Virus record (IMG/VR): IMGVR_UViG_3300038560_000049
Span: 1-40,110 of that record
DNA length: 40,110 nucleotides
From: a virus
Reading direction: 5' to 3' (one strand)
Part shown: positions 1 to 40,110 of the stretch, one piece after another
How positions within the stretch are numbered: the first letter of the stretch is position 1
How the letters are laid out: each line of letters starts with the position of its first letter
The notes under the pieces: generated by a model
Seen by the model: only the letters and a program-made list of their open reading frames with translations
The model's database searches: none
Told to the model about the DNA's origin: nothing
Position numbers and translations under genes: made by a program

Positions 1-76
1 CGTCTTGGCTGCGATAGGCGCGTCGTGCCGGAACAGCTTGGTCGAACGCCTCGCTTTCACGGATCAGCGCACTCAT
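1..76 (-). CDS. Partial small protein at the window edge, downstream of dnaB
   Basis: A leftward reading frame opens with ATG at 76-74, and its first base is the last base of the dnaB stop codon (TGATG junction). About 25 codons, beginning MSALIRESEAF, are visible before the window ends. The coupling to dnaB suggests the replication operon continues to the left. No function can be assigned from this fragment. Confidence 0.5.
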   Translation of the reverse strand, partial: MSALIRESEAFDQAVPARRAYRSQD

Positions 77-1527
77 CAGACTTCGCCTCTCGTAAACATA
101 TCAATCTCTTCCTCGGTCGCGCCATAATCAGTCGGAATCGCCTCGCGGAACAGCATACGCGGTCCGTCAAACCGGAGATGCGCTGTGCCGGTCGCACCGA
201 ATCGGCTTTTCAGGACCAACCACTCGGCAGCGTTCTTGGCGGCTCGCTTTTGTTCTTCCCACTCTGACTTGGCGGTCGCGCGCTTTTCTGCGGAATGCAG
301 GGTCGCCAACCCAGGAGGGTCGTCCGGCATGTCCATCTCCCGCCTATAGATGGCGTGGATTTCGTCTGCGGCCTGCCCTTTGTCGAATGGAAGATCGTTC
401 CTGGTTGGACGCGTATTTTGTCGGTCGCTTGGCTTGTTGACCTGGCGTAGTACCAAGACTGGGATGCCAAGTTCCTTGGATAGGTTCTTGAGCGCCTGCC
501 CGAGTGTCGGCACCCATTCCGCGATTTGCATGCGGCGATGGCGGTCATCTCGTTCGATGAGGTCGAAGTGGTCAACGACGATGAGCCGGGTTCTCTTCGT
601 CCGATGAACCTGTTTGGCCCGGAACCGCAATGCCGCGATATCGGTCGGCATGTCGTCGACGATGATCGGCAGTTCGCCAATGGCCTTTGAGACAGCCTGG
701 AATTCAACCCAGTCGTTATCGTCGCCAATGTCGCCGGATCGGATTTGTCTGGCCGACCACCGTGACTCTGCCGCAACACTGATCCGTAAAATATCGGTCA
801 CTGGCATCTCAAGGCTGAACAGGTGGACGTGGGCGCCGTCAGTGAGATCGCGCGCGATGTGGCGGCACGCCTGCATGGTCAATGTCGTTTTGCCAACGCC
901 TGGATGAGCCATCAGGAAATACAGGTTCCCAGGCCACAAACCGCCAAGCAGTCGGTCAACTGAAGGAAGCCCTACATCCAGTCGCTCGAACCCAGCCTTC
1001 CGTTGGTGCGCCGCCTCGGCCTCGGCCAATAGCGTCTCAGCGGCCTGGGACAGGGATGGTCTTGCTCCCGCCGGCTCGGCCAGTTCCGACAATCTGGCCA
1101 CGGCCTCCGCAGCGATCTGGGAGCCCGACAGGCTGTCGGACCGGGCACACGCCTTGCTGCCCTCCAGGAACAGATCGGCCATCTCACGCCGCGTCCAGGC
1201 CTCCCGTATGGCGATGCCGTACTCTCCAGCCGAGATGATGCTGACCATTGATCCGAGGAGGTGGGCGAGATAGGCCGTGCCGCCAACCTCTTCGAGCAGC
1301 CGGTCATTTTCGAGTTCGGTTTTGAGGATCAGAGCATCAACGAATCGTCCCTGCCCGATCCGTTCCGCCATCCTGCGGTAAAGCATGGCATGGACAGGAT
1401 CGTGGAAATGCTCCGGGAGAAGAAACGAGCCGACGCGCTCATAAGCTGAGTTGTTCGCCATCACGGCTCCGAGAAGCGATTGCTCCACGGCGGCGATGGC
1501 CAGAGGGGTCGGTGAGATCGCGTTCAC
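76..1527 (-). CDS. dnaB: DnaB-like replicative DNA helicase
   Basis: This 483-aa protein has the length and two-part layout of bacterial and phage DnaB. An N-terminal helical domain (about 8-110) binds primase in the family, and a C-terminal RecA-like motor follows. The Walker A motif is AHPGVGKTT at 207-215, and Walker B is LIVVDHFD around 315-322. The FSLEM segment near 237-241 and the VLRQVNK segment match DnaB motifs. In the family the hexamer unwinds the replication fork 5'-3'. The start is GTG in a GTGA overlap with the upstream methyltransferase stop, which implies translational coupling. No intein or truncation is seen. A separate DnaG primase is not visible in this window. Confidence 0.93.
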   Translation of the reverse strand: MNAISPTPLAIAAVEQSLLGAVMANNSAYERVGSFLLPEHFHDPVHAMLYRRMAERIGQGRFVDALILKTELENDRLLEEVGGTAYLAHLLGSMVSIISAGEYGIAIREAWTRREMADLFLEGSKACARSDSLSGSQIAAEAVARLSELAEPAGARPSLSQAAETLLAEAEAAHQRKAGFERLDVGLPSVDRLLGGLWPGNLYFLMAHPGVGKTTLTMQACRHIARDLTDGAHVHLFSLEMPVTDILRISVAAESRWSARQIRSGDIGDDNDWVEFQAVSKAIGELPIIVDDMPTDIAALRFRAKQVHRTKRTRLIVVDHFDLIERDDRHRRMQIAEWVPTLGQALKNLSKELGIPVLVLRQVNKPSDRQNTRPTRNDLPFDKGQAADEIHAIYRREMDMPDDPPGLATLHSAEKRATAKSEWEEQKRAAKNAAEWLVLKSRFGATGTAHLRFDGPRMLFREAIPTDYGATEEEIDMFTRGEV

Positions 1528-2264
1528 TCGGCGATGTCAGCAAGCAGCCGCAGACGCCTTGTCGAGCCCTCGTAGTAAACCGGGTCAATCTCGGCGCCGA
1601 AATAGTTCCGGCCTGTTGCGATACACGCTTCGGCAACTGCTCCAGAGCCGGCAAAGAAATCTCCTACCAATCCCCCGGGGGGGCACGAGGTCCGTAGCAT
1701 TATCTCGAGCAGCGGAAGCGGTTTCTCGGTCGGATGAATAGCTGAGCCGTGACAGGACCGAACCTGCAGGACGCTTCGCATGAGGCGGGGGCCGCCATCT
1801 TGTGACTCGTAGACGGTTTCGCCGGTGGCGCCGATCCATTGGGCTGGGCGTCCCTTCTTTCGCACTGTCCGCGCTGTCGCGTCAGGCGTCGTCTGCACCT
1901 CGTTGTAAACGGCGGCCCACGGAGTATCACGGCGGTAGAACTGGACGACGTGCTCATGCACGCGCCGAAAGCGGTCGGCAGCCAGGTTGGTGCCGTTGTG
2001 CTTCTCCCAGACGATATCCTGAGCGTACTTCCAGCCAGCCTCTTCGAGATCGGCCCACGTTTCGGCTAGCAATCGCATTGAGCCGAATACCCACATGCTG
2101 CCCGTTGGTTTGATCGCGGTGGCGGCGATGCGCTCCCATCCTGGCACACGCTGGTCCCAGGCGAGCGAGGTCTGACCGTATGGTGGATCGGCCAGGATCA
2201 TGTCGTACGGCGCAGCTGCAGCCATCGTGGATCGACAATCGCCCTGAATGATCCTGACGCTCAT
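1524..2264 (-). CDS. Site-specific DNA methyltransferase, DPPY type (N6-adenine likely)
   Basis: The protein (about 246 aa) places the catalytic motif DPPY near residue 30 before the S-adenosylmethionine motif DFFAGSGA near residue 200. That is the beta-class order seen in CcrM-like N6-adenine and related N4-cytosine enzymes. HPTEKP before the FAGSG motif is also typical. DPPY usually goes with adenine methylation, but N4-cytosine cannot be excluded. ATG at 2264 is preferred because GGAG lies 11 nt upstream; an upstream GTG at 2273 is too close to that site. The gene overlaps dnaB by 4 nt. No cognate restriction enzyme is nearby, so it is probably an orphan modifying phage or host DNA. Confidence 0.85.
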   Translation of the reverse strand: MSVRIIQGDCRSTMAAAAPYDMILADPPYGQTSLAWDQRVPGWERIAATAIKPTGSMWVFGSMRLLAETWADLEEAGWKYAQDIVWEKHNGTNLAADRFRRVHEHVVQFYRRDTPWAAVYNEVQTTPDATARTVRKKGRPAQWIGATGETVYESQDGGPRLMRSVLQVRSCHGSAIHPTEKPLPLLEIMLRTSCPPGGLVGDFFAGSGAVAEACIATGRNYFGAEIDPVYYEGSTRRLRLLADIAE

Positions 2265-2330
2265 AGGACGCACTTCTCCCCCGGATGCACGACAAGCGCG
2301 CAGCCTGATTACTCGCGAGTGATTCGGGAA

Positions 2331-2570
2331 TTACGGGATCAGCAGTTCGCCTTCGGGCGCGTGGCCGAGAAGGCCGTTCGGAGCAGGCGGCTCAATCCAG
2401 CCGATCTGGGACACGCGCTCTGGCTGGGACGCCGGTGGCCGCTGAACGATATCGTATCCAAAGTCGTCCATCTTCTCGACGAAGATGTACCAGCCCATTT
2501 CCCTCCGGCCAGCAGCGTCCAGAGCGGTCGTGATGTCGCGCTTCAGTTGGACGATGTCTGAGGTTTTCAT
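2331..2570 (-). CDS. Small hypothetical protein in the replication operon
   Basis: 79 aa, starting MKTSDIVQLKRDITTALDAA, with a strong AGGAGG ribosome-binding site 9 nt upstream. The N-terminal half looks helical and the C-terminal half is proline-rich. No family is recognised. In the gap back to rusA two tiny frames (2605-2673, 22 codons; 2567-2608, 13 codons) are chained by ATGA overlaps into this gene. They have no clear ribosome-binding sites and are not called separately. Confidence 0.65.
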   Translation of the reverse strand: MKTSDIVQLKRDITTALDAAGRREMGWYIFVEKMDDFGYDIVQRPPASQPERVSQIGWIEPPAPNGLLGHAPEGELLIP

Positions 2571-2684
2571 TTGTCTGCCCCTCCTTGTTTAACCCAGAGT
2601 GCCGTCATATCGGCGCTGCCGAGGAATCGATGTCAAGCGTGTGACGGTGTGGAAATCGGGGATAGTTCGTCATCGCAACGCTGG

Positions 2685-3125
2685 TCACGGCGCCAACTCA
2701 GGCTGCGCCTGGACCTCGATGCGCAGTCTTGGTCGGTCGGAGTACCGCTTATGGATGATCGCCGTTATGACCTGGCTATCATCCCGGAAGACAATGCCGT
2801 TCAGCGCGTCCGCACACTTGAGGATGTTATCCGCATCGGGCTTTGTGGTCGGCAGCAATCGGCCGCTCTCTGCGTCGATGTGCTTACGCTTGGAAAAGCT
2901 GGCCGGAATCTGCCGGAATGCCGTCATGGTCAGAACCACCGGGCCTTGGAATGGCGTTCGATTTCCCATCGCGTGGCGCGCCATATCGCGGATCACGGTC
3001 TCCTCCGATCGGGTTTTGGCATCCGTGTACATATGCGCTCGTCCTGCGATCACGGCAGCGCGCGGGCGACCTTTTCCTCGCGGATTTCCAGGCACCTCGA
3101 ACGAGACATGGTAGGAAGAGGTCAC
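2685..3125 (-). CDS. rusA: RusA-family Holliday junction resolvase
   Basis: The 146-aa protein contains the RusA signature: an N-terminal beta strand leading to GNPRGKGRPR, then KPDADNILKCADALNG near residue 100 and FRDDSQV shortly after. The acidic residues of the KPDxDN and DD segments form the metal site in the family. RusA cuts four-way junctions and resolves recombination or replication intermediates. The chosen start is GTG at 3125, in a GTGA overlap with the upstream gene; a longer frame to 3170 would overlap that gene by 49 nt and adds unconserved residues. Confidence 0.9.
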   Translation of the reverse strand: MTSSYHVSFEVPGNPRGKGRPRAAVIAGRAHMYTDAKTRSEETVIRDMARHAMGNRTPFQGPVVLTMTAFRQIPASFSKRKHIDAESGRLLPTTKPDADNILKCADALNGIVFRDDSQVITAIIHKRYSDRPRLRIEVQAQPELAP

Positions 3126-3691
3126 TGCCGCGTCATTCCTTCGGCCAGCGTCGCCTGTCCGCGGTGCCATTCCCGCATCCAGGCTTGATGAAGTTCGGAC
3201 TCCTCCGCGTCTGGAAGGTACGGACAGAAGGAAGCGTCCACACCCTGCTTGCCAGCGTCGAAGCCTCTACGGCCAGCGTGATCGACAGCGGCCTCCCGTA
3301 TCTCAGTGCTTTCCAACTGGCCGTCAGGATCGTCTACGCCGCCGAACAGGTCGATCTGAGTGACCGGCATACGGAACAGGTTCGCGTACCGCAGGTAGGA
3401 CTTCTCCTCGGCCAGCACGTCATCTGGAGAACGATCCCGGTCTTCGATCGCGCGCTTCAGCGCCTCGTTGTTGATCCCAGCCTGTTTGGCCTCCTTCCAA
3501 ATCCCACGGACCTCGGCGACCTTGGTCTTGCGTTCCTCGGTGATGTCCTTGATCTCGGTCCGACCGTCTGAAATTCGCTTGGCGAACGTCAGAACCGTCG
3601 CATCGGTCAGGCCCGGCTCGTGGGCATTGTTGTGGCCCGGACCAGTATCTTCGGTCGGCGTGGCAGCCTGTTTTCTCTTTCCGCGTGGCAT
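3122..3691 (-). CDS. GapR-like (DUF2312-like) plus Rmf-like two-domain protein
   Basis: 189 aa. Residues about 30-95 form a charged helical segment (RISDGRTEIKDITEERK, then EVRGIWKEAKQAGIN) resembling alphaproteobacterial GapR/DUF2312, which binds overtwisted DNA. Residues about 140-185 (GRRGFDAGKQG, CPY, WMREWHRG) resemble ribosome modulation factor Rmf, with the conserved CPY and W..GW-like spacing. Joining a chromosome-architecture domain to a ribosome-hibernation-like domain is unusual, and both assignments rest on pattern recognition only. The gene heads the leftward operon with GGAG upstream of the ATG. The two domains could act on DNA and ribosomes, or the Rmf-like part may simply be a nucleic-acid binding module. 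Confidence 0.6.
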   Translation of the reverse strand: MPRGKRKQAATPTEDTGPGHNNAHEPGLTDATVLTFAKRISDGRTEIKDITEERKTKVAEVRGIWKEAKQAGINNEALKRAIEDRDRSPDDVLAEEKSYLRYANLFRMPVTQIDLFGGVDDPDGQLESTEIREAAVDHAGRRGFDAGKQGVDASFCPYLPDAEESELHQAWMREWHRGQATLAEGMTRQ

Positions 3692-3801
3692 TTCCGACTC
3701 CGTGTTTGGGGATGAGGGAATCGGCTAGGCTCGAAAAAGGATTCGGGTCAATACACAATCGGCTGTTGACAATCGTCGCGACTCGAACGATATGATTGGC
3801 C
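3692..3801 (+). promoter_or_regulatory. Divergent control region with a sigma70-like promoter
   Basis: This 110-bp gap separates the leftward replication operon from the rightward HTH gene. On the plus strand TTGACA (3766-3771) is followed after 19 bp by TATGAT (3791-3796), only 5 nt before the HTH gene's ATG. On the minus strand TTGACC (around 3745-3750) is a possible -35 box without a convincing -10. The arrangement resembles a phage genetic switch with a repressor gene on one side and replication genes on the other. Confidence 0.5.
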
Positions 3802-4008
3802 ATGGACCTCTCGATTCCCACGCCAGACGACATTGAAAAAGCCGCAGGCCGTTTGGGTATCTCGGTCGCCTCGCTGTGTCGAAAAGCCGACGTGGCGGCA
3901 GAGCTTTTCTATCGTTGGCGAAAAGGGGGCGCGATTACGACCGCCACACTTTCGCGGCTGCTTGGTGCGATCAGGCAAGCCGAAATGTCCGGCGAGGGGG
4001 ACGAGTAG
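3802..4008 (+). CDS. Small helix-turn-helix regulator, probable leaderless mRNA
   Basis: 68 aa. The segment IEKAAGRLGISVASLCRKADV followed by LFYRWRKGG fits a Cro/CI-like helix-turn-helix with a recognition helix around residues 28-42. The ATG at 3802 lies 5 nt after a TATGAT -10 box and has no Shine-Dalgarno sequence, so the message would be leaderless, as the lambda cI message is when made from PRM. Position opposite the replication operon suggests a role in controlling early transcription. It could instead be an activator. The following gene starts immediately after its stop codon (TAGATG). Confidence 0.65.
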   Translation: MDLSIPTPDDIEKAAGRLGISVASLCRKADVAAELFYRWRKGGAITTATLSRLLGAIRQAEMSGEGDE

Positions 4009-4212
4009 ATGCCAACCGAAATCCGATATCCGTTGTCGTTCTGGATCAGCATCGCGACCGCGCTGATTACAGCAATCGCCGCCGTGGCGCTGCACGGACT
4101 GCTGTTCATATTCATCGTGGCGGATGTAGGCGCCATTCTCGTGTTGCCTGCGGTGTCAAGATACGAGCTGAGGCGCCGCCAGGAAGAAGCTGCAACCCTG
4201 AAAGGATCGTGA
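4009..4212 (+). CDS. Small two-helix membrane protein
   Basis: 67 aa with two hydrophobic segments, about residues 8-28 (SFWISIATALITAIAAVAL) and 30-48 (LLFIFIVADVGAILVLPA). A positively charged tail (YELRRRQEEAATLKG) follows and is probably cytoplasmic. It sits between the HTH gene and the coiled-coil/AAA+ pair on the same transcript, so it could anchor or service that module. No family is recognised. Confidence 0.6.
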   Translation: MPTEIRYPLSFWISIATALITAIAAVALHGLLFIFIVADVGAILVLPAVSRYELRRRQEEAATLKGS

Positions 4213-4213
4213 T

Positions 4214-5797
4214 ATGGCTTTAACAGCTGCACAACTAAAGCCGGTGGAACGCGAGCAGACCCGGCAGCGACCTCAGGCGGCGACGGTCCAAGCGGTTGAG
4301 ACAGAAATATCCGCCAATCCGATCGCGAAGGTCGTTCTTGATCCAGCGGTGCGCGACGACCAGAAGGTGTCGGCGCTCGCAAAGGTGATAACCGCCGAAA
4401 CGCTCAAGGATGTCCAGGCGTTTTCCGCCTATCTGGCGCAGCGGCGTACACTCGCCCAACGTCGGCTCCTGGAACTCACCTCCACGACTGCATTTCCCCG
4501 GCTTCAGAGTGTCATCGGCAGCCTACAGGGCGGCGTGGTCGACTTTGACAAGATGATGCAGCCGATGACGGATGACCTGCAGGCTGCCTTTGATCTGCGC
4601 ACCAACGGACAGATGAACAATGCGATGCGGGAGATCAGCGAGGATCGCGAGAAGGAGGCGGCCTGGTCAACCGAACGCAAGCGCATTGATGCAGAAATCC
4701 AAGGAATCACCAGGGAAAGTGCGCAAATCGAGGTTGATCTCGCGCGGTTGTCTCTCGACAAGAATTGGTTCGGCGCCGTCAAAAAATCGGCGTTGCAAGA
4801 GATCGCCGAAAAACGCATCCGCACCGACCGACTCAAGCAGGACGCTGCGCGACTTGAGCAGGAGAGCATGCGGCTGAGAGATGAGCAGGCAGCGTATCAG
4901 GCCAGGACCGGCGAGTACAAGGCGCAGAAGGAACGTCTGAGACGGATGCTTGATTTGGGGCCTGACTACGTGAAGAAAGTCGAGGCGGTCGTTAGTAAGG
5001 CTATTGACTTCATTGATAGTTCCTCGACAGAGGTCAAAGCGATCCGGGACGAGTTCGATGGTCTCGAAGATCAGGCTACCAACGTCCTGAAAGCTAACGC
5101 CCAGATGGTCCGCGTCACTGCGGTTCTGGATAAGGGAATCGATGGGGCGACGGCCCTTAACAAAGAGCGAGCGCGCGAATTGGCGGTTGCCCCAGAGGGG
5201 GAAGATACGTTGGCGCAGGTGACGCGCACCCAGGAAAAGAACGACGTTGAGCGGTTTGTCAGCGCGCTTTCGGAAACCGCGACGTCGACCAAGAAAAATG
5301 TCTCGGCACTTCAGGAGGACGCGGTCGGCGCCAACAGCTTCGCCCAGGTTGTGTCGCGCCAGCAAACCAACCTACGGGAACTGCATGGCGACGGGATCGC
5401 CAGCATCACCACCAATCTCAACATGGCTCTTCAGGCATTTAATACCGCTGCTCTGACCGAAGCGGGTAATAATGCTTGGCAGGCGATCGGGGATATGAAT
5501 GCGGTCACCAACAAAATTCGCGATAACGAAGTCGTCGCCAGCGCGATGCAGGTCGACGACACCAACCGCCGGATCGTCGAGAAATTCGACTCGCTGGCCG
5601 GTGTCAGCAAGGCGCTTCAGGAGGCCAACAAAATTCGCTCAGACGGGATTTCGAACATCGCCAGCAGCCTTGCGGAACTTGCCGAAAAGACCGCTGAGGT
5701 GCAGCGCGATCTCCAGGTCAACATCGGGCTTGATGTTGTTGGCGCCGTTCCCGCTCCAAGACAGGAGAAAACCCCAGACCTGATGTTGAAAATATGA
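4214..5797 (+). CDS. Long coiled-coil protein, partner of the ClpB-like ATPase
   Basis: 527 aa, almost entirely helical and highly charged. The densest coiled coil runs about residues 138-245 (KEAAWSTERKRIDAEIQG through QESMRLRDEQAAYQ). A second helical region rich in A, N, Q and S covers about 290-510. There is no signal peptide, membrane segment or catalytic motif. It overlaps the ClpB-like gene by 4 nt (ATGA), which implies coupled, stoichiometric production. Known ClpB/ClpV-type unfoldases use adaptor or substrate proteins, so this may be an adaptor, a substrate or a scaffold. A distant resemblance to TelA-type coiled-coil proteins is possible but unproven. Confidence 0.75.
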   Translation: MALTAAQLKPVEREQTRQRPQAATVQAVETEISANPIAKVVLDPAVRDDQKVSALAKVITAETLKDVQAFSAYLAQRRTLAQRRLLELTSTTAFPRLQSVIGSLQGGVVDFDKMMQPMTDDLQAAFDLRTNGQMNNAMREISEDREKEAAWSTERKRIDAEIQGITRESAQIEVDLARLSLDKNWFGAVKKSALQEIAEKRIRTDRLKQDAARLEQESMRLRDEQAAYQARTGEYKAQKERLRRMLDLGPDYVKKVEAVVSKAIDFIDSSSTEVKAIRDEFDGLEDQATNVLKANAQMVRVTAVLDKGIDGATALNKERARELAVAPEGEDTLAQVTRTQEKNDVERFVSALSETATSTKKNVSALQEDAVGANSFAQVVSRQQTNLRELHGDGIASITTNLNMALQAFNTAALTEAGNNAWQAIGDMNAVTNKIRDNEVVASAMQVDDTNRRIVEKFDSLAGVSKALQEANKIRSDGISNIASSLAELAEKTAEVQRDLQVNIGLDVVGAVPAPRQEKTPDLMLKI

Positions 5798-7926
5798 GCG
5801 ATTACCTTATTGCGGGTCCTGACGTTCTCGGGCGGCATCCTGACTTCAAACTCATTGGGCGACAGGAATACTTCACCGATCTGTGCTGTATCCTGACGCA
5901 GAGTACGGCCAATAGCGTTATTGCCTCGGCTCCTGGCGGGGTCGGCGTTTCGGCGTTGGCGCGCAACCTCCAGGCGTGCAAAACTGATCCGACCGCTCCC
6001 TTTGACATCGTGAGCAAGCGTTTTTTCTGGCTGGACACAGATCGCTTGTTCGGGGTGGGAGAAGCGGCGGCCATCGACAAAGAACTGAAGTCTGTGCTGT
6101 CCGTCCTGGCGCGCACCGCAGAGAGCGTGCTGATCGTCGAAGACACGATCGATCTGATCGAGGCGTTGCGTAACTTCAATATGTTACACGTCATCAATGC
6201 GCTGAACGCAATGGTCAAGTCCGGTCGCACGCAGGCATTTCTGGAGGTGCGCGAGAAGGACCTGGGCGAAGTCTATAAGGCGCATTCCGACTTTCGCGAG
6301 CATTATACATTATTTGATGTAAAGGAGCCGACAGACGGCGAACTGAGCCTGATTGTCCATGCTTTAGCCGGAGGCCTTTCCCGAGCCTATGGGATAGCGA
6401 TTGACGCCAAGGCGGTGGACGCCGCCATCAATCTGTCTGATCGGTATCGATCTCTCGACACGGGACTGAACTGTGCGCAACCGGAGCGGAGTCGGCTGCT
6501 GCTGGATCGGGCCATGAGCAAGTATGCGTTAACAGCGCACAGTACTGTTCCTGGGCTCGCGGAAATGGAAGCGTCGCTTCGTCTTGCTTCAGAGACAGAG
6601 CAGATGGCTCTGCGCCGTCGCATTGCTGAGGCTAAAGCGTCATTTGCCGAACGGCAGGGCAAAATCCGAGAGTTTTTCGGTGCGCAGCGAAGCGGCGAAC
6701 GGGCAATCGTTGTTCTGGAAACAGAAATCGCTGACCTTGTGAGTCAGGAGAAAGAAACATCTGCCGCGCGGCCCAGCCGATATGATATCGAGGACCTAAT
6801 TCAGGGAGATGTCACGACCCCAGAGATTGAGCGTAAGCGCGGTCAGGTCGCCGAGTTGGAGCGGGCTGTCGCTCAGAACCGACAGAAATATGAGGCAGTC
6901 ACTGCGGAGATGAACGCGGGTCTGTGTCTGACCGAAAATCCCGTGATCAGCGAGTTTTCGCGAATATCAGGCATCGAGGAAGACAAACTCCGCCAAAACG
7001 ACACGGTTCGCCTTATGAACCTGGGCAACGTCCTGAAAAGTCGAGTGTTCGGGCAAGATGACGCGCTGGAGTACATCTATCGCCGCGTAAAAATCTGGAA
7101 GCGGGGTCGCCGGACCGGCAAGCCGCTGCCATTTATGCTGTGTGGGCCGTCTGGCGTTGGCAAGACCGAAATCTGCCGAGCATTGGCTGAGGGAATGTTT
7201 GACACGGATCGCGCCCTCAATAAGTTCGACATGGGCGACTTCGGGGAGAAAAACGATCTGACCAAGCTGATCGGGGCGCCCCCAGGTTATGACGGATTTG
7301 ATGTTGGCGGCCAAATGACCAACTCGATCCGCAACAATCCCTATCAGGTCATGCTGCAGGATGAAATCGAGAAGGCGCACGCGGACATTTTCAACACCTA
7401 TCTCGGGGTTCTCGATAACGGTTATTGCAAAGACAACATCGGTCGCCTGTGCGAGTTCGGGGACGCCCTCATGCCCTTTACCACGAATATTGGCCAGGAA
7501 CCGATGCTTCGGGTGGGAGAGATTACTGAGGACGAGGCCTACGAACTAACCATGCGGGAGTTGGAAAAGTTCTTCAAGTCGGAATTTCTAAACCGGTTCG
7601 AAGGCAGGGAAAACATTATTGTGCTCAAGGCGCTCGGTCTGGAATCCATCCAACGAATCGCCGAACGCGAACTGGAACGGATCAACGCGTTCTTTGCGCC
7701 CCGTGTTCAGGCTAAATTCCCGGCAGATGATATGAAACGGTTCTGCGCCAGCGTCTATACGCCGAAGATTGGCGCGCGAGGCGTGCCAGGTCGTATCAAG
7801 GCAATCGAGGGCTTCATCGTAGACCAGCAGCTTGCCGATGAAGCCTTCGCTGGCACGATCACGATTACCTACGACGGGGTGGCACTCCGGCCGGACTGGA
7901 AAATATCTCAGGAAATGGCAGCCTAG
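5794..7926 (+). CDS. ClpB-like double-AAA+ ATPase with a degenerate first domain
   Basis: 710 aa. The first AAA region (about 20-240) keeps the ClpB-like IGRQEYFTDL lead-in, but its P-loop at 46-53 reads APGGVGVS, with valine in place of the Walker lysine, and Walker B is LIVED. ATP hydrolysis there looks lost. A helical middle section (about 255-375) resembles a ClpB M-domain-like coiled coil. The second AAA domain is intact: Walker A GPSGVGKT 451-458, pore loop GYDG 498-501, Walker B MLQDEIEKAH 520-529, sensor-1 N565, arginine finger NRF near 600-602, and sensor-2 GAR near 660-662. Such motors thread proteins or disassemble complexes. The partner coiled-coil gene overlaps its start by 4 nt. 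The substrate and role in infection are unknown. Confidence 0.88.
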   Translation: MSDYLIAGPDVLGRHPDFKLIGRQEYFTDLCCILTQSTANSVIASAPGGVGVSALARNLQACKTDPTAPFDIVSKRFFWLDTDRLFGVGEAAAIDKELKSVLSVLARTAESVLIVEDTIDLIEALRNFNMLHVINALNAMVKSGRTQAFLEVREKDLGEVYKAHSDFREHYTLFDVKEPTDGELSLIVHALAGGLSRAYGIAIDAKAVDAAINLSDRYRSLDTGLNCAQPERSRLLLDRAMSKYALTAHSTVPGLAEMEASLRLASETEQMALRRRIAEAKASFAERQGKIREFFGAQRSGERAIVVLETEIADLVSQEKETSAARPSRYDIEDLIQGDVTTPEIERKRGQVAELERAVAQNRQKYEAVTAEMNAGLCLTENPVISEFSRISGIEEDKLRQNDTVRLMNLGNVLKSRVFGQDDALEYIYRRVKIWKRGRRTGKPLPFMLCGPSGVGKTEICRALAEGMFDTDRALNKFDMGDFGEKNDLTKLIGAPPGYDGFDVGGQMTNSIRNNPYQVMLQDEIEKAHADIFNTYLGVLDNGYCKDNIGRLCEFGDALMPFTTNIGQEPMLRVGEITEDEAYELTMRELEKFFKSEFLNRFEGRENIIVLKALGLESIQRIAERELERINAFFAPRVQAKFPADDMKRFCASVYTPKIGARGVPGRIKAIEGFIVDQQLADEAFAGTITITYDGVALRPDWKISQEMAA

Positions 7927-7937
7927 GGAGGCGACAG

Positions 7938-8024
7938 ATGGTAGCGTTTCTGTGTCTCGTTATTGGATTTATCCTGGGGTGGGCAGCTCGTGATATTGTC
8001 GAAATAATGCGCCGAAGTCAGTAG
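7938..8024 (+). CDS. 28-aa micro-membrane protein
   Basis: ATG at 7938 is preceded at good spacing by a strong GGAGG site. The product is one hydrophobic helix (VAFLCLVIGFILGWAA) followed by a basic tail. It sits 11 nt after the ClpB-like gene and is probably co-transcribed with it. It could be a membrane anchor or regulator for that module; this is inference from position only. Confidence 0.55.
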   Translation: MVAFLCLVIGFILGWAARDIVEIMRRSQ

Positions 8025-8077
8025 GTGAGTCGACCGATCTGAGGGCGACGATTCAAACCACGCGAGGAAAGAACGTT

Positions 8078-8692
8078 GTGACGGTGATGGCATTCGACAC
8101 GGAGACAAACGATCCGGGCATTCCTTTATGGGATCAACCGAGCGCTGATCCGTCGCAACCCCACATCGTGCAACTGGCGATGGTCCAGTACGCTGACGAC
8201 GGAACCGAACTCTCGGCGCGGTCTGTGATCGTCAAGCCGGACGGATGGGAGATTGTCCCTGGAACCAAGGCGTCCCTCACGCATGGGATCACCCAGGAGC
8301 GGGCGATGGACGAAGGGATACCGGAGCACCAGGCGGTGGCGCTGTGGCTTGTAGCCGCTGCCCGGGCTTCCTTAACAGTGGCGCACAACGCTCCTTTTGA
8401 CCGCCGGATTGTCAGGATCGCCATGGCACGTGCTGGCTACCAGAAGGACATTGCCGACTTCCTCGGGACTCGGCCGTCGTTCTGCACTGCGGCAAAAAGC
8501 CGGGCGTTGGTGCAGGCGCCTCCGACTGACAAGATGCTGGCCGCTGGTCAGAAGCACGCCAAGCCGCCGAAACTGGCGGAGTGTGTCAGATTCTTCTTCA
8601 ATGAAGATATGGTCGATGCACACTCGGCTCTCGCGGATGCCCGTTACTGCGGCAGGCTATTCTGGCACCTTCGCGGCCTGGGCATCACCTGA
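8078..8692 (+). CDS. DnaQ-like 3'-5' exonuclease (DEDDh)
   Basis: 204 aa. Exo I is FDTETND (Asp and Glu at about residues 6-9), Exo II is HNAPFDRR near 105, and Exo III is HSALADAR near 185 with the histidine-aspartate pair. This is the DEDDh pattern of proofreading subunits and RNase T-like enzymes. It probably trims DNA or RNA 3' ends during replication or recombination. The start may be GTG at 8078 or ATG at 8087. It stands at the head of a chain of overlapping recombination genes. No DNA polymerase is recognisable in this window. Confidence 0.85.
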   Translation: MTVMAFDTETNDPGIPLWDQPSADPSQPHIVQLAMVQYADDGTELSARSVIVKPDGWEIVPGTKASLTHGITQERAMDEGIPEHQAVALWLVAAARASLTVAHNAPFDRRIVRIAMARAGYQKDIADFLGTRPSFCTAAKSRALVQAPPTDKMLAAGQKHAKPPKLAECVRFFFNEDMVDAHSALADARYCGRLFWHLRGLGIT

Positions 8693-8694
8693 CG

Positions 8695-9021
8695 ATGGCC
8701 GAGTCCCGCTTCAAGGCCCAGTGGATTAACGGCGAGAAGCATTTCGAGCGTCTGCGCAATTCGCCATGCTGCGTGCCCGGCTGTGATTTCTTCCAGAGCG
8801 TGGTTCACCACGAGCGGCGCGGGACAGGTGGCGGGACGGCCCTCAAGCCGCCCGGGCCTGAGGCTGCGGTCAACCTGTGTCCGATCCACCACCAGATCGG
8901 GCATGATATCGGCTGGAAGACCTTCGAGCGCCGGTTCGGCGTTGACCTGAAAATGGTCGCCGAAGGCCAGCACCTTGTTTCCATGGGCATGGGCCTGTTA
9001 CCGAAAGGGGAAACCGAATGA
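8695..9021 (+). CDS. Putative HNH-type zinc-binding nuclease (DUF968/Ref-like)
   Basis: 108 aa with a CxxxxC pair (CCVPGCDF), then VVHHERRGTGGG, then LCPIHHQIGHDIG. The pattern of a CxxC-type start, HH, and C..HH..H resembles small HNH or Ref/DUF968-like phage nucleases that act in recombination. The gene starts 2 nt after the exonuclease stop and overlaps the next gene by 4 nt. The catalytic assignment is tentative. Confidence 0.6.
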   Translation: MAESRFKAQWINGEKHFERLRNSPCCVPGCDFFQSVVHHERRGTGGGTALKPPGPEAAVNLCPIHHQIGHDIGWKTFERRFGVDLKMVAEGQHLVSMGMGLLPKGETE

Positions 9022-9398
9022 ATCATCCATTGGCGGCGCTGTTTGGCGAAGAACGCGTGGGTCCAGAAGACGAGGCGCATGCTCTTACTGAAGAAGCCCA
9101 ACGGGCCAACCTGGAATCGGCCTGGGCGCACTACTCGGCTGTCAAAACGTTTCGTCCCGGCGAGGTGGTTCGCCAGCGGGTCGGGCTTGGCATCGTGAAG
9201 AAAGCAACCGTTTTTCTGTACGTTCGACCGCTCAACGTCTGTGAGCGTGCGGACGAGATGCAAATTGCTGATGCCGTTGGGCGCTCTCGTTTCAACAAAG
9301 TTGATTGCATGATCGGCTTCGTAGCCGATGACGGCCAGGTTATCTTTACGCCCATGGACAGCGATCTGTTGGAGCCACTTGAGGGGAAACCCGAATGA
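9018..9398 (+). CDS. Hypothetical protein in the recombination operon
   Basis: 126 aa, starting MNHPLAALFGEERVGPEDEA. The middle part contains a beta-rich stretch (TVFLYVRPLNVC) and the end contains FVADDGQVIFTP. No family is recognised. ATGA overlaps on both sides tie it to the HNH-like gene and to recT. Confidence 0.7.
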   Translation: MNHPLAALFGEERVGPEDEAHALTEEAQRANLESAWAHYSAVKTFRPGEVVRQRVGLGIVKKATVFLYVRPLNVCERADEMQIADAVGRSRFNKVDCMIGFVADDGQVIFTPMDSDLLEPLEGKPE

Positions 9399-10348
9399 GC
9401 CTGCATCTGACGGCGCCAGTCGAGGCTGAGACAACGCTTGTGCCGGAAGCAATCGAGCCGGAGCGGCGCGAGGTATCGGAGCCTGCAGCGCCGAGCGTGG
9501 AGGACCTTCTTCATCAGGTCATCAAACGCACCGATGAGTTGGTCACGAATGCTCGCCGTCCGCGGCCGTTCGAACTCAATTCGTGGGAGGAAATCAGCCG
9601 GTTTGCCGATGATGCGGCGCGGACTGAGATGGTTCCCCGCGATTACCGCAACAAGCCGGACGCAATCCGTATCGCGGTGATCTGGGGCAAAGAAATCGGA
9701 CTCCATCCGATGCAGGCACTTCGCAGCATCGCCGTTATCGGCGGTCGGCCTGCCTTGTGGGGTGATGCGGTTATCGGCCTGATCTACGCCTCAGGCAAAT
9801 CCGAATACATCAAGGAATGGAGTCTGGGCGAAGGCGACGACCTCACCTATTGGTTCGAGACAAAGCGCCAGGGCAATCCGCTGCCGATCGCCCGCAGTTT
9901 CAGTGTTCGGGACGCCAAGAAAGCTGGATTATGGGGAAAAGCAGGACCGTGGTCATCCTATCCTCAGAGGATGCTTGCCATGCGCGCCCGAGGATGGGGC
10001 GCCCGGGATGCCTATCCTGACGTGCTGGGAGGGCTGCTGATTGATGCCGAAGCGATGGACACACCGTCGCATGTCTCGGTTCCGAGGGTGCTTCAGGAGA
10101 CCGTAGCGGCGGCAACCCAAGCTGGGCAGCCGTGGGAAATGACTGCGGAAATGCGTGATGACATCGTGGAGCGGTGCAATCGCTACGAGGTTGATCTGCC
10201 GACATTTGTGGCCTGGGTGTTCGAGGACAAGGAAGAACACGACCTGATGTCCATGAACCGTTATCGGTACGAGCGTGCGGTGGCTGGGCTGGATCGAAAG
10301 GCGCAAGTGGCCCAAGAGCAAGGCGAGGCCAAAAATGAAGCTGTATAA
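9395..10348 (+). CDS. recT: RecT-family single-strand annealing protein
   Basis: 317 aa. The core about residues 60-230 shows RecT features: YRNKPDAIRIAVIWGKEIGL, MQALRSIAVIGGRPALWGDA, and YPQRMLAMRARGWGARDAYP. The ends are low-complexity, which is usual for phage RecT. The protein coats single-stranded DNA and anneals complementary strands. The next gene is a YqaJ-like exonuclease whose start lies inside the recT 3' end (14-nt overlap), the classic two-component recombination unit. Confidence 0.9.
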   Translation: MSLHLTAPVEAETTLVPEAIEPERREVSEPAAPSVEDLLHQVIKRTDELVTNARRPRPFELNSWEEISRFADDAARTEMVPRDYRNKPDAIRIAVIWGKEIGLHPMQALRSIAVIGGRPALWGDAVIGLIYASGKSEYIKEWSLGEGDDLTYWFETKRQGNPLPIARSFSVRDAKKAGLWGKAGPWSSYPQRMLAMRARGWGARDAYPDVLGGLLIDAEAMDTPSHVSVPRVLQETVAAATQAGQPWEMTAEMRDDIVERCNRYEVDLPTFVAWVFEDKEEHDLMSMNRYRYERAVAGLDRKAQVAQEQGEAKNEAV

Positions 10349-11057
10349 TGTTGATCAAGGGTCCGATGATTGGAAGCATCTCAGGCTTGGCATTCCGACG
10401 GCGAGCCAGTTTCACCGAATTGTCTCCCCAGCCAAGCTACAGCCATCTGCTCAGATCAAGGGATTTGCTTATGAACTGGCCTATGAACGGCTGTTTCGCG
10501 AAGAAAAGAATGGCCACACGTCGATGTATATGGAGCGCGGTCATATCGTAGAGGGGATGGCGCGGGAGGCGTTCGCGGAACGGTTCGGGCCAGTTGCGTT
10601 GGGAGGATTTGCGGTAACCGATGACGGCAAAGTAGGCTGTTCGCCTGACGGGTTGCTTACCACGGAGGCGGCGGGGCTTGAAATCAAGTGCCCCTCTGGG
10701 CCGCAACATTTGGAATACCTGCTCGAAGGTCCAGGCGCCGATTATCGGATGCAAGTTCAAGGCAGCATGTTGGTGACAGGGCTCGATCGCTGGTACTTCC
10801 TCTCATACCATCAGCGCCTGCCAGGTCAGAACCGGGATCAGCCTTGGCAGATGAAAGTGATTCGGTTCGAGCGGGACGAGAAGGTTATCGACGCGCTTCG
10901 GGGCGGGCTGTTGGATTTGGAAAAGGCGGTCAGTAAGGTTTGCGCCGAATTATTTGAACTCGGCTTTCGTCCGCAAACTCAGGAGCCGGGTGGTCCTTGG
11001 CCTTCTGACATGAACGCCGCTGCCGACATCATCGCGCAAAGCAATTGGGGCGGCTGA
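10335..11057 (+). CDS. YqaJ/lambda-exonuclease-like recombinase nuclease
   Basis: 240 aa from ATG 10335 (MKLYNVDQGSDDWKHLRLG). The opening QGSDDW...RLGIPTAS, then GHIVEGMAREAF, then CSPDGLL and LEIKCPSG, form the YqaJ motif set, with E, D and EIK as the metal-binding residues. A longer in-frame start at 10275 is rejected because it would lie deep in recT. The enzyme resects double-stranded DNA ends to supply single strands for RecT, giving recombination-dependent replication or repair. Confidence 0.9.
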   Translation: MKLYNVDQGSDDWKHLRLGIPTASQFHRIVSPAKLQPSAQIKGFAYELAYERLFREEKNGHTSMYMERGHIVEGMAREAFAERFGPVALGGFAVTDDGKVGCSPDGLLTTEAAGLEIKCPSGPQHLEYLLEGPGADYRMQVQGSMLVTGLDRWYFLSYHQRLPGQNRDQPWQMKVIRFERDEKVIDALRGGLLDLEKAVSKVCAELFELGFRPQTQEPGGPWPSDMNAAADIIAQSNWGG

Positions 11058-11245
11058 TGGGCACGAGAGACGACACATCGAACTTCTGCCGCGGTCTCGC
11101 GCTGGTCCTGGGGCTTGCCGGGACGTTGCTGGCGGCAATGTGTCTCGGCGCTGCCGCGGAGTTGGCAGTCGGCTTTGGAGGCGCCGCGGCGCTATGCTTT
11201 GCCTGGGTCCTGGTGCTGATTGGTGCGGCGAGACGGTTGACCTGA
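11057..11245 (+). CDS. Small membrane protein with two helices
   Basis: 62 aa from the ATG in a TGATG junction with the exonuclease stop; a TTG at 11045 is a less likely start. Two hydrophobic segments, about residues 14-35 and 38-56 (ALCFAWVLVLIGAA), are separated by a short turn. No family is recognised. Confidence 0.55.
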   Translation: MGTRDDTSNFCRGLALVLGLAGTLLAAMCLGAAAELAVGFGGAAALCFAWVLVLIGAARRLT

Positions 11246-11273
11246 CTCCGAGCCGGACGGTCATCTGTCTGTC

Positions 11274-11597
11274 ATGTATCCGGCGCAACTTCCATGGGAA
11301 ATGACCGAGACGGGCGCGAAGGTCCAGATCGGCCAGCTTGGGCTGCTGATTGTCCGCAAGGTCAAAACCGATTACGACGTTTGTATCTTCGGAAAGTGCC
11401 TCAAGAACCGTTCCGTCACATTGGACGACGGCAAAATGCGGGCTGAGGCTGCGGCGCGGAAATGGATCGCCGATGCAACTCAAATTCTGTGGTCGGATGT
11501 TGAGCGGGAAAAGCCGATGCCGCCGCAGACAAACGCGCGTCCGGGCGCCATCGCAAAGGGGCGGCGATCAGCAAATCAGGCGACTGGTTCGGGCTGA
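11274..11597 (+). CDS. Hypothetical protein at the end of the rightward operon
   Basis: 107 aa, starting MYPAQLPWEMTETG. A beta-rich middle (QLGLLIVRKVKTDYDVCIFG) precedes a basic tail. No clear ribosome-binding site lies before the ATG. Its 3' end overlaps the oppositely directed array by 22 nt, marking a convergent junction. No obvious terminator hairpin is seen there. Confidence 0.5.
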   Translation: MYPAQLPWEMTETGAKVQIGQLGLLIVRKVKTDYDVCIFGKCLKNRSVTLDDGKMRAEAAARKWIADATQILWSDVEREKPMPPQTNARPGAIAKGRRSANQATGSG

Positions 11598-11881
11598 CCT
11601 GGAACGCCTATCTTCGCCCACTTAAGCGGGCCTAAGGCCGTTTCGCCAGATGCGCTGGCTGTCTGCCATTCCAGAAACAGGCCCGTCACGACAAGATTGA
11701 CCGAAACAGCATTCCTACCAGAGACGGCGAGCAATTGCGCCCGGCGCAACCTGGCACATGCGCTTTTCACGCGATCGTATCGATAATGAGGCAAGGTTGG
11801 GCACGTATAGGTCCCTTGGCGCCTCAATATCTCTACTATCTCGTCGAGACTACGAGACTTATGGCCGAGAATATCTTTCAC
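11576..11881 (-). CDS. Hypothetical protein, last gene of the leftward small-gene array
   Basis: 101 aa from GTG at 11881, chosen because it forms a GTGA overlap with the upstream stop; a longer frame to 12004 overlaps the neighbour heavily. It begins KDILGHKSRSLDEIVEILRR, which suggests a winged-helix-like fold (EIVEILRR...YDRVKSACARLRRAQLL). It may be a small DNA-binding protein. Confidence is limited by the non-ATG start. Confidence 0.5.
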   Translation of the reverse strand: MKDILGHKSRSLDEIVEILRRQGTYTCPTLPHYRYDRVKSACARLRRAQLLAVSGRNAVSVNLVVTGLFLEWQTASASGETALGPLKWAKIGVPGQPEPVA

Positions 11882-12258
11882 GTTTCGGACTGCTGAGATG
11901 TGACACGCTGCACAATTGGTTCGATGATCCTGCCGATCGGTTGCAAGCCCGGCTCCGCCAGTCCCTTCCCGTCGATCGCCATGCCGTGCAGCCAGAGGTA
12001 ACACCCGGCAAGTTTGGCTTCGTTCAGCAGTTCGCCGATGTGGAATGCCAGCATGTAGCGTCCGGCCTGTTCGGCTTGGCGAAAGGCGATCGAAAAGCCG
12101 ATCCGAACCAGATCCCAGGCTTCTTTATCGGCGTTGATCGTATCGCTGTCGAGAATGCGACCGGTCATGGCCTGGTAGCGTTCCAGGCATTCGTTCGCCA
12201 GAGTTCTTGTCTCCGTGACGAACGGGGTGGTTCGCACGTTGGGCGTGGTGTCTTCCAT
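11878..12258 (-). CDS. Hypothetical helical protein
   Basis: 126 aa with AAAGGA upstream of the ATG. It is rich in helices (TRTLANECLERYQAMTGRI, IGFSIAFRQAEQAGRYML) and contains no recognisable motif. It lies in the leftward array with short spacing to its neighbours. Confidence 0.65.
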   Translation of the reverse strand: MEDTTPNVRTTPFVTETRTLANECLERYQAMTGRILDSDTINADKEAWDLVRIGFSIAFRQAEQAGRYMLAFHIGELLNEAKLAGCYLWLHGMAIDGKGLAEPGLQPIGRIIEPIVQRVTSQQSET

Positions 12259-12282
12259 GGGTTTGTCCTTTCGTGATTTGGG

Positions 12283-12516
12283 CTACGGGCGTCCTTTTCG
12301 TTCTCGTACCTCGATCGTGGGCGCCATACGGTTGATTTCAATGATTGATAATGGCTTCCGCCATTGAACCGAGCGCGGCGACTGGCCCAGGACCATCGCC
12401 ATCGACTCGACATCTTCCATGATGAAGGGTTCCTCGGTACCAGTTCCTCGCATGATCCTATCTCGAACGGCTTCGATTTTCCGCCACGTCGTCGGGCTCC
12501 AACGGAGCACCGGCAC
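12283..12516 (-). CDS. Small hypothetical protein, HTH-like
   Basis: About 77 aa from GTG at 12516, preceded by AAAGG at good spacing; a TTG at 12564 would give 93 aa. The tail EDVESMAMVLGQSPRSVQWRK resembles a helix-turn-helix. The start is uncertain. It lies 24 nt upstream of the next gene in the array. Confidence 0.5.
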   Translation of the reverse strand: MPVLRWSPTTWRKIEAVRDRIMRGTGTEEPFIMEDVESMAMVLGQSPRSVQWRKPLSIIEINRMAPTIEVRERKGRP

Positions 12517-12588
12517 CGGTGCCTTTCGCTGTAGGTCCTGCTGCGCAAGGCTCAGGTGCCACAACGGTCGGCCACCGGCGTAGACGGT

Positions 12589-12720
12589 TCATTCTTGTCC
12601 GATATTCACGGTCAGGCAGGCGGAGACATCGCGGTCAGCAGCCCAGTAGTGGCCGGTGGTGATTTGGCGCTCTGGGTCGAACACTGGATGCGCGAGGGCA
12701 AATTCAATTTGGGATTTCAT
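12589..12720 (-). CDS. 43-aa micro-protein
   Basis: MKSQIEFALAHPVFDPERQI and on to VNIGQE. The ATG has GAAAGGA upstream and its ATGA overlaps the stop codon of the preceding gene. The overlap and ribosome-binding site make it credible despite its size. Function unknown. Confidence 0.55.
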   Translation of the reverse strand: MKSQIEFALAHPVFDPERQITTGHYWAADRDVSACLTVNIGQE

Positions 12721-12941
12721 GGTGTGGTTTTCCTTTCGTTATGGGTCGAGAAGTGTGAACAGGCTCGGCGCCTGGTAACGCTCAGAGGCGCTTCGCTCCC
12801 CCGGCGGCCGGCGACCTCCCGAAGCTCGAACAAAGCGGGCTGCTCGGCCTTCTGGGTAGCCTGCGCTCGATTGAGGGCCAGGAGATCGCGCCACAGGTAG
12901 CGGCGCCCGTCGAGGTCAATCGTGCGCGGGCGCATCAACAT
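12717..12941 (-). CDS. Small hypothetical protein (RTIDLDGRRYLWRDLL type)
   Basis: 74 aa starting MLMRPRTIDLDGRRYLWRD, with a second ATG at 12935. The sequence RYLWRDLLALNRAQ...EQPALFEL looks like a short conserved phage protein, though I cannot name a family. The C-terminus (SVTRRRACSHF) differs in character and may be altered. Overlaps on both sides fit tight coupling. Confidence 0.6.
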   Translation of the reverse strand: MLMRPRTIDLDGRRYLWRDLLALNRAQATQKAEQPALFELREVAGRRGSEAPLSVTRRRACSHFSTHNERKTTP

Positions 12942-13197
12942 CGACAGTAAGGTGGAACGCGCGGTGCTCGGCCATCTGGTAGGTGATAGAAATGCTGAGA
13001 TTGTAGACTTCCATGATCCGCGTCATTGATTGCGCGCGTATCCGCTTGACTTCTGTGGCAACATCAGTTCCCGCCGCTACATAGACCGGATAATCCGAGT
13101 AGTCGTAGGTGTCGCACACGACAATGACATGTGTTGCCTTTTCTGCTTTAGCTCGTTTCAGCCATCCTTCGATGTCTTGTCTTGATGCGGCTTGCAT
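12916..13197 (-). CDS. Hypothetical protein with a conserved VIVVCDTYDYSDYPVYV core
   Basis: 93 aa with AAAGGACATAGCAA before the ATG. It reads as a compact alpha/beta protein: helix (IEGWLKRAKAEKATH), strand (VIVVCDTYDY), helix (VATEVKRIRAQ) and a terminal strand region. It resembles small conserved phage proteins of unknown role. The ribosome-binding site supports the start. Confidence 0.7.
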   Translation of the reverse strand: MQAASRQDIEGWLKRAKAEKATHVIVVCDTYDYSDYPVYVAAGTDVATEVKRIRAQSMTRIMEVYNLSISITYQMAEHRAFHLTVDVDAPAHD

Positions 13198-13242
13198 TTG
13201 CTATGTCCTTTCCATTGTGCCCGCTACCGGGCTGTGAGGGTG

Positions 13243-13395
13243 CTACGGGCGCCTCTGCAATCCGCCGTGCCAGTGAGCAAGATCCGAGGTCACGCGGCGC
13301 TCTATCAAAGCCTCGTGGGCCGCAAGCCGGTGATAGCGGTGCAATCCTACCGCCAGGCACGCAAGGCCGGTGAGGGCCAGTCCAAGGGTCAGCAT
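13243..13395 (-). CDS. 50-aa micro-membrane protein
   Basis: It starts MLTLGLALTGLACLAVGLHR and ends WHGGLQRRP. One hydrophobic helix (residues 2-18) is followed by a basic tail. The ATG overlaps the upstream gene's stop by 7 nt, and GAGGGCG precedes it. Function unknown. Confidence 0.5.
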   Translation of the reverse strand: MLTLGLALTGLACLAVGLHRYHRLAAHEALIERRVTSDLAHWHGGLQRRP

Positions 13396-13589
13396 GGGGT
13401 ATCGCCCTCGAAAAGCGCGTCTAGCATTTGCCGTTTGGCCTGATTGAACCCCGCGCGCAGTCCTAACTTGTGCTCCTCGGCGGTCGCGCTTTCGTCGACC
13501 CGCAAGCCCTGAATGACGTTCGCCATCCGCTTGGTTACCGTGTCGATCATCATGTCCAGCACGTCATTCCGTAAGTTTTCTCGGCTCAT
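13389..13589 (-). CDS. Small hypothetical helical protein
   Basis: 66 aa from ATG 13589 (MSRENLRNDVLDMMIDTVTK), with AAGGGGA eight nt upstream. A longer frame to 13622 lacks a site. It is predicted all-helical (KRMANVIQGL, FNQAKRQMLDALFEG). A structured, gene-free stretch lies just upstream. Function unknown. Confidence 0.6.
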   Translation of the reverse strand: MSRENLRNDVLDMMIDTVTKRMANVIQGLRVDESATAEEHKLGLRAGFNQAKRQMLDALFEGDTPC

Positions 13590-13610
13590 GGCTCGTCCCC
13601 TTTTGGTTGA

Positions 13611-13752
13611 GCGGAGGGGCAAAACACGCGGCCCCTCCGCAATTTATGACGATGAGTAGCCCGGTTCGGTTACATGGCGGCCTCCTGGGTGCGAGAGGGT
13701 CTGAAGGCATTTCTCTGGCCTTCGCTACTGCGTCCGTTCGGGCGCAATAGCG
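13611..13752. other. Two hairpins in a gene-free stretch
   Basis: A perfect 10-bp inverted repeat, GCGGAGGGGC (13611-13620) and GCCCCTCCGC (13631-13640), has a 10-nt loop. A second near-perfect one, CGCTACTGCG (13723-13732) and CGCAATAGCG (13743-13752), has one mismatch. Neither has a T-run on either strand, so they are not typical rho-independent terminators. They lie in the untranslated region ahead of the 66-aa gene and could be processing or stabilising RNA structures. No gene is seen in 13590-13787. Confidence 0.5.
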
Positions 13753-13787
13753 ACGGTCAGCGTGGGGTGGCTCCTTAGAAGTTGGGA

Positions 13788-14096
13788 TTAATCATAGCCC
13801 CAGGATCGAGCGATCCTGCAGAACTCGGCGTAGCCGGCGTGGCGAGGGTCATCCAAGTCCTTGGGGTCTCCGGGTTGGCCAGATAATTCAGAAAGCGGGG
13901 TGCCCAGGGGTTTGTCGCCCCTGGCTTCCTTGGCGCTGATAATTCCAACATCGTCTTGCATCGGCTCGCGCGGGGAATCCCACTCGGCGATGGCCAAATC
14001 GCAGGCGTCGCAGTACCATCCCGCAGTGACGCCGCACGAATAATCGTCCGGTTCGTACGTATCGCTGATGTCGGCGTCGCACTTGGGGCAGTTCAT
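13788..14096 (-). CDS. Zinc-ribbon protein with a GYAEF...SWGY tail
   Basis: 102 aa from ATG 14096, with a strong AAAGGAGAG site; the longer frame is rejected. N-terminal CPKCDAD and WYCDACD form a two-CxxC zinc ribbon. The C-terminal tail (LGTPLSELSGQPG...GYAEFCRIARSWGY) recurs in the gene at 14840-15097. The gene overlaps its upstream neighbour by 4 nt. Its role is unknown; the shared tail suggests a common binding partner or shared ancestry. Confidence 0.7.
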   Translation of the reverse strand: MNCPKCDADISDTYEPDDYSCGVTAGWYCDACDLAIAEWDSPREPMQDDVGIISAKEARGDKPLGTPLSELSGQPGDPKDLDDPRHAGYAEFCRIARSWGYD

Positions 14097-14278
14097 GTTT
14101 TCTCTCCTTTGGTGAAATGGTCTCTGGCGTCCCCCCATCCTTCGACGTACTCCCGTGCCATGCGCATTTTCATTCGGCGTTCGGCGTCGTCGGCGTAGCT
14201 CCATCCCCGAAGTTCCTTGCCTTCGAGCGTGACAGTGATCTCGCCTTTATCATCGTCGGTTACGCGGGGATCAGACAT
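14093..14278 (-). CDS. Small hypothetical protein
   Basis: 61 aa, MSDPRVTDDDKGEITVTLEG, charged, with a beta-like first half and a helical second half (DAERRMKMRMAREYVEGW). Linked by ATGA overlap to the zinc-ribbon gene and by a short overlap to the upstream gene. Function unknown. Confidence 0.65.
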   Translation of the reverse strand: MSDPRVTDDDKGEITVTLEGKELRGWSYADDAERRMKMRMAREYVEGWGDARDHFTKGEKT

Positions 14279-14552
14279 GGGTGATTACTCCCTTCGTTCC
14301 GGTCAGCGGCTCTACAACCACGCTCGGTTCGGTCGCGAGCACATAGAGTTGCATCGCCCAACCGATGCCGGAGACGAAAATCCAATCCCCCGATGCCAGA
14401 TTGCCGCCGGCATCATCCCAATAGCCTGGGACCAGCAGGTCAGCCGGTGATTGGTCGCCAGCTTTGTACGCCCAGTGAGTCAGGCCGCGGATGTAGCCCA
14501 GCGTGCCGAGGTCGCGGATGCTGACGCGCGGCTTTTCGGTGGTAATGCTCAT
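14271..14552 (-). CDS. Hypothetical protein
   Basis: 93 aa, beginning MSITTEKPRVSIRDLGTLGY, with GAAAGGACAACC upstream. It is beta-rich with aromatic clusters (LTHWAYKAGD, VPGYWDDAGG, DWIFVSGIGWAMQL). No family is recognised. Part of the leftward small-gene array. Confidence 0.7.
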   Translation of the reverse strand: MSITTEKPRVSIRDLGTLGYIRGLTHWAYKAGDQSPADLLVPGYWDDAGGNLASGDWIFVSGIGWAMQLYVLATEPSVVVEPLTGTKGVITHV

Positions 14553-14576
14553 TTGGTTGTCCTTTCTGGTAGGCGG

Positions 14577-14843
14577 TTATCCGAGCGGCGGCACCGGAAC
14601 CGGTGTAGCTGTCTGCCATTTCGGCTCGCCGACAAGCCTCGGAATTTTGTTCAGTTCCTCAATCACGATCCGGCGCACGTCAGCGCGATAAAGATCGCCT
14701 CTCTCATCTGCCAGAGCGCAGGCAATCGCGTCCCGCAGACGATCCATCTGGTCTGCATGCCTTTCCTCGGCCTCGCGCTCCTGTTCGGGTGTGGTGTCGT
14801 AGGGGTTGGCCAGTTTCCAGGCGTCGTATCCAGGGAGGCTCAT
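14577..14843 (-). CDS. Small phage protein, SLPGYDAWKL type
   Basis: 88 aa from ATG 14843, chosen for its ATGA overlap with the upstream gene. The N-terminal Y-x-x-WKLANPYD motif looks like that of short phage proteins placed near replication genes. The middle is helical and acidic and the end is proline-rich. Function unknown. Confidence 0.65.
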   Translation of the reverse strand: MSLPGYDAWKLANPYDTTPEQEREAEERHADQMDRLRDAIACALADERGDLYRADVRRIVIEELNKIPRLVGEPKWQTATPVPVPPLG

Positions 14844-15097
14844 GGATATCCCCACGATTTTGCAATACGAACAAACTCGGCGTATCCGTCATGGCCCGGA
14901 CGACCAGATAACTGAGACATCGGGGTCCCGAGTTTCCTCGGCCCTCCTGGATTGCAGCCTGGACAGTCGGCATGTCGCCACGCCGCCCCCTCCGTCTCGA
15001 AGTAGTACTTGTCTCCTTCTGGGAGATCTGGGCCGATCCCGCAAAGCATCTTGCGGTGAGCGTTGTCGCTGTGGTTGGCGATACGAATATGGATCAT
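14840..15097 (-). CDS. Small cysteine/histidine protein with a GYAEF...SWGY tail
   Basis: 85 aa from ATG 15097, with AGGAG and GAGGG upstream. Residues about 1-60 include HRKMLCGIGPD and WRHADCPGC, a possible single zinc site. The tail LGTPMSQLSGRPG-HDGYAEFVRIAKSWGY matches the tail of the gene at 13788-14096, although the front halves differ. This looks like a duplicated or shuffled C-terminal module. Confidence 0.7.
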   Translation of the reverse strand: MIHIRIANHSDNAHRKMLCGIGPDLPEGDKYYFETEGAAWRHADCPGCNPGGPRKLGTPMSQLSGRPGHDGYAEFVRIAKSWGYP

Positions 15098-15153
15098 GTA
15101 GATTCCCTCTCTCCTGGCATTCACCAAACCGGCCGAAGCCGGTGAAGCGAAGG

Positions 15154-15483
15154 TCAGGCTATTTCGCCGCGTTGAATGGCTTCCGCATGGTTTTCCTCAA
15201 ACAGCGGACCGCCGATCAGAAGCACAGGCACCGCGCCGTGGGCGAATTGAGGCCCAATCATATCCATTTTGTAGTGCTCGATCATGCCGTGCCCGTCGTC
15301 ACCGGCTTCCAGGTCAAGCCATTCCTTAGCCTCCAGGCCGCAAACGACGCCCCACATCATGCTGTCGCATATGACAGCCGAGCCAGAGCCCATGCCGATA
15401 TCCGGGTCGTCGTCGCAGTACCAATGTCCTGGAATCAGGAACTTGTTGCCGTCCTTCTCGTAGATGCGTGCCCGTATTTTCAT
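15154..15483 (-). CDS. Hypothetical protein heading the leftward array
   Basis: 109 aa from ATG 15483, with AAAGGGG nine nt upstream; the longer frame to 15609 runs into the operator region. It starts MKIRARIYEKDGNKFLIPGH and is beta-rich with several glycine turns. No family is recognised. Being first after the divergent control region, it is likely transcribed from there. Confidence 0.65.
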   Translation of the reverse strand: MKIRARIYEKDGNKFLIPGHWYCDDDPDIGMGSGSAVICDSMMWGVVCGLEAKEWLDLEAGDDGHGMIEHYKMDMIGPQFAHGAVPVLLIGGPLFEENHAEAIQRGEIA

Positions 15484-15644
15484 CTCATTCCCCTTTCCTG
15501 ATCCGGTGCCTGCAACCGGGTTGCCTCTCGTCCTGACCACAACAGAATGGCAGAACGATATGACGCATACCATATACAACCCGGTATTCCTGATATGTGA
15601 GATATGCATATCTGTGATCTGTTAGGTATGCCATATATCGGCAT
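15484..15644 (+). promoter_or_regulatory. Divergent operator cluster
   Basis: This AT-rich island in a GC-rich genome holds repeated GATATG/CATATC half-sites: GATATG at 15557 and 15592, a perfect 14-bp palindrome AGATATGCATATCT at 15600-15613, and an inverted repeat TATGCC-N7-GGCATA at 15627-15645. GCATACC (15566-15571 region) and GGTATGC (15625-15631) are also inverted copies. A TATATC -10-like box (15634-15639) precedes the RHH gene's ATG by 5 nt. The cluster is a likely autoregulatory target of that protein. Confidence 0.55.
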
Positions 15645-15815
15645 ATGGAACAGAAGCTAACCTTCCAGATGCAACTGCGTCTGTCGGATCAGGAGATCGT
15701 CGCGCTTGACGCTTATTGCGCTGCCCAACGGCGTGAGACCGGCGAGAACGTCTCGCGCAATGGCGTGATTCGAGAGGCCATTCAGCGCTTGCTTGGCGAA
15801 AAGGTCGCCCCATGA
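15645..15815 (+). CDS. Ribbon-helix-helix-like (CopG/Arc) regulator
   Basis: 56 aa: MEQKLTFQMQLRLSDQEIVA, then a helical remainder ending VIREAIQRLLGEKVAP. The short N-terminal strand (KLTFQMQLRLS), helix (DQEIVALDAYCAAQ) and second helix with NGVIREAIQRLL fit the RHH fold. There is no Shine-Dalgarno site, and the ATG lies inside the right arm of an operator repeat, so the mRNA may be leaderless. It overlaps the next gene by 4 nt (ATGA). Probably a repressor of the divergent arrays. Confidence 0.65.
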   Translation: MEQKLTFQMQLRLSDQEIVALDAYCAAQRRETGENVSRNGVIREAIQRLLGEKVAP

Positions 15816-16069
15816 TCCCTGTGAGAGTTCCGCCTATCAGGTGGCCGGTTAAGCCCGGTCGCGCAGCTGCCCCGTCTCCTGCAGGGGTGTGGCGCGATTA
15901 TCTCACAGAGCAAGAACGCGAAGTTCTCGATCAAATAGTGATCGTTAGGAAGGCGCTGCAGGCGCTCAACGATCGCCGGCCTGGCATCGTCAATCGAGCC
16001 ATTCAGAGGGCACGATACGCGCTTGGGCGTCGAGGCAATGGGTCTGCGGGCGACAGAGGGGTCCAGTGA
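15812..16069 (+). CDS. Small basic hypothetical protein
   Basis: 85 aa, starting MIPVRVPPIRWPVKPGRAAA. The proline-rich basic front is followed by helices (LTEQEREVLDQIVIVRKALQ). It overlaps the RHH gene by ATGA and touches the next gene in the same way. Function unknown. Confidence 0.6.
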   Translation: MIPVRVPPIRWPVKPGRAAAPSPAGVWRDYLTEQEREVLDQIVIVRKALQALNDRRPGIVNRAIQRARYALGRRGNGSAGDRGVQ

Positions 16070-16278
16070 TGAAAATGCCTATGGAATGGCACCGCCAATG
16101 CCTCGCCAACCAGCGCCAAAGCTTCCGCGATCACCTTCGGCGCCTCGAACAGGCCCAAGCCTCGGTTCAACGCGCCCTAAAAGACCTCGCATTCTACGAG
16201 GAGCAGATCAGAGAAGCCGAGAAAAACGAGTTGAATGGCTTTGATTGCACGCGATTTATGGTCAGGAAGCGCCGATGA
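16069..16278 (+). CDS. Small coiled-coil-like hypothetical protein
   Basis: 69 aa beginning MKMPMEWHRQCLANQRQSF; the TGATG junction gives ATG at 16069, with GTG at 16066 as an alternative. A long amphipathic helix (LRRLEQAQASVQRALKDLAF) dominates. Function unknown. Confidence 0.6.
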   Translation: MKMPMEWHRQCLANQRQSFRDHLRRLEQAQASVQRALKDLAFYEEQIREAEKNELNGFDCTRFMVRKRR

Positions 16279-16456
16279 ACCCAACCCTGATGACCGTAGC
16301 CGTCCGGGAAATCACAACGCTCCAGACCGCGCTAGACACGCCTTCGTGATCCGCAGCAGGCTGAGCCGTTGGATTCCAACCGTAATCGGCCTGACGCAGG
16401 AAATGGTCGACGCCAAGATCGCTGAACTCCGCGCTGAGTTGGAGGCAACCGAATGA
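16275..16456 (+). CDS. Two tiny chained frames or one frameshifted gene
   Basis: ATG at 16275 overlaps the previous stop and opens a 24-codon frame (MNPTLMTVAVREITTLQTAL) ending at 16349. A GTG at 16346 overlaps that stop (GTGA) and opens a second 36-codon frame ending IAELRAELEATE at 16456. Both halves look coding, so this is either two micro-proteins or one gene broken by a frameshift near 16345. A single 73-aa frame from 16235 exists but would overlap its neighbour. Confidence 0.4.
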
Positions 16457-16653
16457 CCGAGGCTGAGGAACGGGGTGCCTGCTATGGGCACCCTACGCTG
16501 TGTGTCCGCGAGATGATGGAACACATGCAGGAGTGCGTGGTTTGCGGGAATGCGGTGCGCGACGATCTTGTCGACCATCCATTCTTCGGGTTTCGCGCTG
16601 GCTGCGATCTTGTAGCCGCACCGCTGCGGGCTGGGGACATTAAGGAAGGGTGA
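16453..16653 (+). CDS. Small cysteine-rich hypothetical protein
   Basis: 66 aa with ATGA overlap to the preceding frame. Cysteines at ACYGHPTLCVRE and ECVVCGNA could bind zinc. Function unknown. Confidence 0.6.
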   Translation: MTEAEERGACYGHPTLCVREMMEHMQECVVCGNAVRDDLVDHPFFGFRAGCDLVAAPLRAGDIKEG

Positions 16654-16654
16654 G

Positions 16655-16765
16655 ATGCTAATCGCGCTAAAACTGGCGCTGGTGGCGATAAGCGTAGGAG
16701 CGCTGGGACTGACAGTGTTTGTTGCGGTGTTTATAGCCTGGGGATTGATAAACGAGGGAGGGTGA
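16655..16765 (+). CDS. 36-aa micro-membrane protein
   Basis: It starts MLIALKLALVAISVGALGL and ends AWGLINEGG. One long hydrophobic helix spans most of the protein. AAGGAAGGG precedes the ATG at good spacing, and it starts 2 nt after the previous stop. Function unknown. Confidence 0.5.
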   Translation: MLIALKLALVAISVGALGLTVFVAVFIAWGLINEGG

Positions 16766-16769
16766 GGGG

Positions 16770-16970
16770 ATGGATCTGATCTGGGAATTTGACCGTCACG
16801 GATCGTCGTCATTGGTCCGCGAATTGTGGTGGTTACTTCGTAAGGGTCACTGGTGCGCTTGCTGGAATGGCCGCAACGATCGGATAATCGGCGCCTGCCG
16901 GTTGTGGTATGATGGGCCGCATTGGGCGCTTCATCTCGGGGTCTGGTCGTGCAGCGTTTCGGCGCTGTGA
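16770..16970 (+). CDS. Tryptophan-rich small hypothetical protein
   Basis: 66 aa with GAGGGAGGGTGAGGGG before the ATG. It is rich in Trp and Cys (LVRELWWLLRKGHWCACWNG). It ends in a GTGA overlap with the next gene. Function unknown. Confidence 0.55.
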   Translation: MDLIWEFDRHGSSSLVRELWWLLRKGHWCACWNGRNDRIIGACRLWYDGPHWALHLGVWSCSVSAL

Positions 16971-17182
16971 CCCTCACGGCCCGCTTCTCCGCTGCGCTTG
17001 CCGCGCTCCACTGGGGACCACGGTCGTTCTCCATGATCGCTGGCGTGCACGAGCGCACCGTCTATCGCTGGATGCATGAAATCGGCGAGCCACCGGATGC
17101 GCTTGTGATGTGGCTTGAGGGGATCGCCGCCTATGTGCGGGATCATCCTGCGCCGCAACCCCGTTCCCAAACTCGCCTCTGA
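16967..17182 (+). CDS. Small helix-turn-helix protein
   Basis: 71 aa from GTG 16967, chosen because it overlaps the previous stop (GTGA). The segment SFSMIAGVHERTVYRWMHEIGEP is a clear HTH with recognition helix ERTVYRWMHE, followed by VMWLEGIAAYVRDHP. It resembles small phage HTH proteins that pair with terminase or control late genes. It lies just before the terminase promoter. Confidence 0.65.
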   Translation: MTLTARFSAALAALHWGPRSFSMIAGVHERTVYRWMHEIGEPPDALVMWLEGIAAYVRDHPAPQPRSQTRL

Positions 17183-17215
17183 CCCACCGTCAGAACGCAG
17201 GGCCAACACGATCGC

Positions 17216-17245
17216 TTGGCAAGCGCTAACCCAGTTCCTTATAAA
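17216..17245 (+). promoter_or_regulatory. Sigma70-like promoter for terS
   Basis: TTGGCA (17216-17221), an 18-bp spacer, then TATAAA (17240-17245). The terS ATG follows 8 nt after the -10 box and no Shine-Dalgarno sequence intervenes, so the transcript would have at most a few untranslated bases. Confidence 0.6.
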
Positions 17246-17253
17246 CTGGCCGC

Positions 17254-17817
17254 ATGACAAGCAAAACTCAGGCTGAGCCCTCTACACGGTCTGTCGAGCA
17301 ACCAACCCCGAGATATGCTACCCGGGCCAACGGGAAACACCCGGGAGGCAGACCACGCGAAAGGCCAGACGCCTATAATGAAGACGCCATAAAGCTCTTC
17401 TTCGCCAGACTAGCCGTCGGTATGAAAGTCCGCGAAGCAGCCGATTTCGCCGATTGTCCGCCTCCTGATCAGATTTATCAGCGGTCCGCTATCGATCCAG
17501 AGTTTAAGAATCGATTTCTCCGAGCGCGCGAAGAGCAGCAAGATGCAATCATCGACGATACGGTCGAGATTGCTGATGGTGCGACAGTCGACAATTGGCA
17601 GGTTGCACGGTTGCGGATACAGACTCGACAGTGGCGCGCTGCTCGGCTGGCGTCCAAGATATACGGCGAGAAAAGCCAACTAAATCTGATAGTTAACGAC
17701 GCTCTTTCAGACAGGCTCACAGCTGCGTTGAAGCGTCAGCGTGAGTTGGCGGCGGGTGTTCAGATTGACGGTGTGGCGGAGGAAATGCCGGCCATAACGG
17801 ATCAGACTGAAAAGTGA
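17254..17817 (+). CDS. terS: Terminase small subunit
   Basis: 187 aa. A disordered basic N-terminus (to about 35) precedes an HTH-like region (MKVREAADFADCPPPDQIYQ). A helical oligomerisation stretch follows (DPEFKNRFLRAREEQQDAI, VDNWQVARLRIQTRQW). The end, ARLASKIYGEKSQLN, is typical of phage small terminases. The protein recognises the packaging site and loads the large subunit. TerL lies 9.4 kb downstream, an unusually wide separation filled partly by a transposon and small genes. Confidence 0.8.
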   Translation: MTSKTQAEPSTRSVEQPTPRYATRANGKHPGGRPRERPDAYNEDAIKLFFARLAVGMKVREAADFADCPPPDQIYQRSAIDPEFKNRFLRAREEQQDAIIDDTVEIADGATVDNWQVARLRIQTRQWRAARLASKIYGEKSQLNLIVNDALSDRLTAALKRQRELAAGVQIDGVAEEMPAITDQTEK

Positions 17818-17857
17818 TATAATAACAACCGCTTAGAACTGTTTCAGGCAGTTGTAT

Positions 17858-17951
17858 TAACGTAAGAGAGGAACTCTCTGCGATAAGTGCTTGAAAAGCG
17901 GCTCGCCCGCGTGACTTCATTACCGGAGTTAGTCAAGCCCCATTTACGTTA
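17858..17951. repeat. Inverted repeats between terS and the next gene
   Basis: TAACGTAA (17858-17865) and TTACGTTA (17944-17951) are perfect inverted copies 78 bp apart. AGAGAG-GAA-CTCTCT (17865-17879) is a perfect short hairpin without a T-run. The stretch 17818-17984 has no credible gene. These may be operator or cos/pac-related sites; this is speculative. Confidence 0.35.
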
Positions 17952-17984
17952 GTCTGGGGAAACTGCCATTTTGTGCAGCGCACC

Positions 17985-18356
17985 CTAACGGTGGAGCGTG
18001 GTTATGGACCACCCTTTGCGGCTAGCATAGTCCCGAATCCATTGCCGGTCTGCGCCGATCAGGAAATCAAACATCTCGTCGGCTGCGGTGCAGAAGCCTG
18101 CTTTAAGGGTGATTTCAGCCGAAAAGCCTGGGCCTTGTAGCGTCATTGCCAATGGTAGGTGCCTGCCTGGGCTTGCTGCGCCGTAGCTGGTGCCTTTGAA
18201 CCCGCGACCGGCGGCGCGTGTGAAGTTTCTCATCCCCGGAATATGGCGGGTTTCCTCGGATTCGGTCATCCTGTTTGCTGGAATCGGTGTGTTGTGCTCG
18301 ATGAGTAGGTCGTCCCCACGCTCTGGTGGCACCGTCATGCCCCGAGGCCTTGCCAT
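17985..18356 (-). CDS. Hypothetical protein, divergent from the RHH/coiled-coil gene
   Basis: 123 aa starting MARPRGMTVPPERGDDLLIE. The end is better structured (FSAEITLKAGFCTAADEMFD, WIRDYASRKGWSI). No ribosome-binding site is visible. It could be transcribed from the operator region 18436-18494. The composition is plausible for a real gene, but there is no family match. Confidence 0.45.
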   Translation of the reverse strand: MARPRGMTVPPERGDDLLIEHNTPIPANRMTESEETRHIPGMRNFTRAAGRGFKGTSYGAASPGRHLPLAMTLQGPGFSAEITLKAGFCTAADEMFDFLIGADRQWIRDYASRKGWSITTLHR

Positions 18357-18435
18357 TCTGCATTACTGCCGATCGAGTCGACCGACCTGCTGGTGTCGTG
18401 AGGGACGGCTCGACCGATAAGTGAGGTCACTTTCT

Positions 18436-18494
18436 GTATAACAAGGCTTGCGTGGAATCGGTTTCGTTATACAAAACGCTGCCCGTTGTTATAC
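18436..18494. promoter_or_regulatory. Three-copy operator upstream of the RHH/coiled-coil gene
   Basis: GTATAACAA at 18436-18444, GTTATAC at 18466-18472 and TTGTTATAC at 18486-18494 are direct and inverted copies of one half-site. The spacing suggests binding of a dimeric ribbon-helix-helix protein, most likely the product of the gene starting at 18505. Confidence 0.5.
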
Positions 18495-18504
18495 GGGAGC
18501 GGGT

Positions 18505-19044
18505 ATGGCCAAGGCTGAAACAACTTTGGTGGCGGTTCGGGTGCCGAGTGATTTGGTTGCGCTGATTGACGCCAGCGGGGAGGGTCGGACGGGGTTCATC
18601 GTTCAGGCGGTGCGCGCTCGATTGGACGGGGCCATAACGGCGATCTTCGGCGATGGTGAACGTCGACCTGTTGGAACTGGCCACGAAGGCGGGATCGTCA
18701 CTGCGGCCAATGCTGGCGCGATCATTCTTGAGCTGCAGGACCGAATCAGCGAATTGGAAGAGCAATTGGGCGATCTGGCTGCGGCGCAATCCGAGATTGT
18801 GGCGCTGCAGGATGACGTCGCCCGATTGAAGCGCGAGCTGGCGACGCGGCCAGTAATGGCGCCTCTCGAACGTCCTGTCGGCGCCGTGACCAAGAAGGGC
18901 GTCGTGCCGTATGTTGACGCTGATCCATCGAGCGAAAAGGTTGTTGCGGCTATCCTGCCGGTGACTGGGGATCAGTTCCCCAGGCAACTTACATGGCAGC
19001 AGAAACGCGACCTGGCCGAGAACAAGAAAGGCAAGCGAACATGA
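18505..19044 (+). CDS. RHH-like DNA-binding protein with coiled-coil tail
   Basis: 179 aa from ATG 18505, preceded by GGGAGCGGG; a longer frame from 18448 runs through the operator. The N-terminus (TTLVAVRVPSDLVALIDASG then GFIVQAVRARLDG) fits ribbon-helix-helix. Residues about 75-120 form a coiled coil (ILELQDRISELEEQLGDL). The C-terminus (FPRQLTWQQKRDLAENKKGK) is basic. It may be a regulator or a DNA-bridging partition-like protein. Confidence 0.65.
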   Translation: MAKAETTLVAVRVPSDLVALIDASGEGRTGFIVQAVRARLDGAITAIFGDGERRPVGTGHEGGIVTAANAGAIILELQDRISELEEQLGDLAAAQSEIVALQDDVARLKRELATRPVMAPLERPVGAVTKKGVVPYVDADPSSEKVVAAILPVTGDQFPRQLTWQQKRDLAENKKGKRT

Positions 19045-19162
19045 GTGTCCGATAGGGTCTTAGACCCTGACGAAAGGCCGATTGTTAGTGTCTGAACGCC
19101 GCAGTTTCCCGTCGAAAAGTGTCCGATGGCGTGTGTCTCGGTAGGGCAAGCCCTAATCGGAC
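19044..19162. repeat. AGTGTCCGAT repeats with nested hairpins
   Basis: AGTGTCCGAT occurs at 19044-19053 and 19118-19127, with a degenerate copy AGTGTCTGA at 19087. After the first copy lies the hairpin AGGGTC-TTA-GACCCT (19054-19068). After the second, GTCCGAT (19121-19127) pairs with ATCGGAC (19156-19162) around an inner hairpin AGGGC-AA-GCCCT (19143-19154). There is no gene in this gap. It could be an iteron-type site or a structured RNA. Confidence 0.5.
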
Positions 19163-19175
19163 GGAAAGGGTTGAT

Positions 19176-19373
19176 ATGACCACGTATCACGTCTGGCTGA
19201 CCGGGCAGGAAGAGCCGGAAGTGGTCGTGGCCGACGATATGATGGAGTCGGAGGGGCTGCTGTACTTCGCTAACCGCACCCTGGCCTGGGATGCTGGCGA
19301 ATTGGTGCGCATTTTCGATGTGAACGAATGGACCCGCTGGGCCATCGTCCACGATGAGGCGGAACAGACATAA
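19176..19373 (+). CDS. Small acidic hypothetical protein
   Basis: 65 aa from ATG 19176, with GGAAAGGG upstream. It starts MTTYHVWLTGQEEPEVVVAD and is beta-rich and acidic. No family is recognised. Confidence 0.65.
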   Translation: MTTYHVWLTGQEEPEVVVADDMMESEGLLYFANRTLAWDAGELVRIFDVNEWTRWAIVHDEAEQT

Positions 19374-19388
19374 TATAAGGAGTCCGTG

Positions 19389-19825
19389 ATGGGTCATCAG
19401 CGCGATCCGAAGGTCACAGCCCGCATTGAGCAGGTCGTCAAAGCCTGGAACAGAGGCGACAAGACGCTGCCGCAGATCGCTGTGGCTCTCGGGGTAACCT
19501 TTAGCAAAGCGCATTGGATGCTTCGGGTGCCCGACAGCGCGGACTTCAGGTTCGGAACAGCATCTATCCCCGAAAGTCCGAAACGACCAGGCTCCGCAAG
19601 CTCGTGGTCGCCGCATTCAACCGTGGCCAGACACAAGCCCAGATCGGCGAACGGTTCGGAATCACCCGAGGCGCCGTCGGCCGATTGATCGCCGAAGCCC
19701 GAGCCATGGGTCAGCGCGTCATCAGATATACAACGGCCGAGACATTCCAACGGCAGCAGGCAGCGCTCGCTCAACGTCGTCGGTTGATGAAGAATGAGCC
19801 AGTCGTCGGCCCTCCGCCAGAATGA
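19389..19825 (+). pseudogene. Double-HTH protein split by a frameshift
   Basis: ATG 19389, with AAGGAG upstream, opens a frame encoding an HTH (LPQIAVALGVTFSKAHWMLR). Past about 19530-19570 coding quality moves to the -1 frame, which encodes a second similar HTH (TQAQIGERFGITRGAVGRLI) and ends at 19825. The second half has no good start of its own. The two helix-turn-helix units look like tandem copies. It is either a frameshifted gene, a sequencing error or programmed -1 frameshifting. Confidence 0.5.
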
Positions 19826-19943
19826 GACCCCCACCCCGGCACCCGGGGCCAAGCAAAGGGGCCGACGGTCTCGGCGACACCTCTTATGGGTGAGGCTGTA
19901 AGAACGTCCACAAAATTATTTTTTGATTTTACGGGAGAAGGCG

Positions 19944-20201
19944 ATGACCTTGGTTCGTTTACGCCGGGTATTGGATGGGGTGCAGACCACAGGGACACAC
20001 CACGATTATGGATTGCTGGTCGGAGAGACTGGCGGCGTATATCGGTCGGTGGTCGAGGTAGACGGTCGGATGTTGAAGTTGGACTTTCCGGCGAGGCTTG
20101 CGGCTTTATCGTTGGATAAGGGGCAGGCTCGTGTGACGTGGGACATAAGCGAGTTGCTGCGGCTTGGGTATGCGTGTGAAGGGTTGGAAGATGAAGGTTG
20201 A
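19944..20201 (+). CDS. Hypothetical protein
   Basis: 85 aa from ATG 19944, with GGGAGAAGG upstream. It begins MTLVRLRRVLDGVQTTGTHH and is beta-rich (GVYRSVVEVDGRMLKLDF). The upstream gap 19826-19943 has CGTCGGCCC (19804-19812) inverted at 19859-19867 and an A/T-rich stretch near 19912-19931 that might hold a promoter. Function unknown. Confidence 0.6.
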   Translation: MTLVRLRRVLDGVQTTGTHHDYGLLVGETGGVYRSVVEVDGRMLKLDFPARLAALSLDKGQARVTWDISELLRLGYACEGLEDEG

Positions 20202-20280
20202 GCACGGTGTAGTGGTGTATCGGCCCGAGTTCTCAGTACGGGTTGAGGGCGTCACTGATGGGGCGGCGAGGCTCACCTAA
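20191..20280 (+). CDS. 29-aa micro-protein, paralogue of the gene at 21477
   Basis: Starts MKVEHGVVVYRPEFSVRVEG. The stop overlaps the next ATG (TAATG) and the start overlaps the previous gene. Its N-terminal 18 residues match those of the 47-aa product at 21477 (M-x-V-E-x-G-V...RPEFSVxV), which supports both as real genes. Confidence 0.5.
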   Translation: MKVEHGVVVYRPEFSVRVEGVTDGAARLT

Positions 20281-20570
20281 TGGGCGAGGTTGAAGGCAAT
20301 GATCCAGACGAAGCGGTTTCATCGATAGAGGACCGGCGGCTGGCCTGTCAGTTGGCTGCTGCGGTGTGTCACGGTCGCTTACCAACGGGTACGACCCTGC
20401 TTTCCTACATCGTGATGTTTGAGCGGTATCTGCCGCACGGAGCTGAGGATGTGGCGTTGACTATGGGGTGGGATGTGGTTGAGAGGCCGCCGGTTCATCT
20501 GGCTGAGGTAAGGGCGAAGATGCGGGAGAATTTGGAGGGTGGCACTGATGGCATGGGAGGTAACGACTGA
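20280..20570 (+). CDS. Hypothetical protein
   Basis: 96 aa, starting MGEVEGNDPDEAVSSIEDRR. Helical core (LACQLAAAVCHGRLPTG, TLLSYIVMFERYLPH). The start is coupled to the preceding micro-gene. No family is recognised. Confidence 0.6.
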   Translation: MGEVEGNDPDEAVSSIEDRRLACQLAAAVCHGRLPTGTTLLSYIVMFERYLPHGAEDVALTMGWDVVERPPVHLAEVRAKMRENLEGGTDGMGGND

Positions 20571-20796
20571 GCGGGACGACCCTGATCCGGAGGATCGGGT
20601 GTGGACGTTGACGCGTCGTTCTGGGGTGCCGGGATGGAATACCGACGGCGGGTATGACGGCTACGGGTTGACGAAGGCTGTAGCAGAGTGGCTGGCTCGG
20701 GTGGCCAACGAAGCTGAGGCTCGGGGTGATTTGGCTCCGCCGCTGGAGGAGTTGTCGGAGTATGAGCGGGACTACGGGCCGAGATATGGGTTGTGA
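20548..20796 (+). CDS. Hypothetical acidic protein
   Basis: 82 aa from ATG 20548, with GGAGGG 8-11 nt upstream; GTG 20539 is too close to the site. Starts MAWEVTTERDDPDPEDRVW. Probably soluble, with one long helix (LTKAVAEWLARVANEAEARG). Function unknown. Confidence 0.6.
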   Translation: MAWEVTTERDDPDPEDRVWTLTRRSGVPGWNTDGGYDGYGLTKAVAEWLARVANEAEARGDLAPPLEELSEYERDYGPRYGL

Positions 20797-20813
20797 ATGG
20801 AAAGGACAGGGTG

Positions 20814-21458
20814 ATGACTAAGTACGGAAAGATAGAGACGTTGTTTGACCGGGACGCGGAGACGTTCGTGGTCAACCCTCTGGTGCTGAGAGCGCCGGTG
20901 CTTGGCACGATCCGGGAATGGGATGTGACGGAGAAGATTGACGGGACGAATATCCGGGTGATGCTGAGTTTGACTGGTGAGGTGACGTTTGGCGGTCGGA
21001 GCGACGCGGCGCAAATCCCGGCTGATCTGGTGCGGTATCTGATTGCGACGTTTCCGGCTGAGCTGCTTCGGGCCTCGCTTTGGGTAAAGCCGGAGGAACC
21101 GGTGGATGTGGTTCTGTACGGCGAGGGTTACGGGCCGGGCATCCAGAAGGGCGGTGGCCTGTATCGCGCTGACAAGGCTTTCATCCTTTTTGACGTTCTG
21201 GTGTCGGGTCAGTGGTGGATGGACAGGATCGTCGTCGAGGAGATCGCCAGTAAGCTTGGCATTGCCTCCGTGCCGTATCTGGGTCGGATGGGCCTGGATC
21301 AGATCGTTAATCTGGTTCGCACGCCGTTCGGGTCGAAGATCGGCAGCGCGATGGCTGAGGGTATTGTGGCTCGGCCGATCGAGCCGTTGTTCGACAAGCG
21401 GATGAAGCGGATCATCATCAAGTTGAAGACGAAGGATTTCATAGCGGGCCGGCGGTAG
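20814..21458 (+). CDS. RNA ligase, T4 Rnl2-like nucleotidyltransferase
   Basis: 214 aa from ATG 20814, with AAAGGACAGG upstream. Motif I is EKIDGTNIR with the adenylated lysine at about residue 41. Motif III is in LYGEGYGPGIQKGG, IIIa in FILFDVLV, motif IV in EGIVARP and motif V in IIIKLKTKDF. This order is the RNA-ligase branch of the superfamily; there is no OB-fold as in DNA ligases. Together with a 33-gene tRNA array, the likely role is sealing cleaved tRNAs, including those cut by host anticodon nucleases. A polynucleotide kinase partner is not seen in this window. Confidence 0.85.
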   Translation: MTKYGKIETLFDRDAETFVVNPLVLRAPVLGTIREWDVTEKIDGTNIRVMLSLTGEVTFGGRSDAAQIPADLVRYLIATFPAELLRASLWVKPEEPVDVVLYGEGYGPGIQKGGGLYRADKAFILFDVLVSGQWWMDRIVVEEIASKLGIASVPYLGRMGLDQIVNLVRTPFGSKIGSAMAEGIVARPIEPLFDKRMKRIIIKLKTKDFIAGRR

Positions 21459-21476
21459 AGGGGAAGGACAGGATCG

Positions 21477-21620
21477 ATGAATGTTGAGTATGGGGTCACG
21501 AGGTTCCGACCCGAATTCTCGGTGAAAGTGATCGTGGATCCGAATTGGGTTCCACCTGCGCCCGTTCCTTGGTGGGTTGAGATAGATTGGTTTTCGATCA
21601 ACCGGGAGTTTGGGGGATGA
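21477..21620 (+). CDS. 47-aa micro-protein, paralogue of the gene at 20191
   Basis: Starts MNVEYGVTRFRPEFSVKVIV and ends INREFGG, with GGAAGGACAGG upstream. The second half is Trp/Pro-rich (NWVPPAPVPWWVEIDWF). It overlaps the next gene by ATGA. Function unknown. Confidence 0.55.
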   Translation: MNVEYGVTRFRPEFSVKVIVDPNWVPPAPVPWWVEIDWFSINREFGG

Positions 21621-21751
21621 GCGACGTATTCTGTAAGGACTGCAAGTGGTTCGGAAGCAGCAGCTCTGACCAACAGTGCTACCACAAGGAATCTCACGCC
21701 CTAAGGCGCCGACATCCTCGACCTGCTGGCCCGCGTGCGGCGGCACTTTGA
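21617..21751 (+). CDS. Small CxxC zinc-binding protein, possibly truncated
   Basis: 44 aa, starting MSDVFCKDCKWFGSSSSDQQ then CYHKE. The CKDCKWF...C.H pattern is a small zinc-binding motif. The last residues (RRRHPRPAGPRAAAL) look frameshifted: another frame in 21702-21809 reads ADILDLLARVRRHFEDYL but lacks a start, so an older, longer gene may have been broken here. Confidence 0.5.
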   Translation: MSDVFCKDCKWFGSSSSDQQCYHKESHALRRRHPRPAGPRAAAL

Positions 21752-21867
21752 GGATTATCTGGTTCAAGCGCCGACTGATCCCTTGACGGGAATCCATACA
21801 CTCCGATGAAGTCTGCGGCGCAGCGGCATCGTGCGGCTGCATGGACGTTTCCTCCCTACCAACCTTG

Positions 21868-21893
21868 GCGCTCAGCGATGGGCGCTTTTTCTT
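21868..21893 (+). terminator. Rho-independent terminator
   Basis: GCGCTCA (21868-21874), GNRA-type loop GCGA, and TGGGCGC (21879-21885) form a 7-bp stem followed by TTTTTCTTT. It closes the rightward gene string that includes the RNA ligase. Confidence 0.8.
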
Positions 21894-22257
21894 TGTTGAT
21901 CTGTTGACAAATGCACACGCCCGGTCCGGGATGTGCCGGGAACGGAAAGGACATTGATATGCAGCCGGGTAGAGACGTTTTTGACGACCTCATAAAGGGT
22001 TTGGAGCAGGCGGTCCGTGACAGTGCAATACTAGACGCACGCATTGCCAGGGATATAGCGGGCGTCGAAATCCACGATTGGCCGGGATGGATCAAGACAA
22101 AGAGCAGGATGCAAGACTTCCCGGCGCTTACGCCAACTCCCGCTTACACCGCCAGTCTTGACGAGGCAGTCAGTCTAGTTCCGTTAGGCTGGAGCTGGCG
22201 CATAGCCGTCTCCGAACAACATAACTATCCGATTGTCACCTTGGGTCGGAGCTACCC

Positions 22258-22265
22258 GACAAATT
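22258..22265. repeat. Left 8-bp target site duplication
   Basis: GACAAATT, identical to 25824-25831 on the other side of the transposon. Confidence 0.9.
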
Positions 22266-22288
22266 CGGTATTATGTAGCAGCCGCCAC
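22266..22288 (+). repeat. Left terminal inverted repeat of the transposon
   Basis: 23 bp beginning CGGTATTATGTAGCAG and ending GCCGCCAC. It is the exact reverse complement of 25801-25823. Confidence 0.92.
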
Positions 22289-22401
22289 AAGCGGCATTCG
22301 CCTCAAATGACCACCTTTCAGGTCATGGCGGCTCCCCACTCATACACCGATCTTGTCGGGTCGCCTGACGAGTGGTCAGGTGCGAATGGGGGGGCGCTAG
22401 C

Positions 22402-23211
22402 ATGCGACCAGGCTTTTATTACGCGGTTTCGGCCGTGCCACTGATGGCCGCTGGAATCCTCGGGGCTGAACTTTTGAATTGGTCTTATGACAGGAAGTTG
22501 GCGGCATTCATCGCTTGCGTGATTGTTTCCTTCGTCCTTATCGCAATTGGAGCCGTTAAAGAGTTACGGGCTGAATCGCATAATCTCCAAAAAAGTGGCC
22601 ATGCCCGGCGAATAGTTGCGATTGTCGCTCTGTCAACATGTGGAGCGGCCCTTGTCGCGCTTGCTGCGGCCTATTTCTGGCCTTCATCGTTTACTCTGTT
22701 CGTGGAATGCCATGAGATGCGGGCTCCGACCGCTATCCCAAAGGAGGGAGTGCTGTACACAGTTAACCCGGTCCTAGGTGGTAGCGGAGGAATGGGGGAA
22801 AGCGGCGGTCTATATCTGGGGGATAGGATTCCCTCCGGCACGCCGATCATTCCCGCATACCGCTGTTCGTTAACAAATTACGGGATCGGACCGATGATTG
22901 ATGTTCAGATTGATCTTGGTGTTCAGTTCACAGAAACGGAAAAGGCCGGCAAGAAGATGTTGGGGCCAACCCCAATGAAGGCAGACAAAGCGTGGCCATT
23001 TTCAGTTCGCCGGATAGACGTCGGTGAACAAAATCGGTTTGTGCTGTATATCAACAATTACAATACAACCTATCTCGGCGTCCTTTTTCCAAGGGAGGCA
23101 ACGTTCGCGCCGTTGTCTAGCAACACACGTCGGAGTGCCCCAATTCGGTTGTCCTCTGGCGACAGCACGTTGATGGCGCTCCCGCCGTTTCTTGGCTCAA
23201 AGAGCCGCTAA
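22402..23211 (+). CDS. Transposon passenger: membrane protein
   Basis: 269 aa from ATG 22402, preceded by a G-rich stretch. Three hydrophobic helices lie at about residues 5-25, 33-53 and 70-92 (RIVAIVALSTCGAALVALAA). An extracytoplasmic-type domain of about 170 residues follows, with no cysteine-rich or catalytic motif. It overlaps the end of the oppositely directed DUF6471-like gene by 15 nt. It lies inside the transposon, so it is cargo rather than a phage gene. Function unknown. Confidence 0.65.
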   Translation: MRPGFYYAVSAVPLMAAGILGAELLNWSYDRKLAAFIACVIVSFVLIAIGAVKELRAESHNLQKSGHARRIVAIVALSTCGAALVALAAAYFWPSSFTLFVECHEMRAPTAIPKEGVLYTVNPVLGGSGGMGESGGLYLGDRIPSGTPIIPAYRCSLTNYGIGPMIDVQIDLGVQFTETEKAGKKMLGPTPMKADKAWPFSVRRIDVGEQNRFVLYINNYNTTYLGVLFPREATFAPLSSNTRRSAPIRLSSGDSTLMALPPFLGSKSR

Positions 23212-23436
23212 AGTTAGCGCTTCGATTCCCAGCACCGTCAAAACGGCGAGAAAGAAGGTCACCGAGAAGGTTCCGCGCTGCAATTTACTGCTGATGGATG
23301 CCTCGGTCTCCTCTAGACCATGCTCATTCAAACGGTCCGCGAGTTCCTTGTAGCTCACGTTCGCGCGTTTAAGCTCAACCTTGATGAACCTACTGGCCTT
23401 GGCAGCCCATTCCATTTCCCGGTCAGTCAGGGGCAT
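23197..23436 (-). CDS. Transposon passenger: DUF6471-like protein
   Basis: 79 aa from ATG 23436 (MPLTDREMEWAAKASRFIKV), with GGAGGAG just upstream; MMEELM at 23451 is an alternative start. The core KVELKRANVSYKELADRLNE then ETEASISSKLQRGTFSVTFF is the DUF6471 pattern and looks like a degenerate HTH (YKELADRL...SISSKLQRG). It is divergent from the transposase gene, so it may regulate transposition. Confidence 0.75.
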   Translation of the reverse strand: MPLTDREMEWAAKASRFIKVELKRANVSYKELADRLNEHGLEETEASISSKLQRGTFSVTFFLAVLTVLGIEALTLAAL

Positions 23437-23542
23437 CAACTCCTCCATCAAAAATGCTTTATACCCATCATATGTGATTTTTTCCAGTTGACAAGGCGGC
23501 TGAAACCTATCATATTCGCTGTGTTACCAGCGAAAGCGATAG

Positions 23543-24520
23543 ATGTCATCTCACTTCCTCCTGTCAGCAAAGGCCCGGACGCTCTCTCTGAGCGCCGTTC
23601 TTCGCATGTCAGACGAGGAAGCTGAGGACGCGTTCCGCTCGGTTCGCTGGACAGACGGCAAGGTGATCTGCCCGCACTGCGAATGTCCGATCGTCTACGA
23701 ATGCCGCCGTCCCTCTGGATCGCTCCGGTTCAGGTGCAAGGCTTGCCGAAAGGATTTCAGCATCACGTCCGGCACGATCTTTGCGTTCCACAAGATGCCG
23801 CTCCGCAACTACCTCGCGGCCATCGCGATTTTCGTGAACGAGGTTAAAGGCAAGTCCGCTCTGGCACTTAGCCGAGACCTGTGCGTGCAGTACAAGACCG
23901 CGTTCGTCTTGGCCCACAAGCGGCGGGAAGCGATGGCCAGCGAACTGAAGGGCATGCGGATCGGTGGCCGCGACAAGACGGTTGAGGTCGATGGCGGGTA
24001 TTTCGGCGGATACGTGAAGCCTGCCAACCACCGCGAAAACCGCCGCGACCGGCGCCTCGCCCAAAATCAGAACGGCAAGCGGAAGGTGGTCGTGGTCATG
24101 CGGGAGCGGGATGGCCGCACCCTTCCGGCAGTGTTCCGGTCTGAGTCATCCGCTCTTGGCTTCATCGCCTCCCGCGCGCTGCCCGGCACGTCCATCATGG
24201 CCGATGAGGCCGGATCGTGGAACGAGCTTCATGGCCGGTTCGACGTATCCCGCGTCGATCACAGCAAGCTCTACAGCACTGAGACTGGCGTCTACACGAA
24301 CGGCGCCGAGGAATTTTTCAGCCGGATGCGTCGGGCCGAGATTGGCCACCACCACCACATCGCTGGCGCCTATCTCGTCCGCTACGCTCAGGAAAGCGCC
24401 TGGCGCGAAGATCATCGGCGCATGGATAACGGACGTCAGGTCAACCGGGTAGCAACCCTTGCAATGGCGGCGGCCACTTCGGTAGATTGGTGTGGTTACT
24501 GGCAGCGCGCCGCGAGGTAG
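23543..24520 (+). CDS. IS1595-family transposase
   Basis: 325 aa. The N-terminal zinc ribbon has CPHC (43-46) and CKAC (65-68), followed by the family's FSITSGTIFAFHKMPLRNYL segment. The catalytic domain has VDGGYFGG (Asp about 150), MADEAGSWNELHGRF (Asp about 221) and NGAEEFFSRMRRAE (Asn about 253, Glu about 256), matching the ISXO2-like DDE fold. Full length and uninterrupted. The start could also be the internal MSDEEAEDAF at residue 22. It acts on the flanking 23-bp repeats. Confidence 0.93.
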   Translation: MSSHFLLSAKARTLSLSAVLRMSDEEAEDAFRSVRWTDGKVICPHCECPIVYECRRPSGSLRFRCKACRKDFSITSGTIFAFHKMPLRNYLAAIAIFVNEVKGKSALALSRDLCVQYKTAFVLAHKRREAMASELKGMRIGGRDKTVEVDGGYFGGYVKPANHRENRRDRRLAQNQNGKRKVVVVMRERDGRTLPAVFRSESSALGFIASRALPGTSIMADEAGSWNELHGRFDVSRVDHSKLYSTETGVYTNGAEEFFSRMRRAEIGHHHHIAGAYLVRYAQESAWREDHRRMDNGRQVNRVATLAMAAATSVDWCGYWQRAAR

Positions 24521-24710
24521 AGCGGCGGGCGGGGTGCCAGCCCCGCTTGCGCCAGACAGTCCGATCGCGCCCAGACCATGTTTGGCAACATACATGGACG
24601 AGGACGGCCTGTCACTATGCTCAAGCTCAGAAACAAATCGGAAAGATGGCTCATTCCGTCCGAGATTGTACCACTTTTTGGCCCAATAGACCTTCGGGGC
24701 GCGGGGAAAT

Positions 24711-25265
24711 CTACCGATTTGTTACCGGAGGAGGCTCCGGCCTATCTTCCACTTCGGTGGTCAGCCACTTGGCTATTTCGTTGGCTTCTTTTTGGTTATA
24801 CCTATAAGAAATCCAGCCCATAAAATGATTGTATAGTAAAAGCAAGCGATCTCCTTTGACTGTGTAAGCTGGTATTCTCCAAGATGAATTGTTGAACTGC
24901 GGTAATATTGTGGTTGGTTCGAGATCAGGGGCGGGCGCTTCGCCCATGGCGGCGCGTGCGCTTCCCAATTTCATAATTCCATCGATGATCTCATCGGCGG
25001 TGATTTCTACCTCGCAATGAGTTCCCTCGGCATCTTGTACGACCAACCTCGCACGCCTGCCGTCCGGTGACACAAGGGCAAAAACTTCCAGCGCCCCTCG
25101 CCGCCGCTTCATTTCGTTTGTAAATTCGAGGGGATTCGGAGGAATGGCCGGAGTTTTCTGAGTCGGGGCCATGAACCTAATTACCCACAGTACGCCACCG
25201 ATTGCTCCCAGTGCAGCAATCGCCAACACCAACGCGATAGAACCGATTATCCACGTAGGCGTCAT
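24711..25265 (-). CDS. Transposon passenger: membrane-anchored hypothetical protein
   Basis: 184 aa with one N-terminal helix (TWIIGSIALVLAIAALGAIG) acting as an anchor, then a soluble domain. Short AGGT-type site before the ATG. No catalytic motif is seen. The convergent arrangement with the transposase and location within the repeats mark it as cargo. Confidence 0.65.
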   Translation of the reverse strand: MTPTWIIGSIALVLAIAALGAIGGVLWVIRFMAPTQKTPAIPPNPLEFTNEMKRRRGALEVFALVSPDGRRARLVVQDAEGTHCEVEITADEIIDGIMKLGSARAAMGEAPAPDLEPTTILPQFNNSSWRIPAYTVKGDRLLLLYNHFMGWISYRYNQKEANEIAKWLTTEVEDRPEPPPVTNR

Positions 25266-25303
25266 TTTTCATACCTATAGGGAGATACGCAGAGTCGCAA
25301 ATA

Positions 25304-25708
25304 TCAGATGATCTTAATCCGCCAGAACGTCGTCCGTCCCTGCAACTCCCCCGTCAGTCGTTCGCTGAGCCTCGGCATCGCATTCCGCACCCGCGCCACG
25401 ACCAAGTTAACCTCCCGCTTGTCCAGCGGTCTGCCAGCCCGTTGCGCCAGGACTTCGGCTATCTCGCGCACGCACAGCGCCCGATCCGCATCCCGGATCA
25501 CTTCCAGGATCGTCCTGGTAAACGCGCCAGACGCGATCCCAAGCGACACGGCGCCCTCGGCTGTGTCCGCGCCCATAATCGCCAGTGCGCGGATGATGAT
25601 GTCCTTCTCAGCCGCCAGGGTAACCAGCCGTTGCTCGCCCATGCGGATCGCCGCCTGTATCTCGGCCAGCTTGACCCGAAGACCTTCAATGACGAGTTGG
25701 TTTTCCAT
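25304..25708 (-). CDS. Transposon passenger: coiled-coil/winged-helix-like protein
   Basis: 134 aa from ATG 25708 (MENQLVIEGLRVKLAEIQAA); an upstream ATG at 25741 adds 11 residues. The N-terminal coiled coil (about 1-50) is followed by a winged-helix-like domain (ILEVIRDADRALCVREIAEV, LVVARVRNAMPRLSERL). This layout is that of small alphaproteobacterial proteins of unknown role. It may be a regulator carried by the transposon. Confidence 0.65.
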   Translation of the reverse strand: MENQLVIEGLRVKLAEIQAAIRMGEQRLVTLAAEKDIIIRALAIMGADTAEGAVSLGIASGAFTRTILEVIRDADRALCVREIAEVLAQRAGRPLDKREVNLVVARVRNAMPRLSERLTGELQGRTTFWRIKII

Positions 25709-25800
25709 GGATTGCAGTGTGCTCTTGGCGTAGGGTGGCATTCTGTCTGGGAGACAGGGCCATACTACGCCGCCACCACGCTCTGGGGACCTCCGGCGTG

Positions 25801-25823
25801 GTGGCGGCTGCTACATAATACCG
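25801..25823 (-). repeat. Right terminal inverted repeat of the transposon
   Basis: 23 bp beginning GTGGCGGCTG and ending ATAATACCG. It is the exact reverse complement of 22266-22288. Confidence 0.92.
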
Positions 25824-25831
25824 GACAAATT
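25824..25831. repeat. Right 8-bp target site duplication
   Basis: GACAAATT, identical to 22258-22265. Removing the element plus one copy restores an open frame. Confidence 0.9.
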
Positions 25832-25913
25832 CCACCGTGACGCTTGAGCACCTGACTGCGCCGCTGGCGGTCTGTCTGGCTGCGCTTAAGGCGAGAAGGG
25901 AGGACAGTTATCC

Positions 25914-26009
25914 ATGCTCAAAATACTCGCGACCGGGCTGTTTGTCGTGCTGTGCGGCGGTCTCGTGGCTGCTGTCGTGGCGCTGTCGATTGTGGGGGCG
26001 TTGCCATGA
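25914..26009 (+). CDS. 31-aa micro-membrane protein
   Basis: MLKILATGLFVVLCGGLVAA then a hydrophobic end; nearly all one membrane helix. GGGAGG lies 12 nt upstream. It overlaps the next gene by ATGA. Confidence 0.5.
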   Translation: MLKILATGLFVVLCGGLVAAVVALSIVGALP

Positions 26010-26242
26010 CTGAAAAGGAACGGTTCCTTGCTCGGCTGGATGGCATGAACACCGTAGACTTCCATTTCACGCGCGGATCTGGCCCAGCCACCGAAGAGGA
26101 AATGTACGCAGAGATGAACCGAGCGCTGGATCAGATGGAAGATGGGACGGCGACGGTCTCGCCCACCTTCGATGACGAAATGAAGCCTGTCGATGTCAGG
26201 AGCATTGTCCGGTTATTCAACCAATGGAGGGGACGCCGATAA
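26006..26242 (+). CDS. Hypothetical protein
   Basis: 78 aa from ATG 26006, chosen for its ATGA overlap. Starts MTEKERFLARLDGMNTVDFH; acidic helical middle (EEEMYAEMNRALDQME). No family is recognised. Confidence 0.65.
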   Translation: MTEKERFLARLDGMNTVDFHFTRGSGPATEEEMYAEMNRALDQMEDGTATVSPTFDDEMKPVDVRSIVRLFNQWRGRR

Positions 26243-26421
26243 TGGAAACATGGACCTGGAACGGCCAGACCGGCGTTCCGAGCCGTCCCTACTGCCATGA
26301 GCACGGGCGGTTCTTCAAAGCCGACGGCACCTGTCCGAGATGCCAGGCCGATGCGAGTGCTAAAGCGGCGGCGCTGGCGGCGGAAGTGGCAGAGCGGTCC
26401 GAAATGTTGGGGTTACCATGA
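26242..26421 (+). CDS. Small zinc-motif protein
   Basis: 59 aa starting METWTWNGQTGVPSRPYCHE. The set CHEHGRFFKADGTCPRCQ gives a C/H...CPRC zinc-finger-like motif, followed by an alanine-rich helix. TAATG and ATGA junctions couple it to both neighbours. Confidence 0.65.
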   Translation: METWTWNGQTGVPSRPYCHEHGRFFKADGTCPRCQADASAKAAALAAEVAERSEMLGLP

Positions 26422-26744
26422 GCGATCTTCTCGGACCTTTGCTCGGTATGAGCCCGTATCTGGCGTACGGTTGCCCGACAAACGGAAACGTTCTCGTCGG
26501 GAGTGGGGGGACAGCGGCAAATGCTGTGGACTATCCGGGGTTGGCACGATATGGGCGATGCTGTACCTGCGGGCAGCGGGTTGGCAATGGGGCGCTCGAA
26601 GCTCAGTTGTCGGGGTTGCAGAATGCGTGTGCCCAGGCGGTGATGTGGCAGCCTCCTCCTGAGCCTCCCGGCATCCACTGGAACAGGACCGGCGGCAAGT
26701 CGTGGCGGGTGGTGATCGTACGGTCATCGCGGAGGCCACTGTGA
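26418..26744 (+). CDS. Hypothetical protein
   Basis: 108 aa, starting MSDLLGPLLGMSPYLAYGCP; contains CCTCGQ, a possible zinc site. It overlaps its neighbours by ATGA and GTGA. No family is recognised. Confidence 0.55.
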   Translation: MSDLLGPLLGMSPYLAYGCPTNGNVLVGSGGTAANAVDYPGLARYGRCCTCGQRVGNGALEAQLSGLQNACAQAVMWQPPPEPPGIHWNRTGGKSWRVVIVRSSRRPL

Positions 26745-27001
26745 TCGCGGCCCGAACCGAATCGGTCCTGACGCGCTACAAGTGCGGCATGACAACGACA
26801 CAGCCAGAGGTCATCCCGCCGGACGAGCATCGCGCCGCGTGGTGGCACTGGATCAAGGTCAACAACGGCGAGGTCTGGCCGATCCGCTGGGACAACAGCA
26901 CCGGTCACTGGATCAACGGAAACTCCGTGGTCTCTCCCATTCGTGCTGCCGAGTTGAGGTGGGTCTACATCCGCCCCACCGAAGTCTCGCCCAGTGCCTG
27001 A
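26741..27001 (+). CDS. Hypothetical Trp-rich protein
   Basis: 86 aa from GTG 26741, in a GTGA overlap with GGAGG five nt upstream; the frame to 26702 has no site. Contains HRAAWWHWIKVNNGEVWPI and a Trp-rich tail. Function unknown. Confidence 0.6.
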   Translation: MIAARTESVLTRYKCGMTTTQPEVIPPDEHRAAWWHWIKVNNGEVWPIRWDNSTGHWINGNSVVSPIRAAELRWVYIRPTEVSPSA

Positions 27002-27227
27002 CCTGTGGCACGTTCTTTGTGGCCACAAACTCTACAAGGTTCGTGTGACGCTGCATTGGGTCGAATCCCCGAATTGGTGCACGATCACCGTTTGCCTCTA
27101 TGCCAGGGATCGTGCACATGCTGCCGCCCGGGCTGTCATTGAGGCGCAGCGTAGCGTCGACGCCACATGGAACAGCGCGAGTGTCGACCACTGCTATCTG
27201 AAGGGCGCCGATGCCATCGCAACGTGA
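26994..27227 (+). CDS. Hypothetical protein before terL
   Basis: 77 aa from GTG 26994, overlapping the previous gene. Starts MPDLWHVLCGHKLYKVRVTL. Beta-rich then helical (RDRAHAAARAVIEAQR). It overlaps terL by 17 nt. Confidence 0.55.
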   Translation: MPDLWHVLCGHKLYKVRVTLHWVESPNWCTITVCLYARDRAHAAARAVIEAQRSVDATWNSASVDHCYLKGADAIAT

Positions 27228-29877
27228 CCTCGACCGCCTGGCCACGCTACTCGCGTCGGTCAGCAAGGACCCATACCAGTTCGTCCTGCTGTGCTTCCCG
27301 TGGGGCGTGGCTGGGACGGAACTGGAGAACCACTTTGGTCCAGATGCTTGGCAAGAGAAGATTCTTAAGGAAATCCGCGACGGACTTAGGACAGTTGATG
27401 AAATCATCAGGGAAGCTGTCGCATCAGGATATGGCGTCGGGAAAAGTGCGCTTGTAAGCTGGATTATTCTCTGGTCAATGTCAACAATGACGGATTGTAG
27501 AGGTGTGGTCACGGCAAATACGGAGACACAGTTAAAAACCAAGACGTGGGCTGAGCTTGCTAAGTGGCATAGGATGTTTATCGGAGAACACATGTTCTCC
27601 ATCACTGCCACATCGATGTATTCTTCGGACCCGAAGCACGAGCGTACTTGGCGCATGGATGCCGTGCCATGGTCAGAGAAAAACCCCCAGGCGTTCCAGG
27701 GGCTTCACAACAAGAACAAGCGCCTTCTACTGATCTTTGACGAAGCGGCGGATATTGCTGATCTGATATGGGAAGCGGCGGAGGGCGCGCTAACCGACTC
27801 AGACACGGAGATTATTTGGGCGGTCTTCGGAAACCCGTCCTTCAACAATGGACGGTTTCGTGCTTGCTTTGGTCGGTACAGCCATCGTTGGAAGACGCAC
27901 CACGTGGATGGTCGGAAGGCCAGGATGTCGAACAAGAAACTGTATGAGGAGTGGGCGGCCGATCATGGCGTGGAATCGGATTACTTCAAGACTCACGTTC
28001 TCGGCCAGTTTCCAGACGCGAGTTCTGGCCAGTTCATTTCGATCAAGGTTGCCGAAGATGCAGCCTCGAAGGAAAGGGATATCCAGCCTACCGTTTATGA
28101 TCCTCTCATTATGGGGGTAGACTGCGCTAGATTTGGTTGTTTTGACGATCAAACCGAAATCCTTACCGACGCTGGGTGGAAACTGTTTTCTGCTCTGGTG
28201 GGGTCCGAGCAGGTGCTTACCTTGAACGGGGACGACGCTGAGTGGGGGCCGATCGAGCAGATCCACTGCTATCCGTTCGTCGGGACCATGAATCTCTATG
28301 AAAGTGTTAGGCTCAATTTCTGCATCACGGACAACCACAAGCTGTTGGTGCGTTCCCACCAGAAGAGCGAGCGATATGTGCTGAGGCGGTATGACGAATT
28401 GCCTGAGGATTATATGGTCCGAGCTTGGTCCAATTGGCGCGGTACGCCGATAGGGCATAAGGAGTTCGTGACGACGAAAGAGATGCCGCACGGTGGCGAA
28501 ATGCTGTACCGCCACACATTCTCTGGGGTCGACTGGTGCGCCTTCATGGGTTGGTTCCTTAGCGAGGGCAGCGTGTACGTAGAGCCTCGCCACAGGGGGA
28601 GGCACCGCGTCTGCATTGCCCAGATGCCCGGAGCGAAGCAGGACCAGATCAAGGATCTGCTCACCAGGATGGGCATTAAGTGGCGGATCGTTCCTGATGG
28701 GCATGTCATAGAGTTTACGAGCAAGTCGATAGGGGCGTATCTCCTTTCGGCTTGTGGCCACGGCGCGGCGAATAAGCGCGTGCCTTGCGAGGTCAAGAAC
28801 GCAAGCCAAGAGGAGATCGAGGCGTTCCTGCTGGCATATCGTCTGGGCGATGGCTGTGCGCATGCTGGCGATACTGGCATTTCCTACTGGACGACCAGTG
28901 CTGGCATGGCGGATGACCTGCAGGAGATGCTTGGCAAGGTCGGGAGGGCAGGTTCGCTTGGCCACAGCCACAGGGCTGGCACGCAATTCATGATCGGGGA
29001 CCGCTCAGTCACGCGTCTCAACGATGTCTACGTGGTGAACGAGCGCAGTCCTGTCGCCAGACAGAACCCCCAAAACAAGAACCGCGATCGCTTCCTCAAG
29101 AAGAGCCATGCCAAGCGTATGCCATACTCCGGCAACGTGTGGTGTGTGTCGACGCCCCATAAAACCATTTATGTGCGCCGAAACGGGAAACCCATGTGGA
29201 GCGGCAATAGCGACCAAAGCGTCATTCGCTTCCGTCGCGGGCGCGATGCGCGGTCGATCCTGCCAGTAAAGTTTCGCAACATCGACACCATGGAACTGGC
29301 AGCGCAGGTATGCGCTCAGTACGACCTCCATCACCCCGATGCTGTCTTCATAGACGTTGGTGGTCCGGGGGCTGGCGTTGTCGACAGGTGCCGCCAGTTG
29401 AGGGTGCCAGTGATCGAGGTCGCATTCGGAAGTCGGGCGTTGCCGCGTCGGGATGAGGGCGCGGGAACCCAGAGTTATTACAATCTCAGGGCACAGATGT
29501 GGGGCCTAATGAAAGATTGGCTTGTCACAGGAATGATTGACGACGATCCGGACCTCATCCGAGATCTCACGAACGTTCAGTACGAGTACCGCGCCTTGGA
29601 GGGGATTGACGCGATCCTTCTGGAGAGAAAAGCCGATATGAGGATGCGTGGATTGGATTCCCCCGACAATGGGGACGCCCTGGCGATCACGTGGGCGTAC
29701 CCCGTACAGTCGTCCGACCACACCGCCATTTTGACCAGTCGGCTCCGCTCGCCCCATGAATCGGAGTACCAACCGATGGGCGAAGCGTGGCGGGTCGGAC
29801 GCAATGAGGGCCAATCCTCGGGCCAGAATACCTGGATGCCGCACGGGGACCGGTGGGTGCCGAGCCGATACCGATAA
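27211..29877 (+). CDS. terL: Terminase large subunit containing an intein
   Basis: 888 aa including a 357-aa intein (310-666). Mature TerL would be about 531 aa. The ATPase domain has Walker A GYGVGKSA (73-80) and Walker B LIFDEAAD (about 174-181). The RNase-H-like nuclease has motif I MGVDCARFG (301-309) with the metal-binding Asp at 304, then FIDVGGPGAG and DNGDALAITWAY as later acidic motifs. Joining the exteins gives VDCARFG-SDQSVIRFRRG, a normal terminase sequence. TerL drives DNA into the prohead and cuts it. AAGGGCG precedes the ATG. Packaging activity should depend on splicing. Confidence 0.93.
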   Translation: MPSQRDLDRLATLLASVSKDPYQFVLLCFPWGVAGTELENHFGPDAWQEKILKEIRDGLRTVDEIIREAVASGYGVGKSALVSWIILWSMSTMTDCRGVVTANTETQLKTKTWAELAKWHRMFIGEHMFSITATSMYSSDPKHERTWRMDAVPWSEKNPQAFQGLHNKNKRLLLIFDEAADIADLIWEAAEGALTDSDTEIIWAVFGNPSFNNGRFRACFGRYSHRWKTHHVDGRKARMSNKKLYEEWAADHGVESDYFKTHVLGQFPDASSGQFISIKVAEDAASKERDIQPTVYDPLIMGVDCARFGCFDDQTEILTDAGWKLFSALVGSEQVLTLNGDDAEWGPIEQIHCYPFVGTMNLYESVRLNFCITDNHKLLVRSHQKSERYVLRRYDELPEDYMVRAWSNWRGTPIGHKEFVTTKEMPHGGEMLYRHTFSGVDWCAFMGWFLSEGSVYVEPRHRGRHRVCIAQMPGAKQDQIKDLLTRMGIKWRIVPDGHVIEFTSKSIGAYLLSACGHGAANKRVPCEVKNASQEEIEAFLLAYRLGDGCAHAGDTGISYWTTSAGMADDLQEMLGKVGRAGSLGHSHRAGTQFMIGDRSVTRLNDVYVVNERSPVARQNPQNKNRDRFLKKSHAKRMPYSGNVWCVSTPHKTIYVRRNGKPMWSGNSDQSVIRFRRGRDARSILPVKFRNIDTMELAAQVCAQYDLHHPDAVFIDVGGPGAGVVDRCRQLRVPVIEVAFGSRALPRRDEGAGTQSYYNLRAQMWGLMKDWLVTGMIDDDPDLIRDLTNVQYEYRALEGIDAILLERKADMRMRGLDSPDNGDALAITWAYPVQSSDHTAILTSRLRSPHESEYQPMGEAWRVGRNEGQSSGQNTWMPHGDRWVPSRYR
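28138..29208 (+). mobile_element. LAGLIDADG-type intein inside terL
   Basis: Residues 310-666 begin with Cys (CFDDQTEILTDAGWK, block A). The block-B-like T-x-x-H is TDNH, and the end is VWCVSTPHKTIYVRR...MWSGN (block F and G with terminal Asn). The +1 residue is Ser. Two endonuclease motifs are visible, CAFMGWFLSEGS and FLLAYRLGDGCA, with acidic residues retained. The penultimate residue is Gly rather than the usual His, which is a known variation but may slow splicing. The insertion lies five residues after the nuclease Asp, a highly conserved site favoured by homing elements. Confidence 0.92.
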
Positions 29878-29958
29878 CGTTGACGGGACTCCCCGATGGT
29901 GCGCAGTTTGACTTCGGACGGTGGTGCCGCGGTGGCCGCCACCATTGGAGCCGGAGTT

Positions 29959-30126
29959 ATGTCCTTTCGCCGGGCTCAGGCGCCGCCGTCTGCTTGGGGC
30001 AATGAGATGGCTTACTTCTGGGGTGCTTTCATCGTTCTTGTGGTGGCGGGGGCGCTCGTGGTTTACCTGATCCGTAGGATTGTCGTTCAACCATTTGCCG
30101 GCTGGGGCACGCACGATGAACCTTGA
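29959..30126 (+). CDS. Small single-helix membrane protein
   Basis: 55 aa from ATG 29959, with GGAG 8 nt upstream; starts at 29896 and 30007 are also possible. Hydrophobic helix MAYFWGAFIVLVVAGALVVY then a basic loop. It follows terL. Function unknown. Confidence 0.5.
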   Translation: MSFRRAQAPPSAWGNEMAYFWGAFIVLVVAGALVVYLIRRIVVQPFAGWGTHDEP

Positions 30127-30814
30127 TACGCTTTGGCCGTTTCAACTGACCCGCGGGCATAGCAAGGAGCCTGCGAAGGGCGCGTGTTTGCTCGACGCGG
30201 TATCGTGGTTCGAGGATGGGCGCCTCGATGACAGACCGAAGTGTGTGTCGCCGGTGCTGGCTTGCCTGGGCCATCTGGCAAACGACATTCTGAACGACAA
30301 GAAACGCCAGGAATTGAGACGATTTATTCCTCGGCTGGTAGGCACGGTAGACAAAGAGGCTGATCGGCGCCGCGTCTCGTACCTGTTGTTCGTGTGCGAG
30401 GAGTTCGCACGTCGTTGGCATGACGCTCCGCTGAGCTACTATGCCCTCGAAAATAGGTTCGAGTTCTGGAGCGATCGCACGCGGATTGCGAAGGACCCAC
30501 GCGAGGATAGCCTCAGTCGGACGCTGTTGCTCACTGAGCGCCTCAATCAGGCCACTCTCCATCTTCAGGGCGTCCATCGATGGGTTGACCGATCGGAATT
30601 GCCGCCGATTGGCGCATTAACGCTTGGGGCCGACTCCCCGAAAATGTGTGCATCCGTAAAGCTTCATGAGATCACAGCACAGGAAGATGTAGCCGAGATC
30701 GCCATTGATCTGCTGGACGTCTGTTGTGCTATTGGTGCCCCGCAGACCGAGTGGGACTTCTCTCGGGTTCCAGCCGCTGTGAAGCGGTTCAGCCGCGCTC
30801 GGGAAGCGGTCTAA
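30116..30814 (+). CDS. Hypothetical helical protein
   Basis: 232 aa from ATG 30116, overlapping the previous gene by 11 nt; the frame extends to 30080. Starts MNLDTLWPFQLTRGHSKEPA. Mostly alpha-helical with cysteine pairs (ACLLDAVSWFEDG, VCEEFARRWHDAPLSYYALE). No family is recognised. It lies in the late operon, so it may be structural or assembly-related. Confidence 0.65.
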   Translation: MNLDTLWPFQLTRGHSKEPAKGACLLDAVSWFEDGRLDDRPKCVSPVLACLGHLANDILNDKKRQELRRFIPRLVGTVDKEADRRRVSYLLFVCEEFARRWHDAPLSYYALENRFEFWSDRTRIAKDPREDSLSRTLLLTERLNQATLHLQGVHRWVDRSELPPIGALTLGADSPKMCASVKLHEITAQEDVAEIAIDLLDVCCAIGAPQTEWDFSRVPAAVKRFSRAREAV

Positions 30815-31030
30815 ATGGGCGCCCTTTTTGGCGGTGCAAAATCGCCAGCCGCTCCGCCGCCGCCACCGGCCGCGGCAGCGCCAGGGACTCTTGCGCAGGC
30901 CGCTACCAATGTCGCCGCCCAGACCCTTGTGAACAACGAGCAGTTGTTCGGAGGCACCATCACCAACCAAGGGGGTGCCCAGGGCGAGCAGACCAACGCG
31001 GGCACGGCCAAGCGTTCCCTGCTCGGGTAG
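30815..31030 (+). CDS. Short proline-rich phage protein
   Basis: 71 aa beginning MGALFGGAKSPAAPPPPPAA and ending AKRSLLG. A glycine-rich start, polyproline, then TITNQGG...SLLG is a recognisable layout of short proteins located near phage portal and head genes. It starts right after the previous stop. Its exact role is unknown. Confidence 0.65.
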   Translation: MGALFGGAKSPAAPPPPPAAAAPGTLAQAATNVAAQTLVNNEQLFGGTITNQGGAQGEQTNAGTAKRSLLG

Positions 31031-31117
31031 TCAAGAAGTTCACACTATTGGGATAGGCGAATCCGTCCTCTCGCGCCTATGCGACCTCACCGAGTAGGAA
31101 CAACCACAGGTTTGAGG

Positions 31118-31375
31118 ATGACCAAACGTTTCCGGTTGGGATGGGTCTTTCGAGCAATCAGTCATCCGGATTCCCTGGGGTGGAATTGTCCCCGCTGCAA
31201 AGAGTGCAATCCGCTGCACCACGGCCTCATCAAGTGCGATGGCTGCGACTTTCCGCTCGATCAGTTCCGGGTTCGCGAGGCGCTCGCGGTCAGGCGGCAA
31301 CGACTTGCTGCGGCGCCATCCAGGTTGAACTACAGGACAGCGGTGACCGTGCTGCTGGCTGACATGGAGGTCTGA
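31118..31375 (+). CDS. Small zinc-finger protein
   Basis: 85 aa from ATG 31118 (AGG 8 nt upstream), with the frame open to 31079. NCPRCKECN...IKCDGCDFPLDQ gives two CxxC-type pairs, a rubredoxin-like zinc knuckle. Basic tail (VREALAVRRQRLAAAP). It overlaps the next gene by one base. Confidence 0.6.
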   Translation: MTKRFRLGWVFRAISHPDSLGWNCPRCKECNPLHHGLIKCDGCDFPLDQFRVREALAVRRQRLAAAPSRLNYRTAVTVLLADMEV

Positions 31376-32088
31376 TGCCGAAAAGTTTCATTATATGGGC
31401 GGCGACGCGCACGTCCTCGACCAGTCTGGCCAGTGTGACCGGAGCGGAGAACGAGCCGTTTCATTTCGGGCCGCCAGCCAACAGGCTGAATTGGGCGTAC
31501 GAGGAATGGCAGAAGGAGCGGACCAGCGAGAAGCTGGATTCCGGGCTGTTGATCGCTCTCTCTGACCGCCCATGCTTCAAGCACCTGCCGGAATGGTTCG
31601 ATGACGAGTTCAACGTCGCCCTGGCGATCAAGTCCACTGAATTCGGCTATCGGCATATTCATCTGATCCGGCTGAATGAACTGGATCGGCTGATCAGCAC
31701 CGACGTGGCGGGTCAGCTCGATTCGTGGTGGCCCAAGGAAGCCAGGGAGCGGTTTGCCGAATTGCGAAAGGGTGAGCGGAAGTTCAATCCGCTGGATGTT
31801 CCTCGGCTCATCGAAAACGCCAAACGGGTCCGGCGGGCCTGGTGGGCGGTCGAGCGGCATCTGTCTCCGGTACTTCACATCGTGTTCGAGCGGTTGACCG
31901 GCAGGGATGTCGACATCCGGGTCAGCACGCTCCGCAAGATCGCTGCGTTCCTTGATCTGCCGCCCGACAGCCTGCGCGATCTCGACCTGTCGATGAAGAA
32001 TGGCGCCCAGAATACGGCGCAGATTCTTGATCTGCTGCCGAACGTCGGGGAATTGAGAACACGGCTGATGGAAGAGGGATTGGTTTGA
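31375..32088 (+). CDS. Sulfotransferase-like protein
   Basis: 237 aa. An N-terminal FIIWAATRTSSTSLASV resembles the 5'-PSB loop of sulfotransferases. HIHLIRLNELDRLIST near 95-110 resembles their R-x-N...R-x-x-S 3'-phosphate-binding helix. FERLTGRDVDIRVSTLRKIA resembles the C-terminal helix region. The family moves sulfate from PAPS to sugars or lipids. A glycosyltransferase gene lies close downstream, so both may decorate a phage or host glycan. Identification is by motif pattern only. Confidence 0.6.
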   Translation: MPKSFIIWAATRTSSTSLASVTGAENEPFHFGPPANRLNWAYEEWQKERTSEKLDSGLLIALSDRPCFKHLPEWFDDEFNVALAIKSTEFGYRHIHLIRLNELDRLISTDVAGQLDSWWPKEARERFAELRKGERKFNPLDVPRLIENAKRVRRAWWAVERHLSPVLHIVFERLTGRDVDIRVSTLRKIAAFLDLPPDSLRDLDLSMKNGAQNTAQILDLLPNVGELRTRLMEEGLV

Positions 32089-32103
32089 TGGACGGCGGCG
32101 GTC

Positions 32104-32283
32104 GTGACGGGTAATTCGGAGATCGATCCCGAGATGACTCGCGCGTTTGACCGGTGGTACGAAGCTGCCCGACTGGCCGGACGAGTCGACGCTGAATCGC
32201 TCAAGGGGTTGGCTGAAGCGTTCTATGCTGGCTGGCAGGCGGCCAGCAGGCGCGGCGGCTTTGAACAAGGAACTCACAGTTGA
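32104..32283 (+). CDS. Small hypothetical protein
   Basis: 59 aa from GTG 32104. Contains FDRWYEAARLAGRVDAE and LAEAFYAGWQAASRRGG, the FYAGWQAA element being common in small phage proteins. It overlaps the next gene by TTGA. Confidence 0.55.
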   Translation: MTGNSEIDPEMTRAFDRWYEAARLAGRVDAESLKGLAEAFYAGWQAASRRGGFEQGTHS

Positions 32284-33383
32284 ACCGGTTTCCTGATCCG
32301 CGCCACGAGGCAGCGGTGCATCGGCGCGGTCATCATATCGCGCCCGACGTAACCTCGGTCAGGGTGATCTTCGTCATCCACAAGAACGAGCCGGCCCTTC
32401 CCGGCAGTGAGTCGGGACTGGGCATCACGATCAATTGCGACGTCCGGGTGCTTCGTCAGCATGGCGTCGACGCGCAGAGTTGGGTTCTTCAGAATTTCCA
32501 GCAGCTGTGTCACCGATTGGAAAACGAGGAATACAAATCGCAGCGTCCGATTACTCACCTTGTGGTCTCGACGCCGAATTATCTTCTCCCTCATCAGTTC
32601 GCCGAACTGGCCCAACGGTGGCCCGAGATCGAGTTCATCATGCTGGCCCATACCGGGTTGGCCTATCTGGCGATCGACGATCACGGCCCGGAGCGCATCA
32701 GGGAACTGCTGCACCTCCAACGAGGCACGCACAACTTCAAGGTCGCCGGCAATAATCCTCGGTTCGAGTGGTTCGGTATTTACGGTGTCAGGCCGTTACT
32801 GCTGCCGAACCTTTATGATACCAGCACCTTCGTCGATCTGGTGCACCACCGGAAAGACCACGATCCGCTGCGGATTGGGACGTTCGGCGAAAACCGGCCA
32901 TGGAAAAACCAGGGCATCGCCGCGATGGCGGCACTCAGCATCGCCCGCAAGCTGAACGTTCAACTGGAACTGTTCGTCAACGCTGATCGCTGGCCGCAGA
33001 CCTGGGGACATTCTCAGGCCCGGCAGGAATTGTTCGACGGGTTGCCGTGGGCCAAAATCCATAAGATCGATTGGTTGCCTTGGTCGAAGTTTCGGCAGAT
33101 CGTCAGCACGATGGACCTATGTATCTACCCTTCGTTTGACGAGACCTTTTGCGTAGTCGCCGCCGACGCTGTGGCTGAGGGAGTGCCGTCCGTAGTGACC
33201 TACGCGATGGAATGGGCTCCGCGGTCCTGGCAGGCGCCAGACCCGGCTGACCCCGAGAGTGTGGCAACCGTCGGCATGGCCATGCTGCACAACAGGTCTG
33301 CGGCGGTCCACGATGGACGGCGGGCGTTGACCGACTATGTGGCGGCTGGCGTTCAGCGATGGCTGTTCCACTTAACCCAGTAG
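32280..33383 (+). CDS. Glycosyltransferase (GT4-like)
   Basis: 367 aa from TTG 32280, with AAGGA 8 nt upstream and a TTGA overlap with the previous stop. A GT-B-like fold is suggested by RIGTFGENRPWKNQGIAAMA (about residues 200-220) and the C-terminal nucleotide-sugar site IYPSFDETFCVVAADAVAEG. The latter matches the E-x7-E style GT4 signature in spacing and acidic residues. It probably transfers a sugar to DNA, capsid or a cell-surface glycan. Its pairing with the sulfotransferase-like gene favours glycan decoration. Confidence 0.75.
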   Translation: MNRFPDPRHEAAVHRRGHHIAPDVTSVRVIFVIHKNEPALPGSESGLGITINCDVRVLRQHGVDAQSWVLQNFQQLCHRLENEEYKSQRPITHLVVSTPNYLLPHQFAELAQRWPEIEFIMLAHTGLAYLAIDDHGPERIRELLHLQRGTHNFKVAGNNPRFEWFGIYGVRPLLLPNLYDTSTFVDLVHHRKDHDPLRIGTFGENRPWKNQGIAAMAALSIARKLNVQLELFVNADRWPQTWGHSQARQELFDGLPWAKIHKIDWLPWSKFRQIVSTMDLCIYPSFDETFCVVAADAVAEGVPSVVTYAMEWAPRSWQAPDPADPESVATVGMAMLHNRSAAVHDGRRALTDYVAAGVQRWLFHLTQ

Positions 33384-33389
33384 GCGCCC

Positions 33390-33848
33390 ATGAAAATCTG
33401 GTTCGATACCGAGTTCATTGAAGATGGCAAGACCATCGACCTGATTTCGATCGGTATGGTCCGGGAGGACGGAGCAACGCTTTACCTGGAAAACCGTGAC
33501 TGCGATCTTGCGCGAGCATCAGACTGGGTCAAGGAAAACGTTCTGCCTCACCTTACTGGCGGCCCGGCGCACAACGCGGCCGGGATTGGGCAAATTGTTC
33601 GGAAATGGGCAGGCGAAAAACCCGAGTTCTGGGGCTACTACGCCGACTATGATTGGGTCGTGCTCTGCCAGCTTTACGGCACGATGATGGACCTGCCGAA
33701 GGGGTGGCCCATGTATTGTCGGGACATCAAGCAGCTGTGCGACAGCCTCGGTAATCCAAGGCTGCCCGAGCAAGGAAAGAACGAGCATCACGCTTTGGCC
33801 GACGCGAAATGGAACCGCCTTGCATATGAATTTCTGACGGCAGAATGA
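33390..33848 (+). CDS. 3'-5' exoribonuclease, Rv2179c-like DEDD
   Basis: 152 aa. FDTEFIEDG supplies the first two acidic residues near 6-8. A middle segment (YYADYDWVVLC) and the ending EHHALADAKWNR supply the remaining Asp/His residues. This matches the short Rv2179c-like exoribonuclease family. It may degrade host mRNA or trim tRNA 3' ends. It starts 6 nt after the glycosyltransferase stop. Confidence 0.8.
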   Translation: MKIWFDTEFIEDGKTIDLISIGMVREDGATLYLENRDCDLARASDWVKENVLPHLTGGPAHNAAGIGQIVRKWAGEKPEFWGYYADYDWVVLCQLYGTMMDLPKGWPMYCRDIKQLCDSLGNPRLPEQGKNEHHALADAKWNRLAYEFLTAE

Positions 33849-33857
33849 CAGACAACC

Positions 33858-34190
33858 GTGGTGCGTGCCCCAAGATGGCTTCACCGGGTTCGCGCCCATG
33901 CGAGCGGCCACGTCTGGACCCTGTGTCCGGTCTGTGGCCAGGGGTTCGGTGGTCATGAACGGGGCGGTCAGCTTGCCACAGGCACCGAGGGAGGCGTCCC
34001 GACCTGCAGTCGGCCCGACTGTCTGGCTGAGACCGTGCGCCGCAACAAAATCAATTGGGACGCCGTCGTGGTCTCGGAGTCTCCTGGGCCGTATAACAAT
34101 GACGCTGAGGCCATTGAGGCATTCCGCCCGGAGTTTCCCAAGATGCTTGCGATATACGATGATGCGGGTCTGATGGAAGTTGTAAAATGA
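33858..34190 (+). CDS. Zinc-binding hypothetical protein
   Basis: 110 aa from GTG 33858. LCPVCGQGFGGHE and CSRPDCL form a CxxC...C..C zinc site. Another frame from ATG 33846 overlaps the exoribonuclease stop but looks unlike a protein, so the N-terminus is uncertain. It ends in an ATGA overlap with the methyltransferase gene. Confidence 0.55.
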   Translation: MVRAPRWLHRVRAHASGHVWTLCPVCGQGFGGHERGGQLATGTEGGVPTCSRPDCLAETVRRNKINWDAVVVSESPGPYNNDAEAIEAFRPEFPKMLAIYDDAGLMEVVK

Positions 34191-34972
34191 TTCCCTTGGC
34201 GATCGATCTCTTCTGTGGGCTTGGCGGTTGGACCGAAGGTCTGCTGGCTGAGGGTTATGAGGTGATCGGCTTCGACATTGAGCGGCACGTCTACGGCGAG
34301 CACAGTTACCCCGCGCAACTCGTGCTGCAGGATGTGCTCACACTCCACGGTTCGCAGTTCAGGGGCGCCGCGCTGATCGTCGCCTCCCCACCATGCCAGA
34401 CCTACAGCTACCGGGCGATGCCATGGAAACGCGCCAAGGCGCTTCCGCCTCCGAGCAACGAACTGTTCGAGGCCTGTTTCCGCATCCAGCGCGAAGCGTC
34501 CGAAGCGGCCGGGCGGCGTATTCCGTTGGTGGTGGAGAACGTGCGTGGTGCTCAGCCATGGGTCGGGCGGGCGCGGTGGAACTTCGGATCGTTCTACCTG
34601 TGGGGCGATGTGCCGGCGCTGATGCCTCAAACCTTCAAGGCACAGAAGTTCAACCCTGACGGCACCGCACACCCTCCTGGATCGCGGTTTGCGATCGCTG
34701 ACAGCCGCAATCGGGGTGCCCAATCGTCTGGGCTGAACTGGAGCGATCGGACAAAGCGCGGCCAGGATTTCACGCGAGTCGCTGGCCATCAGGCGATGGA
34801 AGGGCGGAAGGTCGGGAAGGACTGGTTTGGCGGCTACGGCGGTGGTTTCGGGTGGGATTCGTCACCGATGCGGCGAAACAGTTCGAAGTCCCCCGCCCGC
34901 AAAGCCGCGAGCGCCATGATCGCCAAAATCCCGCTGCCGCTCAGTCGGCATATCGCAGCGACCTATCGGTAG
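34187..34972 (+). CDS. DNA cytosine-C5 methyltransferase
   Basis: 261 aa. Motif I is DLFCGLGGW (7-15), motif IV is ASPPCQTYS with catalytic Cys about 70, and motif VI is VVENVRG (115-121). A short target-recognition region and KIPLPLSRHIAATY (motif X-like) complete it. It is shorter than typical Dcm enzymes but has all catalytic parts. Probably protects phage DNA from host restriction. This is the second DNA methyltransferase of the window, with different chemistry from the DPPY enzyme. Confidence 0.9.
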   Translation: MIPLAIDLFCGLGGWTEGLLAEGYEVIGFDIERHVYGEHSYPAQLVLQDVLTLHGSQFRGAALIVASPPCQTYSYRAMPWKRAKALPPPSNELFEACFRIQREASEAAGRRIPLVVENVRGAQPWVGRARWNFGSFYLWGDVPALMPQTFKAQKFNPDGTAHPPGSRFAIADSRNRGAQSSGLNWSDRTKRGQDFTRVAGHQAMEGRKVGKDWFGGYGGGFGWDSSPMRRNSSKSPARKAASAMIAKIPLPLSRHIAATYR

Positions 34973-34994
34973 TGATGGACATAGGAGATTGACC

Positions 34995-35279
34995 ATGGAG
35001 CCCTGGAGAAGCCGTCTGATCGCCGAACACACGCAACTGTCGGAGCGATTGGCAAAACTCAACGCTGTGCTCGTTACCGGCGGCAAGCCGATTGATCCGT
35101 CCCAACAGCAGACGGCCCTGACGGCTGAGCGCGACGAACTGTCGGGCCGATTAGAGCGGATCAATCAAGCGCTGGTCTCGATCAGCCTACCCGACAAGCA
35201 AGTGACGCTGATGACGCTCCAGGCGTTCGTCATGCAGGACTATCTCGACATTCTGGAAAAGAGGATTGCGCTGCCATGA
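34995..35279 (+). CDS. Small coiled-coil phage protein
   Basis: 94 aa from ATG 34995, with AGGAGATTGACC upstream. EPWRSRLIAEHTQLSERLAK and FVMQDYLDILEKRI enclose a coiled coil. This pattern recurs in short phage proteins of unknown role. It overlaps the peptidase gene by ATGA. Confidence 0.65.
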   Translation: MEPWRSRLIAEHTQLSERLAKLNAVLVTGGKPIDPSQQQTALTAERDELSGRLERINQALVSISLPDKQVTLMTLQAFVMQDYLDILEKRIALP

Positions 35280-36307
35280 CCGTCCATCCGTACATCAAGA
35301 GGCCGCGTTCGGTGGTTAACCAACCCTGGGACGTACCGGCCCTGGCAAAGCGCTACCAATGGCCTACAGGACTGCCTGGAGGCGGCGTTATTGCTGTCGT
35401 GGAGTGCGGCGGTGGTTGGCTCAACAGTGACCTTCTTCGGTTCTGCCACGCCAGCAGTGTCGCGGTCCCGACTGTCATTGACGTTCCGCTCGACCTGACG
35501 AATGCGCCGGGCAAGTCCGATGCTGACGGCGAGGTTGCACTTGATATCGAGGTCGCTGCCGCCTCTTATTTTGCTGCCACCGGAAAAGCGGCGACGATCC
35601 GGGTGTACTGGGCTTCCGACATTGGTCAAGGCATTCAGAAGGCGCACCGGGACGGCTGCGACGTGTGTTCCGTCTCGTGGGGCGACGATGAGGCACAGTG
35701 GGGCGGAGAAGCCCTGTCAGCCCTTGGAGACGTGACAAGGGCGGCGGCTCAGGGCGGTATGATCACGTTCGCCGCAGCGGGTGACAACGATTCCTCCGAC
35801 GGAGGGCCAGGCGCGGTCAACGTCGATGCCCCGGCAAGCGCCCGGTACGTCATTGGATGCGGAGGCAGCAGCCTACCACAGAGCGGCCAGGAGACTGTGT
35901 GGAATAACAATCCAGGAAATGCCGACGGCGAAGGTACGGGCGGCGGTTATTCGACCTTCTATCCGTCTTGCGCCTGGATGAACGGCGCTCCGGTCGGCAC
36001 GGGTCGTATGGTTCCTGATCTTGCAGCAAATGCTGATCCGAACACCGGCTACAATGTCGTGATCGCGGGCCAGGTCGAGGTGGTCGGCGGGACATCTGCG
36101 GTGGCTCCTCTTTACGCCGGTTTGTTCGCGGCGTTCGGCCGGAAACTGGCGCCGATCGGACCGAAGATTTGGTCCAATCATCTGGCGTTCACCGACATCA
36201 CACAGGGGAACAACGGCAAGTATGCTGCCCGCGTTGGTCCCGACCCATGTACCGGACTTGGTAGCCCGATCGGCACCAAACTGGCCGCGCTGTTCGTGAA
36301 GGCCTGA
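35276..36307 (+). CDS. Sedolisin-type (S53) serine-carboxyl peptidase
   Basis: 343 aa. The S53 triad is visible: Glu86 and Asp90 in GEVALDIEV, oxyanion Asp170 in AAAGDNDSSDGG, and Ser274 in VGGTSAVAPLYAG. The C-terminal calcium site is FTDITQGNNG...GPDPCTGLGSP. No N-terminal pro-domain and no signal peptide are present, unlike most sedolisins. The gene follows a small phage protein by ATGA overlap in the late operon. The enzyme might mature virion proteins or act on the host envelope. S53 peptidases usually work at acidic pH. Confidence 0.9.
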   Translation: MTVHPYIKRPRSVVNQPWDVPALAKRYQWPTGLPGGGVIAVVECGGGWLNSDLLRFCHASSVAVPTVIDVPLDLTNAPGKSDADGEVALDIEVAAASYFAATGKAATIRVYWASDIGQGIQKAHRDGCDVCSVSWGDDEAQWGGEALSALGDVTRAAAQGGMITFAAAGDNDSSDGGPGAVNVDAPASARYVIGCGGSSLPQSGQETVWNNNPGNADGEGTGGGYSTFYPSCAWMNGAPVGTGRMVPDLAANADPNTGYNVVIAGQVEVVGGTSAVAPLYAGLFAAFGRKLAPIGPKIWSNHLAFTDITQGNNGKYAARVGPDPCTGLGSPIGTKLAALFVKA

Positions 36308-36309
36308 TC

Positions 36310-36462
36310 TTGAAGCCAGTTGAGCAGAAGCCTTCGGACCTGTCCGATCAGGTAGGGCCGCCTCCCAAGGCGCCTCCGGGCTTCTTTGGCGAGGCAACCT
36401 ATCACTTCAAGGACGGGGTGCTGGTCTACGTTGAGATCAAGCAGGGCTTTAAGCCGACGTGA
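36310..36462 (+). CDS. 50-aa small protein
   Basis: From TTG 36310, with GAAGG seven nt upstream. Starts with KPVEQKPSDLSDQVG and ends GEATYHFKDGVLVYVEIKQG followed by FKPT. The GFFGEATYHFKDG segment looks conserved-phage-like. It starts 2 nt after the peptidase stop. Confidence 0.55.
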   Translation: MKPVEQKPSDLSDQVGPPPKAPPGFFGEATYHFKDGVLVYVEIKQGFKPT

Positions 36463-36496
36463 GGATGGCGATCGGGCTGATTGACGATTTTTCTGG

Positions 36497-36525
36497 TTGA
36501 CTCTGAGTTCGCGGGCGCCTTTATT
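36497..36525 (+). promoter_or_regulatory. Sigma70-like promoter upstream of the tRNA array
   Basis: TTGACT (36497-36502), a 17-bp spacer, and TTTATT (36520-36525). It is well placed to read into the structured segment ending at the 36651-36682 terminator and, by read-through, into the tRNA genes. Confidence 0.5.
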
Positions 36526-36607
36526 GGTTACGATGGATCGAAAAGCCCTCTCCTGCTGGTATACGTCGCTCGGCAATATCGCCGAAGCGCAGCCGCATTT
36601 GCGGCCA

Positions 36608-36682
36608 GGGGCCTGAGATGTAGCCGCACCCGAAAAGTGTGATGAGTCTCAGGCCCCAGAACCTCCTTTCGGGGCCTTTTTT
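36608..36682 (+). terminator. Rho-independent terminator with a competing upstream stem
   Basis: AGGCCCC (36651-36657) pairs with GGGGCCT (36671-36677), followed by TTTTTT. The same AGGCCCC also belongs to an 11-bp perfect inverted repeat, GGGGCCTGAGA (36608-36618) with TCTCAGGCCCC (36647-36657), which would exclude the terminator stem. This is an attenuator-like arrangement just before the tRNA array. 36463-36730 holds no gene. Confidence 0.7.
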
Positions 36683-36730
36683 GTTGCCGTGCCTACGTTC
36701 TTTGAAGCGGTGAATCGGCAGTAGCATAAC

Positions 36731-36802
36731 GGGGAGCCCGCTGGGTCGGTGCTGTTCCTTGCAAGAACGGTTAGCGGAGTTCAATCCTCCGGCTCTCCAC
36801 CA
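36731..36802 (+). tRNA. tRNA-Ala (TGC)
   Basis: 72 nt. Acceptor GGGGAGC/GCTCTCC, anticodon loop CTTGCAA, canonical T-loop TTCAATC, encoded CCA. First gene of the array. Confidence 0.85.
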
Positions 36803-36806
36803 ATAT

Positions 36807-36881
36807 GCGGCTTGTGCGCGATGGTTTGCGTCCCTCCTTGCCATGGAGGATCAGCGGGTTCGATTCCCGCAGGCCGCTCCA
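36807..36881 (+). tRNA. tRNA-Gly (GCC)
   Basis: 75 nt. Acceptor GCGGCTT/AGGCCGC, anticodon stem CCTCC/GGAGG around TTGCCAT, T-loop TTCGATT, encoded CCA. Confidence 0.9.
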
Positions 36882-36887
36882 AATAGA

Positions 36888-36980
36888 CGGCGTCGGCTCA
36901 GGTGAGCGGCGGACTCTTATAAAGTCTGGAGAACGGGAGATACCCGTAACGGCCGGGATCGTTACCCGGGACGCCGACCA
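36888..36980 (+). tRNA. Class II tRNA, anticodon TAT by position (identity uncertain)
   Basis: 93 nt. Acceptor CGGCGTC/GACGCCG plus A-CCA. Anticodon loop CTTATAA gives TAT (isoleucine, AUA). A long variable arm contains ACGGG/CCCGT, normally a Ser, Leu or Tyr trait. The D-arm is tiny (GCTC-AGGT-GAGC) and the T-loop is ATCGTTA. Charging identity is unclear. Confidence 0.55.
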
Positions 36981-36983
36981 GAT

Positions 36984-37056
36984 AGCGGGAAGCTCAGGGT
37001 GGCCGCCGCGGCTCATAACCGCCGGCATGATGGTTCGATTCCATCTCCCGCTACCA
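36984..37056 (+). tRNA. tRNA with CAT anticodon (Met or Ile2)
   Basis: 73 nt. Acceptor AGCGGGA/TCCCGCT, loop CTCATAA, T-loop TTCGATT, encoded CCA. The A1-T72 pair argues against an initiator. Elongator Met versus lysidine-modified Ile2 cannot be separated here. Confidence 0.85.
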
Positions 37057-37058
37057 AT

Positions 37059-37134
37059 GCCCAGGTGGTGTAGTTGGCCTGCACGTGATCCTGAAGAGAT
37101 TGAGGTAGTCGTTCGATGCGACTCCTGGGCACCA
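37059..37134 (+). tRNA. tRNA-Phe (GAA)
   Basis: 76 nt. Acceptor GCCCAGG/CCTGGGC, loop CTGAAGA, T-loop TTCGATG, encoded CCA. Confidence 0.9.
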
Positions 37135-37140
37135 GATTTC

Positions 37141-37214
37141 GCGGACGTGGCGTAATGGCAGCGTTTCAGTCTTCCAAACTGATGGCGAGAGTTCGAATCT
37201 CTCCGTCCGCACCA
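37141..37214 (+). tRNA. tRNA-Gly (TCC)
   Basis: 74 nt. Acceptor GCGGACG/CGTCCGC, stem TCAGT/ACTGA around CTTCCAA, T-loop TTCGAAT, encoded CCA. Confidence 0.92.
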
Positions 37215-37215
37215 A

Positions 37216-37293
37216 TGGCATCTAGCACTCAGGGTGAGCGCGCTCGGCTGTTAACCGAGATTGAGACTGGTTCGATCCCAGTGGTGCCAGCCA
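37216..37293 (+). tRNA. tRNA-Asn (GTT)
   Basis: 78 nt. Acceptor TGGCATC/GGTGCCA, stem CTCGG/CCGAG around CTGTTAA, T-loop TTCGATC, encoded CCA. Confidence 0.9.
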
Positions 37294-37297
37294 GTTT

Positions 37298-37371
37298 GGG
37301 GGTAAAGTGTTACGGCAGCACTATCGGCTCCAACCCGATCAGATGGCGTTCAATTCGTCATACCCCTGCCA
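37298..37371 (+). tRNA. tRNA-Trp (CCA)
   Basis: 74 nt. Acceptor GGGGGTA/TACCCCT, stem ATCGG/CCGAT around CTCCAAC, T-loop TTCAATT, encoded CCA end. Confidence 0.88.
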
Positions 37372-37376
37372 GAATT

Positions 37377-37452
37377 GTTCCGCGAGGAAGCAAGCGAATC
37401 CCCCTGATTGCAAACCAGGTGCGGCCCGGGGCGGTACCGGGGCGGAACTCCA
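37377..37452 (+). tRNA. tRNA-Cys (GCA)
   Basis: 76 nt. Acceptor GTTCCGC/GCGGAAC, loop TTGCAAA, non-canonical T-loop GGCGGTA, encoded CCA. Confidence 0.82.
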
Positions 37453-37459
37453 ACTTGAT

Positions 37460-37535
37460 GGTGGGTGTGGTGAACCAGAGGACACGTTCCCCTGTGAAGG
37501 GAAAGCAGCGAGGCCAGCACTCGCCATCCACCCCA
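37460..37535 (+). tRNA. tRNA-His (GTG)
   Basis: 76 nt including encoded G-1 opposite C73, the histidine identity pair. Acceptor GTGGGTG/CATCCAC, stem TTCCC/GGGAA around CTGTGAA, non-canonical T-loop GCCAGCA, encoded CCA. Confidence 0.85.
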
Positions 37536-37538
37536 AAT

Positions 37539-37613
37539 GCCGACATCTTCCAGTGGCAGGAAAATCCCCTTGTAAGGGATGAACGGAGGTTCGATCCCAT
37601 CCTGTCGGCACCA
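37539..37613 (+). tRNA. tRNA-Thr (TGT)
   Basis: 75 nt. Acceptor GCCGACA/TGTCGGC, stem ATCCC/GGGAT around CTTGTAA, T-loop TTCGATC, encoded CCA. Confidence 0.9.
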
Positions 37614-37616
37614 GAT

Positions 37617-37690
37617 ATCGGAGAGGGCGGGACGCCCACGCGCGGCTCTGAACCGCGTCGTCTTCTGTTCGAGTCAGAACTCCGGTGCCA
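37617..37690 (+). tRNA. tRNA-Gln (CTG)
   Basis: 74 nt. Acceptor ATCGGAG/CTCCGGT, stem CGCGG/CCGCG around CTCTGAA, T-loop TTCGAGT, encoded CCA. Confidence 0.88.
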
Positions 37691-37693
37691 GAT

Positions 37694-37765
37694 GGCGGGC
37701 AGCGCAGGCGCGCGAGCGTGGCTTTGACCCACGCGATGATGGTTCAATTCCGTCGCCCGCTGCCA
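37694..37765 (+). tRNA. tRNA-Gln (TTG)
   Basis: 72 nt. Acceptor GGCGGGC/GCCCGCT, stem CGTGG/CCACG around CTTTGAC, T-loop TTCAATT, encoded CCA. Confidence 0.88.
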
Positions 37766-37785
37766 CTTAACCAAGGAGACTGCAC

Positions 37786-38055
37786 ATGACGTCAACGATC
37801 ACCGTGAGTGCTCACCCGGTCCCTCCCAACACCGCTGTTGAGGTACACGCTTACGACGATAAGGGGATGAGTCAGATATACATTCTGGAGAACGGTGCCA
37901 TCCACTCTTTTACAATCAGTGGCGTTCAGGCCGTCCACGTTCATGAGAGCAATGCGATCATGGTAGCGCCGTATGAGCCTGCGCCAGTGCCAGAAGCCGC
38001 ACCGTCTGACCAGCCAACGGTCGATCCCACTTCGGCCCTTTCGACCACAGGTTAA
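37786..38055 (+). CDS. Small hypothetical protein within the tRNA array
   Basis: 89 aa with AAGGAG seven nt before the ATG. Starts MTSTITVSAHPVPPNTAVEV; beta-rich to about residue 60, then a Pro/Ala-rich acidic tail. Its last 22 nt are also the 5' end of tRNA-Glu (38034-38055), so processing of that tRNA would cut the message. No family is recognised. Confidence 0.75.
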   Translation: MTSTITVSAHPVPPNTAVEVHAYDDKGMSQIYILENGAIHSFTISGVQAVHVHESNAIMVAPYEPAPVPEAAPSDQPTVDPTSALSTTG

Positions 38056-38108
38056 GTCGTCACCCTCTCAAAGTGAAGAACCGGGATCGTTACCCGGAAG
38101 GGCCACCA
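38034..38108 (+). tRNA. tRNA-Glu (CTC), overlapping the preceding gene
   Basis: 75 nt. Acceptor GGCCCTT/AAGGGCC, loop CTCTCAA, non-canonical T-loop ATCGTTA, encoded CCA. The 5' 22 nt lie inside the coding gene 37786-38055. Confidence 0.8.
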
Positions 38109-38111
38109 CTT

Positions 38112-38187
38112 GCGGACGTAGCCCAACGGCAGAGGCGACGAACTTAAAATCCGCAAAGCAGGGGTTCGAGTCCCCTCGTCCGCACCA
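38112..38187 (+). tRNA. tRNA-Leu-like (TAA), class I shape
   Basis: 76 nt. Acceptor GCGGACG/CGTCCGC, loop CTTAAAA, T-loop TTCGAGT, encoded CCA. The variable loop is only about 5 nt, unlike normal bacterial tRNA-Leu. The anticodon stem pairs poorly. Confidence 0.7.
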
Positions 38188-38192
38188 AGTTA

Positions 38193-38269
38193 ACCCGCGT
38201 AGCCCAACGGTAGGAGGCATCTGTCTTAGGAACAGAGCAGTGTCCGTTCGAATCGGACCTGGGGTACCA
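38193..38269 (+). tRNA. tRNA-Leu-like (TAG), class I shape
   Basis: 77 nt. Stem TCTGT/ACAGA around CTTAGGA, T-loop TTCGAAT, encoded CCA. Acceptor ACCCGCG/CTGGGGT has two mismatches. Short variable loop. Confidence 0.72.
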
Positions 38270-38273
38270 ATAT

Positions 38274-38361
38274 GGAAGACGCTCGCTATGTGGATGGCAG
38301 CTGGTCTTGAAAACCAGAGGGGACCGCAAGGTCAGGGGTTCGACTCCTCCGTCTTCCGCCA
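38274..38361 (+). tRNA. tRNA-Ser (TGA)
   Basis: 88 nt, class II with a long variable arm. Acceptor GGAAGAC/GTCTTCC, stem CTGGT/ACCAG around CTTGAAA, T-loop TTCGACT, encoded CCA. Confidence 0.9.
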
Positions 38362-38365
38362 TTTT

Positions 38366-38450
38366 GGATGATACAGCCAGTAAGGTTGCTGGGCTTCCCT
38401 GCTAAGGAATGCGCGCCTCACGGCGTTCGGATCGTACCCGAGGTCATCCG
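38366..38450 (+). tRNA. tRNA-Ser (GCT), no encoded CCA
   Basis: 85 nt, class II. Acceptor GGATGAT/GTCATCC, loop CTGCTAA, T-loop ATCGTAC (non-canonical). The 3' end reads G-TCG, so CCA must be added by an enzyme. Confidence 0.78.
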
Positions 38451-38454
38451 TCGT

Positions 38455-38528
38455 GCACTCGTAGCTCAACGGTAGAGCAGCGCGTTGGTATCGCGCCGAC
38501 CACGGATCAACACCGTGCGAGTGCTCCA
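38455..38528 (+). tRNA. tRNA-Thr (GGT)
   Basis: 74 nt. Acceptor GCACTCG/CGAGTGC, stem GCGCG/CGCGC around TTGGTAT, non-canonical T-loop ATCAACA, encoded CCA. Confidence 0.85.
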
Positions 38529-38532
38529 ATTT

Positions 38533-38615
38533 GGGTTGGGAAAGTCGGTGGCTCCGACACCGAGTCTGTAAAACTCGTCCGTAAGGGAGTGGATCGAAAC
38601 CACACCAACCCACCA
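38533..38615 (+). tRNA. tRNA-Tyr (GTA)
   Basis: 83 nt, class II. Acceptor GGGTTGG/CCAACCC, stem CGAGT/ACTCG around CTGTAAA, non-canonical T-loop ATCGAAA, encoded CCA. It directly abuts the next tRNA. Confidence 0.87.
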
Positions 38616-38688
38616 TGCTTTGTTCGTTCAATGGCAGGACACGCGCCCGATAAGCGCGGAACCCTGGTTCGATCCCAGGACGAAGCAT
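38616..38688 (+). tRNA. tRNA-Ile (GAT), no encoded CCA, C33
   Basis: 73 nt. Acceptor TGCTTTG/CGAAGCA, stem CGCGC/GCGCG around CCGATAA (C instead of T at position 33), T-loop TTCGATC. The 3' end is T-TTA rather than CCA. Confidence 0.8.
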
Positions 38689-38697
38689 TTAAATCAC

Positions 38698-38775
38698 GGG
38701 CCAGATGCGATCACTGGTGTGCGCGGCGGTCTTTTAAACCGTGTCAATGGTTGGGTTCGATTCCCACCTGGCCCA
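38698..38775 (+). tRNA. tRNA-Lys (TTT), no encoded CCA
   Basis: 78 nt. Acceptor GGGCCAG/CTGGCCC, stem GCGGT/ACCGT around CTTTTAA, T-loop TTCGATT. The 3' end is A-TCA. Confidence 0.82.
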
Positions 38776-38781
38776 TCAATT

Positions 38782-38857
38782 GCCCCAGATTCTCCCTGGT
38801 GGGGGTCTCGGCTTGTCAAGCCGATGTTGGCGGGATCGTAACCCGTCTGGGGCGCCA
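38782..38857 (+). tRNA. tRNA-Asp (GTC)
   Basis: 76 nt. Acceptor GCCCCAG/CTGGGGC, stem TCGGC/GCCGA around TTGTCAA, non-canonical T-loop ATCGTAA, encoded CCA. Confidence 0.87.
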
Positions 38858-38862
38858 TCTAA

Positions 38863-38933
38863 CTCCGCGGCGACGATCGCAGGCTGGTTTCCTAAACCGG
38901 CACTTGGTGGGTAAGCACCACCCGCGGGGACCA
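38863..38933 (+). tRNA. tRNA-Arg (CCT)
   Basis: 71 nt. Acceptor CTCCGCG/CGCGGGG, stem CTGGT/ACCGG around TTCCTAA, non-canonical T-loop GTAAGCA, encoded CCA. Confidence 0.82.
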
Positions 38934-38939
38934 AATTCC

Positions 38940-38968
38940 TTGATGTTTTGATCCGAATTATCTATATC
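38940..38968 (+). promoter_or_regulatory. Promoter directly before the HNH gene
   Basis: TTGATG (38940-38945), 17-bp spacer, TATATC (38963-38968), then ATG 6 nt later with no Shine-Dalgarno site. The HNH gene thus seems to carry its own promoter and produce a leaderless mRNA. Confidence 0.5.
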
Positions 38969-38974
38969 AAACCT

Positions 38975-39559
38975 ATGAAGAAGTGCCCCCGCTGCAAGCA
39001 AACGCTTCCGCTTACTGAGTTCAAAAAACGCCCTAACGGAGGTCCTGACGCCTATTGTAAGCCATGCAGGCACGAATATGACGCCGACTACCATTGGGTT
39101 AGACGACATGAGGTGAACGAAAGACGGAAAGGAAGGATCAAAGAACGTCGTGTTTTTCTAAGGAATTTCTTTGAGGAAGTGAAAGATGTTCCTTGTCTCG
39201 ATTGCGGCGTCCGATACCCTCCGTACGTCATGCACTTTGATCATCTATCCGATAAGGTGTTTAACATATCGAACGCCAGCAGCCTGGGCGTCAGCATGTC
39301 GAGGCTTCGTGCGGAGATAGCAAAGACTGAAATCGTGTGCGCGAATTGTCATGCGATCCGCACTCACAAACGAAGAACGGAGTGTAACTCATTGGCAGAG
39401 GGCCGAGCTTGGGACTCGGAAGCAGGTGGTTCGATTCCACTCACTCCGACCATTACCGAGGGCGACGCGGAGGAAAGTAATCCGCCGGTCCTACAAACCG
39501 GAAGACGCGGGGCAGTACCGCGGTCGCCTACCAATTCCTCCCATTCGTTCACCAGCTAG
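38975..39559 (+). CDS. HNH endonuclease whose frame runs through tRNA genes
   Basis: 194 aa from ATG 38975. An N-terminal zinc module (CPRCKQTLPLTEFKKR...YCKPC) is followed by the HNH domain: CLDCG, MHFDHLSDK, then KTEIVCANCHAIRTHKRR ending at residue 134. This is a free-standing homing-type nuclease common among phage tRNA genes. From residue 135 (39377) the reading frame enters tRNA-Pro, crosses tRNA-Val and stops in tRNA-Glu. The last 60 residues are therefore encoded by tRNA sequence, which suggests the original stop was lost on insertion. Confidence 0.82.
   Translation: MKKCPRCKQTLPLTEFKKRPNGGPDAYCKPCRHEYDADYHWVRRHEVNERRKGRIKERRVFLRNFFEEVKDVPCLDCGVRYPPYVMHFDHLSDKVFNISNASSLGVSMSRLRAEIAKTEIVCANCHAIRTHKRRTECNSLAEGRAWDSEAGGSIPLTPTITEGDAEESNPPVLQTGRRGAVPRSPTNSSHSFTS
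39378..39452 (+). tRNA. tRNA-Pro (TGG), inside the HNH reading frame
   Basis: 75 nt. Acceptor CGGAGTG/CACTCCG, stem CCGAG/CTCGG around CTTGGGA, T-loop TTCGATT, encoded CCA. Confidence 0.88.
39460..39533 (+). tRNA. tRNA-Val (TAC), inside the HNH reading frame
   Basis: 74 nt. Acceptor GGGCGAC/GTCGCCT, stem CCGGT/ACCGG around CCTACAA (C33), non-canonical T-loop GGCAGTA, encoded CCA. Confidence 0.78.
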
Positions 39560-39612
39560 GATCATCGCCTTTCAAGCGGTGGAAGTGGGGGCAGCACCCA
39601 CATGGGAGACCA
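39538..39612 (+). tRNA. tRNA-Glu (TTC)
   Basis: 75 nt. Acceptor CTCCCAT/ATGGGAG, stem ATCGC/GCGGT around CTTTCAA, non-canonical T-loop GGCAGCA, encoded CCA. Its first 22 nt overlap the HNH frame. Confidence 0.82.
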
Positions 39613-39616
39613 ATAT

Positions 39617-39691
39617 CTCGCCGTGGTCCAAAGGATGGGCGCCGGTCTACGGAACCGGTCTATGCAGGTTCGAGTCCTGCCGGCGAGGCCA
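39617..39691 (+). tRNA. tRNA-Arg (ACG)
   Basis: 75 nt. Acceptor CTCGCCG/CGGCGAG, stem CCGGT/ACCGG around CTACGGA, T-loop TTCGAGT, encoded CCA. An A34 tRNA normally needs deamination by TadA. Confidence 0.9.
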
Positions 39692-39696
39692 TCTAC

Positions 39697-39768
39697 GGGC
39701 CGCCCGCTGAGACGGACAGGCGACTTCTAATCGCCAGCTGGTTGGTTAAATTCCAACGCGGCTCACCA
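39697..39768 (+). tRNA. tRNA-Arg (TCT)
   Basis: 72 nt. Acceptor GGGCCGC/GCGGCTC, stem GGCGA/TCGCC around CTTCTAA, T-loop TTAAATT, encoded CCA. Confidence 0.87.
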
Positions 39769-39771
39769 GAT

Positions 39772-39846
39772 ACTTCCGCAGCTCGATGGACCGAGCGCAG
39801 GTCTCCGAAGCCTGAGATGCGAGTTCGATTCTCGCCGGGAGTGCCA
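39772..39846 (+). tRNA. tRNA-Arg (CCG)
   Basis: 75 nt. Acceptor ACTTCCG/CGGGAGT, stem CAGGT/GCCTG around CTCCGAA, T-loop TTCGATT, encoded CCA. Confidence 0.88.
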
Positions 39847-39849
39847 AAT

Positions 39850-39926
39850 GCGCGACTGGGCAAATGGTAAAGTCGTCCCGCTCAAGACGGGAAGTTTTCT
39901 CGGTTCAAGTCCGAGGTCGCGCACCA
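39850..39926 (+). tRNA. tRNA-Leu-like (CAA), class I shape
   Basis: 77 nt. Acceptor GCGCGAC/GTCGCGC, stem TCCCG/CGGGA around CTCAAGA, T-loop TTCAAGT, encoded CCA. Short variable loop, unlike normal tRNA-Leu. Confidence 0.8.
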
Positions 39927-39929
39927 AAT

Positions 39930-40004
39930 GGACCGTTAGCTCAGTGGTAGAGCGCCATCCTCTTAAGTTGGAAGTCCTCAGTCCGATTCTGAGACGGTCC
40001 TCCA
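39930..40004 (+). tRNA. tRNA-Lys (CTT)
   Basis: 75 nt. Acceptor GGACCGT/ACGGTCC, loop CTCTTAA, T-loop TCCGATT, encoded CCA. One mismatch in the anticodon stem. Confidence 0.88.
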
Positions 40005-40006
40005 AC

Positions 40007-40080
40007 GCTTCTGTAGCACAGTGGCAGTGCAGCTGACCCGTAATCAGCCGACCGCAGTTCGATCCTGCGCAGAAGCTCCA
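40007..40080 (+). tRNA. tRNA-Thr (CGT), C33
   Basis: 74 nt. Acceptor GCTTCTG/CAGAAGC, stem GCTGA/TCAGC around CCCGTAA (C at position 33), T-loop TTCGATC, encoded CCA. The last 30 bases of the window after it show no complete feature. Confidence 0.85.
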
Positions 40081-40110
40081 ACCTATGCTATGAGCCGTCC
40101 ATGACCGCCG

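Follow-up and report, generated by a model that had tools for sequence, protein, structure and literature searches.

In bacterial Hsp100 motors, both rings are as a rule active in ATP hydrolysis. What, then, might a phage do with a motor of this type whose first AAA domain is dead, and whose gene overlaps that of a long coiled-coil protein? This question is raised by a linear IMG/VR virus record (IMGVR_UViG_3300038560_000049), the 40,110 bases of which are referred to here as the window. The original prediction was in part upheld: in all 14 members of the clade, window included, a phage-specific motor of the Clp/Hsp100 type has an inactivated first AAA domain, and its gene is accompanied by that of a coiled-coil protein. 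Our main finding is the anatomy of this module, which is well supported: an inactive first domain (D1), a second domain of active type (D2), a coiled-coil protein (hereafter the coil) and a membrane-protein gene. As to its function, the explanation that we favour is that the locus encodes a protein-remodelling machine that is accessory to the phage, is tethered to the membrane and has a coiled-coil partner of its own, a reading that we hold tentatively, as plausible and somewhat short of probable.

Layout of the locus

On the plus strand of the window, five ORFs form a nearly gapless run between positions 3796 and 8024 (Table 1). The coordinates and lengths first given for the coil and ATPase genes, and the 4 nt that they share (ATGA), proved exact on re-checking. 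Upstream of the coil gene, the 67-aa ORF begins immediately past the stop codon of the HTH ORF and matched no family in family profile searches; the HTH ORF itself scores 18.0 bits against Pfam HTH_26, under the 22-bit cut-off. The genes adjoining the run encode DnaB, RusA, a DnaQ-like exonuclease, RecT and RecE and, as these are replication and recombination functions, the run probably lies in an early-type region. Sigma-70-like elements can be seen by eye 5' of the HTH ORF (TTGACA at 3766-3771 and TATGAT at 3791-3796, with a 19-nt spacer); a promoter at this place was not reported by the promoter scan, whose spacer range was 16-18 nt. In base composition, the module does not stand out from the window. 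In the window the HTH ORF opens the run, but no HTH gene was seen beside the module in other carriers.

Table 1. Genes of the run and motifs of the ATPase in the window
Feature	Position	Strand	Remarks
Small HTH ORF (Cro/C1-type-like)	3796..4008	+	First gene of the tight run; likely start ATG 3802
67-aa hydrophobic ORF	4009..4212	+	One or two membrane helices; window-specific
527-aa all-helical coiled-coil gene	4214..5797	+	Gene from which the module was first defined; protein ends in ...LMLKI
710-aa Hsp100/Clp-type AAA+ ATPase	5794..7926	+	Pseudo-D1 and active-type D2; lacks N-domain and ClpP loop
D1 Walker A remnant APGGVGVS (K to V)	5929..5952	+	Residues 46-53
D1 Walker B remnant Glu116-Asp117	6139..6144	+	E. 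coli ClpB has Asp278-Glu279 there
D2 Walker A GPSGVGKT, intact	7144..7167	+	Residues 451-458
D2 pore loop GYDGF	7285..7299	+	Residues 498-502
D2 Walker B Asp523-Glu524, intact	7360..7365	+	
D2 arginine finger Arg601, then module-specific insert ending in invariant Arg605	7594..7608	+	
28-aa hydrophobic ORF	7938..8024	+	Window-specific; occupies the place of the ~250-aa membrane protein of other carriers

Elsewhere in the window, the terminase large subunit is epsilon15-like (27211-29877), and its sequence is split by an intein-like insert that contains a LAGLIDADG_3 domain. An IS1595-type transposase is encoded at 23543-24520, and a transposase related to it lies directly upstream of the module in contig L099 (8788-9708, minus strand), a possible route of mobility. 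The window also holds a cluster of 25 tRNA genes (36731-40080), not usual in phages whose terminase is epsilon15-like, an ORF for a protease of the Subtilase family (S8, possibly sedolisin-like; 35276-36307), members of which are rare in phages as far as we know, and, at 32280-33383, a weak similarity, below cut-off, to glycosyltransferase group 1 / GT4-conflict.

Conserved loss of the first ATPase site

The window ATPase belongs to the Clp/Hsp100 AAA+ superfamily, as judged from its score of 128 bits against Pfam AAA_2. It is not a ClpB equivalog: its score against TIGR03346 is 256 bits, for a cut-off of 1232, and among the features of that equivalog it has the middle region of about 150 residues and lacks the D1 motifs with their arginine fingers and the Clp_N domain. 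Its top PHROG match is an 'ATP-dependent protease' family (4871; E 1.8e-121), and its best match among solved structures is T. thermophilus ClpB (1qvr). In a quick tree, the 14 module ATPases form a single clade of phage Hsp100/Clp proteins with a support of 100; no member has a longer branch than the window ATPase, the placement of which within the clade is unsure. The label 'ClpB-like' first given to the protein thus fits its architecture but not its position in the tree, which is outside ClpB and ClpA proper. PADLOC matches of the ATPase to PDC-M37B and DolB span the generic D2 only and were set aside.

Motifs were compared in an alignment of the 14 module ATPases with 88 other Clp proteins, including E. 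coli ClpB and ClpA, ClpA-like proteins from jumbo phages and a further 79 matches from viral contigs. The replacement of lysine by valine in the first P-loop of the window ATPase, noticed at the outset, was confirmed, and an alanine also replaces the first glycine. All 14 module members have C, V, A, I, R or T in place of this lysine, which is kept in 88 of the 88 other proteins. Moreover, throughout the clade (14/14) D or N replaces the glutamate of the D1 Walker B motif, both D1 arginine fingers (RR) are lost and D1 has no pore loop, owing to a deletion. In D2, on the other hand, K611, E678, R756, R815 and an aromatic residue at 653 (E. coli numbering) are kept in every member, and the complete set of catalytic and pore motifs claimed for the window is indeed present, R662 being intact together with those of Table 1. 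Only 42 to 63 residues precede the P-loop in the clade, versus 205 in E. coli ClpB, which leaves no Clp_N domain, and the region between D1 and D2 spans 116 to 175 residues, versus 155 in ClpB and 37 in ClpA. None of the 14 proteins has the ClpP-binding IG[FL] loop; the ATPase should therefore remodel, disassemble or extract its substrates rather than feed them to ClpP.

Mean pairwise identity within the clade is 0.56 for D1 and 0.61 for D2 (0.47 and 0.42, respectively, for the window ATPase against the other members). As D1 is conserved about as well as D2, it appears to be a retained pseudo-ATPase rather than a decaying domain, and we infer from this sequence conservation that it has a scaffold or regulatory role. 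The motif pattern would be compatible with a double-ring hexamer having, like Pex1/Pex6, an inactive D1 ring and an active D2 ring.

A constant coil and a nearly constant membrane protein

Among 50,697 phage records, both proteins were found in only one, that of the 490-kb Agrobacterium jumbo phage Atu_ph07. There the homologues (40% identity for the ATPase and 25% for the coil) are adjacent and in the same order, which argues that the pairing in the window is not due to chance. Further relatives were collected by profile searches of IMG/VR, iterated via the coil, the ATPase and a third gene, described below. The coil was found in 15 contigs, window included, and it lies upstream of the ATPase in all 14 that show both genes (the window and 13 others), which represent about 13 independent cases because L106 and L107 are close relatives. 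The fifteenth contig, L111, ends just past the coil; L011 and L094, cut upstream, show the end of the ATPase and the third gene. That the ATPase might occur without the coil had been raised as an objection to the pairing, and no such case was found in the 14 contigs showing both. The spacing of the two genes ranges from a 4-nt overlap (window and L099) to 2.6 kb (L100), and the coil, the ATPase and the membrane gene are the only families common to the neighbourhoods of the carriers.

The third gene encodes a membrane protein of about 250 aa and lies 3' of the ATPase in all carriers with enough downstream sequence but the window; the contig of L108 ends before this point. Nearly all members have a single hydrophobic span (L104 adds a second, N-terminal one), and two C-terminal cysteines are conserved. 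Basic residues precede the span, which suggests an N-in, C-out orientation. The protein has no known family in Pfam or PHROGs; its model is of low confidence (pLDDT 69), and a fold search with the C-terminal domain of this model gave consistent but weak OB-fold matches, on which we place no weight. The micro-membrane proteins expected to flank the coil-ATPase pair do exist in the window, but they are not conserved, as no homologue was seen in the neighbourhoods of other carriers; the constant membrane partner is the ~250-aa protein, which the window lacks.

Genomic setting and virion assembly

The eight large carriers are jumbo phages of the T4 type, as judged from the gp23 capsid protein that each of them encodes. 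In such phages the module could be a virion assembly chaperone, the coil being a scaffold, tape-like or internal head protein that the ATPase and the membrane protein assemble or eject. A role in virion assembly has been proposed for AUZ95251.1, the ClpA of Atu_ph07 that belongs to the clade (PMC7824862), and the fold matches of the coil include generic tail tape-measure and SMC helices. Gene location nevertheless makes this option, already present in the original prediction, unlikely: in 8/8 large carriers some 33 kb at least separate the module from the gp23 gene, and no capsid, portal or tail family occurs among the top 25 neighbour families of the PHROG and Pfam tallies. Furthermore, among phage isolates the coil and membrane genes are found in Atu_ph07 only, and not in RaK2-type phages or in Sinorhizobium phage Phosso, and the terminase of the window is of an unrelated type. 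Virion proteomics exist for Atu_ph07 (PMC6102473), and the module proteins might yet be present in its particles.

Named families among those tallied include nicotinamide salvage, RNA ligases, Thg1 and SPFH. Nicotinamide salvage genes (NAMPT, NMN adenylyltransferase, PnuC) lie near the module in L101, L109, L102 and L108, and a DnaJ-like and vWA-like gene pair was seen by eye upstream of it in two related phages (L100, 6631-8602; L103, 7326-9283). The window differs from the other carriers in its epsilon15-like terminase, its long ATPase branch and its lack of the membrane protein, which suggests that the coil-ATPase pair has moved between phage lineages.

The coil and its relation to the motor

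The AF2 model of the window coil is all-helical and of modest confidence (pLDDT 73). Nothing credible was found for the coil family in Pfam or PHROGs or, for the window coil, in NCBIfam and PADLOC, so that the concern that it might belong to an unrelated known family was not substantiated. No close relatives of the window's own coil were found. Neither did a bacterial or plasmid origin emerge: there was no match in plasmids or in 84,980 species genomes, the latter scan relying on short conserved patterns and thus not being proof of absence. Fold searches in viral and PDB libraries returned generic coiled coils with low TM-scores. At the C terminus, after a variable linker (L098-L111), stands a tail that reads [PAS]F[KGN][LFIVN] in 13 of the 15 coil homologues and LKI in the window and L111, and that looks like a short recognition motif. 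Across phages, the evolutionary distances of coil and ATPase are correlated with r = 0.90, a value as high being reached in 0 of 5000 permutations, and one that shared phylogeny alone could yield.

A disassembly pair of the ClpV kind, in which the coil would polymerise into a filament or a sheath-like structure and the ATPase would recycle it, could account for the long helices of the coil model and for a conserved tail suited to serve as a recognition tag, and constant gene association with matched motor and partner distances is known for ClpV also (PMC4239648). However, the coil is all-helical and shows no relation to sheath proteins or to any family, and the clade, unlike ClpV, has neither a working D1 nor an N-domain; we consider such a pair quite unlikely.

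We doubt still more that the module serves general proteostasis, as an extra disaggregase helping the infected cell under stress. This role was proposed for the Atu_ph07 ClpB (PMC6102473), and a ClpB-type architecture with its middle region and without the ClpP loop agrees with it, as do the DnaJ-like genes close by in two carriers. For a general disaggregase, however, there would be no need of an orphan coil that is always present, or of a membrane protein; the ATPase has also lost its N-domain and the pore loop of D1, and several carriers already have another Clp protein, an ordinary ClpA-like one being encoded in 4 of the 6 carrier records searched. Finally, it is hardly credible that the coil is a sub-membrane protein of the TelA family and the cassette a Ter-like superinfection barrier, as similar helical make-up, membrane context and the occurrence of TelA in jumbo phages might suggest, since the TelA profile (PF05816) finds nothing in 6 carrier records and the profile-profile probability of coil and TelA is 0.1% (for a TelA alignment of 4 sequences).

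Proposed function

In the accessory remodelling machine that we favour, the ATPase would be an Hsp100-type double ring, of which the first ring acts as a non-hydrolysing scaffold and the second threads the substrate. The coil would be its dedicated partner, either an adaptor bringing clients or itself a polymer being disassembled; the invariant gene association, the matched evolutionary distances and the conserved C-terminal tail all point to such a partnership. In most carriers the single-span protein may tether the machine to the inner membrane, as gene order and topology suggest. Tethering cannot be general, as the window is without this component, and it is a speculation that the two micro-membrane ORFs substitute for it there. 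The location of the module and its patchy distribution suggest that it is accessory, outside head assembly, and that its probable use is in conflict, either with the host or between phages that compete, a view that rests partly on unannotated neighbours; the host takeover or anti-defence roles of the original prediction are conjectural. Taken together, the protein sequences support a motor that threads its substrates without proteolysis, by means of a single working ring, and that has a partner of its own.

As the cassette spans very different phages, some of them among the largest (one contig has 607 kb), whatever it acts on probably matters to infection in general. A clade with a conserved dead first ring also offers a natural test of what D1 does beyond hydrolysis, and the two orphan partners are ready candidates for clients, adaptors and anchors.

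Comparison with known systems

The jumbo phages RaK2 and Serratia phage BF likewise encode Clp ATPases, but their ClpA-like proteins keep the D1 motifs and lie among structural genes; RaK2 ClpA differs from the module ATPases in that about 225 residues precede its P-loop and its middle region is short, and several carriers encode both kinds. The Atu_ph07 ClpB (gp492, AUZ95251.1) is, in contrast, a true clade member, with the coil adjacent and the membrane protein nearby; going by the order of accessions, these two would be gp493 and gp488, respectively. The published accounts of this phage (PMC6102473, PMC7824862), as accessible to us, annotate the ATPase only and describe neither the dead D1 nor the cassette. 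More generally, existing annotation as phage ClpB or ClpA hides the dead D1, the orphan partners and the cassette.

Like ClpB/Hsp104, the module ATPase has two AAA domains, a middle region of ClpB length and an intact D2 with its pore tyrosine, and no ClpP loop. Unlike them, it has no N-domain and no D1 pore loop, its D1 is dead in every catalytic motif, an extra insert stands beside the D2 arginine finger, and it forms a separate clade with a dedicated coil gene. ClpV keeps both P-loops and its N-domain. The module resembles it in that a Clp-type motor is linked, at the level of the genes, with its cognate partner (PMC4239648), and differs in that the coil is unrelated to sheath proteins and that there are no secretion genes near the module, neither sheath nor T6SS genes being present among the common neighbours or the neighbour families listed.

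Pex1/Pex6 combines an inactive D1 ring, with degenerate Walker and arginine-finger motifs, with an active D2, and is recruited by the tail-anchored Pex15 (PMC10518020). With its dead D1, live D2 and putative membrane tether, the module would resemble this system, which we regard as the closest working analogy. The two are not homologous at the family level: Pex1/Pex6 is a heterohexamer of two AAA proteins with N-domains, whereas the module consists of a single Clp-type gene and a coiled-coil partner. It is possible, and we suggest it with some reserve, that the module represents a kind of phage machine not described before, in which an Hsp100 motor with a pseudo-D1 is tethered to the membrane and has its own coiled-coil client or adaptor. 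During infection it would extract or dismantle, at the inner membrane, particular complexes of the host or of rival phages, and it would have converged on Pex1/Pex6.
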